Assembly: GCA_018332375.1 (NCBI GenBank)
Contig: BOPV01000001.1
Location: 1,116,001 to 1,180,000 of the forward strand
DNA: 64,000 nt
Reading direction: 5' to 3'
Source: Roseiterribacter gracilis
Lineage (GTDB): Bacteria > Pseudomonadota > Alphaproteobacteria > BOG-932 > Roseiterribacteraceae
Shown here: positions 1-64,000 of the stretch, in pieces
How the letters are laid out: every line of letters starts with the position of its first letter
Numbering within the stretch: position 1 is the stretch's first letter
Translations under genes and position numbers: made by a program
The notes under the pieces: generated by a model
Seen by the model: only the letters and a program-made list of their open reading frames with translations
Databases searched by the model: none
What the model was told of the DNA's origin: nothing

Positions 1-663
1 CCGCGCCAGATCATCATATCCGGCAGGCTCGACGGCGTAGACGTCGGGCGGCGGCGACATACACGCCGCGATTGCGGCGACGCCCGCGGCAAGCCCGCCG
101 CCGCCACAACAAGCGAGAATCTGCGACGGCGGATCCTCGGCAGATTGCATGAAAATTTCGCATCCCACCGTCGCCTGACCAGCGATGACGTAGGGATCGT
201 CCGACGATGGAACGATGACACCGTTCTGACCGGCGGCAATCTCGCGCGCGATCGCCTCACGATCGTCGAGCCGGCGATCATAATGAACGACGCGCGCGCC
301 GTGTGCGCGCGTCGCTTCGATTTTGACGCGCGGTGCGTCGTCCGGCATCACGACGGTCGCTTCAATGCCGAGCCGCTTCGCCGCCACCGCAATCGCCTGT
401 GCGTGATTGCCCGACGACCAGGCGACGACAGGACGGCGGTCGCCGTCCTCTTGCAGTGCCTTCAACCGGTTGTACGCGCCGCGAAACTTGAACGAGCCGG
501 TCGTCTGCAGCGACTCCGCCTTTACGTAGACGCGGCGTCCGGCCAATGCGTTGAGATCTTCGTTCTCCAGCAGCGGCGTACGCACGACGACACCGGCCAG
601 ACGTCGTTCCGCGTCGGCGATCGCCGCCCGATCGACCCGCGATGCTTCGGTTTCCAGGATCAT
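1..663 (-). CDS. threonine/serine dehydratase-like PLP enzyme (3' end cut by window edge)
   Basis: Fold-type II pyridoxal-phosphate enzyme of the threonine dehydratase/serine racemase family, expected to deaminate hydroxy-amino acids in the cytoplasm. The first 221 residues are present. The PLP lysine motif SFKFRGAYN lies near residues 57-65 (Lys59), SSGNHAQ near 83-89, and the glycine-rich phosphate loop GGGG at 187-190. The ATG at 663 is chosen because an ATG five bases upstream meets an immediate stop. It lies 78 bases downstream of the DppF-like ATPase gene, but the gap holds its own promoter-like elements (TTTACA, 17 bases, TAACTG) with an operator palindrome overlapping the -10. It can therefore be transcribed separately within the same regulon. 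Substrate is unknown; related enzymes act on threonine, serine or 3-hydroxyaspartate. Confidence 0.9.
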   Translation of the reverse strand, partial: MILETEASRVDRAAIADAERRLAGVVVRTPLLENEDLNALAGRRVYVKAESLQTTGSFKFRGAYNRLKALQEDGDRRPVVAWSSGNHAQAIAVAAKRLGIEATVVMPDDAPRVKIEATRAHGARVVHYDRRLDDREAIAREIAAGQNGVIVPSSDDPYVIAGQATVGCEIFMQSAEDPPSQILACCGGGGLAAGVAAIAACMSPPPDVYAVEPAGYDDLAR

Positions 664-684
664 GTCATCCGCCACAACTGATAT

Positions 685-698
685 CTGTGATCACAGTT
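685..698. promoter_or_regulatory. operator palindrome of the peptide locus (site 1)
   Basis: CTGTGATCACAGTT, with the perfect palindrome TGTGATCACA at 686-695. It overlaps the -10 (TAACTG, 699-694 on the minus strand) of the promoter of the threonine dehydratase-like gene, a geometry that suits repression. The same 13-base core recurs at 7165, 14807 and 14829. A GntR-family regulator encoded in the locus (11626-12399) is the likely binder; that assignment is inference. Confidence 0.75.
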
Positions 699-741
699 AC
701 GTTGAGCGAGCTTCGCTGTAAACCGTCCTTTTGTTACGAAC

Positions 742-1506
742 TCAGATCGCGGGCTGCATTTGCGCCGCTTCGGTCAGGCGGCGCGTATAGGCTTGTGCGG
801 GCGCGGCAAAAATCTGGTCGGACGCGCCGGTCTCGACAACGCGTCCGTGTTGAAGCACCAGAACGCGCTCGCACATATGCCGCACGACGGCGAGGTCGTG
901 GCTGATAAAGAGGTAGGTCAGCCCGTGCTCGCGGCGCAGGTCCGACAGGAGGTTCAGGATCTGCGCCTGCACGGTAAGGTCGAGCGCCGACGTCGGCTCG
1001 TCCAGAATCAGCACGCGCGGCTGCATGAGCAACGCACGCGCGATGCAGACGCGCTGGCGTTGCCCGCCCGAAAGTTCGTGCGGCAAGGACTGCAGATGCT
1101 CGTCGCGCAAGCCGACAGCGCGCGCCGCCGCGACGACAAGATCGTCGACCGCCCTGCCCTGCAATACGGTTCGCGCCATCGCGCGGGACAGAACCTCCAG
1201 CGGTTCGGCCAGCAGACGGCGCACCGGGCGTCGAGGATTGAGCGCTGCAGCGGGATCCTGAAACACCATCTGCACCGTCGGCCACGGCGCAGTGGACGGC
1301 GCGATGTCGATCGTGCCTGCGCTCGGCTGCAGCAAGCCCGCAATCGCCTGGCCGATCGACGATTTCCCCGAACCCGATTCACCGACCAGCCCGACAGACT
1401 CGCCAGGCGCGAGGTTGAACGTCACGTCCTGCGCGGCGACATGCGTCGCGCGACCGCTGCGAAAGACGATCTGCAGCCCGTCGGCGCGCACCAGGCTAGC
1501 TTGCAT
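742..1506 (-). CDS. peptide ABC transporter ATPase (DppF/OppF-like)
   Basis: Second nucleotide-binding subunit of a DppBCDF-type importer, on the cytoplasmic face of the inner membrane. Walker [10 protein letters not shown] is near residues 42-50, the signature LSGGQ near 145-149, and Walker B with LILDEPTSALD near 166-176. At 254 residues it is shorter than the usual 320 or so and lacks most of the C-terminal oligopeptide-transporter extension. It begins 11 bases before the end of the DppD-like gene, so the two are probably translationally coupled. Last gene of the leftward operon before the separately promoted dehydratase. Confidence 0.93.
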   Translation of the reverse strand: MQASLVRADGLQIVFRSGRATHVAAQDVTFNLAPGESVGLVGESGSGKSSIGQAIAGLLQPSAGTIDIAPSTAPWPTVQMVFQDPAAALNPRRPVRRLLAEPLEVLSRAMARTVLQGRAVDDLVVAAARAVGLRDEHLQSLPHELSGGQRQRVCIARALLMQPRVLILDEPTSALDLTVQAQILNLLSDLRREHGLTYLFISHDLAVVRHMCERVLVLQHGRVVETGASDQIFAAPAQAYTRRLTEAAQMQPAI

Positions 1507-2449
1507 CGCTGCCTCCCGCGCCCGCCTTCCAACAGCGCGCGATATGCACGTCGCCTTCGACCGTCAACGCTGACGGCGTATGGCAGCGCGCTTCAACAAG
1601 CGCGCACCGGTCGGCAAAGCGGCAGCCGGTCGTGACGGCAGCGAGCGGCGGCACGAATCCGTCGATTGCAGGAATTGCTGCGCCGCGCGCAACGCGATCC
1701 GGCCGCGACGCCAGCAACGCGCGCGTATAGGGATGACGCGGCGCGGCCAATACCTGCGCGGTCGGCCCTGCTTCAACGATCCATCCGCCATACATGACGT
1801 ACAGTCGCGCCGCCATATATGCGACCACGTTGACATCGTGCGTGATCAGCAACACACCGAGATTGCGCTCGCGCGCCTGGTCGCGGATCAGGCGCAAGAC
1901 GTCCAACTGTACCGTGACGTCCAGCGCGGTCGTCGGCTCGTCGGCAATCAGAAGCGACGGCGTTCCGCTCAACGCCAATGCGATCACCACGCGCTGGCGC
2001 ATGCCGCCACTGAGCTGGTGCGGATAGGATCGCAAGACGCGTTCTGGATCGGGCAATTCGAGCTGGGCCAGCAACGTCGCCGCATGCTGCCGTGCAGTGG
2101 CGCGGTCGGCATCGCGCCGTGCCCGTATCGCGTCGACGAGTTGACGGTCGATCCGCAGCGCCGGATTCAACGCGCTCATCGGCTCCTGGAAAATGAATCC
2201 GACCTGCGCGCGACGTGATGCACCTTCCACGCCGCCGACGCGAATGGCGCCGGCCACCGTATGGCCCGTCGCTTTCGGTAGCAGACCCGCGATCGACAAA
2301 GCCGCGAGCGATTTTCCCGACCCCGACTCGCCGATCAGCCCGACGATCTCGCCCGCCCCGACGCACAGATCGACGTCATTCAGCGCGCGCAGTCGGCGCG
2401 TGCCGACATCCAGCGTGAATTCTGCAACCTCCAACGCCAGCGCGGTCAT
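1496..2449 (-). CDS. peptide ABC transporter ATPase (DppD/OppD-like)
   Basis: First nucleotide-binding subunit of the same importer, 317 residues. Walker A GESGSGKS is near residue 40, LSGGMRQR and [12 protein letters not shown] follow, and the C-terminal oligopeptide-transporter region contains the cysteine-rich GCRFADRC segment typical of DppD/OppD. Start ATG at 2449 overlaps the DppC-like stop as ATGA. Longer upstream extensions of the frame run through the permease gene and are not credible. Partner of the adjacent DppF-like ATPase; which peptides are carried cannot be read from it. Confidence 0.93.
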
Positions 2450-3261
2450 CGCGGCCTCTCGCGCGGATCGAGCAGATCGCGCAGCGCGTCGCCCAGCAAG
2501 GTGAACAAGGAAACGGTGACGGTGATCGCCGCACCCGGGAAGAACGAATACCACCAGTGTGAAAACAAGAAGCTGCGGCTGGCGCTGATCATCGCGCCCC
2601 ATTCCGAGGTCGGCGGTTGCGCGCCGAGGCCGATGAAGCTGAGGCTGGCCGTTGCAAGCAACGCCGCGCCGACATTGCCAGTGGCATAGACGAGCAAGGG
2701 CGGCAGCATGTTGGGCAGCAGGTTGGCGCGGATCTGATGCAGGTTCGACGCCCCCATCAGACGCGCAGCTTTGACGTAGTCGCGCCCGACGATCGCCAAC
2801 GCTTCGGCGCGCGCAACACGGGCATAGACCGGGATCGACAATAGGCCGATGGCAAGCACCGCGTTGCGAAGATTGGGGCCCAGTGCGGCGGCCAAAGCCA
2901 GCGCGACGATCAAGGACGGCACCGACAGGATCGCGTCGATCATGCGCATCAACGCGCTTTCGACCCAACCGCCGACCAGCCCTGCGAAGCCGCCGATCAA
3001 CATGCCGCCCGTCAGGCCGATTGCGATCGTCGACAAGGCCGCCAGCAGCGACACGCGCGCACCGAAGACGATCCGCACGAACAGATCACGCCCGACGTCG
3101 TCGGTGCCGAACCAATGCAACGCACTGGGCGGCAACAGGCGCTGATCCAGCTCGACGTGATTGGCGGGTCCCGCGAACAAGGCGGGGCCCAGCAGCGCGA
3201 TCAGGATGATCGCGCCGCAACCAGCCGCGGCGAATAGCAATCCAGGTCGCAGCTTTGCCAT
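2446..3261 (-). CDS. peptide ABC transporter permease (DppC-like)
   Basis: Inner-membrane permease, 271 residues, of the binding-protein-dependent transport (BPD) superfamily. An N-terminal membrane segment (LLFAAAGCGAIILIALLG) is followed by the extracytoplasmic segment with HWFGTDDVGRDLF, which is characteristic of DppC/OppC proteins, then about five further membrane spans and the EAA loop region (EALAIVGRDYVKAARLMGAS). It starts one base after the DppB-like stop codon and overlaps the DppD-like gene by four bases. Confidence 0.93.
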   Translation of the reverse strand: MAKLRPGLLFAAAGCGAIILIALLGPALFAGPANHVELDQRLLPPSALHWFGTDDVGRDLFVRIVFGARVSLLAALSTIAIGLTGGMLIGGFAGLVGGWVESALMRMIDAILSVPSLIVALALAAALGPNLRNAVLAIGLLSIPVYARVARAEALAIVGRDYVKAARLMGASNLHQIRANLLPNMLPPLLVYATGNVGAALLATASLSFIGLGAQPPTSEWGAMISASRSFLFSHWWYSFFPGAAITVTVSLFTLLGDALRDLLDPRERPR

Positions 3262-3262
3262 C

Positions 3263-4279
3263 TCAACCAGCCGGCGCGCGCAAGCGCGGATCGATGCAGC
3301 GATAGGACAGGTCGATCAGCAGATTGATCACCGCATAACCGATCGAAACGAACAGGGTCACGCCCATGATGACGGGAAAGTTCAGATCGAGAATCGCGTC
3401 GAGCAAGTACGAGCCGATACCCGGCCAGGCAAAGACCGATTCGACTGTGACCGAGCCGAACAGCAGCCCTGCAAGCTCAAGCCCTGCGATCGTGACGAAT
3501 GGCAGCAACGCGTTGCGCAGTGCATAGACCGACAGAATGCGCGCTTGCGAGATTCCGGCAGCACGCGCGGTGCGGATATGGTCTTGCGCCAGCACCTCGA
3601 TCATCGCGGCGCGAATGATGCGCGCGAACGTGCCGATATTTCCGATCGCCAGTGCCGCGACCGGCAGCACGAGATGCGCCGTCGCATCGCGCAGCAAACG
3701 CCAGTCGCCACGCAACAGGCTGTCGAGCGTCAGCAACCCTGTCAGCTCGTGCGGCGTCAGACCGGGCGACAATCGTCCCGATGGCGGCGCCCATTGCAGC
3801 GCGCCGTAGAACAACCCGAGCAACAGCATCGCAACCCAGAAGCGCGGCGTCGAAATCGCAACCGTCGACAGGCCACGCAACACCGTATCGAGCGGCGACG
3901 GGCGCGCAGCGGCGGCGATCACACCCAACGGCACCGCAACCGCAACGGAAAGCAGCAGCGCCAACCCCATCAATTCGATCGTGGCTGGCAGACGATCCAG
4001 GATTTCGCGCAACACCGGCTGACCGGTCACGATCGAGGCGCCCAGATCGCCATGCAGGAGTGCCACGACATAGGTGGCATATTGCTCGTGCAGCGGCCGA
4101 TCGAGCCCCAACGCATGCCGTAGCTGCGCAACTTCGGCGGCCCCCGCACGCGGCCCCGCAATCAATTGCGCCGGATCGCCAGGGATCACGTGCGAGATCA
4201 CGAAGGTCAGAATTGTGACCGCGATCAACACGACAAACGTCGCAAGAACACGCCGGACCAGAAACGACGCAGCCGCCAT
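3263..4279 (-). CDS. peptide ABC transporter permease (DppB-like)
   Basis: Inner-membrane permease, 338 residues, heterodimer partner of the DppC-like protein. The N-terminal span (FLVRRVLATFVVLIAVTIL) and the motif HVIPGDPAQ are typical of DppB/OppB. The EAA loop reads EVLAQDHIRTARAAGIS, and the C-terminus ends in DLSYRCIDPRLR, another family hallmark. Start ATG at 4279 shares one base with the amidase stop (TAATG), so the longer upstream frame is rejected. Imports the ligand delivered by the binding protein encoded at 9073-10596. Confidence 0.94.
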   Translation of the reverse strand: MAAASFLVRRVLATFVVLIAVTILTFVISHVIPGDPAQLIAGPRAGAAEVAQLRHALGLDRPLHEQYATYVVALLHGDLGASIVTGQPVLREILDRLPATIELMGLALLLSVAVAVPLGVIAAAARPSPLDTVLRGLSTVAISTPRFWVAMLLLGLFYGALQWAPPSGRLSPGLTPHELTGLLTLDSLLRGDWRLLRDATAHLVLPVAALAIGNIGTFARIIRAAMIEVLAQDHIRTARAAGISQARILSVYALRNALLPFVTIAGLELAGLLFGSVTVESVFAWPGIGSYLLDAILDLNFPVIMGVTLFVSIGYAVINLLIDLSYRCIDPRLRAPAG

Positions 4280-5694
4280 TAGAGGATCGGCGCGCCCAGC
4301 GCCCATGGATGTGCCTGTTCGTAGAGATGTGCGGCACGCAGCAGAACTTCGTCGCAATGGCGGCGTCCGGTGACCAGCAACCCAACCGGCAATCCGGCAC
4401 GCGTCACCCCCGCCGGCACGGAGATCGACGGTAGCCACGCGACGTTGGCGAAGATGGTGAACGGTTCGGCGTTGGTGTCGCGCGCATCGCGTCCTGCAAC
4501 CTCGATCGGCATCGGGCCTTCGGCGCGATAGGGCTCGGTCGCTGCCGTCGGACACAACAACAGGTCGATGTCGTCGAACAATTCGCCGACCTCACGCGCC
4601 AGGCGCGTCAGGCGACGCTGCGACGCTTCGAGGTCTTCCAGCGTCGTATCCGCAAACCGTTGCAGCAGATCGCGCGGGCCGCCGCTGATCGCATCCGGTG
4701 CGACCGGCCATAAACCGTCCTGTCGCAACCGCGCTTCCAGCCGGTGCGCCGCGAACCGCGCCCAATCGGGATAGGTGTTGGTCAAGGCGATGCTGCGTTC
4801 GACCTGCACCAATTTTGCGGCGCGCATGAAGTCGCGTGCGGCTGCTTGCACAATCTGCGCGATTTCAGGATCGACGGGTGCAAAACCAAGATCGGGCGAC
4901 CAGACCGTCTTGCAGCCCGCCACGTCCAGCAAGTCGATCGCGCGTTCATAGTTGATTGCCGGTCGCGGCAGGCTCATCCGATCGTTCGGACTGGGTCCTG
5001 CGGCAACGTCGAGATGGCGCGCTGCGTCGCGCACCGTCAGCGTCAACGCGCCGGCGCAACTCATATCCGACATACCGCTGGGGCGTCCGATCCGGCCGTG
5101 CGTCGATTTCAATCCGACGAGACCGGTGAAGGCTGCAGGTACGCGAATTGACCCACCGCCGTCGCTGCCGGTTGCGAACGGCACCAATCCGCCCGCAACC
5201 GCCGCCGACGAACCGCCGCTGCTGCCGCTCGGCGTACGTTCGAGGTTCCAGGGATTGCGCGTCGTGCCGAACGCCACCGTGCTGGTGACTCCGTCGAGCC
5301 CGAATTCAGCCGTCGCGGTTTTTCCAACCGGCACCGCCCCCGCTGCGCGCAGCCGCGCGACATGCGGACTGTCCTGCGTCGCAACCACCGGCGGATACAG
5401 GCCCGTACCGCTGCTGGTCGGCATCAACCTGCAATCTTCGTTGTCCTTGATACCGAACGGAACGCCGGCCAGTGGCCCGACATCTTCACCGGCAGCGATG
5501 CGGCGATCGATCGCCGCCGCCGCTGCGCGTGCTTCGGCGGGGTCGAGATGCACGAACGCGTTCAGCCGTGGATTTCCGTCGCCGATGCGAGCCCAGAAAT
5601 GATCGAGCACCTCGACCGCACTGATGCGCCGTTCTCGAACTCCTGCCGCGATCGCGACCGCGGTCGCGCCCACCGTATCGAAATCACGTGCCAT
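4279..5694 (-). CDS. amidase (amidase-signature family)
   Basis: Serine hydrolase of the amidase-signature family, 471 residues, hydrolysing C-N amide bonds; cytoplasmic, with no signal peptide seen. The catalytic Lys-cisSer-Ser set is visible: Lys in GIKDNED, and the serine- and glycine-rich signature GSSGGSSAAVAGG followed by GSDGGGSIRVPAA. Length is normal. It overlaps the amidohydrolase gene by 11 bases and the DppB-like gene by one. Lying between a secreted hydrolase and an importer, it plausibly cleaves the imported amide or peptide. Exact substrate unknown; GatA is unlikely because no gatB or gatC is adjacent. Confidence 0.92.
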   Translation of the reverse strand: MARDFDTVGATAVAIAAGVRERRISAVEVLDHFWARIGDGNPRLNAFVHLDPAEARAAAAAIDRRIAAGEDVGPLAGVPFGIKDNEDCRLMPTSSGTGLYPPVVATQDSPHVARLRAAGAVPVGKTATAEFGLDGVTSTVAFGTTRNPWNLERTPSGSSGGSSAAVAGGLVPFATGSDGGGSIRVPAAFTGLVGLKSTHGRIGRPSGMSDMSCAGALTLTVRDAARHLDVAAGPSPNDRMSLPRPAINYERAIDLLDVAGCKTVWSPDLGFAPVDPEIAQIVQAAARDFMRAAKLVQVERSIALTNTYPDWARFAAHRLEARLRQDGLWPVAPDAISGGPRDLLQRFADTTLEDLEASQRRLTRLAREVGELFDDIDLLLCPTAATEPYRAEGPMPIEVAGRDARDTNAEPFTIFANVAWLPSISVPAGVTRAGLPVGLLVTGRRHCDEVLLRAAHLYEQAHPWALGAPIL

Positions 5695-7054
5695 GTGCGG
5701 CCTTGCGAACGACGCCGCCCTGCATCACCAACGCGATCTGTTTGACGTCCTGCATGTCCTTCAGCGGATTGCCGCGCACCGCGACCAGGTCGGCAATCTT
5801 GCCCGGCTCCAGCGTGCCGATATCGGCAGACAGGCCAAGCAGGTCGGCGCCCGCCACTGTCGCGGCGCGCAACACGTCTTTCGTCGTCATGCCTGCATCC
5901 ACCATCAAAATCAGCTCTTCCGCCTGCTCTTCGAAGGGCGAGAAGGCGCAGTCGGTCCCGAGCGCGATCTTGACGCCGCCTTGATAGGCAAGCCGCAGGC
6001 TTTCGACCTGGCGCCGATAGACTCCCTGCGCCACATCCTTGTTGACGCCACGATTTGCCGACGCGTTGGCCCACTCGTGCGGCGCCGACATGGTCGGGAC
6101 GAAATATGCACCGGTTTTGCGGAACAGCCGCACCGCTTCTTCGTCGATCACCGTGCCATGCTCGATCGAATCGACGCCGGCTTTCAGAGCGGCGATTACC
6201 GACCGGCCGCTGATCGCATGCGCCATGACTTTGCGCTTCAGCCCGTGCGCCGTATCGACGATCGATTTCAACTCGTCGTCGGTGAAGTTGGCATCGGGAT
6301 AGCCCGGCAACATCACGTTCACGCCGCCCGACGCTTTGATCTTGATCACGTCGGCACCGGAGTTGACGACGCGGCGTACGGCTTTGCGACAACCTTCGAC
6401 GCCGTCGCAGATATTGTCGGCGAACTCGGCGCGCAGCAGCGCAATGATTTCGGGGCGCCAGTTGCGCGGATCGCCCTGCACGCCCGTCGGCCCCAACGGC
6501 TGCCCCGCCTGGATCAAACGCGGCGCAACGATAAGTCCCGCTTTGACCGCTCGCTTCAGCGCGTCGCCAACGGTTTCCGTCAGCGACCCTGCGTCGCGCA
6601 CCGTGGTGAATCCATTCTCGACGACGATGCGCGCGTTGTTGACGCTGGCGATCGCAATGTCCGAGTCGGAATTCGCAAAGCCGCCAAGCATGCCTTCGGC
6701 CGGCGCGGCTCGCCCGGTGACCAGCGCTTCAAGATGGATATGCGCGTCGATCATGCCGGGAAAAACGAACTTGTCCTTGAGGTCGATCAGCTTCGCATCG
6801 GGCGCACCGATCTCGCCCGGCGACACGAATCCCGCGCGCAGTTCGGCAATACGCCCGTTGCGCACGACGATTGTCTGGTTGCTGACCGGATCGGTCCCGG
6901 GCACTGCCAGCACTGTGCCGGCATGAATGACCGACACGCCGTCGGCGAGTTGCGGCGCAATCGGGCCCAGCATGGACCGCAGCGGCTCAGCATCGCTCGA
7001 AAGCGCGGCGGCCAATGCAACGAACGCAACCAGACACCCCAAAACACGTCGCAT
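5684..7054 (-). CDS. secreted metal-dependent amidohydrolase (imidazolonepropionase/prolidase-like)
   Basis: Amidohydrolase-superfamily TIM-barrel enzyme of 456 residues. An N-terminal signal peptide (MRRVLGCLVAFVALAAALSSDAEP) predicts export. Metal-binding HAHIHLEAL lies near residue 100. DVIKIKASGG, around residue 230, should supply the carbamylated or metal-bridging lysine seen in this subgroup. MAHAISGRSV and DSIEHGTV supply further metal ligands, and LGTDCAFSPF the catalytic aspartate. The subgroup includes Xaa-Pro and other dipeptidases and imidazolonepropionase-like enzymes. First gene of the leftward operon; a GGAGG ribosome site precedes the ATG. An operator palindrome lies 111 bases upstream, between this gene and the divergent S9 peptidase. 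Confidence 0.9.
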   Translation of the reverse strand: MRRVLGCLVAFVALAAALSSDAEPLRSMLGPIAPQLADGVSVIHAGTVLAVPGTDPVSNQTIVVRNGRIAELRAGFVSPGEIGAPDAKLIDLKDKFVFPGMIDAHIHLEALVTGRAAPAEGMLGGFANSDSDIAIASVNNARIVVENGFTTVRDAGSLTETVGDALKRAVKAGLIVAPRLIQAGQPLGPTGVQGDPRNWRPEIIALLRAEFADNICDGVEGCRKAVRRVVNSGADVIKIKASGGVNVMLPGYPDANFTDDELKSIVDTAHGLKRKVMAHAISGRSVIAALKAGVDSIEHGTVIDEEAVRLFRKTGAYFVPTMSAPHEWANASANRGVNKDVAQGVYRRQVESLRLAYQGGVKIALGTDCAFSPFEEQAEELILMVDAGMTTKDVLRAATVAGADLLGLSADIGTLEPGKIADLVAVRGNPLKDMQDVKQIALVMQGGVVRKAAHGT

Positions 7055-7131
7055 TCCGACCTCCGGCCCGATGATTCAATTAGCCATGCACCCGTTCGGC
7101 GTACAAGATTTCTTCCAAGCAGAACTTAATG

Positions 7132-7177
7132 GTGACAAGCCGTTCGTCGCTGTATAACGTGATTTGTGATCACAGTT
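7132..7177. promoter_or_regulatory. divergent promoter region with operator palindrome (site 2)
   Basis: TGTGATCACA at 7165-7174, flanked by a 3' GTT as at the other sites, lies between the divergent amidohydrolase and S9 peptidase genes. For the rightward unit a TATAAC element is at 7153-7158 with a weak GTGACA at 7132-7137 (15-base spacing), placing the operator at the expected transcription start. For the leftward unit TATACA-like bases on the other strand would put the operator near the -35. The promoter elements are weak; the operator is clear because it is an exact repeat. Confidence 0.7.
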
Positions 7178-7201
7178 CAACGGCAATACGAGGAACCGCA
7201 A

Positions 7202-9076
7202 ATGACCCGCCGGGTCGTCCTTCTGACCGCTTTGCTATGCGCCGTCGGCGTCGCAGGCCAGGCTCATGCCGCGCGCCTGACGGCGCAGCAGCTTGTCGAG
7301 CTCGGCGCATTCGACGGACTCGCTTTGTCGCACGACGGGCGCAGCTTGCTGGCCACGGCGACAGGCGCAGGCCGGCCCGCGACGGTCAAGATCGACGTCA
7401 AAACCGGCGCGCTGCAACGCGCTCCTGCGAGCGAGAAAGCGGAATTCGCAGTCGATTGGTTTCCGGATGACGCGCGCATCCTGATTTCACGGAACGAAGG
7501 CGACAGCGAAGCGACGCATCTCTTTGTGCGTGATCAGCACGGCAAGGACCGCGACCTGACGCCGGCGAAAGGCGCGCAAGGCAAATTCCAAGGCTGGGCG
7601 AAAGACGGGAAATCCTTCTTCGTCAGCACCAACGAGCGCGATCCCGCTGCGATCGACCTCTACGAATACGACACGACGACGATCGAACGGCGACTGCGCT
7701 TTCGCGGCGACGGCTATGTGATGGGTCGTACCCAGCGCGCAGCGATCAGCGCTGGGAAAGACCTGATCGCAGTCGAAAAGGTGCTGGGCTTCGCCGACAG
7801 CGAGGTCCACGTCATCGACATGGCGAGCGGCCGCACGGTCGCGTCGATTCCTTCGCAGCAATCGACCAACATCCCGCTTTTCTTCGAGGCTGGCGGCAAG
7901 GCGCTGTATTACATCAGCGACGCCGGCGGCGAGCATGTCGTGCTGCGCCGCTTCTCCTTGGTCGATCGACAGGACCGTGTCGAACTGGCCGTTGCGGGCG
8001 CCAGCATTCACCTCGCGCTGCCGTTGCCGGACGGACGCATGGTCGTGGTCTATGACCGCGACGGACGCAGCTTCATTCGCCTGCATGGACCGCGCGGCGA
8101 CACGGACATCGCAATTCCGGCCGGCCTTCTCCATCCCGTGTCGATCACGCGCGATGGACGCTACGCCGCTTTCACGCTGCAATCGCCATACGCGCCATCG
8201 AGCCTGTATGTGATCGATCTCGCCGGCAAAGGCAGCTTGCGCCAACTGCACGTCGCGGGCGCGCCGACCTTGGCCGGCGTCGATCTGCCGGAGGTTCGGG
8301 CCGACTCGTTCACCAGCTCGGACGGGCTGCGTATCCCGGTCATCGCGTATCGTCCGCCGACGGGCGTGCAGCTACGCGGCGCCTTGTTGTGGGTACATGG
8401 CGGGCCCAGCGGACAGTCCGCGTTCGAATTCAACCCGATGCTGCTGTATCTCGCAGCCAACGGATACGCGGTGTACGCGGTCAACCATCGCGGTAGCAGC
8501 GGCTACGGTAAGAATTTCCAGCATCTCGACGACCTGAAACAAGGCGAAGGCAACGTTCGCGACCTGATCGAAGCAAGACAGGCGATGATCGACGCCGGCC
8601 TTTCGCCAGACGGGCGCGTCGCGATCATGGGCGGCAGCTTCGGCGGCTTTCTCACCTTGTCCGCCGCAATTCAGGCGCCGGATGCATGGTCGGCCGTGAT
8701 CGATTTGTTCGGCCCGACCAATTGGGATCGCACGATGCAAGTGATGCCGGCGTCATGGGCGGCGCGGCGCATCGGCTTCCTCAAAAAGATCGGCGATCCG
8801 GCGCCGGATGGCGGCGCCTATCTACGGTCGATCTCGCCGCTGTTTCGCGCGGCAGAGATCCGCGCGCCGTTGCTAGTGCTGCAAGGCACCGACGATCTTC
8901 GCGTCGTCAAACAGGAATCCGACGATCTGGTCGCTGCGGTCGAAGCCGCAGGACGGAAAGTCGACTATGTCGTGTTGGCTGGCGAAGGCCATGGCTGGCC
9001 GATGCAACGCGACAACCAGTTGACGACGCTGGCGCGGATTTCGGGCTTTCTCGACTTGCACGCCGCGGCACGATGA
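7202..9076 (+). CDS. secreted S9-family prolyl-oligopeptidase-like peptidase
   Basis: Serine peptidase, 624 residues: signal peptide (MTRRVVLLTALLCAVGVAGQ, cleavage after AHA), a beta-propeller-like N-terminal half with repeated strand motifs, and a C-terminal alpha/beta-hydrolase domain. The nucleophile is in GGSFGG, the acid in GTDDLR and the histidine in GEGHGW. The ATG at 7202 is chosen: GAGGA is 8 bases upstream, and the longer frame from 7166 would start inside the operator. It releases short peptides in the periplasm, which suits the peptide importer encoded next door. It overlaps the binding-protein gene by four bases (ATGA). Confidence 0.93.
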   Translation: MTRRVVLLTALLCAVGVAGQAHAARLTAQQLVELGAFDGLALSHDGRSLLATATGAGRPATVKIDVKTGALQRAPASEKAEFAVDWFPDDARILISRNEGDSEATHLFVRDQHGKDRDLTPAKGAQGKFQGWAKDGKSFFVSTNERDPAAIDLYEYDTTTIERRLRFRGDGYVMGRTQRAAISAGKDLIAVEKVLGFADSEVHVIDMASGRTVASIPSQQSTNIPLFFEAGGKALYYISDAGGEHVVLRRFSLVDRQDRVELAVAGASIHLALPLPDGRMVVVYDRDGRSFIRLHGPRGDTDIAIPAGLLHPVSITRDGRYAAFTLQSPYAPSSLYVIDLAGKGSLRQLHVAGAPTLAGVDLPEVRADSFTSSDGLRIPVIAYRPPTGVQLRGALLWVHGGPSGQSAFEFNPMLLYLAANGYAVYAVNHRGSSGYGKNFQHLDDLKQGEGNVRDLIEARQAMIDAGLSPDGRVAIMGGSFGGFLTLSAAIQAPDAWSAVIDLFGPTNWDRTMQVMPASWAARRIGFLKKIGDPAPDGGAYLRSISPLFRAAEIRAPLLVLQGTDDLRVVKQESDDLVAAVEAAGRKVDYVVLAGEGHGWPMQRDNQLTTLARISGFLDLHAAAR

Positions 9077-10596
9077 CAGCAACGATCCGGCGGCGCGCAT
9101 TTCTACATACAAGCCTGGCTGCGGCCGGGCTTGGCGTGCTGCCCGGTTCGATGGCACGCGCGCATGGCACGTCGACGTCGCTGGTGATCGGCCGCGCGAT
9201 CGAAGCGACGACGATTGATCCCGCACGTACGACACGCATGTCGGATTTCGGATCGATTGCGCTGGCCTATGAAACGCTGACCTCGCTGCGTCTTGCCGAC
9301 GGTGTTCCAACCGCGGATCTTGCGCCCGCGCTGGCGGCGACCTGCAGCTCGGACGACAACGTGACATGGCGGTTTCGCCTTCGCGCCGGTGCCCGGTTCG
9401 CGAATGGCAGCGCCGTTGACGCCGACGCGGTTGCGCGCAGTTTTGCGCGGCTGTTTCAGGCCGATCAGGGCCCGGCTAAGGCCTTGTCGTTCGTGCGCAA
9501 TGTCAGCGCCCGCGACGGCGAGGTCGAAATCACGCTCACAGCAGCCCTGCCCGCCTTTCCGCTGCTGCTCAGCTTGCCGATGTTTGGCATCGTCGACGCA
9601 CGCGCATCGGACGATCCATCCTGGTTCGCAACCAACAGCGCCGGGTCGGGTCCCTACCGCCTGTCGTCCTGGCACCGCGGCACCGAACAGATTTTCACCG
9701 CCGCGCGCGACCTGCCGTTCGACACCGTCATCTTCCGCACCATTCGCAGCAGCCTGTCGCGCGTCGGCGAGCTGCGCCAAGGCGACATCGATTTCGCGGA
9801 AAGCCTGTCGCCCGACGAAGCCGATCTGCTTGCCGCCTCGCCGGGCGTGACGATCGCGAGCGGCGCCGGCGCAGCGTTGACCTATCTCGAAATGAACAAC
9901 CAGCGCGCGCCGTTCACCGACCTGCGCTTTCGCCAGGCCGTCGATGCAGCGCTGAATCGCGAAGCCATGCTGGCGCATCTGTTGCGCGGGCATGGGCGCA
10001 TCCCAGCCGGCTTGTTGCCGGCGGGTGACACGGCATCGACACGCCCACGCTACGATCCGCATGCTGCTGCTGCGCTGGCGCGCGCGGTCGGTGCGTCACT
10101 CACGCTGACGCTCAACTACATTCCCGCCGATGCTTTGACGGACGCGCTCGCGGTGACGATCCAAAGCAATCTTGGCGACGCCGGTATTCCGGTTACGTTG
10201 CAGCCGCTCTCCGCCTCCTCGTTCGGCGCCAAAGTGCGATTTGCTGGCGACTTCGATCTGGCGCTTCGTGATTACACGGCGGATTTCCCGGATCCCTGGA
10301 TCGTTCTCGATTTCTTGTATGCATCCAAGAATATCGGCCCGTCGGGAAATCTCTCGCGTTATGCCTCGCCCACGGTCGATGCGCTGCTCGATCGCGCCGC
10401 ATCGTCGCTCGACGCGGCACCGCGCGCTGCGCTGTATCGCGACGCCGAAGCCGCCATTCTCGCCGATACGCCGCACGCCGTTCTGTTCTGTCGCGACGCG
10501 TTGATTGCCGCGCGCAGCGACCTGCGCGGGCCGATGCCAAGTTTCTGGCAGCCGCAAATTTATCCGGCTGCGTTTCTTTCACGAACTCTTCGCTGA
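9073..10596 (+). CDS. ABC transporter substrate-binding protein, family 5 (DppA-like), Tat-type signal
   Basis: Periplasmic solute-binding protein of the peptide/nickel family, 507 residues, matching usual length. The N-terminus has a twin-arginine-type signal (RRRAFLHTS, then a hydrophobic stretch ending SMARA). Typical family features are the early YETLTSL segment, WRFRLRAGARFANGS, and the C-terminal DFPDPWIVLDFLYAS. It supplies ligand to the DppBCDF-like membrane complex encoded leftward across the divergent promoter, so one importer is split over two operons that share an operator. Start overlaps the peptidase stop. Ligand specificity cannot be read by eye. Confidence 0.93.
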   Translation: MTATIRRRAFLHTSLAAAGLGVLPGSMARAHGTSTSLVIGRAIEATTIDPARTTRMSDFGSIALAYETLTSLRLADGVPTADLAPALAATCSSDDNVTWRFRLRAGARFANGSAVDADAVARSFARLFQADQGPAKALSFVRNVSARDGEVEITLTAALPAFPLLLSLPMFGIVDARASDDPSWFATNSAGSGPYRLSSWHRGTEQIFTAARDLPFDTVIFRTIRSSLSRVGELRQGDIDFAESLSPDEADLLAASPGVTIASGAGAALTYLEMNNQRAPFTDLRFRQAVDAALNREAMLAHLLRGHGRIPAGLLPAGDTASTRPRYDPHAAAALARAVGASLTLTLNYIPADALTDALAVTIQSNLGDAGIPVTLQPLSASSFGAKVRFAGDFDLALRDYTADFPDPWIVLDFLYASKNIGPSGNLSRYASPTVDALLDRAASSLDAAPRAALYRDAEAAILADTPHAVLFCRDALIAARSDLRGPMPSFWQPQIYPAAFLSRTLR

Positions 10597-10602
10597 GGGG
10601 CG

Positions 10603-11562
10603 ATGCCGTCTTCTTCTGTGCAAATCGTTGCAGTTGTCGGCTGCGGCACGATCGGAACCAGTTGGGCCGCCTGTTTCGCGCGCGCCGGCCTGACAGTTCG
10701 TCTGTTCGATGCAGATCCGGCGCGACCGGCGTTTGCACGGGCCGAAGCGATCGAGATGCTGCGCGCTTCGGGCGACGTCACGGGCGGCGACGTCACTGCG
10801 CTGCAGGCGCGGATTCAACTTGCCGACACGCTCGAACAAGCGGTGCAGAACGCCGACTACGTACAAGAGAATGCGCGCGAACAAGCCGGCGAAAAGACGG
10901 CGCTGTTCGAGCAACTCGATGCGCTGGCGCCACCCGACTGCATTCTCGCAAGCTCGTCGTCGGCGATCCTGCCGTCGAGCTTTCTTGCCGGTCTGCCGGG
11001 CCGGTCGCGCTGCCTGGTCGCGCATCCGTTCAACCCGCCGCATCTGATCCCGGTCGTCGAACTGGTCGCGCCCGCCTGGGTTGCACCTGAAATCCTGGCG
11101 CGCACGGCGACCTTTCTTGAGTCGATCGGACAATTGCCGATCTATGTTGCGCGCGAAGTCGACGGCTATGTCGGAAACCGACTGCAGGTCGCGGTCGTCA
11201 ACGAAGCGATGGCGTTGATCGATCGCGGCGTCGTCAGCCCCGGCGACCTGGATCGTTGCGTCACGCAGGGCCTTGGTTTGCGCTGGGCCTTCATCGGTCC
11301 GTTTGAGACAATGGATCTCAACGCACCGGATGGCTTCGCCGGTTATGTCGGGCGGTTCGGCGACAGCTATCAACAACTCGGCCGCACGTTGGCGCTCGAC
11401 TCGCCGTGGTCGCAGGAGGCAATCGACCGCGTTGCTGCGTGGCGGCGATCGGAACTTCCACTCGCCGATCTCAAACAGCGGCAGGCATGGCGCGACGATC
11501 TGATCCTGCGCATCCGTGCGCTCGTCGCAAATGCCGACGCGGTGACAAGCTCCTCGCGGTAG
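10603..11562 (+). CDS. 3-hydroxyacid dehydrogenase of the lambda-crystallin/L-gulonate dehydrogenase type
   Basis: NAD-dependent dehydrogenase, 319 residues, of the 3-hydroxyacyl-CoA dehydrogenase superfamily. Rossmann motif GCGTIGTSWA lies at residues 14-23. The SSSSAILPS, AHPFNPPHLIPVVEL and DGYVGNRLQ segments, together with GLGLRWAFIGPFETMDLN, are those of lambda-crystallin-like and carnitine-dehydrogenase-like enzymes. Those oxidise free 3-hydroxy acids rather than CoA esters; this is family knowledge, not proof. GAGGGG lies just upstream of the ATG, six bases after the binding-protein stop. Its presence suggests the imported compound contains or yields a 3-hydroxy acid. Confidence 0.85.
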   Translation: MPSSSVQIVAVVGCGTIGTSWAACFARAGLTVRLFDADPARPAFARAEAIEMLRASGDVTGGDVTALQARIQLADTLEQAVQNADYVQENAREQAGEKTALFEQLDALAPPDCILASSSSAILPSSFLAGLPGRSRCLVAHPFNPPHLIPVVELVAPAWVAPEILARTATFLESIGQLPIYVAREVDGYVGNRLQVAVVNEAMALIDRGVVSPGDLDRCVTQGLGLRWAFIGPFETMDLNAPDGFAGYVGRFGDSYQQLGRTLALDSPWSQEAIDRVAAWRRSELPLADLKQRQAWRDDLILRIRALVANADAVTSSSR

Positions 11563-11625
11563 ACCTGCAAAGACCCGCCGAGTACGATGCCGGCTCGGTT
11601 CGGCACTGTTCGGAGGCATTTGGAA

Positions 11626-12399
11626 ATGCAGCTCGTCTCAACGGAGACGGTCTACAGCCGCGTTTATGCGGAAGTCCGCGACGCGCTGATGTCAGGCGCC
11701 TTCCAACCCGGTGAACTGGTCACCATCCGCTCGCTCGCCCAACGGCTTGGCACCAGCCCAATGCCGATCCGCGACGCGCTTCGCCGTCTGCTGGCCGAAA
11801 ATGCGCTGGAGACGCAGCCCAACCGGACCGTGCGCATTCCCGTACATAACGCCACCAGCACCAAAGACCTGCTCGAAGCGCGATGCGCGCTCGAAGGCAT
11901 GGCGGCTGCGAAAGCGGCGCACGTCATTACACCGGCCGAACTGTCGAAGATCGAAAAGATTCATGCGGCGGCGCTGCGTGCGTTGGCCAAAGAGGACACG
12001 GCCGAGTATCTGCGCCAGAATACTTTGTTCCATCGCACGCTGTACGCGGGCGCGCATTCCAACATTCTTCTGCCGCTGATCGAGTCGCTGTGGCTGCAAT
12101 ATGCGCCGGTCATGGCCCTGTCGATGCGCACCATCGAAGCGACGCAGAAAGACTGGCGGCGCGTCGGCGATCAGAACCACCAGGAAATTATCAAAGCACT
12201 TCGCAACCGCGATGCGCGCGCCGTGCGGCGTGCGGTCGAAGCCGACATTATGGAACCGACCAAACTTCCCGGCTTCTGGAACTTGTTCACGTTGCCCGGT
12301 TATGGAACGGCCCCCAAACGGCGCCGCCGTTCATCATCGACGACGCAGAAGCCAACGACCGATACGAAAAAACGAGTCGCGTCGCTTCGTACGAGCTGA
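11626..12399 (+). CDS. GntR-family transcriptional regulator with FCD ligand domain
   Basis: Winged-helix regulator, 257 residues. The N-terminal GntR HTH includes VYAEVRDALMSGAFQPGE and the recognition region AQRLGTSPMPIRDALRRL. The C-terminal all-helical FCD domain (from about LLEARCALEGMAA) includes FHRTLYAGAHS and NHQEIIKALRNRDA, which carry the usual metal/carboxylate ligand histidines. The ATG at 11626 is preferred over 11587 because GGAGG lies 9 bases upstream. Last gene of the rightward operon; it probably senses a pathway carboxylate and binds the four TGTGATCACA sites of the locus. Whether it represses or activates is unknown. Confidence 0.9.
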   Translation: MQLVSTETVYSRVYAEVRDALMSGAFQPGELVTIRSLAQRLGTSPMPIRDALRRLLAENALETQPNRTVRIPVHNATSTKDLLEARCALEGMAAAKAAHVITPAELSKIEKIHAAALRALAKEDTAEYLRQNTLFHRTLYAGAHSNILLPLIESLWLQYAPVMALSMRTIEATQKDWRRVGDQNHQEIIKALRNRDARAVRRAVEADIMEPTKLPGFWNLFTLPGYGTAPKRRRRSSSTTQKPTTDTKKRVASLRTS

Positions 12400-12401
12400 A
12401 C

Positions 12402-12434
12402 AAAAAGACGCGGACCGGCACATGGCCGGCCCGC
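12402..12434 (-). terminator. intrinsic terminator of the TonB receptor gene
   Basis: A 10-base-pair stem with one mismatch (GCGGACCGGC at 12410-12419, loop ACATG, GCCGGCCCGC at 12425-12434) is followed on the minus strand by TTTTT (12406-12402). It lies 17 bases past the TonB receptor stop and between convergent genes. Confidence 0.7.
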
Positions 12435-12450
12435 GCCGTTGCGGATCTTG

Positions 12451-14724
12451 TCAGAACTTCGCGCGTACTTGGGCACCGACCTGGCGGGGAGGTGTAATGG
12501 TCCAGAACAAGGATCCATCCGGTGACGCTGATGTGCCGACGACCGACAACGAGTTGAAGATGTTCTTCACGAAGAGGCCCGCTTCCCACCACGTGCCTTC
12601 GACCGACAGGTTGATGTTGGTCTGATAGACGCGGTCGCGTGCATTGTTGCCCGATGGCGCACGCAGGTCGGTGTAGAAGCCGCCGGTATAGTGATAGTCG
12701 ATGCCGAGATTGCCGGTGAGACCGTCAACCAGCGGCCGGCGATACATCGCACCGACATTCCAGGTCAGCTCAGGCACACCCGGAATTGGACTTCCCGCCT
12801 TGCTGCCGACGATGTTCGGCGACGCCTGATCCAGACGCGCATGCGCATAGCCCAAGCCCGCATTGATCTCGAGATCGTCGAACGGACGCAGACGGACTTC
12901 CAACTCTCCACCACGGCTCGACGCCGCGCCGCCATTGGTGCGGTAATTGAACCCGCATTGCAGCGACTGCTGTAGCTGGATCTGCGACCAGCGGATCAGA
13001 TAGCCGGTCGCGTTCACCATTACGCGATCGTTGAGCCACGCATTCTTGGTCCCAAGTTCGTAGCTCCACAGCGAATCCGGATTGAACCCTTTCGGCGACG
13101 AGCTCAGCCCCAGCGCCGCGAGGTCGTTGCTACAGACTGCAGTCGGAACGACGTAGTTGCCGCCACCCGCGCGATAGCCCTTCGCCGCGCTGGCATAGAC
13201 CATGTGGTCGGGATCGAACTGGTACGCGACCACGCCTTTCGGATTGGTACCTTCATACGAAATCGAGCCAAAGGTCGGCGGCGCCAGACCACCATTGAGG
13301 AATCCGTCATTCTGGTCGCGGAATTTCGAACGGCCGTCATACCGGCGCACACCCGCCGTCACCGACAACGCGTCGGTGATCTTGTAGGTCGCCTCGCCGA
13401 ACTCGGCGAGTTCGTAGACTTTCTTGTAGGCCGCTTTGGCGAAGAACAGATCGTTCGCGACCGCATTGGCACCGGTCAGGCCCAGCGCACGCGAAAAGCC
13501 GGGCGTCTGCGCCAGAACCGACGCGGCTTCCGAGTAACGGTTGTAATAGACGCCCGCGATCCATTGCAGCGGACCATTGCCGTTCGACGTCAAACGCACT
13601 TCCTGCGTGACGCTGCGCGGCTGACTGGTCGTGTTGAATCCAGTCGTCTGCGCGTCGCCGAAGATCGAACTCAACAGCCGCGTGAAGTCTGTCGATCCGG
13701 TCGCCTTGCGCTGCACCCAGGAGGTGGTGGACAGCAACTTGGCCGGGCCGAAATCATATTCAGCGGTCAGGTTGGCGATCGTCGCCGCGTCGGTGTGCGG
13801 TTCGTTCTGCGCCGTCGAAACTGCGGTGCGATCTTTGCCGTAGCGCGAATCGACCTGCCCGACATTGGCGTAGCGATCGTCGAACGCGTTGAACTGCAGC
13901 GACACGCGCAGTTGGTCGGTCGGCGTGAACAGCAAAGCCAGACGACCGCTGCGCAGGTTGGCGCTGTCGATGTCTTCCTGGCCCGCCGCGAGCGCCGCTT
14001 TTACGTCCGGCTGCAGACTGCGCAACCGCAACAGCGCGTTGTCGGGAACCCGATCGACGAAGCCGCCGAGATGCCGGTAATAGCCGTTCAGGCGCGCCGC
14101 GACCTTGCCTTCGACAACCGGCACGTTGAGAACGGCATCGACGCCGTAGCCGGTCGAACCGCCATCGGTTGAAGTCAACAGTGCGTGCGCTTTGCTTTCC
14201 CAGCGATCCAACTGCGGCTGGTTCTGCAGAATGCGGATCGTGCCGCCCATCGAACTGGCGCCATACAACGTGCCCTGCGGCCCGCGCAGCACTTCGATCC
14301 GCGCGACGTCGAAAATCGCGGGATCTGACGCGCCGGTGCGATTGTCGTCGGTCGTAAGCGGTGTCTCGTCGAGATAGAACGACACGGTCGCACCCGACCC
14401 GGCGAGATTGGGAATGCCGCGCAATGCAAAGCGCGTTTCACCCGGACGGTCAGCGGTGAAGGACAAACCCGGAATGCCACGGGCGTAGCCTTCGATGCCT
14501 TCATAGTTGAGCGCTTCGATCTGGCGCCCGGTCACGACCGACACCGCTTCCGGAACTTCCTGCAGCCGTTGCGCGCGCTTTTGCGCGGTCACGACCACCT
14601 CTTCGACCTGCGCCCAGGCCGGGTCCGGATGTGCGGCAAACAAACCGATCGCAGCGACCACGGTCGCTTGAATCAGCCGGCCAGGATTCGAGCGCGCGCG
14701 GCGCCCGGTTCGGGTTTCGTCCAT
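12451..14724 (-). CDS. TonB-dependent outer-membrane receptor
   Basis: Outer-membrane active transporter, 757 residues. A signal peptide (ending near HPDPAWAQ) precedes a TonB box (EEVVVTAQK). The plug domain includes GIPGLSFTADRPGETRFALRG, IEVLRGPQGTLYGASSMGGTI and a long beta-barrel. The C-terminus ends in the aromatic QVRAKF expected for a barrel. The IEVLRGPQG and Q-rich barrel style match receptors abundant in Sphingomonadales and Caulobacterales. Two operator palindromes lie about 83-115 bases upstream, linking it to the peptide locus, so it likely imports the same class of large ligand across the outer membrane. An intrinsic terminator follows. Confidence 0.94.
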   Translation of the reverse strand: MDETRTGRRARSNPGRLIQATVVAAIGLFAAHPDPAWAQVEEVVVTAQKRAQRLQEVPEAVSVVTGRQIEALNYEGIEGYARGIPGLSFTADRPGETRFALRGIPNLAGSGATVSFYLDETPLTTDDNRTGASDPAIFDVARIEVLRGPQGTLYGASSMGGTIRILQNQPQLDRWESKAHALLTSTDGGSTGYGVDAVLNVPVVEGKVAARLNGYYRHLGGFVDRVPDNALLRLRSLQPDVKAALAAGQEDIDSANLRSGRLALLFTPTDQLRVSLQFNAFDDRYANVGQVDSRYGKDRTAVSTAQNEPHTDAATIANLTAEYDFGPAKLLSTTSWVQRKATGSTDFTRLLSSIFGDAQTTGFNTTSQPRSVTQEVRLTSNGNGPLQWIAGVYYNRYSEAASVLAQTPGFSRALGLTGANAVANDLFFAKAAYKKVYELAEFGEATYKITDALSVTAGVRRYDGRSKFRDQNDGFLNGGLAPPTFGSISYEGTNPKGVVAYQFDPDHMVYASAAKGYRAGGGNYVVPTAVCSNDLAALGLSSSPKGFNPDSLWSYELGTKNAWLNDRVMVNATGYLIRWSQIQLQQSLQCGFNYRTNGGAASSRGGELEVRLRPFDDLEINAGLGYAHARLDQASPNIVGSKAGSPIPGVPELTWNVGAMYRRPLVDGLTGNLGIDYHYTGGFYTDLRAPSGNNARDRVYQTNINLSVEGTWWEAGLFVKNIFNSLSVVGTSASPDGSLFWTITPPRQVGAQVRAKF

Positions 14725-14793
14725 CCCACTCCCCTTATCGTTCTTCGCCGGCGCCCCCGCCGCCGATCAAAGCTAAGCGGCACCAAAACCCTC

Positions 14794-14841
14794 CCGTCAA
14801 GTGATCTGTGATCACAGTTAGCGGTTTTTGTGATCACAGTT
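14794..14841 (-). promoter_or_regulatory. TonB receptor promoter with two tandem operator palindromes (sites 3 and 4)
   Basis: TGTGATCACA occurs at 14807-14816 and again at 14829-14838, each followed by GTTA, 22 bases start to start (two helical turns on one face). On the minus strand a TTGACG -35 (14800-14795) lies just downstream of site 3, with a poor -10 (TTAGCT) about 18 bases on. The operators therefore sit upstream of the -35, unlike sites 1 and 2 that overlap -10 or start regions. The rest of 14725-15014 shows no gene. Confidence 0.7.
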
Positions 14842-15014
14842 ACGGAGGCTGCTCGAAAAGCGCCCGGCATGACAAAAGAAGTCGCTATCTGCTGCGTATG
14901 TTTGCAAAGCGCGTGCGCGCCGTACGCCAGGTCGGCGTGCAGCGTTGCGGCGCAATTCATGCGCGACGCGTTTCGCCGCGTTGGTTTTCGCGTGAAGATA
15001 GTCGCCGGCGCGAC

Positions 15015-15851
15015 CTATCTGGCGGCGCGCACCTTCTCGACCATGCGCTTGATCGCATCGAGCACGACGTCGGGCTTGTCGCGCCAGACGAAGTGACCGG
15101 CGCCGGGAACGAAGATCTCTTCGCGGGCTGGCGATGCAGCAGCGAATGCAACATGGGCGCGGCGCAGCGCCTGATTGCGCGCCTCGGTTTCGCCCCAGCT
15201 TTTCTCGGCAACGATGTCGATGACCGGCATGGTGGCCGGGAAATCGACCTGGCGCACGCGCTTGACCGTATCGCCATATCCTAACAATTGCGGGATCAGA
15301 ACGCGGGCCGCATCCGGCTTGGCCTTCTCCAACTCGCCGAATTGCGGCTGGTACAGATCCAGTAGATGTTTGACCTCGGCCTCGTCGAAGAACGACGCCA
15401 GGTTGGCGTCGACCAGCACGACGCCGGCAATGCGTTTGTCGGTGGCCGCCATCAACTGTGCGATAAAGCCGGCATAGGAATGCGCCACCAGCACGACCGG
15501 CGCACGCACTTCGCACAGATCCAACGCACGCTGCAGCGACGCAACCGTCGTATCGATGCTGAACGGACCTGGTTGCAGCTCGCTCTTGCCGAGCCCCGCA
15601 CGATCATAGACCACCGTGCGCACGCGGGCGGCGGCGCGCACCTTCTCGGGGATGTCGCCCCAGGCGGTGGAGTCGTTGCCGCTGCCGGCTTCAAACAGCA
15701 CGGTGGGCGTCCCCGCGCCGCTGGTTTCGATCCAGATTTTGTGATCACCGACATTGACGCGCTCGGCGCCGGCCCTGCTGCAGCTCGGCGCCGCGTTGGC
15801 GACGCCATGGATCAGCAAAGCGCCAAGGGCACCGGCAAGAATCTGTTTCAT
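15015..15851 (-). CDS. secreted alpha/beta hydrolase
   Basis: Alpha/beta-hydrolase-fold protein, 278 residues with a signal peptide (MKQILAGALGALLIHGVANA). The nucleophile elbow is AHSYAG, the oxyanion/early motif LFEAGSGND, the acid probably in the VIDIVAEKSW region or LVDAN, and the histidine in PGAGHFVWRDKP. The reaction cannot be assigned; esterase, lipase-like or aminopeptidase activities all occur in this fold. It lies upstream of, and in the same direction as, the TonB receptor, but 290 bases and the operator region separate them. It is divergent from the M20 peptidase gene. Confidence 0.85.
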   Translation of the reverse strand: MKQILAGALGALLIHGVANAAPSCSRAGAERVNVGDHKIWIETSGAGTPTVLFEAGSGNDSTAWGDIPEKVRAAARVRTVVYDRAGLGKSELQPGPFSIDTTVASLQRALDLCEVRAPVVLVAHSYAGFIAQLMAATDKRIAGVVLVDANLASFFDEAEVKHLLDLYQPQFGELEKAKPDAARVLIPQLLGYGDTVKRVRQVDFPATMPVIDIVAEKSWGETEARNQALRRAHVAFAAASPAREEIFVPGAGHFVWRDKPDVVLDAIKRMVEKVRAAR

Positions 15852-15993
15852 CGCGTCCTGCTTTCACCTGAGTCGCGCCGACGCTGGGCCACGCGATTCA
15901 TGTAAGCAAACGTTCTTCTGCGAGTGAGCGATCACTTGACCGCTTCCCGCCGGACCGAAACACTCGGCCCGCGTAAAACGGGGAGCGCGTGAC

Positions 15994-17385
15994 ATGAAAT
16001 TTGCGTTTGGCTTGCTGGCGGCGACGATTGCTGTGCCCGCAGCTGCTGCGGACGACCTCACCAACTTTCGCGCGCTGTACAAGGAACTGGTCGAGATCAA
16101 CACGACCTTGTCGGTCGGAAGCTGCACCGACGCCGCCAAGGCGATGCAGGCGCGCCTGAAAGCGGCCGGCTATAGCGACAAAGACATGTTGTTGGTCGTT
16201 CCGCCCGGCATGCCGAAGAAAGGCAATCTGGTCGCCGTGCTGCACGGCACCGACAAGGCCGCGAAAGCAATCCTGCTGCTGGCCCATATCGACGTGGTCG
16301 AAGCCAAGCGCGCCGACTGGAAACGCGACCCGTTCAAACTGACCGAAGAGAACGGCATGTTTTACGGGCGCGGTGCCAGCGACGACAAAGCGATGGCCGC
16401 CGTCTTCACCGACAACATGATCCGCTACAAAAAAGAGGGTCTCAAACCCAAGCGCGACATCAAGCTGGCGCTGACCTGCGGCGAAGAAACGCCGCATGAT
16501 TTCGACGGCGCGCAATATCTCGCCGAGAAACACCGGCCGTGGGTCGAAGCTGAGTTCGCGCTGAATGAAGGTGCTGGCGGGCGCCTCGATAAAGACGGCA
16601 AGCATCTCGCGCTCGACATTCAAGCGGGCGAGAAGATCTATCAGGACTTCCAGCTGGAAGCGACCGGGCCAGGCGGACATTCGTCGCGACCGACCAAGGG
16701 CAACAACCCGCTCTATCACGTCGCCGCCGCGCTTTCGCGGATCGAAGCCTACGAGTTTCCCGTCGCGATCAACGCAGTCACCAAAGCGAATTTCGAAAAG
16801 ACGGCGCTGGTCGACAAGCCCAACGCTGACGACCTGAAAGCGGCGGCTGCCACGGCCGATGCCGAAGCGGTTGCCCGCGTCGCGCGCGACCCGTCGCGCA
16901 ATTCAATGATGCGCACAACGTGCGTTGCGACTCAGATCGAAGGCGGCCACGCCCCCAACGCGCTGCCGCAGCGTACGCGTGCGAACGTCAATTGCCGCGT
17001 GCTGCCCGGCGTGCCGATGGAAGAGATCCGGCAACAGCTGATCAAGGTGATCGCCGATCCGACGGTCGAGGTAACTGCGATCGGTGCACCCGGCTTCAAT
17101 GCGCCGGTGCCGGCGCTGACACCGAAGATCCTCGGCCCGGCGACGCAAGTCGCCGCAAAATTGTGGCCGGACGTGCCGTTGATTCCGGCCATGAGCACGG
17201 GCGCGACCGATGGGCGCTATCTCAACGAAGCAGGCATTCCAACCGTTGGTCTCAGCGGCATGTTCCACGGCCCCGAAGGCGCCGGCGCGCACGGGCTGGA
17301 CGAACATATTCGCGTGCAGTCGCTATATGACGGCCGCGAGTTTCTGTACCAAGTGGTGAAGCTCTACGCCGACCAAGCGAGTTGA
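15994..17385 (+). CDS. secreted M20-family metallopeptidase
   Basis: Zinc-dependent peptidase of the M20/M25/M40 family, 463 residues with an N-terminal signal peptide (MKFAFGLLAATIAVPAAAA). Metal and catalytic residues are visible: HID in LLAHIDVV, GRGASDDKAM (bridging Asp), CGEETPHD (catalytic Glu-Glu), GATDGRYLN, and the C-terminal FHGPEG and AHGLDEH histidines. The GGHSSRPTKGNNP segment marks the dimerisation lid domain. GGGGAG lies 8 bases before the ATG. Probably a periplasmic dipeptidase or carboxypeptidase; not under a recognised operator. The DUF72 gene follows after one base. Confidence 0.92.
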   Translation: MKFAFGLLAATIAVPAAAADDLTNFRALYKELVEINTTLSVGSCTDAAKAMQARLKAAGYSDKDMLLVVPPGMPKKGNLVAVLHGTDKAAKAILLLAHIDVVEAKRADWKRDPFKLTEENGMFYGRGASDDKAMAAVFTDNMIRYKKEGLKPKRDIKLALTCGEETPHDFDGAQYLAEKHRPWVEAEFALNEGAGGRLDKDGKHLALDIQAGEKIYQDFQLEATGPGGHSSRPTKGNNPLYHVAAALSRIEAYEFPVAINAVTKANFEKTALVDKPNADDLKAAAATADAEAVARVARDPSRNSMMRTTCVATQIEGGHAPNALPQRTRANVNCRVLPGVPMEEIRQQLIKVIADPTVEVTAIGAPGFNAPVPALTPKILGPATQVAAKLWPDVPLIPAMSTGATDGRYLNEAGIPTVGLSGMFHGPEGAGAHGLDEHIRVQSLYDGREFLYQVVKLYADQAS

Positions 17386-17386
17386 T

Positions 17387-18160
17387 GTGACCAAAGCGAA
17401 AAAGCCTGCTGCCGCGCCTGCGACCGCCAAGACCGGGAAGATCCGTGTCGGAATCGGCGGCTGGACGTTCGAGCCGTGGCGCGGGGGCGTGTTCTTTCCC
17501 AAGAAGCTGTCGAAGGTGCGCGAGTTGGAATTCGCGTCGCGCGCCGTTACCTCGATCGAGATCAACGGCACCTATTACAGCTCGCAAAAGCCGCAGACCT
17601 TCCGCAAATGGCGCGAGGAAACGCCCGACGACTTCGTGTTTTCGGTCAAGGCGTCGCGCTTCATGGTGATCCGCAAGGATTTGCGCGACGCCGCGGAATC
17701 GATCGACCGCTTCTTCGATAGCGGCGTCGCCGAGCTAGACAAGAAGCTGGGCCCGATCTTGTGGCAGTTGGCACCGACCAAGAAATTCGACGAAGAGGAA
17801 ATCGCCGAATATCTGGGTTTGATGCCGCGCGGCTTTCAGCACGCGCTCGAAGTGCGCAATCCCAGCTTCAACGATCCGAAATTGTGGCCGCTGCTCAAAG
17901 CACACAATGTCGCGTTGGTTCGCGCCGACCACGAGACCTATCCCGATATCGATCAGGACACGGCGGATTTCTCGTATTACCGGCTGCAGCGGACGCAGGC
18001 CGATATCGAAACCGGCTATGCCGCCAAAGATCTCGATCGCTGGGCCGAGGTGCTGAAGACGCGCGCTGCGACCGGCAACGACGTGTTCTGCTACATGATT
18101 TCCGGCGCCAAAGAACGGAATCCCGCGGCGGCGCAGGCGATGCTGGAACGGCTGAAATAG
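17387..18160 (+). CDS. DUF72 family protein
   Basis: Conserved cytoplasmic DUF72 (YecE-like) TIM-barrel protein, 257 residues. The family N-terminal GIGGWTFEPWRG, the INGTYYSSQKPQTFRKW segment and FVFSVKASRFM are recognisable; the last part (YYRLQRTQADIETGY) differs somewhat from the usual YVRFHG. Function of the family is unknown. Start is GTG at 17387, one base after the M20 stop; the overlapping ATG meets a stop at once. A Lys/Ala-rich N-terminal tail of about 18 residues precedes the conserved part. Confidence 0.88.
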   Translation: MTKAKKPAAAPATAKTGKIRVGIGGWTFEPWRGGVFFPKKLSKVRELEFASRAVTSIEINGTYYSSQKPQTFRKWREETPDDFVFSVKASRFMVIRKDLRDAAESIDRFFDSGVAELDKKLGPILWQLAPTKKFDEEEIAEYLGLMPRGFQHALEVRNPSFNDPKLWPLLKAHNVALVRADHETYPDIDQDTADFSYYRLQRTQADIETGYAAKDLDRWAEVLKTRAATGNDVFCYMISGAKERNPAAAQAMLERLK

Positions 18161-18211
18161 CATCACAAGAAACAGGTCGTCCGGGAACGAACCAGGCACT
18201 ATCTGATCGCC

Positions 18212-18778
18212 ATGACCAAGTTCCATATGTTCGAAACTGCGATCGGCGTTTGTGGCATCGTTTGGCGCGACGAGCGGGTCGTTGGATTCAGCCTGCCCGA
18301 AGCGACCGAGGCGGCGACGCGCGCGCGGCTGCTTCGGCGTTTCCCCGACGCAACCGAAGATGCGCCGACGTCGACGGTGCAACGCGCAATTGACGGAACG
18401 ATTGCGCTGATCCGTGGCGAGAAAATCGATCTCAACTTCGTCGATTGCGATCTCAGCGCAACCCCCGAGTTCAATCGCCGCGTCTACGAGATCCTATGCA
18501 CGGTTCCAGCCGGTGAAACCGTAACCTACGGCGACATCGCGCATCGCCTGGGCGATCCCGGTGCAGCGCGCGCAGTCGGCCGTGCGCTGGGCGAGAATCC
18601 GATTCCGGTGATTGTGCCCTGCCACCGCGTACTTGCAGCGAGCGGCAAGAGCGGCGGTTTTTCTGCGCCGGGTGGTGCGGACACGAAGTTGAAGCTGTTG
18701 TCGATCGAAGGCGCTCGCACCAACGACGTTCCGTCGCTGTTCGACACACCACTGCCGCTGGCGCGCAAGCGTACTTAG
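18212..18778 (+). CDS. ogt: methylated-DNA--protein-cysteine methyltransferase
   Basis: Suicide repair enzyme that transfers alkyl groups from O6-alkylguanine to its own cysteine, 188 residues. The active-site motif PCHRV lies near residue 134, preceded by the helix-turn-helix GDIAHRLGDPGAARAVGRALGENP (arginine finger and recognition helix) and followed by SGGFSAPGG. The N-terminal portion is a short Ogt-type domain without an Ada zinc region. Its end overlaps the end of the convergent VOC gene (TTAG shared). Confidence 0.92.
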   Translation: MTKFHMFETAIGVCGIVWRDERVVGFSLPEATEAATRARLLRRFPDATEDAPTSTVQRAIDGTIALIRGEKIDLNFVDCDLSATPEFNRRVYEILCTVPAGETVTYGDIAHRLGDPGAARAVGRALGENPIPVIVPCHRVLAASGKSGGFSAPGGADTKLKLLSIEGARTNDVPSLFDTPLPLARKRT

Positions 18779-19206
18779 TAATTCGGCCATACGCCCGGCG
18801 TCGCCAGTTCGAGAACATGGCCGTCGGGATCGTCGAAATAGAGGCTGCGTCCGCCGCGCGCCCAGTTCACTTCGCTGCGCACGGGAATGCCGAGCGTTTT
18901 GAGGCGGTCTTTCCACGCATCGTACGCGTCGGTCGGAATCGCAAACGCGATATGCAGCGGACCGCTGCCGTCATGGCCCGGGATCATACCGCCCGGATAG
19001 GTCTGGTTGTCGTTGCGTGACCCTCCGCGCCGCCACAGCAGCAACACGCTGCCTGGTGCGACCGCGAACGACGCGCCGCGATCGCCCAGCGTCTGATGCG
19101 TTAAACCAAGCACCCGGTCGTAGAAGGCGACCGACCGGTCAAAGTCATCGACATAGAGCGAGGTCTCGAGGATCGCGCCCAGTGCGGGTCTATCGTTTGT
19201 TTCCAT
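18775..19206 (-). CDS. VOC/glyoxalase-superfamily protein
   Basis: Small vicinal-oxygen-chelate protein, 143 residues. A single betaalphabeta-betabetabeta pair starts ETSLYVDDFDRSVAFYDRVLGL and ends SLYFDDPDGHVLELATPGVW, a common dioxygenase/glyoxalase-like layout with a metal-ligand Glu in HVLELA and a His in GPLHIAFA. The ATG at 19206 is chosen because AAGGAGGGG sits about 8 bases upstream; the longer frame to 19239 is less likely. Substrate unknown; fosfomycin resistance cannot be claimed. Confidence 0.87.
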   Translation of the reverse strand: METNDRPALGAILETSLYVDDFDRSVAFYDRVLGLTHQTLGDRGASFAVAPGSVLLLWRRGGSRNDNQTYPGGMIPGHDGSGPLHIAFAIPTDAYDAWKDRLKTLGIPVRSEVNWARGGRSLYFDDPDGHVLELATPGVWPNY

Positions 19207-19283
19207 GGGCTTGGCCCCTCCTTGACCGCAATGCTGCACCTTGGCAGGTTATGCGAACCATTCTCATTTTCGCTGGATTTGCC

Positions 19284-20288
19284 ATGCGCCGCCTCGTTCT
19301 TGCTGCCCTGCTCGTTGCCTCGCCCGCCTTCGCGGCCGAGCAGGTGAACGTCTATTCGGCCCGGCATTACGACGCCGACATCAAGCTGTTCGAGCTGTTC
19401 ACCAAAGAGACCGGCATCAAGGTCAACGTCGTCGAAGACGAAGCCGACAAGCTGATCCAGCGCATCAAAGCCGAAGGCGCAAACAGCCCCGCAGATCTGT
19501 TCATCACCGTCGATGCGGGACGCTTGTGGCGCGCGCAGGAAGCCAACGTGTTGCAGCCGGTGCGCAGCGAGAAACTCGAGAAGCTGGTGCCGGCGCAACT
19601 GCGCGAACCGGGTGGTCTTTGGTACGGGCTGACCAAGCGCGTGCGCATCGTGATGGTGAACAAGGACAAGGTGCAACCGAACGAGATCACGCGCTACGAA
19701 GATCTCGCCGATCCGAAATGGAAAGGCCGCATCTGCGTGCGTTCGTCGAACGCGGTCTACAACCAGTCGCTGGTCGGTTCGATGATTGCGGCTGACGGCA
19801 TGGCGGCAACCGAGAAATGGGCCAAAGCGCTGGTCGCCAATCTCGCCAAGCCGCCGCGCGGCGGCGACATCGATCAAATTCTGTCGGTCGCAGCCGGCGA
19901 ATGCGACGTCACCTTGGCGAACAACTATTACCTCGCGCGGCTGATCCATTCGTCGAAACCGTCAGAGAGCGAGCCCGCGAAAAAGATCGCGGTCGTGTTC
20001 CCCAACCAGGCCGATCGCGGCACGCATTCGAACATTTCGGGCGCTGGCGTGGTGCGCTCGGCGCCGCACAAAGACAATGCGGTGAAGCTGCTCGAATTCC
20101 TCGCGTCCGACGAAGCGCAAAAGTTGGTCGCCGACGAGAATTACGAATACCCGATCCGCGAAGGCCTGCCGGTGCAGGTGACGCTGGCGGGCTGGGGCCA
20201 GTTCAAAAGCGACGCAATGAACGCCGCCTTGTTCGGCCGCAACAATGCCGACGCGCTGAAACTGATGGATCGCGCTGGCTGGCGGTAA
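19284..20288 (+). CDS. ferric iron ABC transporter binding protein (FutA/AfuA-like)
   Basis: Periplasmic iron-binding protein, 334 residues from this start. Signal peptide MRRLVLAALLVASPAFA, then EQVNVYSARHYDADIKLFE, the classic FutA/FbpA opening. The paired-tyrosine iron site is visible late in the protein in DVTLANNYYLARL, with further conserved NQADRGTHSNISGAGV. An in-frame ATG at 19251 would add 11 residues; either could be used. It converges with a leftward pair that encodes a small membrane protein and the matching permease. No ATPase is in the window. Confidence 0.9.
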   Translation: MRRLVLAALLVASPAFAAEQVNVYSARHYDADIKLFELFTKETGIKVNVVEDEADKLIQRIKAEGANSPADLFITVDAGRLWRAQEANVLQPVRSEKLEKLVPAQLREPGGLWYGLTKRVRIVMVNKDKVQPNEITRYEDLADPKWKGRICVRSSNAVYNQSLVGSMIAADGMAATEKWAKALVANLAKPPRGGDIDQILSVAAGECDVTLANNYYLARLIHSSKPSESEPAKKIAVVFPNQADRGTHSNISGAGVVRSAPHKDNAVKLLEFLASDEAQKLVADENYEYPIREGLPVQVTLAGWGQFKSDAMNAALFGRNNADALKLMDRAGWR

Positions 20289-20750
20289 TCAAATCCGCAG
20301 CACGATCCACAAGACGATCAGGCTTTCGACCGTCCAACCGAGCGCAATCACGAACGAGCCGCTGACGATGCGACGCATGGCGCGCGCGTCGTCGGCGCCG
20401 CGCGCCAGACGCAGCAACGCCGGACGTTCGATCAGCAGGCTCCACACGACGACCAGCACGTTGACCAGGTTGGCGATCGTCGCGGCGTAGAACAGCGTGC
20501 CGGGATGCGGCACGACCCAGACCAGCATTGCGACGGCCATATAGGCGAACATCGACGGCACCGTCGTCGCCATCGCCATCCGCACCAGATGCGCGCGCGC
20601 CGCGCGACCGGTCTGGTCGGGCGCAAGATCGCGCCAGGTCGGGTAATGCACCACCGCCAGCGCCCACGCGACTCCGACATTGTAGATCGACAATGTCAGC
20701 GCCAGGAATTCCAGGAAGCGCGGCAGCGCCGCCAGCATTTGCGGACTCAA
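20289..20750 (-). CDS. small inner-membrane protein, unknown function
   Basis: Integral membrane protein, 153 residues, with about four hydrophobic segments (around residues 13-34, 60-80, 84-105 and 130-152). I do not recognise a characterised family. It starts in a four-base overlap (ATGA) with the ferric permease stop, which suggests co-translation with that transporter. It ends immediately next to the binding-protein stop. It may be an accessory membrane subunit or a chance neighbour. Confidence 0.75.
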   Translation of the reverse strand: MSPQMLAALPRFLEFLALTLSIYNVGVAWALAVVHYPTWRDLAPDQTGRAARAHLVRMAMATTVPSMFAYMAVAMLVWVVPHPGTLFYAATIANLVNVLVVVWSLLIERPALLRLARGADDARAMRRIVSGSFVIALGWTVESLIVLWIVLRI

Positions 20751-22447
20751 AGTGGCGGCTGCTCCGTGCCGGGACGGCTTGCCGCCACGGCTCGCGACAA
20801 CAGGATCACCGGCACCAGGCCGACTGCGACGATCAACAACGATGCGGTCGAGGCTTCGCCCAACCGTTCATCCGATGCCAGGCGATAGACGCGCGTCGCC
20901 AAGGTTTCGAAATTGAACGGCCGCACGATCAAGGTCGCGGGAAGTTCTTTCATCACGTCGACGAACACGGTCAGCAACGCAGTCAGCACGCTGCCCCACA
21001 CGATCGGCAGATGGATAAAGAACAAGGTGCGTGTCGGACCGCGGCCCAAGGTGCGCGCGGCCGCGTCGAGCGACGGGCTGACTTTTCCCAAGCCCGATTC
21101 CATTGCGTTGGCCGCAACCGCAAGAAAGCGCACGAGATACGCAAACAACAACGCGAACATGCCACCGGTCAGCATCAATCCGGTCGAAAGCCCGAAGCTG
21201 GCGCGCGCCCAACTGTCGATTGTGTTGTCGAAATAGGCGAACGGCACCAGCAAGCCAACCGCGATCACCGATCCCGGAATCGCATAGCCCAATGTCGCAA
21301 GCCGCGCCGCCCAACGTACCGGCTTGGCCGGCGCCAGACGCAGACCGTACGCAAGAATGACGGCTGCCGCTGTCGTCACCACCGCGCCCAGCGCGGCAAG
21401 CGTCAAGCTGTTGGTGGCGAGATCGACGAAGGCGGTCAGGCGCAATTGATCGCCCTCTTCCCACGCCAATTTGGCGAGATGCGCTGCCGGCACGGCAAAG
21501 CCCAGCAACGGCGGCAACAGGCACGCGGTAAACGCACCCAACGCTGCCAGACCGCGCAGGCGATAGCCGGGTAGAGTCTGCCAACGCTGCGTCGTGTGAT
21601 CGAAGCGCGCCGGACCGCGGCTGGCGCGCTCGAACACCAGCACGGTGAAGACGCACAACATCAGCAACGCGGCGAGCTGCGTCGCTGCCACCGGCTCGCC
21701 CATCGCAAACCAGGTGCGATAGATGCCGGTCGTGAATGTATCGACGCCGAAGTATGAAACCGTGCCGAAGTCGGCCAGCGTTTCCATCAATGCGAGTGCC
21801 AAGCCACCAACAATGGCAGGTCTTGCCAAGGGCAACGCGACTTCAACGAAGCCGCGCCACGGGCTGCGGCCCAAGGTGCGCGCCGCTTCGAGCACGCACA
21901 CCGATTGCGCCAGAAACGCTGCACGCGCCAGCAGGTAGACGTAGGGGTACAGCACCAGCGACATCACGATTGCGGCACCGCCGAGCGAACGGATTTCCGG
22001 CGCCCAATAATCGCCGTGCTGCCAACCGGTCAGGGCGCGCAACGCGGTCTGCACCGGTCCGGTGAATTGCAGCAGGTCGGTATAGGCGTAGCCGCTGAGA
22101 TAGGTCGGCATCGCCAACGGCAACAGCAGCACCCAGTTCAGGTGGCGCGACAGCGGGAACCGACACATCGTCACCAGCCAGGCGCTGCTGACGCCCAACA
22201 ACAACGTGCCGGCGCCGACGCACAGCGCCAGCAGCACCGTGTTGATCACGTAGACGCCCAGCACCGTATCGACGAGATGCTCCCAGACCGCGCGATCGGG
22301 ATGGAACAGCCCGGCCGCGACCGTCGCCAGCGGCACCAGCACCGGCAAGGACAGCAGGATCGTCGCAATGCCCCAGCCGCCGATACGGGCGCGGAACGCA
22401 CCTTCGGCGCGGGCTGCTGGCGGGTTTTGGGTGGCGACGTGGCTCAT
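20747..22447 (-). CDS. ferric iron ABC transporter permease (FutB/FbpB-like)
   Basis: Fused double-permease of the Fe3+ importer family, about 566 residues, with two BPD permease halves of six spans each. Both halves carry an EAA loop: LEAARTLGRSPWRGFVEVALPLARPA in the first, and LDAAARTLGRGPTRTLFFIHLPI in the second. GVSSAWLV and MPTYLSGYAYTD are also typical. ATG at 22447 is preferred; an upstream in-frame start at 22489 would add a basic tail of 14 residues. It partners the FutA-like protein across the convergent junction. Confidence 0.92.
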   Translation of the reverse strand: MSHVATQNPPAARAEGAFRARIGGWGIATILLSLPVLVPLATVAAGLFHPDRAVWEHLVDTVLGVYVINTVLLALCVGAGTLLLGVSSAWLVTMCRFPLSRHLNWVLLLPLAMPTYLSGYAYTDLLQFTGPVQTALRALTGWQHGDYWAPEIRSLGGAAIVMSLVLYPYVYLLARAAFLAQSVCVLEAARTLGRSPWRGFVEVALPLARPAIVGGLALALMETLADFGTVSYFGVDTFTTGIYRTWFAMGEPVAATQLAALLMLCVFTVLVFERASRGPARFDHTTQRWQTLPGYRLRGLAALGAFTACLLPPLLGFAVPAAHLAKLAWEEGDQLRLTAFVDLATNSLTLAALGAVVTTAAAVILAYGLRLAPAKPVRWAARLATLGYAIPGSVIAVGLLVPFAYFDNTIDSWARASFGLSTGLMLTGGMFALLFAYLVRFLAVAANAMESGLGKVSPSLDAAARTLGRGPTRTLFFIHLPIVWGSVLTALLTVFVDVMKELPATLIVRPFNFETLATRVYRLASDERLGEASTASLLIVAVGLVPVILLSRAVAASRPGTEQPPL

Positions 22448-22519
22448 GCGGGCGCTTCGCTTGTAGGCTCCGGCGCGCGGCGGGTACAAGAGCCGCCCCA
22501 GCTACGCGCAACAAGAACA

Positions 22520-23848
22520 ATGGCTTCCGCGATGTCGCACCCCTACCGACCCCGCCCCATCTCGGGCTTTCCTGAATTGCTGCCCGAGGTGCGTCTGGTC
22601 GAGCAGGCCTATCTCGACAAGATCCGCCGCACCTTCGAACGCCACGGCTTCGCCTCGATCGAGACGCCGTCGGTCGAAGAGCTGGACGTGCTGCTGGCCA
22701 AGGGCGAGACCGACAAAGAGATCTACGTGCTCGAACGTCTGCAGGCGGACGACGCGTCGGCGAAGGATGCGCGGCTCGGTTTGCACTACGACCTGACGGT
22801 GCCGTTCGCGCGCTATGTCGCGCAGCATTTCAACGAGCTGACTTTCCCGTTCAAGCGCTATCAGATGCAGCGCGTGTGGCGCGGCGAGCGTCCGCAGGAA
22901 GGTCGCTACCGCGAATTCCAGCAATGCGACGTCGACGTCATCGGCGTCGACAATCTGGCGCTGTCGTTCGACGCCGACATTCCCGCCGTCGCGATGGAAG
23001 CGATCAAGTCGCTGGGCGTCGACGACGTGCGCCTGCATGTCTCGAACCGCAAGATTCTCGACGGCTATCTGCAGGTGTTAGGGATCGAAGATCGCGTCAC
23101 GGCCATTCGCTGGCTCGATAAACTCGACAAGCTCGGCAACGTTCCGGTTGTTGCGGGCCTCGCTGCCGCCGGCATTGAGTTCGAAGCAGCGGCGGCGGCA
23201 GTTGCGCTCGCCGCAATTCCTGTTGGCGATCCAGCCTGGGCTGACAAGGCGCGCAAGCTGGCGGCGCAATCGAACACGACCTTCGACACCGGAGTCGAAG
23301 AACTGACCACCGTGCTCGACACGTTGGCAGCGCTCGGCATCGACAATGTCGCGGCCGATCTCTCGCTGGCGCGCGGCTTCGATTACTATACTGGCAGCGT
23401 CTATGAAGGCCGCTTCATCAACTATCCCGGCTATGGCAGCGTCGTTGCCGGCGGCCGCTACGACGATCTCGCCGGTTCCTTCATCAACAAGAAGCTGCCG
23501 GGCGTCGGCATCTCACTCGGCTTTTCTCGCTTGTTCGCAAAGCTCCAAGCGGAAGGGCGGCTCCCGATCGGCCCATCGACGCCGACGCAGGTGCTGGTCG
23601 CGCTGCCCAGCGACGAGCGTCGCGCGTTGGCACTCGCGACGGCAAAACAGCTCCGCGATCGCGGCCTGAACGTCGAGATCTATCACGCACCGCAGAAGTT
23701 GGCGCGCCAGCTGACCTACGCCGAAAAGAAGGGCATTCCCTTCGTGTGGTTTCCGCCGTTCGACGATGACGGCAAGCATGAGGTGAAAGACATGGGTGCG
23801 AAGACGCAGAGCGAAGCCGACCCGCGCACCTGGAACTTGCCCGCATGA
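22520..23848 (+). CDS. hisS: histidine--tRNA ligase
   Basis: Class II aminoacyl-tRNA synthetase charging tRNA-His, 442 residues. Motif 1 is around the FERHGFASIETPSVEELD segment, motif 2 is QMQRVWRGERPQEGRYREFQQCDVD, the histidine-A signature is LARGFDYYTGSVYEG, and motif 3 is GVGISLGFSRL. A C-terminal anticodon-binding domain follows. Starts at 22520 or 22532 are both possible. Its stop overlaps the cytidine deaminase start (ATGA). Divergent from the iron permease gene. Confidence 0.95.
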   Translation: MASAMSHPYRPRPISGFPELLPEVRLVEQAYLDKIRRTFERHGFASIETPSVEELDVLLAKGETDKEIYVLERLQADDASAKDARLGLHYDLTVPFARYVAQHFNELTFPFKRYQMQRVWRGERPQEGRYREFQQCDVDVIGVDNLALSFDADIPAVAMEAIKSLGVDDVRLHVSNRKILDGYLQVLGIEDRVTAIRWLDKLDKLGNVPVVAGLAAAGIEFEAAAAAVALAAIPVGDPAWADKARKLAAQSNTTFDTGVEELTTVLDTLAALGIDNVAADLSLARGFDYYTGSVYEGRFINYPGYGSVVAGGRYDDLAGSFINKKLPGVGISLGFSRLFAKLQAEGRLPIGPSTPTQVLVALPSDERRALALATAKQLRDRGLNVEIYHAPQKLARQLTYAEKKGIPFVWFPPFDDDGKHEVKDMGAKTQSEADPRTWNLPA

Positions 23849-24255
23849 GCGTTGAAACCGACCTGCCCCGTATGATCGAGCTGGCGCGCGATGCGCGCAC
23901 GCGGTCCTACTCGCCCTATTCCAAGTTCAAAGTCGGCGCTTGCGTGCGCGGCGCGTCGGGCGAGCTATATCCCGGCGCCAATGTCGAGAACGCGGCCTAC
24001 CCGCATGGAAGCTGCGCCGAGACCTCTGCGTTGGACAAAATGGCGAACGCAGGCGAGCGACGCCTGTCCGCCATCGTTGTGATCGGCGGCGGCGACGCGC
24101 TGGTGACGCCGTGCGGCGGTTGTCGTCAGCGCATTCGCGAATTCGGCGATCCGACGACGCCGATCATTATTTGCGGCGAAGACGGGACGATCCGCGCGCG
24201 TTTTACGTTGGACGAGCTGCTGCCCCACAGTTTCGGACCTGACCATCTCGCATGA
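23845..24255 (+). CDS. cdd: cytidine deaminase
   Basis: Homotetramer-type zinc cytidine deaminase, 136 residues, converting (deoxy)cytidine to (deoxy)uridine in pyrimidine salvage. The zinc and catalytic motifs are GSCAETSAL (Cys and Glu) and TPCGGCRQ (two Cys), with NVENAAYP for substrate contact. ATGA overlaps on both sides put it in a coupled set with hisS upstream and deoC downstream; the metabolic link is with deoC. Confidence 0.95.
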   Translation: MSVETDLPRMIELARDARTRSYSPYSKFKVGACVRGASGELYPGANVENAAYPHGSCAETSALDKMANAGERRLSAIVVIGGGDALVTPCGGCRQRIREFGDPTTPIIICGEDGTIRARFTLDELLPHSFGPDHLA

Positions 24256-25022
24256 CGTTGGAATTGGACGACGCGACGCGCACGCTGGTCGATGCCGCGC
24301 GTAAAACCGGCGAACCGGACGCGGCACTACGTGCCAAGTTGATTGCGTGCCTCGACTATACGCGGTTGGACGACACGATCGAGGAAGCCGCGCTCGACGC
24401 GATGGCGGCGCGTGCAGCGGCGGCAAAGGTCGCTGCGATCTGCATTCCACCCGCCTGGGTGGCGCGCGCGAAGCAAGCGTTGGCCGGCAGCAAGGTCGCG
24501 ATTGCGACGGTGGTGAATTTCCCCGGCGGCGAAGACGGGCCAGAAACCGTGCACGATGTCACGGTTGCCGCGGTGCGCGACGGCGCCGACGAGATCGACG
24601 TCGTGTTTCCCTACAAACGCTTCCTGGCCGACACCGCGCCGCCCGCGTCGCGCACGCTGCGCACCTGCCGCGACGCATGCGGCATGGATGTGCGGATCAA
24701 AGTCATTCTGGAAACCGGCGCGTTTCATTCGACCGAAGCGCTGCAACGCGCGGCTGCGGTCGCAATCGATGGCGGCGCGGATTTCCTGAAAACCTCGACC
24801 GGCAAGATCCAGCAGGGCGCAACCTTGGAAGCTGCAGCGGTGCTGCTGGCGCAAATCGAAGCCAGCGGCTTTCCAGTCGGGTTCAAAGCATCCGGCGGCG
24901 TGCGCACGCCGCAGGACGCCGCGTCCTATTTCACGCTCGCTGAGTCGATGCTGGGAAAAGGCTGGGCGACGCCCGACCGGTTCCGCATCGGTGCCAGCGC
25001 GTTGCTGGACGCGCTGACTTAA
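24252..25022 (+). CDS. deoC: deoxyribose-phosphate aldolase
   Basis: Class I aldolase, 256 residues, cleaving deoxyribose 5-phosphate to acetaldehyde and glyceraldehyde 3-phosphate in deoxynucleoside catabolism. Conserved segments are LDYTRLDD, TVVNFPGGEDG, ADEIDVVFPY, VKVILETGAF-like (IKVILETGAF), the Schiff-base lysine in FLKTSTGK and the second lysine in GFKASGGVRT. Resembles the longer DeoC class (about 250 residues) of proteobacteria. Starts in an ATGA overlap with cdd; its end overlaps the convergent GGDEF/EAL gene by four bases. Confidence 0.95.
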   Translation: MTLELDDATRTLVDAARKTGEPDAALRAKLIACLDYTRLDDTIEEAALDAMAARAAAAKVAAICIPPAWVARAKQALAGSKVAIATVVNFPGGEDGPETVHDVTVAAVRDGADEIDVVFPYKRFLADTAPPASRTLRTCRDACGMDVRIKVILETGAFHSTEALQRAAAVAIDGGADFLKTSTGKIQQGATLEAAAVLLAQIEASGFPVGFKASGGVRTPQDAASYFTLAESMLGKGWATPDRFRIGASALLDALT

Positions 25023-27058
25023 GCCGCTTCGCGGCTAACTAAGTCGCGCGCGGCTTCGGCGCTCAGCGGGCGGGCGAAATAATAGCCCTGACCATATTCG
25101 CAGCCGAGCGACAGCAGCGTGTTGCGTTGTGCTTCGGTCTCGACCCCTTCGGCAACGACGCTCATGCGCAGATTGCGCGCCAGCATGACGATGGTGCGCG
25201 CGATCTCCATCCCTTGCTCGGACGCGCTCATCGCTTTCACGAACGACGAGTCGATCTTGAGCGTGTTGGCATCGAACCGGTGCAAATAGGCGAGCGACGA
25301 ATAGCCGGTGCCGAAATCATCGATGGCGACGCCGATGCCGCGCGCCGCAATCGATCGGACCGTGTTCGCCGCCGCGGCCGCATCGGTCATGATCGTGCTT
25401 TCGGTGATCTCGAGCTTGAGACGCCCCGGATCCAGTCGGGCGGCGGCCAGCTTCGCATCGATCACCGCGATCAGGCTGGGATCGGCGAAACGGCGGCCCG
25501 ACACATTGACCGTGACGAACTGCGCGCCGGACCATGTCGCGGCTTCGCGGCAGGCGATGCCGAGCACGCAATCATCGATCGCGCCGATGATGCCGGTCTC
25601 TTCGGCGACCGGAATGAATCCGCCGGGCGCGATTTCGCCGCGTTCGGGATGATGCCAACGCGCCAACGCTTCAAAGCCGACCGTACGGCCCGTCGCCAGC
25701 GCGACAATCGGCTGAAACACCGCGACGAACTCGCCCCGCGCGACCGCGCGGTGCAGTTGGTTTTCGAGCTGTAGTCGCGCCAGCGCCGCACCGCGCGTCG
25801 GCGTCACGGCAAAAGCGAGACGTGCGTCGGGGCGCAACTTGGCTTGGCGCTGCGCCAGATCGGCGTGATGCAGCAGATCGCCCGCCAGCCGATGCTCCGG
25901 CCCGGCGAGCACCGCACCGACGCGCAGCGAGACGTGCAGCTCGTGCCCGTCGAGTTCGATCGGCGAGGAAAAGCGTGCTTGCAGACCGTCGACGATGTCG
26001 CGCATGTCCCCGTCCGTTTGGACGTTGCGCGCGAGCAGCGCGAACTCGTCGCCGCCCAGACAGGTCAACAAGTCGGTCGGCCGAACCGCCGTTTGCAGGC
26101 GTTCGGCCACCAGCTTGAGCAGTGCGTCGCCGCCTTGTGTGCCGAGACTTTCGTTGATCAGCCGAAAGCGATCGATATTGATCAGCGCCACCGCCAAACG
26201 CGGCTCAGCGGCGAGTGCGGTTTCGAGCGCGTCGAGCAATTGCAGCCGGTTGGGCAGACCGGTCGCCGGATCGACCAGCTTGCGATCGCTGATATCGACC
26301 TGGAATCCAACGACGCGGCCGGGATCGTCCCTGGTTACGCCATAGGCGTTGCCGCGCACACGCATCCATCGGTAACCGCCGCGACTGTGACGCACACGAT
26401 ATTCGAACAGCAACGATTGCAACTCGTGATCGGCCGATAACAGCACCGATTCGAGACGGGCGCGGTCATCGGGATGCGCGAGATCGAGCCAGTCGTTGAA
26501 AGTCGACGGACCTTCGTCTTCGGCGTAGCCGATCAACCCTTTCAAGCCAGGCGCGAAATAGACCGCATCGGAGTCGCGGTCCCATTCCCAGACACCGACC
26601 ATCGAACCGCGCAGCGCCAGCGCGAAACGCTCTTCGCTGATACGCAACGCTGCCTCGACGCGGCGCCGCGCGAGATGAGTCTCAATGCGCCGAAGCAACG
26701 GTTCGAATTCAACCGGCTTCACCACATAATCGTTCGCGTCTGCCTGGATGGCGCGAAGAATGTCGTCGCCGTGACTGTTGGCGGTCACCATGATGACCGG
26801 CAGTTCGACCGGATTGTAGGTGCGGCGCAGTTCGGCCAACACCTCAAGCCCGCTCATCTCCGGCATGTTGACGTCGAGCAGCACAAGTTCGATGCCGCCC
26901 GCGGCGACCTGCAGAAGTGCGCTGGCCCCGTCGACCGCTTCAGACACGCCATAGCCGCGGCGCTCCAACCGCCGCGTCAGCACCGTCCGGTTGTCGCCAT
27001 TGTCGTCAACGACGAGGATACGGCCTGGCCGTGCGGCCACGCTCGGTTGGAAATTCAT
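25019..27058 (-). CDS. receiver-PAS-GGDEF-EAL cyclic-di-GMP signalling protein
   Basis: Bifunctional-looking c-di-GMP enzyme, 679 residues. The receiver is at about 13-130 (VDDNGDNR, phospho-Asp in LVLLDVNMPE, KPVEFE), a PAS domain at about 140-265, GGDEF at about 270-420 and EAL at about 430-675. The GGDEF motif is intact, with an inhibitory-site RPTD five residues before it. EAL catalytic motifs are also intact: EALAR, NVSGRRF, LEITESTIM, DDFGTGYSSL, LKIDSSFVK and AEGVET. Both activities are therefore possible, with phosphorylation at the receiver choosing or tuning them. Its start overlaps the single receiver gene (ATGA). Confidence 0.95.
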   Translation of the reverse strand: MNFQPSVAARPGRILVVDDNGDNRTVLTRRLERRGYGVSEAVDGASALLQVAAGGIELVLLDVNMPEMSGLEVLAELRRTYNPVELPVIMVTANSHGDDILRAIQADANDYVVKPVEFEPLLRRIETHLARRRVEAALRISEERFALALRGSMVGVWEWDRDSDAVYFAPGLKGLIGYAEDEGPSTFNDWLDLAHPDDRARLESVLLSADHELQSLLFEYRVRHSRGGYRWMRVRGNAYGVTRDDPGRVVGFQVDISDRKLVDPATGLPNRLQLLDALETALAAEPRLAVALINIDRFRLINESLGTQGGDALLKLVAERLQTAVRPTDLLTCLGGDEFALLARNVQTDGDMRDIVDGLQARFSSPIELDGHELHVSLRVGAVLAGPEHRLAGDLLHHADLAQRQAKLRPDARLAFAVTPTRGAALARLQLENQLHRAVARGEFVAVFQPIVALATGRTVGFEALARWHHPERGEIAPGGFIPVAEETGIIGAIDDCVLGIACREAATWSGAQFVTVNVSGRRFADPSLIAVIDAKLAAARLDPGRLKLEITESTIMTDAAAAANTVRSIAARGIGVAIDDFGTGYSSLAYLHRFDANTLKIDSSFVKAMSASEQGMEIARTIVMLARNLRMSVVAEGVETEAQRNTLLSLGCEYGQGYYFARPLSAEAARDLVSREAA

Positions 27059-27441
27059 GCGCTACCGTTGGCGTCGGCCTGCAAGCAACGTTCGATTTTT
27101 GCGAGCAGGCGCGGCAGGTCGACGGGTTTGGTGTCGAAATCGGCACAACCGGCAGCGATGCTCTTCTCGAGGTCCGTCGACAGCGCGTGTGCGGTCAAGG
27201 CGATGACGGGAATGCTGCTGGTGTCTGCATCGGCTTTCAGGCGGCGCGTCGCTTCCCAGCCGTCCATGTCCTCGCCCAAACCAATATCCATCAAAATCAG
27301 GTCGGGCTTGGACTCGCGCGCCTGCACCAGTGCCGACGCGCCGTCGATCGCGACGCTGACGTCAAAACCGCGACGAACCAACCGGCGGCCCAGCATGTCG
27401 CGATTGGCCTCGTTGTCCTCGACCAGCAGAATCCGGTTCAC
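27055..27441 (-). CDS. single-domain response regulator
   Basis: Stand-alone CheY-like receiver, 128 residues: acid pocket LLVEDNE, phospho-Asp in LILMDIGLGEDMDG, Thr in ALTAHA, Lys in DTKPVD. Start is GTG at 27441, sharing GTGA with the stop of the MHYT hybrid kinase, and its own stop overlaps the next gene's ATG. The three genes form a tightly coupled relay: hybrid kinase, receiver, c-di-GMP enzyme. It may shuttle phosphate or act as a phosphate sink. Confidence 0.93.
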   Translation of the reverse strand: MNRILLVEDNEANRDMLGRRLVRRGFDVSVAIDGASALVQARESKPDLILMDIGLGEDMDGWEATRRLKADADTSSIPVIALTAHALSTDLEKSIAAGCADFDTKPVDLPRLLAKIERCLQADANGSA

Positions 27442-30086
27442 GACGCCACCGGCAGGTTCGCTGCGATCTTGCGCAGCTCGCGCACCAGGTCGTCCGGCCC
27501 GCACGCCGCTTTGGCGAGCACCGACTGTGCCGAGGACAGCGCAGCAAGATCGGCTGCATCGAGCTGCCGCCCGGTGAGAATGACCACCGGCAGTTTCTCC
27601 CACTGCGGATTGGCGCGCAGTTCGCGCAGGAACTGAAAGCCGTTCATGCCGGGCAGCAGTAGATCGAGCAGCAGCAGGTCTGGCTTGCGGGCAAGCATCG
27701 CGCGCGCAGTATCGCAATCTTCGGCGGTCAGCACGGTCCACGCGTCGCCGGTCAAACTACGCCGCGCGATGTCGCGGCAATTCTCATCGTCATCGACCAC
27801 CAGCACGGTGCGCTGCCCGCCGCCACTCTGGAATCGCCGCAACGTGCGCACGAGCTGCTCGCGGTCGACCGGCTTGATCAGATAGTCGGCTGCGCCCAAC
27901 GCGAACCCCATGCGCCGGTCGTCGATCATGGTGAGCATCACGACCGGGATCGATGCCAGGTCGGCATCGGATTTCAGCCGTCGCAAACCTTCCCACCCGT
28001 CGACCGACGGCATCAACACGTCGAGCACGATCGCAACCGGCCGAACCTTGCGCGCCAGCACGAGCCCGTCGGCGACGGTCGCGGCGAGATGCGGTACGTA
28101 GCCTTCGCGGCGCAGGATCCGCTGCATCATGTCCCGCACCGTCGCGTCGTCGTCGATGACAAGCACCGGCGCGCCCATCTCGGCCGCCAGGGTCGCCAGA
28201 GTCGCGACCGGCGTCGTGTGATCGTGCTCGCCCGAGTCCGCCGGCTGCTCGATCGGCAAGGTCAAAGTGAAGCACGAGCCGGCGCCAAGCGTGCTTTCGA
28301 CTGTAATGACGCCGCCCATCCGGTTGATCAGCTTCTGGCTCAACGCCAGGCCCAGGCCGGTACCGCCATATTTCGCCGACGTTGCGGCATTGGCCTGGGT
28401 GAAATTCTTGAACAGCGCGCCGACCTGTTCCGGCGTCATGCCGATGCCGCTGTCGCGCACGGTCGCACGGAACTGCTCGACGCCGTCTTCGCGTACACGA
28501 TCGACGCGCAGCTCGACTTCGCCGTCCTTGGTGAACTTCGCCGCGTTGGACAACAAGTTGAACAGCGCTTGCCGCAACTTGGTGACGTCGCCGACCATGA
28601 AACCGAGATCCGGCGGCATGGTGATGACAAAGCGGTTTTGATTCTTCTCGACCAAGGTCTGGCAAGTCGCAACGACGTCATCGATGAAGGCGCGAAGCTC
28701 GAACCGCTCGTTCAACAGATCCATCTTGCCAGCTTCGATCTTGGACAGATCGAGCACGTCGTTGATCAGGGCCAGCAGATGCTTGCCAGCCGAGCGGATC
28801 TTGCGCAGATCGGAAACCTGCTGATCGTTGCCGCTTTCTTCGATGTCTTCGAGCAGCATCTCGCTGTAGCCGATGATTGCGTTGAGCGGCGTGCGAAGTT
28901 CGTGACTCATATTCGCCAGAAACTGGCTTTTGCTGAGATTAGCGATTTCGGCGGCTTCCTTGGCGCGCAGCAGCTCCTGGTTCTCCAGCCGCGCGCTGAT
29001 GTCGCGAAAGTTGACGACAATGCCGCCAACGCTGGGTTCGTCGATCTGGTTGGTCGCGACGATTTCAAAATGGCTATAGGTGCCGTCGGCCTGGCGCAGC
29101 CGTGCCACGCGCGAGTCGATCGCTCCCGACCGCGCTATCAGCGCGCCGAGGAACGCATCGATCGCCGGTTGATCGTCGGCATGCGCCAGATCGCCCAGTG
29201 CGCGTCCCAGAAGTTCGCCCGGCTGATAGCCCAGCACGCGCTGCGTCGCCGAGCTTTCATACGTAATGGCCCCGGCCATATCGAGCACCGCGATGACGTC
29301 GGCGGCATTCTGGACCAGCGTACGGAAGCGACGTTCGCTGTTGCGCAGCCGTTCCGCCTCTTCGCTGGCACGAACGGCAAAACGCTGATCGACCATCGCC
29401 GATACCAACCCGAGAAACAGGATGATGAACGTGGCGACCGCGATGCCGATGGCCAGGATGGTCGGCGGCACACCGTCCATGGACGCAGCGTGGCCGGAAT
29501 GTGCAGTGAAGCGGGCTGCGGCCATGCCAGTGAAATGCATCCCGCAAACGGCTGCGCCCATTACGATCGCGGCGCCGATCTTGGCTGGCAGCGCACGCAG
29601 GTTGAACGACAGCCAAAGCGCCGCCATCGACGCAACGACCGCGATCAACAGCGACAGCGCAAACAAAAGCGGGTCGTAGCTGATCGTTGCGCCCATGCGC
29701 ATTGCCGCCATGCCCGTATAGTGCATTGCCGTGACGCCGAGGCCCATGAACAGGCCGCCAAGCGTCAGCGCGACTGCACCGGTGCCGCGCGTACCGACGA
29801 CGGCAAAACCGACCGCGGTGCATGCAATGGCAAGCACCAGCGAAATCAGCGTGACGCCGACGTCGTACGCGATCGGCACGCCGAGATCGAACGACAACAT
29901 CGCGACGAAATGCATCGACCAGATTCCGCCGCCCATGGCGATCGCCGCACCGGCCAACCAGATCGCGCGCGTCCGCCGCGTCGGCGCCAGGCGATACCGG
30001 TCCGCGATGCTGAGCGCGGTAAACGAGGCGAGCACGCTGATCGCGATCGCGAGCAGCACGAGGCTGAGATTGTGCGAATGGTGCAT
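27438..30086 (-). CDS. MHYT-sensor hybrid histidine kinase with two receivers
   Basis: Membrane hybrid kinase, 882 residues. The N-terminal seven-helix MHYT sensor (residues about 1-245) holds the motif copies MHFVAM, MHYTGM and MHFTGM, which in the family are thought to bind copper and sense O2, CO or NO. A PAS domain (about 260-380), HisKA with [10 protein letters not shown], HATPase with GTGLGLALSQKL, and two receivers follow (VIDDDATVR with LDVLMPS; VVDDDENCR with LDLLLPG). The ATG at 30086 places MHHSHN directly before the first span; the longer frame to 30152 is rejected. First gene of the leftward signalling operon. Confidence 0.94.
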   Translation of the reverse strand: MHHSHNLSLVLLAIAISVLASFTALSIADRYRLAPTRRTRAIWLAGAAIAMGGGIWSMHFVAMLSFDLGVPIAYDVGVTLISLVLAIACTAVGFAVVGTRGTGAVALTLGGLFMGLGVTAMHYTGMAAMRMGATISYDPLLFALSLLIAVVASMAALWLSFNLRALPAKIGAAIVMGAAVCGMHFTGMAAARFTAHSGHAASMDGVPPTILAIGIAVATFIILFLGLVSAMVDQRFAVRASEEAERLRNSERRFRTLVQNAADVIAVLDMAGAITYESSATQRVLGYQPGELLGRALGDLAHADDQPAIDAFLGALIARSGAIDSRVARLRQADGTYSHFEIVATNQIDEPSVGGIVVNFRDISARLENQELLRAKEAAEIANLSKSQFLANMSHELRTPLNAIIGYSEMLLEDIEESGNDQQVSDLRKIRSAGKHLLALINDVLDLSKIEAGKMDLLNERFELRAFIDDVVATCQTLVEKNQNRFVITMPPDLGFMVGDVTKLRQALFNLLSNAAKFTKDGEVELRVDRVREDGVEQFRATVRDSGIGMTPEQVGALFKNFTQANAATSAKYGGTGLGLALSQKLINRMGGVITVESTLGAGSCFTLTLPIEQPADSGEHDHTTPVATLATLAAEMGAPVLVIDDDATVRDMMQRILRREGYVPHLAATVADGLVLARKVRPVAIVLDVLMPSVDGWEGLRRLKSDADLASIPVVMLTMIDDRRMGFALGAADYLIKPVDREQLVRTLRRFQSGGGQRTVLVVDDDENCRDIARRSLTGDAWTVLTAEDCDTARAMLARKPDLLLLDLLLPGMNGFQFLRELRANPQWEKLPVVILTGRQLDAADLAALSSAQSVLAKAACGPDDLVRELRKIAANLPVAS

Positions 30087-30277
30087 GCGGGCTCTGTTGT
30101 GGGGAGACGGCGGTCGCAGGTGCTGGACAGCGACGCGGGAGCTCGCCCGCAAGACCCGGCCTAGCTGGAACTTGGTTGCGATTTGGTTGCCGAAATGAGC
30201 GCCGCGACCACGCTACGAACGCGGGGCTACGAACGCGGGGCCGCAACAAAGCGGCAAGATTGCGCGCAAACGCCGGT
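30087..30277. other. intergenic region with a 14-base tandem duplication
   Basis: Gap upstream of the MHYT kinase gene and downstream of the hypothetical gene. It contains CTACGAACGCGGGG twice in direct tandem (30213-30240). No gene or clear promoter was recognised. Confidence 0.5.
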
Positions 30278-31027
30278 TTAGCGGCGCGACGGCCTTGTCA
30301 GCTCGACCAGCTCATACCGCGTCTGCATGTAGCCCGCGACGCCGCCTTTCAGAAACAGCCAGTCATCGTCGGCGGTGCACCAGACGTCGTAATGCGGATG
30401 TTCGACCGGCAGGCCCGGCGCCGACACGAAGCGGAAATGCAGCGCGTCGAACGTGCCGGCTGCAACCTCGATCCGTTCGGGCCCGATAAATTCGACATGC
30501 ACGCCGACCTTGAACAACATCGGGCCGGTGGCACCGCGATGATCGGGTGACGACAACAACACCGGATCGATCGCCTGCACGCTGCCGACACCCTGGCTGA
30601 GATCGAACAGGCGCAGATGCCACGCGTCGCACGCGATGGCGTGATTTTGAAACGTACGCAGCGGCCCCTCCAGCGCCATGCGCTGGGTCACGCGTCCTTC
30701 CAGCGCGGTGAAGGTTTCGCACTCGGCGTGATCGGCTGCGAAGCGGAACCAGCCCGTCCCCATGAATTTGTCGCCGACCGTGATACGCACGAAACAGTCG
30801 GTCGGCATCCAGTCGCGGTCGAGCGAATAGACAATGTCGCGCATCACCGACGGACGGTCGTCGATTTCGCAGTGCGCGCTACAGGTCCGGCTGCCGTCGC
30901 TGTGCATGTCGATGCGAAAGCTTTCGCGGCCCCGCTCCTGCCCGCGCCGTTCCGGCTTGTCGGACGTGTAGGCGATGCGGCCTTCAATCGAACGGTGATC
31001 GCGCTGCAAAATCGGCAGGTCGGTCAT
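30278..31027 (-). CDS. hypothetical protein, 249 residues
   Basis: I do not recognise the family. The protein has no signal peptide or membrane segment and looks like a beta-rich soluble protein: it alternates short hydrophobic strands, with a late DALHFRFVSAPG segment and HYDVWCTADDDWLFLKGG. This style resembles DUF3108-like or lipid-binding barrel proteins, but I cannot confirm it. Coding is supported by length, codon pattern and gene spacing. It is alone, with a palindromic element just upstream of its start. Confidence 0.75.
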   Translation of the reverse strand: MTDLPILQRDHRSIEGRIAYTSDKPERRGQERGRESFRIDMHSDGSRTCSAHCEIDDRPSVMRDIVYSLDRDWMPTDCFVRITVGDKFMGTGWFRFAADHAECETFTALEGRVTQRMALEGPLRTFQNHAIACDAWHLRLFDLSQGVGSVQAIDPVLLSSPDHRGATGPMLFKVGVHVEFIGPERIEVAAGTFDALHFRFVSAPGLPVEHPHYDVWCTADDDWLFLKGGVAGYMQTRYELVELTRPSRR

Positions 31028-31033
31028 GATTTA

Positions 31034-31103
31034 GCCGCGAAGCGGCTCCCGGTTTTCATTTGACGTGCAAGATACATGAAATCCGGGAGGCCGCTTTGCG
31101 GCC
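31034..31103. repeat. imperfect long inverted repeat between divergent genes
   Basis: About 25-base arms at 31034-31060 and 31079-31103 pair imperfectly: GCCGCGAAGCGGCTCCCGG against the complement of CCGGGAGGCCGCTTTGCGGC. A short centre separates them. Each arm also contains its own small hairpin (GCCGC-GAA-GCGGC and GGCCGC-TTT-GCGGCC). It lies between the hypothetical gene start and the small exported protein gene. Confidence 0.55.
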
Positions 31104-31144
31104 GAATGCTGGAACCGCACGCCGGTCGTTTGGCTTTCGTTGGT

Positions 31145-31441
31145 ATGCGCATGAAGCTTCTATCTGCGACCGCGCTGCTATTGATCGGCACCGCGGCAGC
31201 CGCACCGCCGCCGGATCCAGCGCCTGCAGAGCCGAAGGCGAACAAGATGATTCCAACCGAACCGGCGCAGCGTCGCGCCGACGAAACGCTGAGCGACAAG
31301 CTCGATCGCAGCGACGGCGTTCTGCATCCAGCGCCGACACAAGACGGCGCTGCGGTGCGCAAGCCGCCGGTCACACCAAACGGCGACCGCGACGTCATCG
31401 TGCCGCCGACGGAAAAGACCGACGCAGTGAATCCCAAGTAG
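31145..31441 (+). CDS. small exported proline-rich protein
   Basis: Predicted periplasmic or secreted protein of 98 residues (96 if the ATG at 31151 is used). A signal peptide (MKLLSATALLLIGTAAAA) precedes a low-complexity mature part rich in Pro, Asp and Lys, with NKMIPTEPAQRRADETLSD, LDRSDGVLHPAP and DVIVPPTEKT. I recall similar short exported proteins in other alphaproteobacteria with a LSDKLD..GV..P core, but have not searched. Its stop abuts the convergent asparaginase stop. Function unknown. Confidence 0.7.
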   Translation: MRMKLLSATALLLIGTAAAAPPPDPAPAEPKANKMIPTEPAQRRADETLSDKLDRSDGVLHPAPTQDGAAVRKPPVTPNGDRDVIVPPTEKTDAVNPK

Positions 31442-32452
31442 CTACGCCAGCGCGCCTGCAGCGCGCACCACGCCGACTTGCAGGCCTTTGCGCGTCTCGA
31501 TCTTGGCGGTCGCCAGCGGCTCCAGCGCGCGGCTGATTTTGTGCTCGGCGCCCAAGGCGCGCCGCACCAACGCTGCGATGGCAATTTGCGACGCGCGCGT
31601 TGCGCCGTCGGTGATCTTCAACGCAAAGCCCAGCCCCTCTTTCGGCACGGCGCCGATATAGACGCCCTCGGCGCCGGTTTTGACCAACAGCGCACCGTCG
31701 GTCGCTTCCATCGCCAAGGTGCAGAAGCGGTCGCTGCCAGCGACGAAGAATGGGGCTGCTGCCATTGCTCGTTGCACGCGTGCAACCGCGGCTTGCCGCT
31801 TGGCGCTGAATGCACGCGGCGACGCAAAGCGCGCGAAGGCTCGTGCCAGGGCGGTCGTCGGCATCGCCAAGGTCGGGATCGAACAACCGTCGATTGCGCG
31901 CGGCAGTTTCAGCGGGTCGAGCCCACCGAACTCGCCGATCACATCGATCCAGCCGCGCTGCGCCGGATGATCGAACGCAAGATAGGTGGCAAGATCGTCG
32001 CCGCGATGCAGGCACGCGCACAACATGCCGGTGTGCTTGCCCGAGCAGTTATTGTGCAGCGCCGATGGTTGCGCGCCGGTCCGCGCCAGCGCGCGCGCCG
32101 CCTCTTCGTTGCTGGGCCAGTGTGTACCGCAACCAAGTGCCGTTGCGTCGAGCCCCATACGGCCAAGCCACGAGCCAACCGGCGTTACGTGCGACAGCTC
32201 GCCCGAATGGCTGGCGCAGCTGAGCGCAAGTTCGATCTCGTCGACGCCAAACGCGTCCGCAGCACCGCTTTCGATCAGCGGCAGCGCTTGCAGCGGCTTG
32301 ATGGCCGAGCGCGGAAAGACGGGCGTTTCGACGTCGCCGGCCTGAAACAGGATCCGCCCTTCAACGTCGGCGATTGCGACAGCGCCGCTGTGGCGGCTCT
32401 CGATTGTGTCGCCGCGGGTAACTTCCACAAGCAAGGCGGGTGAATCGGTCAT
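31442..32452 (-). CDS. asparaginase (Rhizobium etli AnsA-like class)
   Basis: L-asparaginase of the rhizobial thermolabile class, related to R. etli AnsA and unlike E. coli AnsA/B; about 336 residues. Recognisable segments are RSAIKPLQALPLIESGAAD, LALSCASHSGE (Ser and Lys of the SxxK-type active site lie in RSAIK), NNCSGKHTGMLC, GCSIPTLAMP and LVKTGAEGV. Converts asparagine to aspartate and ammonia, probably cytoplasmic. The start is uncertain: ATG at 32452 fits the family N-terminus, while GTG at 32479 extends it by nine residues. Confidence 0.9.
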   Translation of the reverse strand: MTDSPALLVEVTRGDTIESRHSGAVAIADVEGRILFQAGDVETPVFPRSAIKPLQALPLIESGAADAFGVDEIELALSCASHSGELSHVTPVGSWLGRMGLDATALGCGTHWPSNEEAARALARTGAQPSALHNNCSGKHTGMLCACLHRGDDLATYLAFDHPAQRGWIDVIGEFGGLDPLKLPRAIDGCSIPTLAMPTTALARAFARFASPRAFSAKRQAAVARVQRAMAAAPFFVAGSDRFCTLAMEATDGALLVKTGAEGVYIGAVPKEGLGFALKITDGATRASQIAIAALVRRALGAEHKISRALEPLATAKIETRKGLQVGVVRAAGALA

Positions 32453-32554
32453 CAGCGCTTGTAGCCCGTGGCTTTCCACAGCGGGAGGGGGTTAACTTTG
32501 CGCAGCAAGCATGCGGAAACGGAACCTATTCACCTCGCACGCGTCGAGTCTGAC

Positions 32555-32929
32555 ATGGACCATCTCGAAATCTCATTCCACCGAGCCGATCCTTCTCCAA
32601 CCCTGAAAGCCGAAATCGAGCGATCCGCCGCTGAGCTGCAGCGACGATTCCCACGCATCTATTCGATGCGGGTGGCAATCGAAGGCAGCAAGGCCGCCGC
32701 CAATGGCAGCGATTTGCTGCTGGCGCATGTCCAGGTACGCGTGCCTGGACATGAATTCGCATCGAGCAACGAACCGCCGAAAGCGGAACGGAACCAGCTC
32801 GCTGCCGACGTACGAACAACGCTCAAGGCCGCCTTCACCGCGGTCAGCAAGCAACTGACCAAGCACCAGGACAAGGTGCGCGGGGACGTCAAACATCACG
32901 ACGGCCAGATCTCCGAACCGCCGGCCTAA
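32555..32929 (+). CDS. ribosome hibernation factor-like protein (HPF/RaiA family)
   Basis: Small protein of 124 residues with an HPF/RaiA-like fold: LEISFHRADPSPTLKAEIERSAAELQRRFPRI, a middle basic strand, and a C-terminal helix DVRTTLKAAFTAVSKQL. Hibernation factors bind the 30S subunit in stationary phase or stress and block translation. Divergence from classical HPF is moderate, so it could instead be a related stress protein. A GGAAC with CGTC 16 bases on lies just upstream (32521-32545), but too close to the start to be a normal EcfG promoter. Followed by the receiver/sigma-factor pair. Confidence 0.7.
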   Translation: MDHLEISFHRADPSPTLKAEIERSAAELQRRFPRIYSMRVAIEGSKAAANGSDLLLAHVQVRVPGHEFASSNEPPKAERNQLAADVRTTLKAAFTAVSKQLTKHQDKVRGDVKHHDGQISEPPA

Positions 32930-32992
32930 TCACAGATAAGTTTCCGGAGACCAACGCGCGAACTGCATCGGGCGGCCGCGCGTTGGTTATCC

Positions 32993-33460
32993 ATGCGCGT
33001 GCTGATCCTGGAACACGACCCGCTCTGCGCGTTCGATTTCATCGCGGCGCTGGAAGCGCATGGTCACGAAGTCATCGGCCCCGCCGCACGCGTCAGCGTC
33101 GGCGCACGCCTGTTGCGACGCCGACGAGTCGATCTTGCGTTGATCGATCTACGGCTTGGACTCGATCGCGGGCTCGACCTCATTCCGCACGCCGAGAGCG
33201 CCGGCGTTCGATGCATCGCCATTACGGGCTCTCCGCTCGAAGCCAAAGCGGCCAGCGACCGCTTGGTCGGTTGCATGCCCAAGCCCGTATCCGGCGAACA
33301 GGTCGCGGCGCTGGTCAACTGGTACGAAGATGCCTGCGCCGGCAGCAACAAAGCACCGCCCAGCACCTTCATGTCGTTCGGCGCGTCGCCACCGCAAGTG
33401 CGCGCCCAAAGCCGCGCCTGCACGATGCCACGGCGCTTGCGTTCGAGTTTCGGCCGATGA
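32993..33460 (+). CDS. atypical single-domain response regulator
   Basis: CheY-like receiver of 155 residues with a basic C-terminal tail. Phospho-Asp is in LALIDLRLG (about residue 51), the conserved Thr in AITGSP and the Lys in CMPKPVS. In the N-terminal acid pocket the usual E/D-D pair reads E-H (LILEHDP), so one Mg2+-coordinating aspartate is replaced by histidine. Its stop overlaps the ECF sigma gene start (ATGA), which suggests a functional pair. It lacks the sigma-like domain of PhyR, so it is not the anti-anti-sigma factor. Confidence 0.88.
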   Translation: MRVLILEHDPLCAFDFIAALEAHGHEVIGPAARVSVGARLLRRRRVDLALIDLRLGLDRGLDLIPHAESAGVRCIAITGSPLEAKAASDRLVGCMPKPVSGEQVAALVNWYEDACAGSNKAPPSTFMSFGASPPQVRAQSRACTMPRRLRSSFGR

Positions 33461-33960
33461 CCGACACGCCGAACAGCCACCTGATGGCGGAGATTGTCGA
33501 GTTGATTCCGCGGCTGCGGCGCTATGCGCGCGTGCTGGTACGCGACGCAGATCGTGCTGATGAATTCGTCCAGGAAGCGCTGGTCCGCGCCGTGGCACGT
33601 ATCGACCAGTTCCAACCCGGCACCGACCTGCGCGCCTGGCTGTTCACGATTCTGCACAATCTGGTCGTATCGTCGTTCCGGCGTGACAAGCACCGCGCGT
33701 TGCTGGCCGAACGACAAGGTCCGCCCAACAACGCGACGATGCCGCGCCAGGAAGATTGGGCTGCGCTGCGTCAGGTCGAAACCGCGATACAGCGATTGGA
33801 CCCACGCTATCGCGACCTGCTGTTTCTCGCGACGATCACGGGCGCCAGCTACGAAGAGCTGGCGCGTGAATTGTCGATTCCGATCGGCACAGTGCGATCC
33901 CGGCTGAACCGTGCGCGGTCGCATTTGAAACGCCAACTCGAAGGCGGCGCGCACGACTGA
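33457..33960 (+). CDS. ECF RNA polymerase sigma factor (EcfG-like)
   Basis: Extracytoplasmic-function sigma factor, 167 residues. Region 2 (LRRYARVLVRDADRADEFVQEALVRA, then PGTDLRAWLFTILHNLVVSSFRR) binds the -10, and region 4 (RYRDLLFLATITGASYEELARELSIPIGTVRSRLNRAR) binds the -35. The RPGTDLRAWLFTILHN-type core is typical of the alphaproteobacterial general-stress EcfG group. No NepR anti-sigma or PhyR is adjacent. GGAAC-type promoters occur upstream of the next leftward gene and the manganese catalase. Translationally coupled to the atypical receiver. Confidence 0.88.
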   Translation: MTDTPNSHLMAEIVELIPRLRRYARVLVRDADRADEFVQEALVRAVARIDQFQPGTDLRAWLFTILHNLVVSSFRRDKHRALLAERQGPPNNATMPRQEDWAALRQVETAIQRLDPRYRDLLFLATITGASYEELARELSIPIGTVRSRLNRARSHLKRQLEGGAHD

Positions 33961-33990
33961 ACGGCGCGCCGTACCCGCGCCGTCCGCCGA
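33961..33990 (+). terminator. possible terminator after the ECF sigma gene
   Basis: An 8-base perfect stem (ACGGCGCG at 33961-33968 with CGCGCCGT at 33976-33983, 7-base loop) lies directly after the stop. The following U tract is poor, so it is weak or Rho-assisted at best. Confidence 0.4.
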
Positions 33991-33997
33991 TTTCTGC

Positions 33998-34480
33998 TTA
34001 TCTAGCGCGTTTGCGACCGGTCTTCCGCCCCGTCGTTTTGCGACCCGTCTTCTTGCGGCCGGTCGTCTTGCGCCCGGTCGTCTTGCGGCCGGTCGATTTG
34101 CGGCCGGTCGATTTGCGCGCCGTCTTTTTCCGGCCACCGGTCTTGCGTGCTGCCTTCTTGCCGGCGGTCTTGCGCGTCGCGCTTTTGCGCGCAGTGCTTT
34201 TGCGTGCGGTGCTCTTGCGAGCGGTCTTTTTGCGGCCGGTCGTCTTCTTGCGGCCTGCACGCTTCGACGCTTCCTTGCGCTTGGTCTTGGCGTAGTTGCG
34301 TTTGTTCGTGGCCGGGCTTTCCTGGTTCGACTCACCCGCTTCGTGCAGCGCGATGGCGATCGCCTGTTTCCGACTCCGTACCTTGCGGCCGCTACGACCG
34401 CTCTTCAACTTGCCTTCCTTGTGTTCATGCAAGACGCGATGAACCGTTTCGTCCTGTCCCTTCGTCTCTTCGTCGTCCAT
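33998..34480 (-). CDS. DUF6496-type protein with histone-H1-like Lys/Arg tail
   Basis: Basic protein of 160 residues in two parts. Residues about 1-50 hold a compact domain (HEHKEGKLKSG, RSRKQAIAIALHEAG) of the DUF6496 type. Residues about 65-160 are almost entirely Lys, Arg, Thr, Ser and Gly, repeating five-residue units of the kind TGRKK/TARKS. Such tails resemble bacterial histone H1-like and AlgP-type DNA-binding proteins, so nucleoid compaction or DNA protection is plausible but inferred. A GGAGG site precedes the ATG, and an EcfG-type promoter lies upstream. Repeat-driven length variation is likely. Confidence 0.85.
   Translation of the reverse strand: MDDEETKGQDETVHRVLHEHKEGKLKSGRSGRKVRSRKQAIAIALHEAGESNQESPATNKRNYAKTKRKEASKRAGRKKTTGRKKTARKSTARKSTARKSATRKTAGKKAARKTGGRKKTARKSTGRKSTGRKTTGRKTTGRKKTGRKTTGRKTGRKRAR
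34011..34254. repeat. degenerate 15-base coding repeats of the basic tail
   Basis: On the plus strand the core TTGCGGCCGGTCGTC/ATT recurs in register about every 15 bases in the 3' half of the gene, for example 34059-34150. It degrades to TTGCG(C/T)GC units further along. Each unit encodes one five-residue basic repeat on the minus strand. Confidence 0.7.
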
Positions 34481-34516
34481 ACATCCTCCAATCGCGGCAC
34501 ATGCCGCGTTGGTTGC

Positions 34517-34541
34517 AACGACCGGATTTCGGTCCGGTTCC
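34517..34541 (-). promoter_or_regulatory. EcfG-type stress promoter of the basic-tail gene
   Basis: On the minus strand GGAAC (34541-34537), 16 bases, then CGTT (34520-34517) matches the alphaproteobacterial EcfG consensus exactly. The expected start would be near 34510, giving about 30 bases of leader with GGAGG before the ATG at 34480. The spacer contains the inverted repeat ACCGGA/TCCGGT. Confidence 0.65.
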
Positions 34542-34590
34542 GATACGCACTCTTTCCTGCACGCGACTCGACGTGTACGACCGGTACAGA

Positions 34591-35535
34591 ATGAAAAGCG
34601 TGGACCTGTATCCGCCGATCGAGCCGTACCGGTCGGGCTATCTGCCAGTCGACAGCCTGCACACGCTGTATTGGGAAGAATGCGGTTCGCCGACCGGCGT
34701 GCCGATCGTCTTTCTGCATGGCGGCCCCGGTGCCGGCGCGTCGCCGACGCATCGCCGTTTCTTCGATCCGGCGCGCTTTCGCATCATCATTTTCGATCAG
34801 CGCGGCAGCGGCCGCTCGACGCCGCTGGGCGAAGTTCGCGACAACGACCTGCCCCATCTGACCGCCGATCTCGAAATGCTGCGCCTGCATCTGGGCGTCG
34901 AACGCTGGCACGTCTTCGGCGGCAGCTGGGGTTCGACTCTTGGTATCGCCTATGCCGAGGCCTACCCCGACCCGGTGCTGAGCCTGACCTTGCGCGGCAT
35001 CTTTCTGATGACCGGGCCCGAGATCGACTGGTTCTTTCACGGCGTGCGCAGCATGGCGCCGGCTGCGCATGCGAACTTTGTCAACTTCATTCCGGAAGAT
35101 GAACGCGGCGATCTGCTGGAAGCCTATTGGCGGCGCCTCGACAGCGAAGACGACCATGTGCGTCTGGCAGCCGCCCGGACGTGGAGCATGTATGAAGGCA
35201 GCTGCTCGACGCTGCTGCCCAACGCGGAATTGATGTCGACCTTTGGCGAGGCGCGACACGCGGTCGGGCTGGCGCGGCTCGAAGCACATTACTTCCGCCG
35301 CAACCGGCTCGATCCTGACGATGCGTTGCTGCGCGGCGTCGAGCGTATCCGGCACATACCGGCAACGATCATTCAGGGCCGCTACGATCTGGTCTGCCCG
35401 ATCGTCACCGCCGACGCGCTGCATCGCGCCTGGCCCGAAGCAAAATACGTGATCGTGCATGATGCGGGACATTCGGCGATGGAGCCGACCCTGCGGGCCG
35501 CGCTGGTTGCGGCCACCGACGCGCTCGTCGCCTAG
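34591..35535 (+). CDS. pip: proline iminopeptidase (S33 family)
   Basis: Prolyl aminopeptidase, 314 residues, removing N-terminal proline from peptides in the cytoplasm. The family opening LYPPIEPYRSGYL and HGGPGAGASP (oxyanion) are present, along with GGSWGSTLGIAYAE (nucleophile), GRYDLVCP (acid) and HDAGHSAMEP (histidine); DQRGSGRSTP is a further hallmark. ATG at 34591 gives the standard family N-terminus; the longer upstream frame overlaps the divergent basic-tail gene and its promoter. Confidence 0.95.
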   Translation: MKSVDLYPPIEPYRSGYLPVDSLHTLYWEECGSPTGVPIVFLHGGPGAGASPTHRRFFDPARFRIIIFDQRGSGRSTPLGEVRDNDLPHLTADLEMLRLHLGVERWHVFGGSWGSTLGIAYAEAYPDPVLSLTLRGIFLMTGPEIDWFFHGVRSMAPAAHANFVNFIPEDERGDLLEAYWRRLDSEDDHVRLAAARTWSMYEGSCSTLLPNAELMSTFGEARHAVGLARLEAHYFRRNRLDPDDALLRGVERIRHIPATIIQGRYDLVCPIVTADALHRAWPEAKYVIVHDAGHSAMEPTLRAALVAATDALVA

Positions 35536-35627
35536 GCATTTTCGACAAGCTTCGTCACAAACGACCGCGTGAATGCGCGCTCGATCTACGTATGCTCGCG
35601 CCCAAGAATTTCGAAGGGGACTGGGCG

Positions 35628-37607
35628 ATGTGGATCCGTAGCGCTTCCTTGACCGTCTTGCTGCTGGCCAGCAGCCAAAGCTTTGCTGCAGACGCGAAGC
35701 CCGCGCTCAAAACCTATGCACAGTTGGCGTTATCACCGTCGGGCAGCCAGCTCGCGAGCGTCGACAGCATCACCGACGAAGACGCAAGCGCTGCGCCGCA
35801 CGGCGTTCTGACTGTGCGCGACACCAGCAACGGCACCGTGCTGCGCACGATCGACCCCTGCGCGACTTGCCGCTATAGCGGCCCTGCCTGGTCGCCGCTG
35901 GGCGACGCGCTGGCGTTTCTCGCCGCCGATCGCAAAAGCGGCACGGTCAGTTTGATGGTCGCCGAAGCGGACAAGGTCCGCACCGTCACCGCCGTCAAAG
36001 GCGTCGCTGCGACGCCGCGCTGGTCGCCCGACGGCAAAGTGATCGCGCTGCTGGCCACAGTCGGCGCGCGCAAAGAAGTCGGCGCGACCCAGGCAGGTGC
36101 TGCACTGGTCGGCGCGATCGGTGAAAGCGAAGACGAACAACGGATCGCAACCGTCGCTGCCGGCGGCGGCGAACTGCGCTTCGTGTCGCCCGACGATCAT
36201 TACATCTACGAATATGACTGGACGCCCGACGGCAAAGGTTTCGTCGCGACCAGCGCCAAAGGCAACGGCGACAACAACTGGTGGATTGCGCGCCTGTACG
36301 CAGTCGACGCGTCGAGCGGCAAGCTGCGCGAGATCGCAGCGCCGAAAACGCAGATCGCGCTGCCGCATGTTTCGCCGGACGGAAAGACCGTCGCCTATGT
36401 CGGCGGTTTGATGAGCGACTTCGGCGTCTTCTTCGGCGACATCTACACCGTGCCGCTGGCGGGTGGCACGCCAACCAACGTGACACCGAATTACGGCGGC
36501 TCGTTCACCTCGATCGCATGGAACAACGGCAAGCTGGTCGGCAGCGCCGTCATCGTCGATCGCGCCGCCTTGACCTCGGTCACGCCGGCGACCGGCGACG
36601 TCAAAGTCCTGTGGGAACGCGAAGCGATGTTGTCGGGCGGCGCCGGCCCGTCGTCGGTGCATAGCAACGGCACGCAGTTCGCGTTCACCGCGCAGGACTT
36701 CAATCACGCACCGGTCTTGATGGCAGGCAGCCCGGACAAGATCCAGGCGGTTGCGCATGACAATGACGGTTTCACCACCGACGTCGTCGCGCGCAGCGTG
36801 ACCTGGACCAATGACGGCATGAACGCGCAAGGCTGGCTGGTCGAACCGCGCGGCAACGCGACGTCGAAACAGCGTGCGCCGATGGTCGTCGTCGCGCATG
36901 GCGGCCCGTCATTCGCGATGATGCCCTTCTATGCCGGTTTCGGATCGAACAAGGCGCTGCTCGATGCGGGCTACACTTTGTTCCTGCCCAACCCGCGCGG
37001 CAGCGGCGGTCAGGGCGAGGCGTTCAAGCGCGGCAACGTCCGCGATTTCGGCGGGGGCGATCTGCGCGACGTGCTGACCGGCATCGACAAGGTGCTGACC
37101 GTCGCCAATGTCGACGAGAACCGCATCGGCATCACCGGCCATTCCTATGGCGGCTGCATGGTGATGTGGGCGGTGACGCAGACCAACCGGTTCAAGGCAG
37201 CGCAGGCCGGCGCCGGCATCGCCAACTGGATCAGCTATTACGGACAGAACGGCATCAACCAATGGATGATCCCGTTCTTCGGCGCGTCGGCCTATGACGA
37301 TCCTGCCGCCTATCGCGCAGCGTCGCCGATCGAAAAGATCAAGCAGGCGAAAACGCCGACCATGCTCACGGTCGGCGAGCGCGACATCGAAGTGCCGGCG
37401 CCGCAATCGATGGAGTTCTGGAACGGCCTGCGCGCGATGAACGTGCCGACCAAGCTGATCATCTACGAAGGCGAAGGGCATAATTTCCGCAAGCCCGAAC
37501 ATCTGCGCGACTTCCGCCAGCAGCAGGTGGCCTGGTTCGACAAATATCTGAAACAGGGGGCCGCGGGCGTCTCGTCGGATACGCCGGCAGCCGCCCCAAA
37601 TCGGTAA
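35628..37607 (+). CDS. secreted S9-family peptidase (dipeptidyl-peptidase/acylaminoacyl-peptidase-like)
   Basis: Serine peptidase of 659 residues: signal peptide (MWIRSASLTVLLLASSQSFA), beta-propeller half, and alpha/beta-hydrolase domain with HGGPSF, GHSYGG (nucleophile), GERDIEVP (acid) and GEGHNFRKPEH (histidine). AAGGGGA lies 8 bases before ATG 35628. It is a different subfamily from the S9 peptidase at 7202 and has no TGTGATCACA site upstream. A strong inverted repeat follows the gene. Confidence 0.93.
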   Translation: MWIRSASLTVLLLASSQSFAADAKPALKTYAQLALSPSGSQLASVDSITDEDASAAPHGVLTVRDTSNGTVLRTIDPCATCRYSGPAWSPLGDALAFLAADRKSGTVSLMVAEADKVRTVTAVKGVAATPRWSPDGKVIALLATVGARKEVGATQAGAALVGAIGESEDEQRIATVAAGGGELRFVSPDDHYIYEYDWTPDGKGFVATSAKGNGDNNWWIARLYAVDASSGKLREIAAPKTQIALPHVSPDGKTVAYVGGLMSDFGVFFGDIYTVPLAGGTPTNVTPNYGGSFTSIAWNNGKLVGSAVIVDRAALTSVTPATGDVKVLWEREAMLSGGAGPSSVHSNGTQFAFTAQDFNHAPVLMAGSPDKIQAVAHDNDGFTTDVVARSVTWTNDGMNAQGWLVEPRGNATSKQRAPMVVVAHGGPSFAMMPFYAGFGSNKALLDAGYTLFLPNPRGSGGQGEAFKRGNVRDFGGGDLRDVLTGIDKVLTVANVDENRIGITGHSYGGCMVMWAVTQTNRFKAAQAGAGIANWISYYGQNGINQWMIPFFGASAYDDPAAYRAASPIEKIKQAKTPTMLTVGERDIEVPAPQSMEFWNGLRAMNVPTKLIIYEGEGHNFRKPEHLRDFRQQQVAWFDKYLKQGAAGVSSDTPAAAPNR

Positions 37608-37622
37608 AACCGCCCAGAAGAC

Positions 37623-37662
37623 AGCGCTTCGCCGTAGATCGTCTGGCGGCGAAGCGCTCTTC
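37623..37662 (+). terminator. terminator-like inverted repeat after the S9 peptidase
   Basis: A 12-base perfect stem, AGCGCTTCGCCG (37623-37634) with CGGCGAAGCGCT (37647-37658), has a 12-base loop and is followed by CTTCC. The stem is strong but the U tract is short. Confidence 0.5.
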
Positions 37663-37682
37663 CATCGCCCCGGCATCGTGCT

Positions 37683-39674
37683 ATGGCTGCAAGCCTCACG
37701 CACGGCGGACCGAAGATGCCAGCGGACTTGGGCGGTGACCAGCGTCGTTTTCAGCTTCTCGTAGAGTCGATTACCGACCACGCGATCTACATGCTCGACC
37801 CCGAAGGTGTGGTGTTGAGCTGGAATCCCGCGGCCGAACGCATCAAGGCCTATCGCGCCGACCAGATCATCGGACGCAACTTCCAGCGCTTCTTCACCAC
37901 CGAAGATCAGCAGGCCGGAATTCCTACGCTTCTGTTGGCACGCGCACGCAGGGAAGGCCGCGCGCAAAGCGAAGGTTGGCGTGTTCGCAAAGACGGCACG
38001 CGGTTCTGGGCGTCGGCCACCGTGCACGCGATCCGCGAAGAAGACGGACGGCTGGTCGGTTACGCCAAAATCACGCGCGACATGACGGAACAGCGCGAAG
38101 CAGCGCGCGCGCTGGCAGAAAGCGAGCGCCGTTTCCGTCTTCTGGTCGAAAGCGTGATCGACTACGCGCTGTTCATGATCGACCCCAACGGGATCGTCAC
38201 CAACTGGAACACCGGCGCGCAGCACATCAAGGGCTACAGCGCCGAGGAAATCATCGGCCAGCATATTTCGCGCTTCTACACTGACACAGATCGCGCCTCT
38301 GGCGTGCCGATCCGCGCACTGCAGACCGCGACCGAAACCGGAAAATACGAGTCCGAAGGCTGGCGCGTTCGCAAGGACGGCAATCTGTTCTGGGCCAGCG
38401 TCGTGATCGACGCGATCCGCGACGAAACTGGGAAACTGATCGGCTTTGCCAAAATCACGCGCGACATCACCGAACGCCGCAAAGCGCAGATGGAGCTGCA
38501 GAAGGCGCACGAGCAGTTGGCGCAGGTGCAGAAGATGGATGCGATCGGGCAGTTGACCGGCGGCGTCGCGCACGACTTCAACAATCTGCTGATGGTCATC
38601 GGCGGCCAAGCCGAGTTGCTGCGCACCCGTTTGGGCGGCGCGGATCCGCGCGCAACCAGATCGCTCGATGCAATCGAAACCGCAACCCGGCGCGGCCGCG
38701 ACCTGACGCGTCATCTGCTGTCGTTCGCGCGGCGCCAGCATTTGCAGCCGTTGCCGATTTCGCTGTCCGACCGGATCCGCGGCATCGAAGAGTTGTTCAG
38801 AGCCAGCCTGCCCGCCCCGGTCGCGTTGATGATCGACGTGCCTTCGTTCATCTGGCCGGTCGAAGTAGATCCGAGCGAATTCGAAATCGCCTTGCTGAAC
38901 ATGATCGTCAATGCGCGCGACGCACTGCCCGACGGCGGCGTCGTGTCGATCACCGGCGAAAACGTGACGTTGCGTGAGGGCGAGATCCAAGACCTGTCGG
39001 GCGATTTCGCGACTTTGACCATTCGCGACAGCGGCACCGGCATGCCGCCCGACATTCGCGAGCGTGTGTTCGAGCCGTTCTTTACGACCAAAGGCGTCAA
39101 CAAAGGCACCGGTCTAGGATTGAGTCAGGTCTACGGATTCGTGCATCAGGCCGGCGGACATATCTCGGTCACAAGCGAACTCGGCAAAGGCACCAGCTTC
39201 ACCATCTATCTGCCGCGCGTGCAGGCGACGCCGGTTGCGCCGAGTGAGCCACGCGAGGTCGATGCGCCGGCCGGGCTGAACGTGCTCGTGGTTGAGGACA
39301 ATCCCGAAGTCGCCGAAGTCGCAGCCGCATTGCTGGAGCAGCTCGGCAATCGCGTGCGCGTGGTTTCGTCCGGGACCGACGCCTTGGCGGACATGGCCGA
39401 TGGAAACGTGCCGGACGTCTTGTTCAGCGACATTGTGATGTCTGGCGAATTCGACGGCATCGCGCTCGGCCGGCGTGTGCGCGAACTATATCCCAACCTG
39501 CCGGTGTTGCTTGCGACCGGCTATGCGCAAACAGCCGAGCGCGTCGGCGATGAATTTCCGATCCTGCACAAACCATACGAGCTTGCGGATCTAAATCGCG
39601 CGCTGGGCCTATTGCTGGCGAACTCGCCCGCATCGACAGCTGCGACACTGCGGAAGCTGCGCGTCGCAACGTAA
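37683..39674 (+). CDS. PAS-PAS hybrid histidine kinase with C-terminal receiver
   Basis: Soluble sensor kinase, 663 residues: two PAS domains in tandem (about 20-140 and 150-275; near-identical IGRNFQRFFTTEDQQAGIP and IGQHISRFYTDTD lids), a HisKA of the GGVAHDFNN type, HATPase with GTGLGLSQVYG, and a receiver (VVEDNPEVAEV, SDIVMSGEFDG, KPYELAD). No transmembrane segment, so it senses an internal signal such as redox or a bound cofactor. It precedes the manganese catalase gene in the same direction, but the catalase has its own stress promoter. The ATG at 37716 is an alternative start. Confidence 0.93.
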   Translation: MAASLTHGGPKMPADLGGDQRRFQLLVESITDHAIYMLDPEGVVLSWNPAAERIKAYRADQIIGRNFQRFFTTEDQQAGIPTLLLARARREGRAQSEGWRVRKDGTRFWASATVHAIREEDGRLVGYAKITRDMTEQREAARALAESERRFRLLVESVIDYALFMIDPNGIVTNWNTGAQHIKGYSAEEIIGQHISRFYTDTDRASGVPIRALQTATETGKYESEGWRVRKDGNLFWASVVIDAIRDETGKLIGFAKITRDITERRKAQMELQKAHEQLAQVQKMDAIGQLTGGVAHDFNNLLMVIGGQAELLRTRLGGADPRATRSLDAIETATRRGRDLTRHLLSFARRQHLQPLPISLSDRIRGIEELFRASLPAPVALMIDVPSFIWPVEVDPSEFEIALLNMIVNARDALPDGGVVSITGENVTLREGEIQDLSGDFATLTIRDSGTGMPPDIRERVFEPFFTTKGVNKGTGLGLSQVYGFVHQAGGHISVTSELGKGTSFTIYLPRVQATPVAPSEPREVDAPAGLNVLVVEDNPEVAEVAAALLEQLGNRVRVVSSGTDALADMADGNVPDVLFSDIVMSGEFDGIALGRRVRELYPNLPVLLATGYAQTAERVGDEFPILHKPYELADLNRALGLLLANSPASTAATLRKLRVAT

Positions 39675-39677
39675 CGC

Positions 39678-39702
39678 GGAACTCGCACGCGCCTCATCAG
39701 TT
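39678..39702 (+). promoter_or_regulatory. EcfG-type stress promoter of the manganese catalase
   Basis: GGAAC (39678-39682), 17 bases, then GTT (39700-39702) fits the EcfG -35/-10 consensus. Expected start is about 39708, with the GGAGAG ribosome site at 39722-39727 before ATG 39737. Confidence 0.6.
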
Positions 39703-39736
39703 GGCGAGTCTCCATGCAATCGGAGAGCTCGTCCAA

Positions 39737-40690
39737 ATGTTCATGCACAACAAAAAGCTGATGTACACGGTACGCGTTGGCGAACCCAATCCGGCGCTTG
39801 CCACATTGATGCTCGAGCAGTTCGGCGGCCCGCAGGGCGAGCTGGCCGCTGCGATGCGCTATTTCACGCAAGGCCTCGCGGAAAGCGACCCCGGGCGCAA
39901 AGACATGCTGCTCGACATTGCGACTGAAGAGCTCAGTCATCTTGAGATCATCGGTTCGATCATCTGCATGTTGACCAAAAGCACGCAGGGGAAATTGGCC
40001 GAAGGCGACGAAGAAGTCGCGGCGCTTTACGCCGACATCACCCAGGGCGGCGAAAGTCACACCCACGCAATCTTGTATGGCGGCGGGCCAGCGTTGGTGA
40101 ATTCCGCGGGCGTTCCGTGGACCGCGGCCTATATCGATACGATCGGCGACCCCGCCTGCGATCTGCGATCGAACATCGCCGCCGAAAGTCGTGCGAAAAT
40201 CGTCTATGAGCGGCTGATCAACGTCACTGACGATCCCGGCATCAAAGACGCGCTGGGATTCCTGATGACACGCGAAATCGCGCATCAGAAGAGTTTCGAG
40301 AAGGCGCTCTATTCGATGCAGCCGAACTTTCCGCCCGGAAAACTGCCCGGCATGCCGGACTTCACCGACGTATATTTCGACATGTCGCAGGACGGGTTCG
40401 ACACTGCCGGCGAACCGGCAGATGCCGATGCGCTCGATCGTGGCCCGTGGAATACCGGCCCCGAATGGACCATCGTCAGCGATCGCGAGGCGCAAGCGGC
40501 GGTCGATGGCGGTGACGGCACCGCAACCGTCAAGCTGACGGCAAAAGAAAAGAAGACGGCAAAGAACTTTGCCACGCGCACCGCCTCCGATCCGGGTAGC
40601 GACCCGACCACCGGTGCCGATCTCGGTGCTGGGCCTGGCGCAGGCGCGACGAAGAAGACGCGCGAATTGGTAGACGCTGACGCCGAATGA
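39737..40690 (+). CDS. manganese catalase
   Basis: Di-manganese (non-haem) catalase, 317 residues, disproportionating H2O2. The family opening MFMHNKKLMYTVRVGEPNP and the dimetal ligands are visible: Glu in MLEQFGGPQGE, Glu-His in ATEELSHLEI, and a second set in LGFLMTREIAHQKSFEKAL. A Lys/Ala/Gly-rich tail of about 40 residues follows the core. GGAGAG is 9 bases upstream of ATG 39737; the longer frame is rejected. Controlled by an EcfG-like promoter and closed by a terminator, so it forms its own stress unit. Confidence 0.95.
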   Translation: MFMHNKKLMYTVRVGEPNPALATLMLEQFGGPQGELAAAMRYFTQGLAESDPGRKDMLLDIATEELSHLEIIGSIICMLTKSTQGKLAEGDEEVAALYADITQGGESHTHAILYGGGPALVNSAGVPWTAAYIDTIGDPACDLRSNIAAESRAKIVYERLINVTDDPGIKDALGFLMTREIAHQKSFEKALYSMQPNFPPGKLPGMPDFTDVYFDMSQDGFDTAGEPADADALDRGPWNTGPEWTIVSDREAQAAVDGGDGTATVKLTAKEKKTAKNFATRTASDPGSDPTTGADLGAGPGAGATKKTRELVDADAE

Positions 40691-40709
40691 GTGTGCCGGT
40701 GTGACCACA

Positions 40710-40745
40710 GAGGCTGCGCCGAAGGCGGCGCAGCCTCAACTTTTG
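40710..40745 (+). terminator. intrinsic terminator of the manganese catalase
   Basis: An 11-base perfect stem (GAGGCTGCGCC at 40710-40720, six-base loop, GGCGCAGCCTC at 40727-40737) is followed by AACTTTTG. Confidence 0.75.
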
Positions 40746-40824
40746 CGCCGATCGCGCGTTGAACGCGGATGGATCACGGAAAACTCATCGAGTCTGACGA
40801 AGAGATCGAAAGCTGCGCCGGCAT

Positions 40825-41952
40825 GTGCGGATTTTGCTCGACCTAGCCCGCTCTTCGATCGAAATCAGCAGTCTCGATCAATTCCTCGACCAGGCTGCGG
40901 TTCATGTCGCGCGCGCCGTCGAAGTTCATCACACCAAGATCATGCGCTATCGGCGCGAACACGCCGATCTGCTGTTGATTGCCGGCCGTGGCTGGAAAAA
41001 AGGCGTGGTCGGCGCCGCGACTTTCCCGACCGATCTTCGCTCGCCGCCTGGGCGCGCCTTTCGCACCGCAGAGCCGGTGATCCTGCACGATCTGGGCGAC
41101 GCGCCCGACTTTGTCATTTCACCCACGCTGAAAGAACACGACATCGTTTCGCTGGCGAACGTGCCGATCCTCGTCGACGGCGCCGCATGGGGCGTGCTGG
41201 AAGCCGATAGCACGTCACTGCGCGACTTCAGCAGCGATACGATGCAATTCATGATGACGGCGGCCACGATCGTCGGGAGCTCGATCAAACATCGCGCCGA
41301 AAGTAGCGGCGAAACCGCGACGATCGCCGCCGAACTGGCGCGCGCGCAGACGCGCGGCGTGTTGCTGCGCGAGATGCAGCATCGCGTGAAAAACAATTTC
41401 CAGCTCATCCTGTCGGCAATCTCGATCCAGCAACGTCGCCATCCCATTCCGGACGTCGCACGTGCGCTGAACCATGTCGCGTCGCGCATCAACGCAATGT
41501 CCCTGGCGCACGATCAGTTGGCGACACGCGAGGACAGCCAGGTCGTCGACGTCGCCAACTATCTGCGTCTGCTGTGCATGTCGATCCAGCAACAGACCGA
41601 CAATATCGCGATCGAACTCGACGCCGACGACATCGAACTGACGATCGAACGCGCCGTCTCGCTGGGGCTGATCGTCAACGAGCTGATCGCCAACAGCATC
41701 AAACACGCCTTCGATGAAAATGGCGGCCGGGTCGAAGTGAAATTGACCAGCGGCGTCGGCTACGGCGATGCGCGGCTGATCGTGTCGGACAACGGGCGCG
41801 GCATCCAGAATCCGCGCCCAACCGATTCAAGAGGCGGCGGGTCCGGCCTCAAGCTGGTCGAGGCGCTGGCGCGCCATGTCGGCGGGCTGCTCGATCAGGA
41901 AAGCTCGTCCAGCGGAACCGCCACCAGCGTGGTCTTCCCCATCGTCGGATAG
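40825..41952 (+). CDS. GAF-HisKA_2 sensor histidine kinase
   Basis: Cytoplasmic sensor kinase, 375 residues: an N-terminal GAF domain (about 10-160, with RSPPGRAFRTAEPV), a HisKA_2/HWE-type dimerisation domain with the phosphoacceptor in EMQHRVKNNFQLILS, and HATPase with VNELIANSIKHAF, VSDNGRGI and GGSGLKLVEAL. Such kinases commonly feed the PhyR stress pathway in alphaproteobacteria. The only in-frame starts are GTG at 40825 and CTG at 40813. An acidic open stretch in another frame (ATG at 40769) ends just downstream, so a frameshift or misplaced 5' end is possible. Confidence 0.88.
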   Translation: MRILLDLARSSIEISSLDQFLDQAAVHVARAVEVHHTKIMRYRREHADLLLIAGRGWKKGVVGAATFPTDLRSPPGRAFRTAEPVILHDLGDAPDFVISPTLKEHDIVSLANVPILVDGAAWGVLEADSTSLRDFSSDTMQFMMTAATIVGSSIKHRAESSGETATIAAELARAQTRGVLLREMQHRVKNNFQLILSAISIQQRRHPIPDVARALNHVASRINAMSLAHDQLATREDSQVVDVANYLRLLCMSIQQQTDNIAIELDADDIELTIERAVSLGLIVNELIANSIKHAFDENGGRVEVKLTSGVGYGDARLIVSDNGRGIQNPRPTDSRGGGSGLKLVEALARHVGGLLDQESSSSGTATSVVFPIVG

Positions 41953-42035
41953 CGGACGCCCTCGCCCACGCTTGTCGCAGGCCCGCGCGCGTGCTTGCTT
42001 CGCCTCCGATTCATGTGGACCGGGTGGAGCGGACA

Positions 42036-43259
42036 ATGGCTGGGGTGCGGACCCTCGATACGGCAGAGCTGCGTGGCAACATCGCGCTGGTACGCGCCGA
42101 CCTCAACGTGCCGATGCAAGACGGCAAGGTCACCGACACGGCCCGCATCGACCAGTTGAAAGCCACCGTGGACCGCCTGATCACGGGCGGCGCCAAAGTC
42201 GTGCTGCTGTCGCATTTCGGTCGGCCCAAAGGCGGACCGGACGCGAAATATTCGCTGCACCAGATCGTGCCGACTTTGGGCGAACGGCTGGGCCGCACCA
42301 TTCGCTTCGCCAGCGACTGCGTCGGTCCGGTGGCGCATGAAGCGGTGGAGTCGCTCGCCAACGGCGAAGTGCTGCTGCTGGAAAATCTGCGCTTCCACGC
42401 CGAAGAAGAAGCCAACGACTGGAACTTCGCCGAGCTTCTGTCCGAGCTGGGCGACATCTATGTCAACGACGCCTTCTCGATCGCACACCGCGCCCATGCC
42501 AGCGTCGAAGCGCTGGCGCGGTTGATGCCCTCCTATGCCGGCATCGCGATGCAGCGCGAACTGGAGGCGCTGGATGCAGCGCTGGAAAATCCCAAACGCC
42601 CGGTGATGGCGTTGGTCGGTGGCGCCAAGATTTCGACCAAGCTGGAGCTGCTGGGCAATCTGGTGCGCAAAGTCGACGCGCTGGCGTTGGGCGGCGGCAT
42701 GGCGAACACGTTTCTCGCGGCAACCGGCAAAGCGATTGGCAAAAGCCTGGTCGAGAAAGACATGCTGGACGAGGCGCGCCGCATCGCCGACATCGCGGCC
42801 AAAGCCGGTTGCGATCTCATTCTGCCGGTCGACGCCGTCGTCGCGCGCGAATTCAAAGCCAACGCAGCGAACGAAACCGTCAGCGTCGATGCAGTGCCCG
42901 ACGACGCCATGATCCTCGATGTCGGCCCCGACTCGATCGAGGCGCTGAACCAGCGTCTGGCGTCGGTGAATACGGTGTTGTGGAACGGGCCGTTGGGCGC
43001 GTTCGAGCTGACCCCGTTCGATCGCGGCACGGTCGAGGTCGCCAAGGCGGTCGCGGCGCGCACCGAAAAGGGCCACCTCACCTCGATCGCGGGCGGCGGC
43101 GACACCAGTGCGGCCATGGCGCATGCCGGCGTAGAGACCCGTTTCACGTACATCTCGACCGCAGGCGGTGCGTTTCTCGAATGGCTTGAGGGCAAGGTTC
43201 TACCGGGCGTTGCCGTGCTCTCTGGCGACGCCACAAAACAACCCAATGCGGCCGACTAA
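42036..43259 (+). CDS. pgk: phosphoglycerate kinase
   Basis: Glycolytic kinase, 407 residues, interconverting 1,3-bisphosphoglycerate and 3-phosphoglycerate. Recognisable segments are VRADLNVPM, LLSHFGRPKGG, LLLENLRFH, YVNDAFSIAHR (substrate-binding), ALVGGAKISTKLELL, LALGGGMANTFL, VLWNGPLGAFE and IAGGGDTSAAM (nucleotide-binding). ATG at 42036 with GGAG upstream. It lies apart from gap and fba; no tandem glycolytic gene is in the window. Confidence 0.97.
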   Translation: MAGVRTLDTAELRGNIALVRADLNVPMQDGKVTDTARIDQLKATVDRLITGGAKVVLLSHFGRPKGGPDAKYSLHQIVPTLGERLGRTIRFASDCVGPVAHEAVESLANGEVLLLENLRFHAEEEANDWNFAELLSELGDIYVNDAFSIAHRAHASVEALARLMPSYAGIAMQRELEALDAALENPKRPVMALVGGAKISTKLELLGNLVRKVDALALGGGMANTFLAATGKAIGKSLVEKDMLDEARRIADIAAKAGCDLILPVDAVVAREFKANAANETVSVDAVPDDAMILDVGPDSIEALNQRLASVNTVLWNGPLGAFELTPFDRGTVEVAKAVAARTEKGHLTSIAGGGDTSAAMAHAGVETRFTYISTAGGAFLEWLEGKVLPGVAVLSGDATKQPNAAD

Positions 43260-43329
43260 GCCGCCGGTATTCCACACCTATTCCAGTGTTTTGTTGACTT
43301 CTTAAGCCTGTCGCTCGTAGACCCTGCGC

Positions 43330-43635
43330 ATGGCGGGAGTCGCTCCTACATCCGGCAATTTGCTTCGCAACGTCGTGTCGTTGCTGCGCACGCTGTCGGC
43401 CGCGCCGTCGAATCCTGACAAGGCTGGTCCCGGCGCAGCGCTGCGCGGCCAAAGCCTGGTGCAGCCGGACGGCGCGATCGAAGGCCCCAGCCCGCAACAG
43501 GCCGTTCGCACCGTCGCCAAGCCGCAGACCGTCGATCAGCCGAAACTTACCGCCGTGCAGCTCGAATACTCGCCTCCGGCGGGCGGTTTCGACCCATATG
43601 CACGCCGCGGCACGTATCTCGACATCACTGTCTAA
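43330..43635 (+). CDS. hypothetical small protein, 101 residues
   Basis: Unrecognised protein without signal peptide, rich in Ala, Pro and Gln, ending in a tyrosine-containing segment (QLEYSPPAGGFDPYARRGTYL). Coding is supported by the open frame, by placement between pgk and the next gene, and by a terminator-like hairpin 12 bases after the stop. A possible TTGACT box lies 37 bases upstream. The composition of the tail recalls surface- or flagella-associated small proteins, but that is not evidence of function. Confidence 0.5.
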   Translation: MAGVAPTSGNLLRNVVSLLRTLSAAPSNPDKAGPGAALRGQSLVQPDGAIEGPSPQQAVRTVAKPQTVDQPKLTAVQLEYSPPAGGFDPYARRGTYLDITV

Positions 43636-43647
43636 GCCCCCCGCGCG

Positions 43648-43676
43648 CAGGCCATCGCTGGCCTGATTTCGTTTCC
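43648..43676 (+). terminator. intrinsic terminator after the 101-residue gene
   Basis: A 7-base perfect stem (CAGGCCA at 43648-43654, loop TCGC, TGGCCTG at 43659-43665) is followed by ATTTCGTTTC. Confidence 0.55.
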
Positions 43677-43724
43677 CGGGGGCGATTCAGACTCTCGAAA
43701 CTCGTGCGGCGCAGGTTCGGGTCA

Positions 43725-44231
43725 ATGCCCGACACGATGTCGAATCCCGCCCTGCTTTCGAAGGACGCAACGCGCCTCCACGCCTATTGGCTGGGCAAGG
43801 CGCGTGGCGCCGTGCCGGTGCGCCGGAGCCTGGACCCGGTGATCGAGATCCCGCAACTCGTGGCCAGCACCTTCCTGCTCGACCGGATCGGCCCACGTTG
43901 GCGCTACCGGCTGGTCGGCACCAAGATCGTGCGCCAGGTCGGCCGCGACGTGACGGGCCAGTGGTTTGACACGCTGTACGGCGACTCGGCGCGGTTCGGG
44001 CTCGAATGGTTCGAACAGATGCGCATCGAACGCCGGCCGATGCATTTCCATGGCGCCGCGAACGCAGGTCCGGCCCGCCGCTGGGGCGCGGTCGAGTTGT
44101 TGTACCTGCCGCTGTCGTCCGCGCCCGACGGTCCAATCACGCAGCTCTTCGGCGGCATGTGGTTTCCGCCCGACTGGAAAGACGGGCCGCTGACAGGCTG
44201 GCGCACGGTACATGCGTCAGCCCTGAATTGA
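43725..44231 (+). CDS. PAS_5-type domain protein
   Basis: Small soluble protein, 168 residues, of the PAS-like family common in alphaproteobacteria (LHAYWLGKARG, VPVRRSLDPVIEIPQLV, FLLDRIGPRWRYRLVGTKIV, GRDVTGQWFDTL). Such proteins often act as stand-alone sensory or regulatory modules with unknown partners. Start choice is uncertain; the ATG at 43725 avoids an arginine-rich extension. Two palindromes follow its stop. Confidence 0.75.
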   Translation: MPDTMSNPALLSKDATRLHAYWLGKARGAVPVRRSLDPVIEIPQLVASTFLLDRIGPRWRYRLVGTKIVRQVGRDVTGQWFDTLYGDSARFGLEWFEQMRIERRPMHFHGAANAGPARRWGAVELLYLPLSSAPDGPITQLFGGMWFPPDWKDGPLTGWRTVHASALN

Positions 44232-44264
44232 CGCCATAGGCGTCATCCCCGCGAAGGCGGGGAT
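44229..44264. repeat. paired palindromes between convergent genes
   Basis: TGACGCC-ATA-GGCGTCA (44229-44245) adjoins ATCCCCGC-GAAG-GCGGGGAT (44245-44264). The second has the form of the dispersed GTCATCCCCGCGAAGGCGGGGATC elements that I know from many proteobacterial genomes. It lies between the PAS_5 and amn genes and may terminate both. Confidence 0.6.
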
Positions 44265-44274
44265 CCCGGCAATA

Positions 44275-45774
44275 TTAGCGGAACGCAGTCTCGGCGAAGC
44301 TGCGCAGCTTGCGGCTGTGCAAACTTTCCAGACCATTTTCGCGTAGCAGATCCATCGCGCGCAGACCGATCTTCAAATGCTGGTCGACGCGTTCGCGATA
44401 AAAGCGATCGGCCATCCCCGGCAACTTCAGATGTCCGTGCAACGGCTTGTCCGACACGCACAACAACGTGCCGTACGGTACGCGGAAGCGGAATCCGTTG
44501 GCGGCGATCGTCGCCGATTCCATGTCGAGCGCGATGGCACGACTGAGATTGAAGCGCTGGATCAGTTCCCACTGTTCGCGCAGTTCCCAGTTGCGATCGT
44601 CGGTCGTCGCAACCGTGCCGGTGCGCATCAGCCGCTTCAATTCATAGCCGCTGAGCCCCGTCACCTCTTCCACCGCCCCCTCCAGCGCTAGCTGCACTTC
44701 GGCCAGCGCTGGTAGCGGCACCCAGGTCGGAATGTCGGCGTCGAGCACGTGATCTTCGCGCGAATAGGCATGGGCCAGCACGTAATCGCCAAGCTGCTGC
44801 GTGTCGCGCAGACCGGCGCAATGGCCCAGCATAATCCAGGCATGCGGACGCGTTACCGCAATATGATCGGTGATGGTTTTCGCGTTCGACGGGCCGACGC
44901 CGATATTGACCATCGTGATGCCGCTGCCGTCGGCACGCTTCAAATGATAGGCGGGCATTTGCGGCAGACGCGGCGGACGCGCGCCGTGCGGCTCTTCACC
45001 GGTGAGATTTGCGTTGGGCGTCACCCAGGCCCCAGGCTCGACAAACGCCGTGTAGGTGCTGCGAACCGAAGCGACTGCAGGGTCGCTGCTCTTCTGCATC
45101 ATCTCCAGCCCCAGCCGCACGAACTCGTCGACGTAGAACTGGTAGTTCGTGAAGATCACGAAACTCTGCATGTGTTCGGGGCCGGTGCCCGTGTAGTGCT
45201 TCAAGCGCTGCAACGACAGATCGACACGCGCAGCAGTGAACATCGCCAACGGTTGGCGCTGTTCCGACGGCACCAGATAGGCGCCGTTGGCGACGGAATC
45301 GTCGAGCCCCGCCAGATCCGGCAGATCGAACGCATCGCCCAGCGAACGCAGGCGCGCCTGATCGAGATTGCCTTCGAGATGCAGGTTTTCGCCCAGCGCA
45401 AAATGAATCGGGATCGAGCGGTTCGACACGCCGACTTCGAGCGGCTGACCGTGATTTTCCAGCAGCAGGCGGAATTGCTCGAGATAATATTTCGCGAACA
45501 GATCGGGCCGCGTCAGCGTCGCGCGGTAGGTACCCGGTGCAGCGAGAAACCCGTAAGCCAGTCGTGAATCGACAGGCGCGACGCTGGTCGTGGTGACTTG
45601 CACATAGGGATAGAAGGCGCGCTGGCGCTCGCCGAAATTTTCCCCGCGCACGAACCGCGTGAAGCTGCGCCGCAATGACTCGATCGAGTCGTCATAGATG
45701 GCGGTGATCGCAGCAAGCGCCTCTTCGGCGTTGGTGAAGAGCTGCTTGGATCTTGCTTCCTTGGCTTCGTGCAT
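44275..45774 (-). CDS. amn: AMP nucleosidase
   Basis: Hydrolyses AMP to adenine and ribose 5-phosphate, 499 residues, matching the family. The N-terminal regulatory domain (FTRFVRGENFGERQRAFYPYVQVTT, with GVSNRSIPIHFALGE) is followed by the nucleoside-phosphorylase-like catalytic domain (MVNIGVGPSNAKTITDHIAVTRPHAWIMLGHCAGL, and LDMESATIAANGFR near the end). AAGGGA lies upstream of the ATG. It follows ftsY after 22 bases and is probably in the same leftward unit. Confidence 0.94.
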   Translation of the reverse strand: MHEAKEARSKQLFTNAEEALAAITAIYDDSIESLRRSFTRFVRGENFGERQRAFYPYVQVTTTSVAPVDSRLAYGFLAAPGTYRATLTRPDLFAKYYLEQFRLLLENHGQPLEVGVSNRSIPIHFALGENLHLEGNLDQARLRSLGDAFDLPDLAGLDDSVANGAYLVPSEQRQPLAMFTAARVDLSLQRLKHYTGTGPEHMQSFVIFTNYQFYVDEFVRLGLEMMQKSSDPAVASVRSTYTAFVEPGAWVTPNANLTGEEPHGARPPRLPQMPAYHLKRADGSGITMVNIGVGPSNAKTITDHIAVTRPHAWIMLGHCAGLRDTQQLGDYVLAHAYSREDHVLDADIPTWVPLPALAEVQLALEGAVEEVTGLSGYELKRLMRTGTVATTDDRNWELREQWELIQRFNLSRAIALDMESATIAANGFRFRVPYGTLLCVSDKPLHGHLKLPGMADRFYRERVDQHLKIGLRAMDLLRENGLESLHSRKLRSFAETAFR

Positions 45775-45796
45775 CTGTTTTCCCTTTTTGTTGTTT

Positions 45797-46795
45797 CTAA
45801 ATTGCGCCCGTCAATGAGCGCGCGAATTCGCGCGCATCAAAAGGCTGTAGATCATCGATTCCCTCGCCCACGCCGATGCCGTGCACCGGCAATCCGAATT
45901 TGTCGGCGAGCGCGACCAGCACGCCGCCTTTTGCGGTGCCGTCGAGTTTGGTGACGACGAGGCCAGTCACGTCGGTCATGGCGCGGAATGTTTCGACCTG
46001 CGCCAGCGCGTTCTGCCCTGTCGTTGCATCCAAGGTCAGTACGGTTGCGTGCGGCGCATTTGCGTCGAGTTTCTTCAGCACGCGCACGATCTTCTGCAGC
46101 TCGGCCATCAGATTGGCCTTGTTGTGCAGACGGCCGGCTGTGTCGATCAGCAACACGTCGACGCCGTCGCGCTTGGCCTGTTCCAGCGCCTGAAACGCAA
46201 GCGCTGCAGCGTCGCCGCCTTCGGGCCCGGTGACCACGGGCACGTTCGACCGCTGGCCCCAGATGCGCAGCTGTTCGACCGCGGCAGCGCGGAACGTGTC
46301 GCCTGCCGCCAGCATCACGCGCTTGCCCGCGCGCGTCAGCTCGGCCGTCAGCTTGCCGATCGTCGTCGTCTTGCCGGTGCCGTTCACGCCGACCACCAGC
46401 ACCACGTACGGCTTCACCGACGGATCGATCGCGAGCGGCTTTTCGACCGTGCGCAGAATCGCTGCGACGTCTTCGGCCAAGGTTTCCTTGACCTGGGTCA
46501 AGGTCACTTCACCGAAGCGGCGTTGATCGAATTGCTGGCGCAGCTTGCTCGCCGTTGCCGGGCCGAGGTCGGCCGCGATCAGCAATTCTTCCAACTCGTC
46601 GAGCGTTGCTTCGTCGAGTTGGCGGCGCACGAAAATATCAGCGAGCCCGTCCGACAATTTGTCGGTCGAACGCGCCAACCCCTGACGCAGCTTGGACAGG
46701 AAACCACCGCGCGGCTCTTCCGCTGCGGGCGCCTCAACGACAGCGACCTCGTCCTTCTCGTCTTTGCCGCGACCGAACCGAAACCAACTCTTCAT
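45797..46795 (-). CDS. ftsY: signal recognition particle receptor FtsY
   Basis: SRP-family GTPase, 332 residues, docking the SRP-ribosome complex at the membrane. A short acidic/basic N-terminal region (about 45 residues) replaces the long acidic A domain of E. coli. The NG domain has GVNGTGKTTTIGKLT (G1), DTFRAAAVEQL, LLIDTAGRLHNKANL (G3) and TKLDGTAKGGVL (G4). Downstream of mtaB by 73 bases and upstream of amn. Its partner ffh lies 4 kb away on the other strand. Confidence 0.97.
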   Translation of the reverse strand: MKSWFRFGRGKDEKDEVAVVEAPAAEEPRGGFLSKLRQGLARSTDKLSDGLADIFVRRQLDEATLDELEELLIAADLGPATASKLRQQFDQRRFGEVTLTQVKETLAEDVAAILRTVEKPLAIDPSVKPYVVLVVGVNGTGKTTTIGKLTAELTRAGKRVMLAAGDTFRAAAVEQLRIWGQRSNVPVVTGPEGGDAAALAFQALEQAKRDGVDVLLIDTAGRLHNKANLMAELQKIVRVLKKLDANAPHATVLTLDATTGQNALAQVETFRAMTDVTGLVVTKLDGTAKGGVLVALADKFGLPVHGIGVGEGIDDLQPFDAREFARSLTGAI

Positions 46796-46868
46796 GCGGT
46801 ACCCTGATACGAAAGAGCGCGCCCATGGACGCGCTCGAATTTGCTTTGCTGGGTGACGCCGCGTGCCT

Positions 46869-48134
46869 TCACGCAGCCACCCGTTCCGACGCTCGCGCGA
46901 TCACGAGCCGTCCATCCGTCACCGCATCGACGCGGCCTTCGACGATCTCGCCCGGCTTGCCGCCGACCACCGAGGTCGGCGCAAATTGTTCGCTGTGGCC
47001 ACGACCGTCGTCGGTTTCGACCAGCACGCGTTCGACCAGTCCGACACGCGACGCCAGGAACGACGCCAGGCGGCGTTCGCCCGCAGCACGAATTTGCGCG
47101 GCGCGCTCGCGGCGGATCGTGACTGGCAGCTGCGGCATGCGCGCGGCCGGCGTTCCGCTGCGTGCCGAATACGGGAACACGTGCAGATGAACCAGGTCGG
47201 CATCGTCGACCAGCGCCAGCGTGTTGGCGAACATCGCATCGTCTTCGGTCGGGAAGCCCGCAATCAGGTCGGCGCCGAAGGCTGCGTCGGCACGCAAAGA
47301 GCGTGCGCGTTCGACCACCTTCAACACATCGTCGCGCAGATGGCGGCGCTTCATGCGTTTCAGGATCATGTCGTCGCCGGCCTGGATCGACAGATGCAGA
47401 TGCGGCATCAGCCGTTCTTCTTCGGCAAACGCGGTCCACAGCTCTTCGTCGATTTCGACCGGGTCGATCGACGACAGGCGCAACCGGTCGAGTTCGGGCA
47501 CGGTGCGCAGCAGACGACGAACCAACTGGCCCAGTTTCGGCTGGCCCGGCAGGTCGCCGCCATACGACGTGATGTCGACGCCGGTCAGCACCAATTCGCG
47601 AAAGCCCGCAGCGACCAGCGCGCGCGCTTGCGCCACGACTTCGCCGATCGCAACCGACCGCGACGGACCGCGACCGTACGGGATGATGCAGAAGGTGCAG
47701 CGATGGTCGCAGCCATTCTGCACTTGCACGAAGGCACGGGCGCGACCGTCGAAGCCGGCAACCAGATGCCCGGCCTGTTCGCGCACCGCCTGAATGTCGT
47801 TGACCGCGATACGTGCGGCGCCAGGCTCGTCACGCCAGGTTTCGGCTTTCAGTTTTTCGTCATTGCCGAGCACGCGATCGACTTCGGGCATTGCGGCCCA
47901 GCGCGCGGGATCGATCTGCGCCGCGCAGCCGGTGACGACGATGCGCGCATCGGGACGTTCGCGCTTGGCTTTGCGCACGGCCTGGCGCGCCTGGCGTTCG
48001 GCTTCGGCGGTGACGGCGCAGGTATTGACGATGATCGCGTCGTTCAGCCCCGCCGCCTCGGCGTGGGCGCGCATCACTTCGGACTCATAGCTGTTGAGCC
48101 GGCAGCCGAAGGTAAGGATGTCCAGCTTGCTCAC
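46869..48134 (-). CDS. mtaB: tRNA (t6A37) methylthiotransferase MtaB
   Basis: Radical-SAM enzyme, 421 residues, converting t6A37 to ms2t6A37 in tRNAs reading ANN codons. The N-terminal UPF0004 domain (ILTFGCRLNSYESE, IIVNTCAVT, VTGCAAQ) supplies the three cysteines of the auxiliary cluster. The radical-SAM CxxxCxxC motif is NGCDHRCTFCIIPYGRG, and a TRAM-like C-terminus follows. Start is GTG at 48134, sharing GTGA with the dapF stop. Confidence 0.95.
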   Translation of the reverse strand: MSKLDILTFGCRLNSYESEVMRAHAEAAGLNDAIIVNTCAVTAEAERQARQAVRKAKRERPDARIVVTGCAAQIDPARWAAMPEVDRVLGNDEKLKAETWRDEPGAARIAVNDIQAVREQAGHLVAGFDGRARAFVQVQNGCDHRCTFCIIPYGRGPSRSVAIGEVVAQARALVAAGFRELVLTGVDITSYGGDLPGQPKLGQLVRRLLRTVPELDRLRLSSIDPVEIDEELWTAFAEEERLMPHLHLSIQAGDDMILKRMKRRHLRDDVLKVVERARSLRADAAFGADLIAGFPTEDDAMFANTLALVDDADLVHLHVFPYSARSGTPAARMPQLPVTIRRERAAQIRAAGERRLASFLASRVGLVERVLVETDDGRGHSEQFAPTSVVGGKPGEIVEGRVDAVTDGRLVIARASERVAA

Positions 48135-48973
48135 GCTGCGCGCGCTGCTGCTGTGTCGGGCAATTGCACCGTGCCGCTGAACGCGGTTGCGACCGGACCG
48201 GTCATCAAGACGCGATCCTGCTTGGTCCATTCGATGATCAGGTCACCGCCATCGAGTTCGATCGTGGCGCGACGTCCGGTCAGGCCGCGCGATGCGGTTG
48301 CGACCAAGGTTGCGCAGGCGCCGCTGCCGCAAGCGCGCGTGATTCCGGCGCCGCGTTCCCACACGCGCATGCGCACGCGATCGGACGACAGAACCTGGGC
48401 GAATTCGATATTGGCGCGTTCCGGGAACAGCGGATCGTGTTCGAGCTGGCTGCCCAGATGCGCGACATCGATCTGCGCTGCGTCGGGGACAATGAACACG
48501 GCGTGCGGATTGCCGACCGACACACCGAAGGCCGGCGGCAGATTGCCGACCTGCAGCGGCAGCGACCGTGTATCGACGTCGCGTGCGAGCGGGATCTCGT
48601 TCCACGCAAAGCGCGGCCGGCCCATATCGATCGTGACCAGCGCCTCACCCGCGTCGCTTGCGACCACCGGCCCGCCGCCGGTTTCGATCGTGACGCTGCG
48701 TTCGCCGGTTTCATCCAGCAGCAGGCGTCCGATGCAGCGGCTGGCATTGCCGCAGGTCGCAACTTCTCCGCCGTCCTGGTTGTAGAACCGGGCGCGGACA
48801 TGGCCGCCGTCGCGGGGACGTTCGAGAATGACGAGCTGGTCGAAGCCGATGCCGGTGCGCCGGTCGCCCAGCGCGCGGACGGTGGCCGTGTCGAGCGAAA
48901 GCGCCTCGCGCCGTCCATCGAGGACGACGAAGTCGTTTCCAAGACCGTGCATTTTCCGGAAGGACCGCTCCAT
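48131..48973 (-). CDS. dapF: diaminopimelate epimerase
   Basis: Epimerises LL- to meso-diaminopimelate for lysine and peptidoglycan synthesis, 280 residues. The two catalytic cysteines are in ATCGNASRC and ACGSGACA; KMHGLGNDFVVLDG and SVGNPHAVF are family hallmarks. Overlaps mtaB by four bases; dapF-mtaB-ftsY is a conserved alphaproteobacterial order. Confidence 0.97.
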   Translation of the reverse strand: MERSFRKMHGLGNDFVVLDGRREALSLDTATVRALGDRRTGIGFDQLVILERPRDGGHVRARFYNQDGGEVATCGNASRCIGRLLLDETGERSVTIETGGGPVVASDAGEALVTIDMGRPRFAWNEIPLARDVDTRSLPLQVGNLPPAFGVSVGNPHAVFIVPDAAQIDVAHLGSQLEHDPLFPERANIEFAQVLSSDRVRMRVWERGAGITRACGSGACATLVATASRGLTGRRATIELDGGDLIIEWTKQDRVLMTGPVATAFSGTVQLPDTAAARAA

Positions 48974-49007
48974 GCGCCGTTATATGGCGCTGACGCCAAG
49001 ACGCAAC

Positions 49008-49029
49008 ACCCAGCGTCGCAACGCTGGGT
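49008..49029 (-). terminator. hairpin between pentapeptide-repeat gene and dapF
   Basis: A 9-base perfect stem (ACCCAGCGT at 49008-49016 with ACGCTGGGT at 49021-49029, loop CGCA) lies just past the pentapeptide gene stop. No clear U tract on the minus strand, so termination is uncertain. Confidence 0.4.
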
Positions 49030-49040
49030 TTCCGCCAGGT

Positions 49041-50396
49041 TTAGTGGCGGGTCAGGCCCTTGGCGCCCGTCAGCAGCGCGCCTTCGAGGTCGGCGCCTTC
49101 GAGATTGGCGTCGGTCAGGTCGGCCCCCGACAGGTCGGCACCGGTCAGCTTGGCGTCGCTGAGATTGGCGCCGATCAGGCTCGCTTCGCGCAGGCGGGCC
49201 CCGGTCAGGTCGGCGCCCGACAGGTCGACATTGGCCAGGCGGGCCCGGAACAGGCTGGCCGGCCAGGTCTGCTGCTTGTCGCTGCGGATCAGCATCGGCC
49301 CCAGCAGCGCGCCTTTCATGTCGGCGCCGGTCAAGGTGGCGCGATCGAGATTGACGCCGCGCAGGTCGCTGCGCGCCAGCTTGGCGCGGCGCAGATCCGA
49401 CAGCGACAGATCGGCCATCGCCAGGGCCGCAACTTCGAGGTCGGCATCGAACAAGGTGACGCAGTTCATCAGCGCTGCCGACAAATTCACCGAGCGGAGA
49501 TCGAGCGCCGAGAGATCCAACGCCGACAGATCGGCGCGGCGGCCACGCTTGGCGGCGCTGTCGACCCAGACGCCATGTTCGCTGACGAGATGTTGCAGCG
49601 ACTGGCCGGTCTCTTCGATCCGGCGCGCACGCACCGTCCCTTCGAGCTTGGCGCCATCGAAATCGGTCTGGTCGATAATGGCGCCGATCAGCACCGCTTT
49701 GCTGAGATCGGCACCGGCAAAGCTGACGCCCGACAGAACCGCGCCTTGCAACTGCACGCCCGACAGGTTGGCGCGCGAAAAGTCGGCGCCCGACAAATCG
49801 CAGCCGGTCATAATCGCGTTGGCGAGATTGGCGCCCGAGAAGCTCGACCCGCGCAGCACCGCATCGGTGAGGTCGGTCTGCATCACGAAGCCGTTCTGGA
49901 CGCGCGCATTGGTCAGATCGGCGCCCTTGGCGATGGCGCAGGTCAGTTCGGTCGCAAGCGGCTCTTCGTCGAACGTGACAAGCTCGTCGCTCTCGCCCGG
50001 ACGATGGCGCATCAAGGTGCCGTCGCGCAGATCGGCTTCGACCATGTTCGAGCCGGTCAGAATTGCGCCGCGCAAGCAGGCGCCGCGCAGGTCGCATTTG
50101 TTCATGTCGGCGCGCGTCATGTTGGCGATGCGCAGATCGGCACCGAACAAAGACGCGCTGACCAGTTTGGCTTCAACGAGCGAGGCGCTGAACAGCTTTG
50201 CACCGGTCAGATCGGCGTCGCTCAAATCCTGACCGCCGAGATCCATGCCGGTCAGATTGACGAACTTCAGCGCAGCACGCGCCCCGCCGGCACGACCGGC
50301 GAGAAAAGCACTGTGACGTTCGATAACGCGGGCAACTTCGCGGTCACTCATGACCGGCGCGGGCCGGTCTGCAAACGCGCGTTCAGGCGTGGGCAT
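49041..50396 (-). CDS. pentapeptide-repeat protein
   Basis: Soluble right-handed beta-helix protein, 451 residues, built of A(D/N)LXX repeats. After a short N-terminal helix region (REVARVIERHSAFLAG) come a first block (about residues 45-125) and a second (about 150-245). A linker with a helix-like EETGQSLQHLVSEHG segment follows, and then a third block (about 285-445), giving repeated ADLSGADLTGA-type units. Some pentapeptide proteins mimic DNA and guard gyrase, but most have no known role. ATG at 50396 is chosen; ATG at 50351 is an alternative. Confidence 0.9.
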   Translation of the reverse strand: MPTPERAFADRPAPVMSDREVARVIERHSAFLAGRAGGARAALKFVNLTGMDLGGQDLSDADLTGAKLFSASLVEAKLVSASLFGADLRIANMTRADMNKCDLRGACLRGAILTGSNMVEADLRDGTLMRHRPGESDELVTFDEEPLATELTCAIAKGADLTNARVQNGFVMQTDLTDAVLRGSSFSGANLANAIMTGCDLSGADFSRANLSGVQLQGAVLSGVSFAGADLSKAVLIGAIIDQTDFDGAKLEGTVRARRIEETGQSLQHLVSEHGVWVDSAAKRGRRADLSALDLSALDLRSVNLSAALMNCVTLFDADLEVAALAMADLSLSDLRRAKLARSDLRGVNLDRATLTGADMKGALLGPMLIRSDKQQTWPASLFRARLANVDLSGADLTGARLREASLIGANLSDAKLTGADLSGADLTDANLEGADLEGALLTGAKGLTRH

Positions 50397-50682
50397 ACAT
50401 ATCCTTGGCCGATGGCGGCACGGGTCGACGACGCGGATCGTGCAAGGCGGCTCCCAATAATCCGTTAAGTACAGCCGCAAGCCGCGCTGAGGCCATGTGA
50501 ATGGTCGCTATGCAGCCAGCAGTTTGCGTCCTGCGCATGTTGCGCCGATAGCCGCGCGCTGTTGCGAAGTCGCGTAATGTCGCGATTCTATCGCGCGCGC
50601 TACACCGCCCGACCTGGTTGACCGCTGATATTTTACAACCAAGGCGCGAAGGATCGTCGCAGCACGGTTTCGAGCATTTCGT
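50397..50682. other. intergenic region before the ffh leader
   Basis: Divergent spacer between the pentapeptide-repeat gene and the ffh promoter. I see no gene, tRNA or clear promoter in it; it is moderately GC-rich with no strong repeats. Confidence 0.4.
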
Positions 50683-50712
50683 TTGACCCGTCCGGGCGGC
50701 CGGGCCTATACC
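50683..50712 (+). promoter_or_regulatory. predicted sigma-70 promoter of the ffh leader
   Basis: TTGACC (50683-50688), 18 bases, TATACC (50707-50712), or 17 bases to CTATAC. Expected start is about 50718-50720, exactly at the first leader hairpin. Confidence 0.6.
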
Positions 50713-50718
50713 CCGCCC

Positions 50719-50791
50719 GTCCCGACCGGTTCGGGACAAGAAGGCACCGCGGTGCCGGCCAGTCGGCGAGTTTCGCCCACTGGCCCTTTTT
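50719..50791 (+). ncRNA. predicted structured leader or small RNA upstream of ffh
   Basis: Three hairpins in tandem start at the predicted transcription start. They are GTCCCGA-loop-TCGGGAC (50719-50737), the perfect palindrome GGCACCGCGGTGCC (50743-50756), and GGCCAGT-C-GGCGA-GTT-TCGCC-C-ACTGGCC (50757-50785). The last is followed by C and TTTTT. The unit could be an independent small RNA of about 73 nucleotides, or an attenuator for ffh. It lacks the GGAA-tetraloop core of the SRP RNA, so it is not ffs. Covariation among relatives would settle it. Confidence 0.55.
50757..50791 (+). terminator. terminator-like hairpin in the ffh leader
   Basis: A stem of 12-13 base pairs with one C-C mismatch and a 3-base loop is followed by CTTTTTGTTT. 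It lies 61 bases before the ffh start, a position expected for attenuation. Confidence 0.65.
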
Positions 50792-50798
50792 GTTTGCC

Positions 50799-50839
50799 GG
50801 GGCGAAGGCCCCTTTCGTTTGTTTGGGGGCGAAGCCCCC
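50799..50839 (+). promoter_or_regulatory. twin GC hairpins before the ffh ribosome site
   Basis: GGGGC-GAAG-GCCCC (50799-50812) and GGGGGC-GAA-GCCCCC (50825-50839) are separated by a U-rich TTTCGTTTGTTT run. GGAG (50842-50845) follows immediately, so the second stem may control access to the ribosome site. Confidence 0.5.
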
Positions 50840-50851
50840 GCGGAGCCGACC

Positions 50852-52228
50852 GTGTTCGATGCGCTGACTGGCCGTTTTGGCGACATCTTTGATCGCCTGA
50901 AAAAACGCGGCGCCCTGTCCGAGGAGGATGTGGGCGCGGTCATGCGCGAAGTGCGCGTGGCGCTGCTCGAAGCCGACGTCGCCCTGCCCGTCGTCAAAGA
51001 CTTCGTCACCCGCGTGCGCGAGCGCGCCGTCGGCGCCGAGGTGCTGCGTTCGATCACGCCCGGCCAGCAGGTCGTCAAAATCGTCCATGACGAGCTGGTC
51101 GCCATGCTCGGCGCCGAGAGCGAGACGATCGATCTCGCTGCGGTCGCACCGGTGCCGGTGCTGATGGTCGGTCTGCAGGGTTCAGGCAAAACCACAACCA
51201 CCGCCAAGATCGCACTGCGTCTCAAAGACAAAGAGCGCAAGCGCGTGTTGATGGCGTCGCTCGACGTGCGCCGTCCGGCGGCCCAGGAACAGCTGCGCGT
51301 GCTGGGCGAACAGGCCGGCGTCCCGACCTTGCCGATCGTCGCGGGACAACAGCCGGTCGAGATCGCACGCCGTGCGATGGAGACGGGTCGCCTCGAAGGC
51401 TACGACGTCGTGCTGCTCGACACGGCGGGTCGCCTGTCGATCGACGAAGCGCTGATGGACGAAGTCGTCGCCGTGCGCGACGCGACCAAGCCACACGAAA
51501 CCTTGCTCGTCGTCGATGCGATGACCGGCCAGGACGCCGTTGAAACTGCAAAACGTTTTGACGAGCGCGTGACCCTCACCGGCATCGTCATGACGCGCGT
51601 CGACGGCGACGCGCGCGGTGGTGCCGCGCTGTCGATGCGCGCGGTGACGGGCAAGCCGATCAAGCTGCTCGGCGTCGGCGAACGGATCGACGCGCTGGAA
51701 TCGTTTCACCCCGAACGCGTCGCTGGCCGCATTCTCGGGATGGGCGACGTGGTCTCGCTGGTCGAGAAAGCCGCCGAGACGATCGATCGCGACGAAGCGG
51801 AAAAGACGCTCGCCAAACTCGAGAAGGGCAATTTCGATCTCGACGATTTCGCCGGCCAGCTGCGCCAGATGCGCCGCATGGGCGGATTGGGCGGCATCAT
51901 GAACATGTTGCCCGGCGTCGCGAAGATGAAGGCGCAGATGGCCAACGCCAATGTCGACGACGGCATGCTGAAAAAGCAGGAAGCGATCATCTCGTCGATG
52001 ACCAAGCGCGAGCGCAAAGACCCGCTCAAGATTTTGAATGCGTCACGCCGGCGCCGCATCGCCACGGGCAGCGGCACCGAAGTCGCGGACGTGAACAGAT
52101 TGCTCAAGCAGTTCCAGCAGATGCAGGACGCGATGAAGCAAATGAAGAAGCTCGGGAAGAAGGGCTTCTTGCGACAGATGGCGGGAAAGATGCCGCCCGG
52201 AATGTTGCCGCCCGGTGGCCTCCGCTAA
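50852..52228 (+). CDS. ffh: signal recognition particle protein Ffh
   Basis: SRP GTPase, 458 residues: N domain (FDALTGRFGDIFDRLKKRGALSEEDV), G domain with GLQGSGKTTTTAKIAL, DVRRPAAQEQL, DTAGRL and TRVDGDARGGAAL, and a methionine-rich M domain (MRRMGGLGGIMNMLPG and following) that binds SRP RNA and signal peptides. Start is GTG at 50852 with GGAG six bases upstream; a longer frame to 50819 runs through a leader hairpin and is rejected. First gene of the ffh-rpsP-rimM-trmD-rplS unit. Confidence 0.97.
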   Translation: MFDALTGRFGDIFDRLKKRGALSEEDVGAVMREVRVALLEADVALPVVKDFVTRVRERAVGAEVLRSITPGQQVVKIVHDELVAMLGAESETIDLAAVAPVPVLMVGLQGSGKTTTTAKIALRLKDKERKRVLMASLDVRRPAAQEQLRVLGEQAGVPTLPIVAGQQPVEIARRAMETGRLEGYDVVLLDTAGRLSIDEALMDEVVAVRDATKPHETLLVVDAMTGQDAVETAKRFDERVTLTGIVMTRVDGDARGGAALSMRAVTGKPIKLLGVGERIDALESFHPERVAGRILGMGDVVSLVEKAAETIDRDEAEKTLAKLEKGNFDLDDFAGQLRQMRRMGGLGGIMNMLPGVAKMKAQMANANVDDGMLKKQEAIISSMTKRERKDPLKILNASRRRRIATGSGTEVADVNRLLKQFQQMQDAMKQMKKLGKKGFLRQMAGKMPPGMLPPGGLR

Positions 52229-52258
52229 CTCACCTATTCGTTCAACAGGAGAAGATAG

Positions 52259-52663
52259 ATGTCTGTGAAGATTCGCCTTTCGCGCGGTGGCGCAAAGAAG
52301 CGCCCGTTCTACTCGATCGTCGTTGCTGACGGCCGCAACCCGCGCGACGGCCGCTTCATCGAGAAGATCGGCACGTACAATCCGATGCTGAAGAAGGACG
52401 ACGCAAACCGTCTGATCCTGAAGACCGAGCGCGCGACCCACTGGTTGAAGCTTGGCGCCCAGCCGACCGATCGCGTCGCGCTGTTCTTCGCCAATGCCGG
52501 CCTGGTGAAGGCACCGGTCCGTCGCGACACGCCGAAGAAGTCGGCGCCGAAGGCGAAGGCCCAGGAACGCGCCAAGGCGAACGAAGCCGCTGCTGCCGCC
52601 GCCGCGACGGCTGCTGCTGCGCCGGCTCCGGCCGCCGCTGAAGGCGAAGCCCCCCAAGCTTAA
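52259..52663 (+). CDS. rpsP: 30S ribosomal protein S16
   Basis: Ribosomal protein, 134 residues. The core of about 80 residues opens [22 protein letters not shown]. It is followed by an Ala/Lys/Pro-rich extension of some 50 residues ([20 protein letters not shown] and onward) of a kind frequent in alphaproteobacteria. AGGAG lies upstream; 30 bases after ffh. Confidence 0.98.
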
Positions 52664-52674
52664 GGAGGGGCCTA

Positions 52675-53166
52675 ATGCGCTTCTGCGTCGGGGCCTTTGC
52701 CGGCGCGCATGGCGTGCGCGGGCTGGTGAAGCTGAAAAGCTTTACCGGCGAACCCGACGCAATCCTGCGCTACCGGCCGCTGACCGATGAGGTTGGCGGG
52801 CGCGAATTCCAGGTGACGCTCGTCAGCACCGCGAAGGACTGCTTCGTGGTGAAGGTCGACGGCGTCACCACGCGCGAGGGCGCCGAGGCGTTGGCCAGTG
52901 TTCGGGTCTATGCGCCGCGGGCTGCCTTGCCGGCGACGGAAGAGGACGAGTTCTACCACGCCGACCTGATCGGGCTGGCCGCCGAGACGACCGACGGGGC
53001 CCCGTTGGGCCAGGTGGCCGGCCTCTATGATTTCGGGGCCGGCGACGTCCTCGAAATCGCGGTCCCGGGGGGCAAGCCGTTGCTGGTGCCCTTCACCCGC
53101 GCCGCCGTGCCGCAGGTCGACATGGCGGGCAAACGGGTGGTCATCGACCTGCCGGTCGAGGCCTGA
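52675..53166 (+). CDS. rimM: ribosome maturation factor RimM
   Basis: 16S rRNA processing factor, 163 residues, with the N-terminal RimM domain ([19 protein letters not shown]) and a PRC-barrel C-terminal half (FYHADLIGL to KRVVIDLP). It acts with S16, encoded just upstream, in 30S head assembly. GGAGG lies before the ATG. Confidence 0.96.
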
Positions 53167-53168
53167 CC

Positions 53169-53891
53169 GTGGCCGGTTTTGCGGTCCAGCTCCTGACCTT
53201 GTTCCCGGAAATGTTCCCCGGGCCGCTGGGTCAGTCGCTAGCCGGGAAGGCCCTGGAACGCGGCGATTGGAGCCTGGAAACGCTGGACATACGGGGGTTC
53301 GCACGCGATAAGCACCGCTCCGTCGACGACACCCCCTTTGGGGGCGGGGCTGGCATGGTGATGCGCCCCGATGTGATTGACGCCGCGATCCGGTCCATCC
53401 CGGCGCGCGGTGGCGAGATCGGTCGTTTGATCTACCTGACGCCGCGAGGCGCCCTGCTCACGCAGGACAAGGTCAAGGAGATCGCGGCCAGCCCGGTGGT
53501 GACCATTCTATGCGGTCGCTACGAAGGCGTCGACGAACGGGTTCTGCAATCGCATGGCGCTGAAGAGATCAGTGTCGGCGATTACGTTTTGTCCGGTGGT
53601 GAGCCGGCGGCGATGGTGCTGATCGATGCCTGCGTCCGGTTGCTGCCGGGTGTCATGGGCAACCACACCACGCCGGACGAAGAGAGTTTCGAAGAGGGGC
53701 TACTCGAGTATCCCCACTTCACGCGGCCGGCGCTTTGGCGTGACGGCGCGGACAAGGAATGGGCGGTCCCCGAGGTCTTGATCTCGGGCCACCATGAAAA
53801 GGTCAAAGCCTGGAGACGGGCCGAGGCAGAACAAGTGACGCAAGCGCGACGGCCCGATCTTTGGGACAAGCGAGTGCGGCGCGGAAACTAA
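53169..53891 (+). CDS. trmD: tRNA (guanine37-N1)-methyltransferase
   Basis: SPOUT methyltransferase, 240 residues, making m1G37. The motifs [51 protein letters not shown] and the C-terminal [23 protein letters not shown] are all present. Start is GTG at 53169, two bases after rimM. Confidence 0.97.
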
Positions 53892-53948
53892 ACCAAGATC
53901 CCGGCTTCGTTTCGGCGGAGTACGGTTTGACGATGAAGGATTTGAACG

Positions 53949-54335
53949 ATGAACGTGCTGCAGAAGCTTGAACAAGACGAGATCGCTTCGGTCTCGAAGA
54001 CCATCCCGGAATTCTCGCCGGGCGACACGGTGAAGGTGAACGTGAAAGTCGTCGAAGGTACGCGTGAACGCGTGCAGGCCTTCGAAGGCGTGGTGATCGG
54101 CAAGAAGAACGCCGGCATCAACAGCTCGTTCACTGTGCGCAAGATCAGCTACGGCGAAGGCGTCGAGCGTGTCTTCCCGCTGTACAGCCCGCGTATTGAT
54201 TCAGTTGAGCTGGTTCGCCGTGGCGACGTCCGCCGCGCGAAGCTCTATTACCTGCGCGGTCTGCGCGGGAAGAAGGCGCGTATCGCCGAACGCACCACCG
54301 GCCACGGCCTCGGTGAAGCCGGCAGCGACGAATAA
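53949..54335 (+). CDS. rplS: 50S ribosomal protein L19
   Basis: Ribosomal protein, 128 residues ([64 protein letters not shown]). Last gene of the operon, with an intrinsic terminator 27 bases beyond. Confidence 0.98.
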
Positions 54336-54361
54336 TTCGTCGCCTTAGCGCACAACGATGC

Positions 54362-54396
54362 AACGGCGGGACTGCAAAGTCCCGCCGTTTTCGTTT
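54362..54396 (+). terminator. intrinsic terminator of the ffh-rplS operon
   Basis: A 12-base perfect stem (AACGGCGGGACT at 54362-54373, loop GCAA, AGTCCCGCCGTT at 54378-54389) is followed by TTCGTTT. It may also serve the convergent PhzF gene. Confidence 0.85.
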
Positions 54397-54399
54397 GCG

Positions 54400-55275
54400 T
54401 CACACGTGCAATTCGCCAGTGAACACGATCACGCCTGCGCCCGACAGGTCTGGCTCGGGCGTCAACTGCACGTGCAGCAGACTTCGCCGTCCCATGCGCA
54501 CGCCCTGCTCGATCACCAAACTCGCATCGGCTGCGATGAATTTCTCGGACGCGAGATAGGCCGCAAGCGGTCCGGCTGCGGTTCCCGTCGCTGCGTCTTC
54601 CCACAGACCGATTGTCGGATTGAAAAACCGCGCATAGGCGGCGGACGGCCGTGCCGGATCGAACGCGTAGACGTAGCAACCTTCCGCGCCGACCGGCCGT
54701 AACTGCGCAACCAACGCGTCGGCGTTGGCAACACAACGATCGACCGTCGCGGGATCGCGCACGCGCACCATCAAATGCGCAGCACCCGTCTCGGCCGTAC
54801 GCGGCGGCGGATGCAGCACGACGTCATCGACGCGTAGACCCAACGACGCAGCAAGCGCATCGACGGTCTCCAGCTTCGCACCGAGCCGCAACGGCGCTTG
54901 CCGCATGCGGCCGTGCACACGACCGTCGCGCCGACCCAGTACGATCGGCAACACGTCATCACCGATTTCCTGCTGGAACGTGCGCGGCTCGCTGAGATCG
55001 CCGAGCTTGCCGCGCTCGCCCAACCACAACCACGCGCCCAATGCATTGTGTCCGGCGCCCGAAACTTCGACGCCGCTGGCGGTGAAGGACCGCAAGCGCC
55101 AGTCGGCGCGCGTGCTGGGCAGCAGGAAGGTCGTCTCGGCCTGGTTGAACTCGGCGGCAATGCGCCGGAGCGTGTCCTCGGCCAGCCCCTCGCCGCCCTC
55201 GACCACCGCCAACGGATTTCCCTGCAGCGGCGCATCGGCAAAGACGTCGATCAGACCGGCAACCAGCGTAGCCAT
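54400..55275 (-). CDS. PhzF-family isomerase/epimerase-like protein
   Basis: PhzF/diaminopimelate-epimerase-like fold, 291 residues. Opens VDVFADAPLQGNPLAVV-like (IDVFADAPLQGNPLAVVEG), with a catalytic Glu in FNQAETTFLL, the GHNALGAWLWL segment and GLWEDAATGTAAGPLAAYL. Substrate of most members is unknown; phenazine synthesis is not implied. GGGAG lies upstream of ATG 55275. Divergent from the LysR regulator, which probably controls it. Confidence 0.9.
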   Translation of the reverse strand: MATLVAGLIDVFADAPLQGNPLAVVEGGEGLAEDTLRRIAAEFNQAETTFLLPSTRADWRLRSFTASGVEVSGAGHNALGAWLWLGERGKLGDLSEPRTFQQEIGDDVLPIVLGRRDGRVHGRMRQAPLRLGAKLETVDALAASLGLRVDDVVLHPPPRTAETGAAHLMVRVRDPATVDRCVANADALVAQLRPVGAEGCYVYAFDPARPSAAYARFFNPTIGLWEDAATGTAAGPLAAYLASEKFIAADASLVIEQGVRMGRRSLLHVQLTPEPDLSGAGVIVFTGELHV

Positions 55276-55287
55276 CGAAACAACTCC

Positions 55288-55382
55288 CAAAGATGAACTG
55301 AAATCAGCCAGCCCATCTCGACGCAGATCGCTTCACCAGCGCAAAGTCGAATTGATCAGGACAAAGATGAGGTTGATTCAGC
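55288..55382. promoter_or_regulatory. divergent PhzF/LysR region with direct repeats
   Basis: Two related 21-base direct repeats beginning CAAAGATGA and ending TCAGC (55288-55308 and 55362-55382, 16 of 21 identical) lie 74 bases apart, start to start, between the divergent genes. They may be regulator half-sites; the second also carries the LysR ribosome site (GATGAGG). Confidence 0.4.
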
Positions 55383-56261
55383 ATGGCCCGGCCCTCGCTC
55401 CCAGCCCTGCGTGCGTTCGAAGCGGCGGCGCGACTGGCCAGCTTCAAAGAAGCCGCGTCCGAGCTGTTCGTGACGCCGACCGCGATCAGCCATCAGCTCA
55501 AACAGCTCGAAACCCAGCTCGGCGTGCGCGTGCTCGATCGCAGCCCGCGCGCGGTCACGCTGACCGACGACGGACGTGTGTTGTTCGATGCGGTGACGAG
55601 CGCGTTCGCAACCATCGACATTGCGATCGACCGGTTGCAGCAGCAGCAAACAACCAAAGTGATCACGCTGTCGGCGACGACGTCGTTTCTCAGCCAGTGG
55701 CTGGTGCCGCGGCTCGACGCGTTACGCCGCGCACTGCCCGATTTGGATTTGCGTCTGCACGCATCGGTCAAGCTTGCCGAGCTGCGCCCTGGCACGGTCG
55801 ACGTTGCGATCCGCTATGGCAAAGGTCCGTTCAATGCAGTCGACGCGGTCGCATTGCGCGCCGATCAATTTGCGCCCGTCTGCAGCCCATCGCTGCGCAT
55901 CGCCCGCCCACAGGATCTGCAGCAAGCGCGGCTGATCCATGTCGACGGGCGCGTTGCACCGCGGCCGGCGCCGGATTGGCGACGCTGGTGCGACGCTGCA
56001 AACGTCACCGGCATCGACGTAACGCAGGGGCTGCGCTTCACCGACAGTCTGCACGCGGTGCAAGCCGCGATTGCAGGACACGGTATCGCAATCGTCAGTC
56101 TGGTTCTGGTTGCGGACGCGCTTGCAGCCGGACTGTTGGTGCAGCCATTTGCGATGACCTTGCCGGGCGAGACCTATCACTTTGCATGCGCGCCTGCGCT
56201 GCGCGAACGCGCCGACATTGCGCGTTTGCGTGACTGGTTTCGCGACACGCTCGCAGCATAA
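55383..56261 (+). CDS. LysR-family transcriptional regulator (GcvA-like)
   Basis: Regulator of 292 residues: N-terminal winged HTH (LRAFEAAARLASFKEAASELFVTPTAISHQLKQLE) and a periplasmic-binding-like effector domain (VITLSATTSFLSQWLVPRL, VDVAIRYGKGPF). The spacing resembles the GcvA/AmpR-like group. Divergent from the PhzF-family gene, its likely target. Followed by an intrinsic terminator. Confidence 0.93.
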   Translation: MARPSLPALRAFEAAARLASFKEAASELFVTPTAISHQLKQLETQLGVRVLDRSPRAVTLTDDGRVLFDAVTSAFATIDIAIDRLQQQQTTKVITLSATTSFLSQWLVPRLDALRRALPDLDLRLHASVKLAELRPGTVDVAIRYGKGPFNAVDAVALRADQFAPVCSPSLRIARPQDLQQARLIHVDGRVAPRPAPDWRRWCDAANVTGIDVTQGLRFTDSLHAVQAAIAGHGIAIVSLVLVADALAAGLLVQPFAMTLPGETYHFACAPALRERADIARLRDWFRDTLAA

Positions 56262-56265
56262 AAAA

Positions 56266-56289
56266 CGGCGGGCAAGGCCCGCCGCTTTT
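56266..56289 (+). terminator. intrinsic terminator of the LysR gene
   Basis: An 8-base perfect stem (CGGCGGGC at 56266-56273, loop AAG, GCCCGCCG at 56277-56284) is followed by CTTTT. Confidence 0.75.
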
Positions 56290-56293
56290 GACG

Positions 56294-56497
56294 TCATCCA
56301 GCTGCCCGTCGCCGATCGAATATGCGTCCCACCGACGCCATACCGCGCGACAACAGCTCCCGTACGGCCGCGGCCCGGCTCGGGCAACGGTAGTCGTAAC
56401 GGAAGTCGTCAAGCTGCCGGAGCTCGTCCCCCGACAACATGATCTGCAACCGTTCGCCGCGCGAAAGCGGCGTTCCTTTTTTGGTCACTTCGGTCAT
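56294..56497 (-). CDS. small ribbon-helix-helix-like protein
   Basis: Basic protein of 67 residues with a ribbon-helix-helix look: a short strand (LQIMLSGDELRQLDDF) followed by helix 2 (SRAAAVRELLSRGM). This fold is typical of Arc/MetJ-type DNA-binding regulators and antitoxins. No toxin gene is adjacent. A GGAAC-N17-GTT element lies directly upstream (56508-56532), implying a nearly leaderless stress transcript. ATG at 56440 is an alternative start. Confidence 0.7.
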   Translation of the reverse strand: MTEVTKKGTPLSRGERLQIMLSGDELRQLDDFRYDYRCPSRAAAVRELLSRGMASVGRIFDRRRAAG

Positions 56498-56507
56498 CGA
56501 GGTAAAA

Positions 56508-56532
56508 AACCCTGATGCCGAACTGTGGTTCC
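56508..56532 (-). promoter_or_regulatory. possible EcfG-type promoter of the ribbon-helix-helix gene
   Basis: On the minus strand GGAAC (56532-56528), 17 bases, GTT (56510-56508). The expected start is within about four bases of the ATG at 56497, so the transcript would be leaderless or the match is chance. Confidence 0.4.
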
Positions 56533-56600
56533 GCGCAAAAGCGGATCAGCACTCGTGTCACGGGATTGCCACCAGCGGTTAATACCGCCGGCCGCGCGCC

Positions 56601-56987
56601 TTACGCCGCCGGATGCTGCACGCCGAGGGCCACGCGCATCGCCTCGGCAAGCGACACGGTCGTGTAGGGCTTGGACAGGACGTGGCAGTCGTTGAACCGC
56701 GCCCCACCATCCAACCGGTCATAGCCGGTCGTGAACAGCAAGGTGACGCCCTGGTCCTGCAGCGCTTCGGCCAACGGAAACACCGGCTGCCGTCCCAACG
56801 ACACGTCGAGAATTGCGAGATCGAATTTGCGGTCGCCCAACAAGGCGAAACCTTCGTCGAGCGAGCGCGCCGGGCCCGACACTTCGACGCCCAACGAATC
56901 CAGCATGTCTTCCAGAGTCATGCTGACCAGCGGATCGTCTTCGACGACCAGCACTTTCAAACCAGGCGGAACGCGAACTTCGTTCAT
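56601..56987 (-). CDS. single-domain response regulator
   Basis: Stand-alone receiver, 128 residues: VVEDDPLVSM acid pocket, LAILDVSLG phospho-Asp, TTGYD, and LSKPYTT lysine. Its start overlaps the stop of the preceding hybrid kinase (ATGA). It is the last gene of the right-hand signalling operon, the probable phosphate acceptor or sink of that cascade. Confidence 0.93.
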   Translation of the reverse strand: MNEVRVPPGLKVLVVEDDPLVSMTLEDMLDSLGVEVSGPARSLDEGFALLGDRKFDLAILDVSLGRQPVFPLAEALQDQGVTLLFTTGYDRLDGGARFNDCHVLSKPYTTVSLAEAMRVALGVQHPAA

Positions 56988-59152
56988 GCGGCCTCCGGCT
57001 CATCGAGCAGCGCGCGAATACGCGTCGCAAGGTCGGCACGGCGATAGGGTTTGCGCAGCAACGCCGCGCCGCGCGGAAGCTCTACGTCGCCGGCATAGCC
57101 GGTCGTGAGTAGAACGCGCAGGCCGGGACGGCGCCCGCGCGCCGCTTCGGCCAATTGTGGCCCGCTCATTCCCGGCATGGTCACGTCCGAGAAGACGGCC
57201 TGCACATCGATTCTGTTTTCCAGCACGCCCAAGGCGGCAACTCCGCTTTCTGCTTCTACAACTTGATAGCCAAATTCCGAGAGAGTCGCAGCGACGACTT
57301 TCCGGACTTCGCGGTCGTCTTCGACGACCAGGACGGTTTCTCCGCGCCCGCGCAGCGTTTCCGCCGGCGGCGCATCCCGTTCGGCCGGCGTCGCAACCAA
57401 AGATGCAGCAACACCTTCGGCGCGCGGCAGCAGCAAGGTCACGACCGTGCCGACGTCCTTCTCGCTTTCGATCTGGATATGGCCGTTCGACTGTTTGACA
57501 TAGCCGTAGGTCGTCGACAGGCCGAGACCGGTGCCGCGCCCGACTTCTTTTGTGGTGAAGAACGGTTCGAACACGCGCGCCAGCACGTCGGGCGGAATGC
57601 CCGTGCCGGTATCGGCAACGCGCACGGCGACATATTCGCCGACGATCCGTTCCGGTGCAGGTGAACCGAACCAGACTCCGTCGAAGTTCTTGTTCTCGAC
57701 CGAGATCGCAAGCTGTCCGCCGTCGGGCATCGCGTCGCGCGCATTGACCGCAAGATTGGCGATGGTGGTTTCCAACCCGGTCGGATCGAGATTGACCGGC
57801 CACACGCCTTCGGCGACGTCGAGCGTCACTTCGATCGTTTCGCCCAAGGTTCGGCGCAACAAATCGGTCATCGAACTGACCAGCCCCGACAATTCGATGA
57901 CGCGCGCATTGAGCGTTTCTTTGCGTGAGAACGCCAACAGCCTGCGCGTCATGTCGGCGCAACGTAGCGCACCGTCGAGCGCCATGCGCGCACGCTTGGC
58001 CGCTTTGGGATCGCTCTCGAAGTTCGACTGCAGCAAATCGAGATTGCCGATCACGATCGCGAGCATGTTGTTGAAGTCGTGTGCAATGCCGCCGGTCAGA
58101 CGCCCGACCGTCTCCAGCTTGCGTGCATGCTGCAACTGTTCTTCCAGCTCTTTGCGATCCGTGACGTCGACCGTCATGCCTTGGATCTCAACCGGTTCGC
58201 CGCGTTCGTCGGTGCGCAACGCGGTTTCGCACAGCAGCCAGCGCCATTCGCCTGATCCGGTCAGGAACCGGAACTCGGCACTGCCACGCCCTTCAGCCAG
58301 CGCGGTGCGGAAGCTGTCGAGGACGCGGGCGCGATCGTCTTCGTGCGTGCGCTGGTGCCAGAACCACGGCTCGTAAAACCGGTCGGTCGGGAATCCCAAC
58401 CACGATTCACGCTTGCCGCCGGACTGGGTGATGAACAGAGGCCGCGCGAAATCATGCGGCGCCATCGTGAACAGATCGACCGGCAGCGACTGCAGGATCA
58501 TCGCCTGCTGTTCCGACGTGCGCCGCAATTCGCGTTCGGTCGCAAGCTGGGCGGCGCGCATGCGCATATTTTCTTCGAACAGGAATCGCTCGGCTTCGGC
58601 GCGGCGACGGATCTGTTCGGTCTTGCGGAACAGCTGAACGAAGATCGAAACCTTGGATCGCAGGATCAGCGGATCGAACGGTTTGAACACATAGTCGACC
58701 GCGCCGGCGGTGTAGCCGCGGAAGACATGCACGTCGTCCTTGTTGACCGCGGTCAAAAAGATGATCGGCGTGCGCGACGAGCGTTCGCGGCTGCGGATCA
58801 AGGTGGCGGCCTCGTAGCCGTCCATTTCGGGCATCTGCACGTCGAGCAGGATCACCGCGAAGTCCTGGCGCAGAACTTCGCGCAGCGCGTCCTGGCCCGA
58901 TCGCGCCTGCACGATCTCGATCCCCGGTTCGCGCAGAATTTCCTCAAGCGCGAAGAGGTTGCGCGGATCGTCGTCCACAATCAGCACGCGCGGCACGATC
59001 GCAGCGCTTGGCGGCGCGCGTGTGATTTCCTCGGCGCTTGCCGAATCGGCAGGCGGATGCGGCGCCGCCGCGGGCATTGCGTCCCGCGGCGGATCCGATT
59101 CACCCGCCGGACCGTTCGGGTCCGGCATGTCTGCCATCTCTAAACTTGCCAT
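56984..59152 (-). CDS. receiver-PAS hybrid histidine kinase with C-terminal receiver
   Basis: Cytoplasmic hybrid kinase, 722 residues. A Pro/Ala-rich N-terminus precedes an N-terminal receiver (about 55-175; IVDDDPRNLFALEE, LLDVQMPEMDGYE, KPFDP), a PAS/PAC domain, HisKA (GGIAHDFNNML), HATPase (GTGLGLSTTYGYV) and a C-terminal receiver (VVEDDREVRKV, SDVTMPGMSG, RKPYRRAD). An N-terminal receiver implies it is itself phosphorylated, probably by the poly-HAMP kinase encoded immediately upstream. ATG at 59152 shares one base with that gene's stop (TGATG). Confidence 0.94.
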   Translation of the reverse strand: MASLEMADMPDPNGPAGESDPPRDAMPAAAPHPPADSASAEEITRAPPSAAIVPRVLIVDDDPRNLFALEEILREPGIEIVQARSGQDALREVLRQDFAVILLDVQMPEMDGYEAATLIRSRERSSRTPIIFLTAVNKDDVHVFRGYTAGAVDYVFKPFDPLILRSKVSIFVQLFRKTEQIRRRAEAERFLFEENMRMRAAQLATERELRRTSEQQAMILQSLPVDLFTMAPHDFARPLFITQSGGKRESWLGFPTDRFYEPWFWHQRTHEDDRARVLDSFRTALAEGRGSAEFRFLTGSGEWRWLLCETALRTDERGEPVEIQGMTVDVTDRKELEEQLQHARKLETVGRLTGGIAHDFNNMLAIVIGNLDLLQSNFESDPKAAKRARMALDGALRCADMTRRLLAFSRKETLNARVIELSGLVSSMTDLLRRTLGETIEVTLDVAEGVWPVNLDPTGLETTIANLAVNARDAMPDGGQLAISVENKNFDGVWFGSPAPERIVGEYVAVRVADTGTGIPPDVLARVFEPFFTTKEVGRGTGLGLSTTYGYVKQSNGHIQIESEKDVGTVVTLLLPRAEGVAASLVATPAERDAPPAETLRGRGETVLVVEDDREVRKVVAATLSEFGYQVVEAESGVAALGVLENRIDVQAVFSDVTMPGMSGPQLAEAARGRRPGLRVLLTTGYAGDVELPRGAALLRKPYRRADLATRIRALLDEPEAA

Positions 59153-62100
59153 CAAGCCGTCAAACGCTGCGCCTCAACGATTCTCGTTTCCCGTCCGATC
59201 CGAACGCGCAGCATGGAGACAAGTTGCTCAATGTCGACCGGCTTGGCGATGTAGTCGCTCGCACCCGCTTCGATGCAGCGTTCGCGATCGCCCTTCATCG
59301 CCTTGGCGGTCACCGCAATGATCGGCAACTCGGCAAAGCGACCGATCTGCCGGACCTCACGCATCGTCTCGTAGCCGTCCAGTTCGGGCATCATGATATC
59401 GACCAACATGGCATCAATGCCCGCAGTCGTCTTCAAGGTTTCGATGCCGTCGCGTCCATTCTCGGCAAAGACGACTTCGATCCCATGCCCTTCCAGCGCC
59501 GAGGCAAGCGAGAAGATGTTGCGAACGTCGTCATCGACGATCAGCACCTTTTTGCCCGCCAGCGCACCGTCATCGGCGCCTTGGCTCAACGCGCGGCGCG
59601 TCGGTTCGGGCAAATTGTCGGCAGTACGGTGCAGGAACAGCGCCGTCTCGCGCAGCAGCGAGTCGGTTGAGCCCTGCCCCTTCATGATCACGGCTTCAGC
59701 CAGACGCTCCAATTCGACCCGATCGGCCTCGTCGAGGTCGCGCGCCGTATAGACGACGATCGGCATGCCGGCTGTGTTGGCCGACGAACGCAGCCGTTCC
59801 ATCAGCTCGAACCCGGTCAGGTCGGGCAGGCCAAGATCGACGATGACGCAGTCGAACTGCTTCGTTGCGACCGCCTGCAACGCTTCTTCGGCGCTGCCGA
59901 CCGCAGTCGTGTGCACGTCGCCATTGCCGATCAGCGCAGTCACTGATTTGCGCTGGGCTTCGTCATCCTCGACCAACAACAGCTCTTTGGTCGGACGCTC
60001 GACGAAGTCGCGCGCCTTGGCCAATGCACCGAACAAGGCTTCGCGATCGACCGGCTTTTCGAGGAAGGCAAAGGCGCCCGCCTTCATGCCGCGACGCTTC
60101 TGTTCGTCGGCGGTGATCACGTGCACCGGAATATGCCGGGTCGTGGCATCGCGCTTGAGACGATCGAGCAGCGCCCAACCATCCATATCGGGCAGACCGA
60201 TATCGAGCGTGATCGCATGCGGCTTGAAGCGCTTGGCGAATGGCAGGACCTGCGCACCGGTCGGTGCGATCACGCCCTTGAAGCCTTTCTCGCGTGCGAG
60301 TTCGAGCAGCACCGACGCAAAAACCGGATCGTCTTCGACAATCATCACCACGAGATCGCCGGGCTCGATCATGTCCTGGTCGTCCAGCGCTTCGCCCAGC
60401 GCCGGACCTTCACCGGTCGCAGCGCGCATCGCCTGCGCCGCCGTTGCGGTCGCGGGCGCCGAGCGCTGCTGCAACTGCCGATGTTCGAGCGGCAGCCACA
60501 GGGTAAAGGTCGAGCCTTGGCCCGGCGTCGAGGCGACACGGATTTCACCACCGAGCAGACGCGCGATTTCGCGGCTGATCGAAAGGCCGAGACCAGTGCC
60601 GCCATATTTACGGCTGGTCGTGCCGTCGGCCTGCTGGAAGGCTTCGAAGATGATGCGCTGCTTGTCCGGTGCGATGCCGATGCCGGTATCGGTCACCGAG
60701 AAGGCGAGCAATTCATCCTCGCCACCCGGCAAGGCTGCGCGTTCGATCTTAAGCGCGACCGTGCCTTTTTCGGTGAACTTGAAGGCGTTCGACAGCAGGT
60801 TCTTCAACACCTGCTGCAGACGCTTGGCGTCGCTGCGCATCGCACGCGGCAGCTTGGTGTCGACTTCGATCTTGAACGCGACCTTCTTCTCTTCCGCGAC
60901 CTGGCGGAAGGTACGTTCGATGCTGGCAGTGAGGTCGTCGAACGTAACATCGCCCACTTCCAGCGTGACCGTGCCCGACTCGATCTTCGACAGATCGAGA
61001 ATGTCGTTGATCAGCGACAGAAGGTCGGTGCCGGCCGCGTTGATCGTCTTGGCGAATTCGCGCTGCTTGTCCGACAGATTGCCTTCCGAATTGTCGGCCA
61101 GCAGTTTCGACAGGATCAGCAGCGAGTTCAGCGGCGTACGCAGCTCGTGCGACATGTTCGCAAGGAACTGGCTCTTGTAGCGGCTGGTAAGCGCCAGCTG
61201 CTCGGCCTTTTCTTCGAGTGCCGCCTTTGCGGCCAACACTTCGCGGTTCTTGCGTTCGACTTCGCGCTTCTGCGTCGCCAGCAGCTGGGCCTTTTCTTCC
61301 AGCTCTTCGTTGGTCTGGCGCAGGCGTTCCTGCTGCGTCTTGAGCAGCTCTTCCGACTGACGCAGCGACGCGGCCTGTTGCTCGAGGCGGTCGTTGGTCT
61401 TTTTCAGCTCTTCCTGCTGGCTCTGCAGTTCGGTCGTCAGCAGCTGTGACTGTTTCAGCAGGCCTTCGGTACGCATCGTGGCCGCGATCGTGTTCAACAC
61501 GATGCCGATCGACTCCATCAGCTGATCGAGGAAGGTCTGGTGGGTTTCGGAGAACTCCGAGAACGACGCCAGTTCGATCACCGCCTTGACTTCGTCTTCA
61601 AACAGAACCGGCAGCACGATGATGTTCATCGGCGGCGCGTCGCCCAGGCCCGACGAGATCGCGATATAGTCGCGCGGCACATTGGTCAGAAGAATGCGCT
61701 TCTTCTCGTAGCCGCACTGGCCGACCAGACCTTCGCGCAGCGCGTAGCGGTTCGACAGATGCTTGCGATGCGAGAAAGCATAGCTCGCAATCATTTCGAG
61801 ATAGGTCTCTTCCTCGTCGCGATCGGCGACGTAGAAGACGCCATGCTGCGCGTTCACCAGCGGCGCCAGTTCCGACAGAACCAGGTTCGACACGGTGTTC
61901 AGATCGCGTTCGCCCTGCAGCATGCGGGTAAATCGCGCCAGGTTGGTTTTCAGCCAATCCTGTTCCGCATTCTTCAGCGTGGTCTCACGCAGATTGCGGA
62001 TCATCTCGTTGATGTTGTCCTTCAACGCCGCGACTTCGCCCGACGCTTCGACCGAGATCGACCGCGTCAAGTCACCCTTGGTCACCGCGGTCGCCACTTC

Positions 62101-64000
62101 GGCGATGGCGCGCACCTGCGTGGTCAAGTTCGCAGCCAGCTGGTTGACGTTGTCGGTCAAGTCACGCCACAGGCCGGCGGCGCCAGGCACGCGTGCCTGG
62201 CCGCCCAACTTGCCTTCGGTACCGACTTCGCGCGCCACGTTGGTGACCTGGTCGGCGAAGGTTGCCAGCGTGTCGATCATGCCGTTGATCGTGTCGCGCA
62301 GCGCCGCGATTTCGCCCTTCGCATCGACGGTCAGCTTGCGCTTCAAGTCGCCGTTCGCGACCGCGGTCACGACCGACGCGATACCGCGCACCTGACCGGT
62401 CAGGTTGGCGGCCATCATGTTCACGTTGTCGGTGAGATCCTTCCAAACGCCCGCGACGCCTTTCACCTGCGCCTGGCCGCCCAGCTTGCCTTCGGAGCCG
62501 ACTTCGCGCGCAACGCGCGTCACTTCGCCCGCAAATGCATTCAGCTGATCCACCATCGTATTGATGGTCGATTTCAGTTCGAGGATTTCGCCTTTGACGT
62601 CGACCGAGATCTTCTTCGACAAGTCGCCATTCGCAACCGCCGTCGTCACTTCGGCGATGTTACGCACCTGGCCGGTCAAGTTCGCGGCCATGCCGTTGAC
62701 GTTGTCGGTCAAATCCTTCCAGACGCCCGCGACGCCCTTCACTTGCGCCTGGCCACCCAGCTTGCCTTCGGAGCCGACTTCGCGCGCAACGCGCGTCACT
62801 TCACCTGCAAACGCATTCAGCTGATCCACCATCGTATTGATGGTCGACTTCAGCTCGAGGATTTCGCCCTTCACGTCGACGGTGATCTTCTTCGACAAGT
62901 CGCCGTTCGCGACCGCCGTCGTCACTTCGGCGATGTTACGCACCTGGCTGGTCAGGTTGGCGGCCATGCCGTTGACGTTGTCGGTCAAATCCTTCCAGAC
63001 GCCCGCGACGCCCTTCACTTGCGCCTGGCCGCCCAGCTTGCCTTCGGAGCCGACTTCGCGCGCAACGCGGGTCACTTCACCCGCAAACGCATTCAGCTGA
63101 TCGACCATCGTATTGATGGTCGACTTCAACTCGAGAATTTCACCGCGCACGTCGACGGTGATCTTCTTCGACAAGTCGCCGTTCGCGACCGCGGTCGTCA
63201 CTTCGGCGATGTTACGCACCTGACCGGTCAAGTTCGCGGCCATGCCGTTCACGTTGTCGGTCAGATCCTTCCACACGCCGGCGACGCCTTCGACGCGGGC
63301 CTGACCGCCTAGCTTGCCGTCGGTGCCGACTTCACGTGCGACGCGGGTCACTTCGCCCGCGAATGCATTCAGCTGATCGACCATCGTGTTGATCGTGCTC
63401 TTGAGCTCGAGCACTTCGCCGCGCACGTCGACGGTGATCTTCTTGGACAAGTCGCCGTTGGCGACCGCGGTCGTCACGTCAGCGATGTTACGCACCTGGC
63501 CGGTCAAATTGGCGGCCATGATGTTCACGTTGTCGGTGAGGTCCTTCCAGACGCCGCCGACGCCTTCGACGCGGGCTTGACCGCCCAGCTTGCCTTCGGT
63601 GCCGACTTCGCGCGCAACGCGCGTCACCTCGCCCGCAAATGCATTCAGCTGATCGACCATCGTATTGATGGTCGACTTCAACTCCAGCACCTCGCCGCGC
63701 ACGTCGACGGTGATCTTCTTCGACAAGTCGCCATTCGCGACCGCCGTCGTCACGTCGGCGATGTTACGCACCTGGCTGGTCAGGTTCGACGCCATGCCGT
63801 TGACGTTGTCGGTCAAATCTTTCCAGACGCCCGCGACGCCGCGCACCTGCGCCTGGCCGCCCAGCTTGCCGTCGGTGCCGACTTCGCGCGCAACGCGCGT
63901 GACTTCGCCAGCAAAGCTGTTCAGCTGATCGACCATCGTGTTGATGGTGCTCTTCAACTCCAGCACTTCGCCGCGCACGTCGACGGTGATCTTCTTCGAC
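59152..64000 (-). CDS. poly-HAMP hybrid histidine kinase with three receivers (5' end beyond window)
   Basis: Large hybrid kinase; 1,616 codons are in the window and the frame stays open to the edge, so the N-terminus is missing. It holds at least seven 92-residue tandem HAMP-type units ([36 protein letters not shown]), a GAF domain (from about [26 protein letters not shown]), and a long coiled coil (Gln/Glu-rich). Then come HisKA with [12 protein letters not shown], HATPase ([18 protein letters not shown]), and three receivers ([30 protein letters not shown]). The layout parallels fungal group III hybrid kinases. First gene of the right-hand operon. Confidence 0.93.
62047..64000. repeat. 276-base tandem coding repeats (HAMP units)
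   Basis: Seven full units of 276 bases plus the next partial one, in register with the reading frame. Unit starts on the minus strand are 63978, 63702, 63426, 63150, 62874 and 62598; the diverged last unit starts at 62322. The units starting at 63150, 62874 and 62598 are the most alike at DNA level; the 3'-most unit is clearly older. Confidence 0.9.

Follow-up and report, generated by a model that had tools for sequence, protein, structure and literature searches.

In this study, we found four exact copies of the palindrome TGTGATCACA in intergenic regions of a putative peptide-use locus within the window, i.e., the whole stretch of 64,000 nucleotides that was analysed. We consider it very probable that an autoregulated, effector-responsive FCD/GntR regulator encoded at 11626–12399 controls its own locus through this palindrome, and we infer its binding, sign of control, effector, and substrate. 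The family of this regulator is associated with the palindrome, and binding of the window protein itself to the four predicted operators is well supported by sequence comparison. The features of the locus are as follows.

1–675, minus strand: PLP-dependent dehydratase of the threonine dehydratase/serine racemase family, extending beyond the window
686–695, no strand assigned: operator 1, TGTGATCACA, 10 bp from GTG 675 and 22 bp from ATG 663
742–1506, minus strand: dppF-like ABC ATPase
1496–2449, minus strand: dppD-like ABC ATPase, aligned with other dpp operons, an internal ATG being chosen as start
2446–3261, minus strand: dppC-like permease, best NCBIfam match a D,D-dipeptide permease model, below cut-off
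3263–4279, minus strand: dppB-like permease, likewise aligned with other dpp operons and with an internal ATG chosen as start
4279–5694, minus strand: amidase-signature amidase
5684–7054, minus strand: amidohydrolase with a hydrophobic N-terminus, NCBIfam NF051886 below cut-off
7165–7174, no strand assigned: operator 2, TGTGATCACA, 27 bp before the predicted S9 ATG
7202–9076, plus strand: S9 prolyl-oligopeptidase-family peptidase with a hydrophobic N-terminus
9073–10596, plus strand: dppA-like family 5 solute-binding protein
10603–11562, plus strand: lambda-crystallin-type 3-hydroxyacyl dehydrogenase (HCDH), above the NF004783 cut-off
11626–12399, plus strand: GntR/FCD regulator, encoded last in the S9-dppA-HCDH-gntR unit, reading frame open from ATG 11587
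12451–14724, minus strand: TonB-dependent receptor, TIGR01783 E 1e-32, below the model cut-off
14807–14816, no strand assigned: operator 3a, TGTGATCACA, upstream of the TonB receptor
14829–14838, no strand assigned: operator 3b, TGTGATCACA, 22 bp, or roughly two helical turns, from 3a
6577–7659 of L005 (6577–7842 in the Pfam match): S58 aminopeptidase, after the dehydratase and just outside the window

The protein families point to a role of the locus in peptide use, and gene spacing suggests that S9, dppA, HCDH, and gntR form one unit. The regulator matches the GntR winged helix (PF00392, 56.7 bits, cut-off 27) and the FCD domain (PF07729, 80.2 bits, cut-off 24.3), in agreement with the initial annotation, which had placed a GntR/FCD regulator within the locus. 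The amidohydrolase is related to Xaa-Pro dipeptidase and arginine carboxypeptidase chains. The S58 aminopeptidase matches PF03576 (Peptidase S58, DmpA/BapA) with 366.4 bits, and its nearest solved chains are a D-aminopeptidase, an aminopeptidase (1b65), and a beta-peptidyl aminopeptidase; the regulon probably extends to this gene.

All four copies of TGTGATCACA lie between genes, and GTT directly follows each of them on the plus strand. Operator 1 is located between the dppF stop (742) and the start of the co-directional dehydratase gene (GTG 675 or ATG 663); because its flanking genes are on the same strand, its target may be a promoter internal to a longer transcript. Operator 2 lies between two divergent genes, for the amidohydrolase (start at 7054) and the S9 peptidase (start at 7202), and precedes S9-dppA-HCDH-gntR, so the promoter region of the regulator's own putative unit carries the palindrome. 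Operators 3a and 3b are flanked by the start of the TonB receptor gene (14724) and the stop of an alpha/beta hydrolase gene (15015). In 100 dinucleotide shuffles of the window, TGTGATCACA occurred 0.07 times on average and once at most, versus four copies in the real sequence. These scans bear out what the initial annotation had stated about the number, positions, intergenic placement, and rarity of the sites and about the trailing GTT.

A scan of the window's genome (4,249,070 bases in three contigs, 99.58% complete) returned the same four exact copies and none outside the 14-kb locus; the many unrelated copies that had been named beforehand as contrary evidence are absent. The chance expectation for the genome is approximately 4.6 copies when the shuffle mean is scaled up, or 1.6 from base composition alone. 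The reversed pattern has no copy in this genome, which is a weak control because the pattern contains CTAG, a tetranucleotide scarce in many bacteria. Allowing one mismatch gave 31 further places (control, five). Judged by ORF length and GC3, 23 of these are coding, namely 22 of the 29 that lie outside the window and one of the two inside it. Since eight of the 31 have no coding call, weaker operator-like sites may exist elsewhere in the genome.

The palindrome was also sought beside relatives of the regulator. Of the 41 other genomes that have a regulator match, 29 contributed one locus each; these loci were chosen solely by similarity to the window regulator, and all 1024 palindromic 10-mers were ranked de novo. 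In the 300 bp preceding the regulator gene, TGTGATCACA outranked every other palindrome, being present at 14 of the 29 loci, from six families (next best, three of 29). Within 1400 bp upstream, it was present at 18 loci (next best, four), and 20 of the 29 fetched loci contained it anywhere. The upstream enrichment and the confinement of exact sites to one locus support the local-regulon reading of the initial annotation. Nine relatives have no exact copy within 1.5 kb, including the top-scoring one (G031, 43% identical), whose genome has no copy at all. Another relative (G460, 43%) has no exact site within 1.5 kb and one TGTGATCACA on another contig. Among seven plasmid neighbourhoods, hand-picked from 68 matching plasmid records, five carry the exact palindrome, and each of the other two has a copy with one mismatch immediately upstream of gntR. 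In the protein tree, the site-bearing sequences are spread over several separate clades, and the window regulator is in no well-supported clade with site-bearing relatives.

Starting from the operator, the consensus WWYTGTGATCACARWW gave 39 matches in 28 of 398 genomes. An FCD gene is located within 1.5 kb in 15 of the 28 loci fetched by operator and in five of the 16 outside the motif-building set, and larger fetched stretches add three genomes, making eight of 16 genomes outside the motif derivation, all of these being raw counts. In six of the 16 new genomes (G603, G591, G216, G616, G498, and G683), no FCD gene and no known target was present in the fetched stretch, and further matches in G550 have no FCD gene within 1.5 kb. 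Further operator matching was also seen in G428, and in G708 a weak FCD match (106 bits) lies 2 kb from the operator. Pairs of sites 21 bp apart are present upstream of sucC in three genomes of the same class, and two of these genomes also have 21-bp pairs near genes in sdh position.

No close orthologue of the regulator was found among the 5, 385, and 398 genomes searched (best, 43–45%), and a DppA search of 372 genomes gave only 34% and 32% matches, both in dppABCDF clusters; the GntR and DppA genome samples overlap, and the larger searches scored only the top few candidates of each genome. In these two partly similar dppABCDF clusters, we found no FCD gene and no site, even with one mismatch, which again supports a local regulon. 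An orthologue of the whole cluster was not found in the sampled genomes. Three genomes of the same family without a GntR match (E 1e-20; one of them only 65% complete) have no copy of TGTGATCACA; retention of the site in relatives lacking the regulator, which the initial annotation had considered damaging to its claim, was thus not seen there. A genome of the same genus (G004) has one TGTGATCACA, which is flanked by genes for a related FCD protein and a TonB receptor.

Two candidate marks of TGTGATCACA binders in the recognition helix were rejected. An S-x-M-P helix (Met before Pro) occurs in 20 of 21 site-bearing sequences versus seven of 13 others, and it is not required because FCD proteins with T-P adjoin exact sites (G585, G674, and G594). 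Arg two residues before the helix Pro is absent from all 21 site-bearing sequences and also from 12 of the 13 without a site. The best solved relative of the window regulator by sequence is the FCD/GntR protein McbR from E. coli (PDB 4p9f), whose target genes we take to be different.

The window's genome encodes 14 FCD proteins, and only the window regulator and its nearest paralogue (C1:234938, 36% identical), whose gene adjoins a TonB receptor gene, have the S-x-M-P helix. Given this shared helix, C1:234938 or another FCD paralogue might bind the four sites in place of the window regulator or in addition to it. We regard this as improbable: the intergenic region of C1:234938 carries ATTTGATCAAAT, which is kept in the G004 counterpart, the fetched stretches contain no TGTGATCACA even with one mismatch, and it is the window regulator that is encoded inside the unit predicted to be controlled by site 2. 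TGTGA and TCACA are CRP half-sites, spaced as TGTGA-N6-TCACA, and the four sites could be read as CRP/FNR-like half-site pairs, or as a chance repeat, unrelated to GntR. However, the half-sites abut in TGTGATCACA (0 bp between them, versus the CRP/FNR spacing of 6 bp), exact copies occur at this locus only, and the upstream regions of related FCD genes are enriched in TGTGATCACA, which makes this explanation highly implausible.

The sign of control is less clear-cut. AkgR acts on central carbon genes, in TCA-cycle control. It shares the operator core and is termed an activator in the accessible part of PMC6365646, and the 21-bp pairs at sucC and sdh-position genes resemble the 22-bp pair at the TonB promoter; the window regulator might therefore activate at all sites. 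Such a role appears unlikely to us: sites 1 and 2 end 10–27 bp before the predicted dehydratase and S9 starts, which leaves little room for a position upstream of a -35 box unless the start codons or promoters lie elsewhere. Repression at sites 1 and 2 in the absence of inducer is most likely, given that these sites end 10–22 and 27 bp before the predicted starts. A consensus scan of the three operator regions found no sigma-70-like promoter, and therefore the argument for repression rests on predicted start-codon distances. The 22-bp pair before the TonB receptor is compatible with either sign.

In the mechanism that we favour, the regulator would recognise TGTGATCACA, with the consensus WWYTGTGATCACARWW, in three control regions within its own locus and control four units, namely amidohydrolase-amidase-dppBCDF, S9-dppA-dehydrogenase-gntR, dehydratase-S58 peptidase, and the TonB receptor. 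The position of gntR inside the second unit would provide autoregulation via operator 2. Release would be triggered by a small acid derived from an imported peptide or amino acid, and the pair at the TonB promoter may hold two dimers on one DNA face. More tentatively, and with considerable doubt, the locus may form an insulated regulon dedicated to an uncommon peptide or amide with beta-, D-, or omega-amino-acid bonds, taken up via the TonB receptor and the Dpp system. Within this one genome, two related FCD-TonB modules would have been kept separate by altering a single base in each half-site of the operator that they had in common (TGTGATCACA versus TTTGATCAAA). A second TTTGATCAAA is present between genes at C1:3707130.

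The locus offers a compact, testable case, with one regulator and four identical operators that have no further exact copy in the genome; the paralogue with its probably diverged operator serves as a built-in control. The data also link TonB/Dpp peptide use to an operator already described for AkgR and for a deoxyribonate GntR, and they suggest the operator that a wide range of uncharacterised FCD regulators of Proteobacteria may use.

In a literature search for TGTGATCACA, GTGATCAC, TGATCACA, and TGTGATCA, PMC6365646 was the sole relevant match by titles and abstract openings; in the accessible part of PMC11323563, AkgR appears in the reference list only. According to the accessible part of PMC6365646, AkgR from Rhodobacter sphaeroides (FCD/GntR; Imam 2015) has the core GTGATCAC, which is shared with the window operators. 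While AkgR is termed an activator there, the proposed window regulon comprises one peptide locus. The same source describes a conserved GTGATCAC upstream of the Pseudomonas simiae deoxyribonate cluster, at one reported position (-47 to -40), and proposes local regulation by its GntR protein PS417_07240. This system is like the window regulator in having a GntR gene and GTGATCAC at its own cluster, and unlike it in serving deoxyribonate oxidation instead of peptide use (PMC6365646). The 21-bp sucC pairs of three same-class genomes are a further parallel to the window's 22-bp pair. The FCD, HCDH, and ABC transporter clusters of G646, G728, and G191 carry the operator ATCTGTGATCACAGTT, which shares 16 identical bp with sites 1 and 3, and their HCDH homologues are 41–45% identical to that of the window. 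Unlike the window, these clusters have an ABC system of the branched-chain-amino-acid type (by ORF reading), no match to the window's peptidase or amidase genes was found in them, and that of G646 has a 3,5-dioxohexanoate-cleavage-type enzyme. Since the Pseudomonas GntR and AkgR both have the core GTGATCAC (PMC6365646, accessible part), the operator class is already known, and the window locus is a new member of it.

The window contains four copies of the palindrome TGTGATCACA, at 686, 7165, 14807 and 14829 (sites 1 to 4), which confirms the initial annotation; shuffled windows gave a mean of 0.07. All four copies are intergenic, as had been claimed, and the whole-genome scan called for at that time found exact copies at these four places only. 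The flanks are alike too, since the minus strand reads AACTGTGATCACA at all four sites, followed by GAT, AAT, GAT and AAA, and sites 3 and 4 are spaced 22 bp apart. A one-mismatch search of the genome returned 31 further places, 23 of which are coding-like by ORF length and GC3.

Site 2 lies between divergent units, amidohydrolase-amidase-dppBCDF and S9-dppA-HCDH-gntR (HCDH, lambda-crystallin-type 3-hydroxyacyl dehydrogenase), within both of which genes overlap or are closely spaced. Site 1 occupies a short gap between dppF and a PLP dehydratase gene of the same direction. Next to the dehydratase gene, beyond the window, come an S58 aminopeptidase gene that overlaps it and then an aspartic-protease-like gene, the latter a weak match. 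A TonB receptor gene is downstream of sites 3 and 4.

Genes of the locus, with families and solved relatives
11626-12399, plus strand: GntR regulator, GntR PF00392 and FCD PF07729
Amidohydrolase: PF01979; relatives include Xaa-Pro dipeptidase, Cc2672 and ochratoxinase
Amidase: PF01425; aryl acylamidase and, lower in the list, 6-aminohexanoate cyclic dimer hydrolase
S9 peptidase: PF00326; an amino acyl peptidase
dppA product: SBP_bac_5 PF00496
HCDH: 3HCDH PF02737; lambda-crystallin
PLP dehydratase: PALP PF00291; serine racemase and threonine deaminase among the top relatives
S58 aminopeptidase: PF03576; D-aminopeptidase, aminopeptidase 1b65 (DmpA) and BapA
L005 (fetched locus) 5732-6580, minus strand: aspartic-protease-like gene, TIGR02281 match far under cut-off, overlapping the S58 gene end

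At the family level, these genes suggest peptide or amide use. The aspartic-protease-like gene possibly forms one unit with the S58 peptidase gene. Elsewhere in the window (59152-64000, minus strand), a very long ORF has, by eye, numerous HAMP-like repeats ahead of histidine kinase and receiver-like stretches.

The proposal of a local regulon under the window GntR is supported by its relatives. With this protein alone as the query, 42 of 398 genomes of the phylum, R. gracilis among them, matched at E 1e-30, and for 29 of the others the best locus (35-45% identity) was fetched with 1.5 kb flanks. When all 1024 palindromic 10-mers were ranked over the 300 bp preceding the regulator gene, the top place went to TGTGATCACA, with 14/29 loci from six families (runner-up, 3/29); because several loci are closely related, the number of families is the more reliable measure. 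It was present in 18 loci within 1400 bp upstream (runner-up, 4) and in 20 at any position. The genome with the closest GntR by score has no exact copy. A same-genus genome has four related FCD genes, one of which (32% identity) is separated from a TonB receptor gene by CGTGATCACA and TGTGATCACA, 21 bp apart, the latter being the only exact copy in that genome. Retention of the site in relatives lacking the regulator, named earlier as a refutation, was not seen in the three other family genomes, all without a GntR match at 1e-20 and without an exact copy. Among seven annotated plasmid neighbourhoods chosen from 68 records, five have the exact site, upstream of gntR in Skermanella, Mesorhizobium and Cupriavidus and ahead of another gene in Aminobacter and A. 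vitis; two have a one-mismatch copy just upstream of gntR. Cupriavidus has a second exact site ahead of another unit of its locus. In family f194, copies of TGTGATCACA are paired at a spacing of exactly 63 bp (approximately six helical turns) near FCD genes in 8/9 fetched loci (L018, L020, L022, L026, L027, L028, L029 and L033).

The converse search used an extended motif, WWYTGTGATCACARWW, derived from the flanks of 37 distinct sites, which include the four of the window. It gave 39 matches in 28/398 genomes (three for the backward-read pattern, a weak control), and the R. gracilis count of four is the highest, its sites having contributed to the motif. An FCD gene lies within 1.5 kb in 15/28 fetched operator loci and in 5/16 genomes outside the motif derivation; larger stretches added G594, G672 and, weakly, G708, for a total of 8/16. 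Another two of the 16 have sucC pairs, and the remaining six have neither an FCD gene nor such pairs in the fetched stretches. In G646, G728 and G191 (L184, L178 and L179), FCD genes with ATCTGTGATCACAGTT adjoin an ABC transporter and a homologue (41-45%) of the window HCDH, accompanied in G646 by a 3,5-dioxohexanoate-cleavage-type enzyme. In the class sample, the two closest dppA matches (34% and 32%) belong to dppABCDF clusters, of which one includes an S58 gene (44%). No FCD gene was found in them, nor any site with up to one mismatch over 19 kb, which fits, the clusters being distant and few.

The genome encodes 14 FCD proteins, the window GntR among them; the others are potential rival readers of TGTGATCACA. 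In the winged-helix motif, the window GntR has S-P-M-P and the protein of C1:234938 (C1, a contig) S-D-M-P; C1:3099101 has S-V-T-P, and the other 11 have S-R-T-P (five) or other motifs (six). The C1:234938 gene, the closest rival, has its own upstream palindrome, ATTTGATCAAAT, retained in its same-genus counterpart, so its product most likely reads a different operator. TTTGATCAAA occurs twice in the genome. In the paralogous FCD-TonB module of C1:234938, ATTTGATCAAAT is intergenic in both R. gracilis (C1:235777; L044:8778) and the same-genus genome (C10:3626; L042), and is possibly a diverged, insulated operator.

The end of site 1 precedes the predicted dehydratase start by 10 bp (GTG) or 22 bp (ATG), and that of site 2 precedes the predicted S9 start by 27 bp. 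This leaves little room for a promoter downstream, so the expected effect of a bound protein at these units is to block polymerase, not to recruit it. At the amidohydrolase (~110 bp) and the TonB receptor (~80-115 bp), both repression and activation are possible; we favor a scheme in which the regulator would repress and then be released by an effector. In the FCD part of the alignment, N..[FL]H, an H further along and a final D are common to the window GntR and its relatives. A more distant protein (L011) has H in place of the final D, which may reflect a different ligand pocket.

Exact pairs of TGTGATCACA 21 bp apart are also found upstream of sucC in three genomes of one family, G594, G543 and G253 (sucC by NCBIfam cut-off in G594 and G253, by eye in G543). 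Two of these, G594 and G543, also have pairs near sdh-position genes, as read from the ORFs.

Pairs 21 bp apart
L165:4155/4176 and 9043/9064: sucC and sdh position
L167:10036/10057 and 16986/17007: sucC and sdh position
L168:9925/9946: sucC

Targets of AkgR, an FCD/GntR regulator of Rhodobacter sphaeroides, include TCA-cycle genes, and these pairs probably represent the AkgR regulon. A literature search by operator sequence and GntR returned nothing on the window locus. According to PMC6365646, AkgR is an activator with GTGATCAC among its sites, and the deoxyribonate gntR of P. simiae has the same palindrome upstream. The operator class is already in print, and the window regulon is, as far as searched, a new one.
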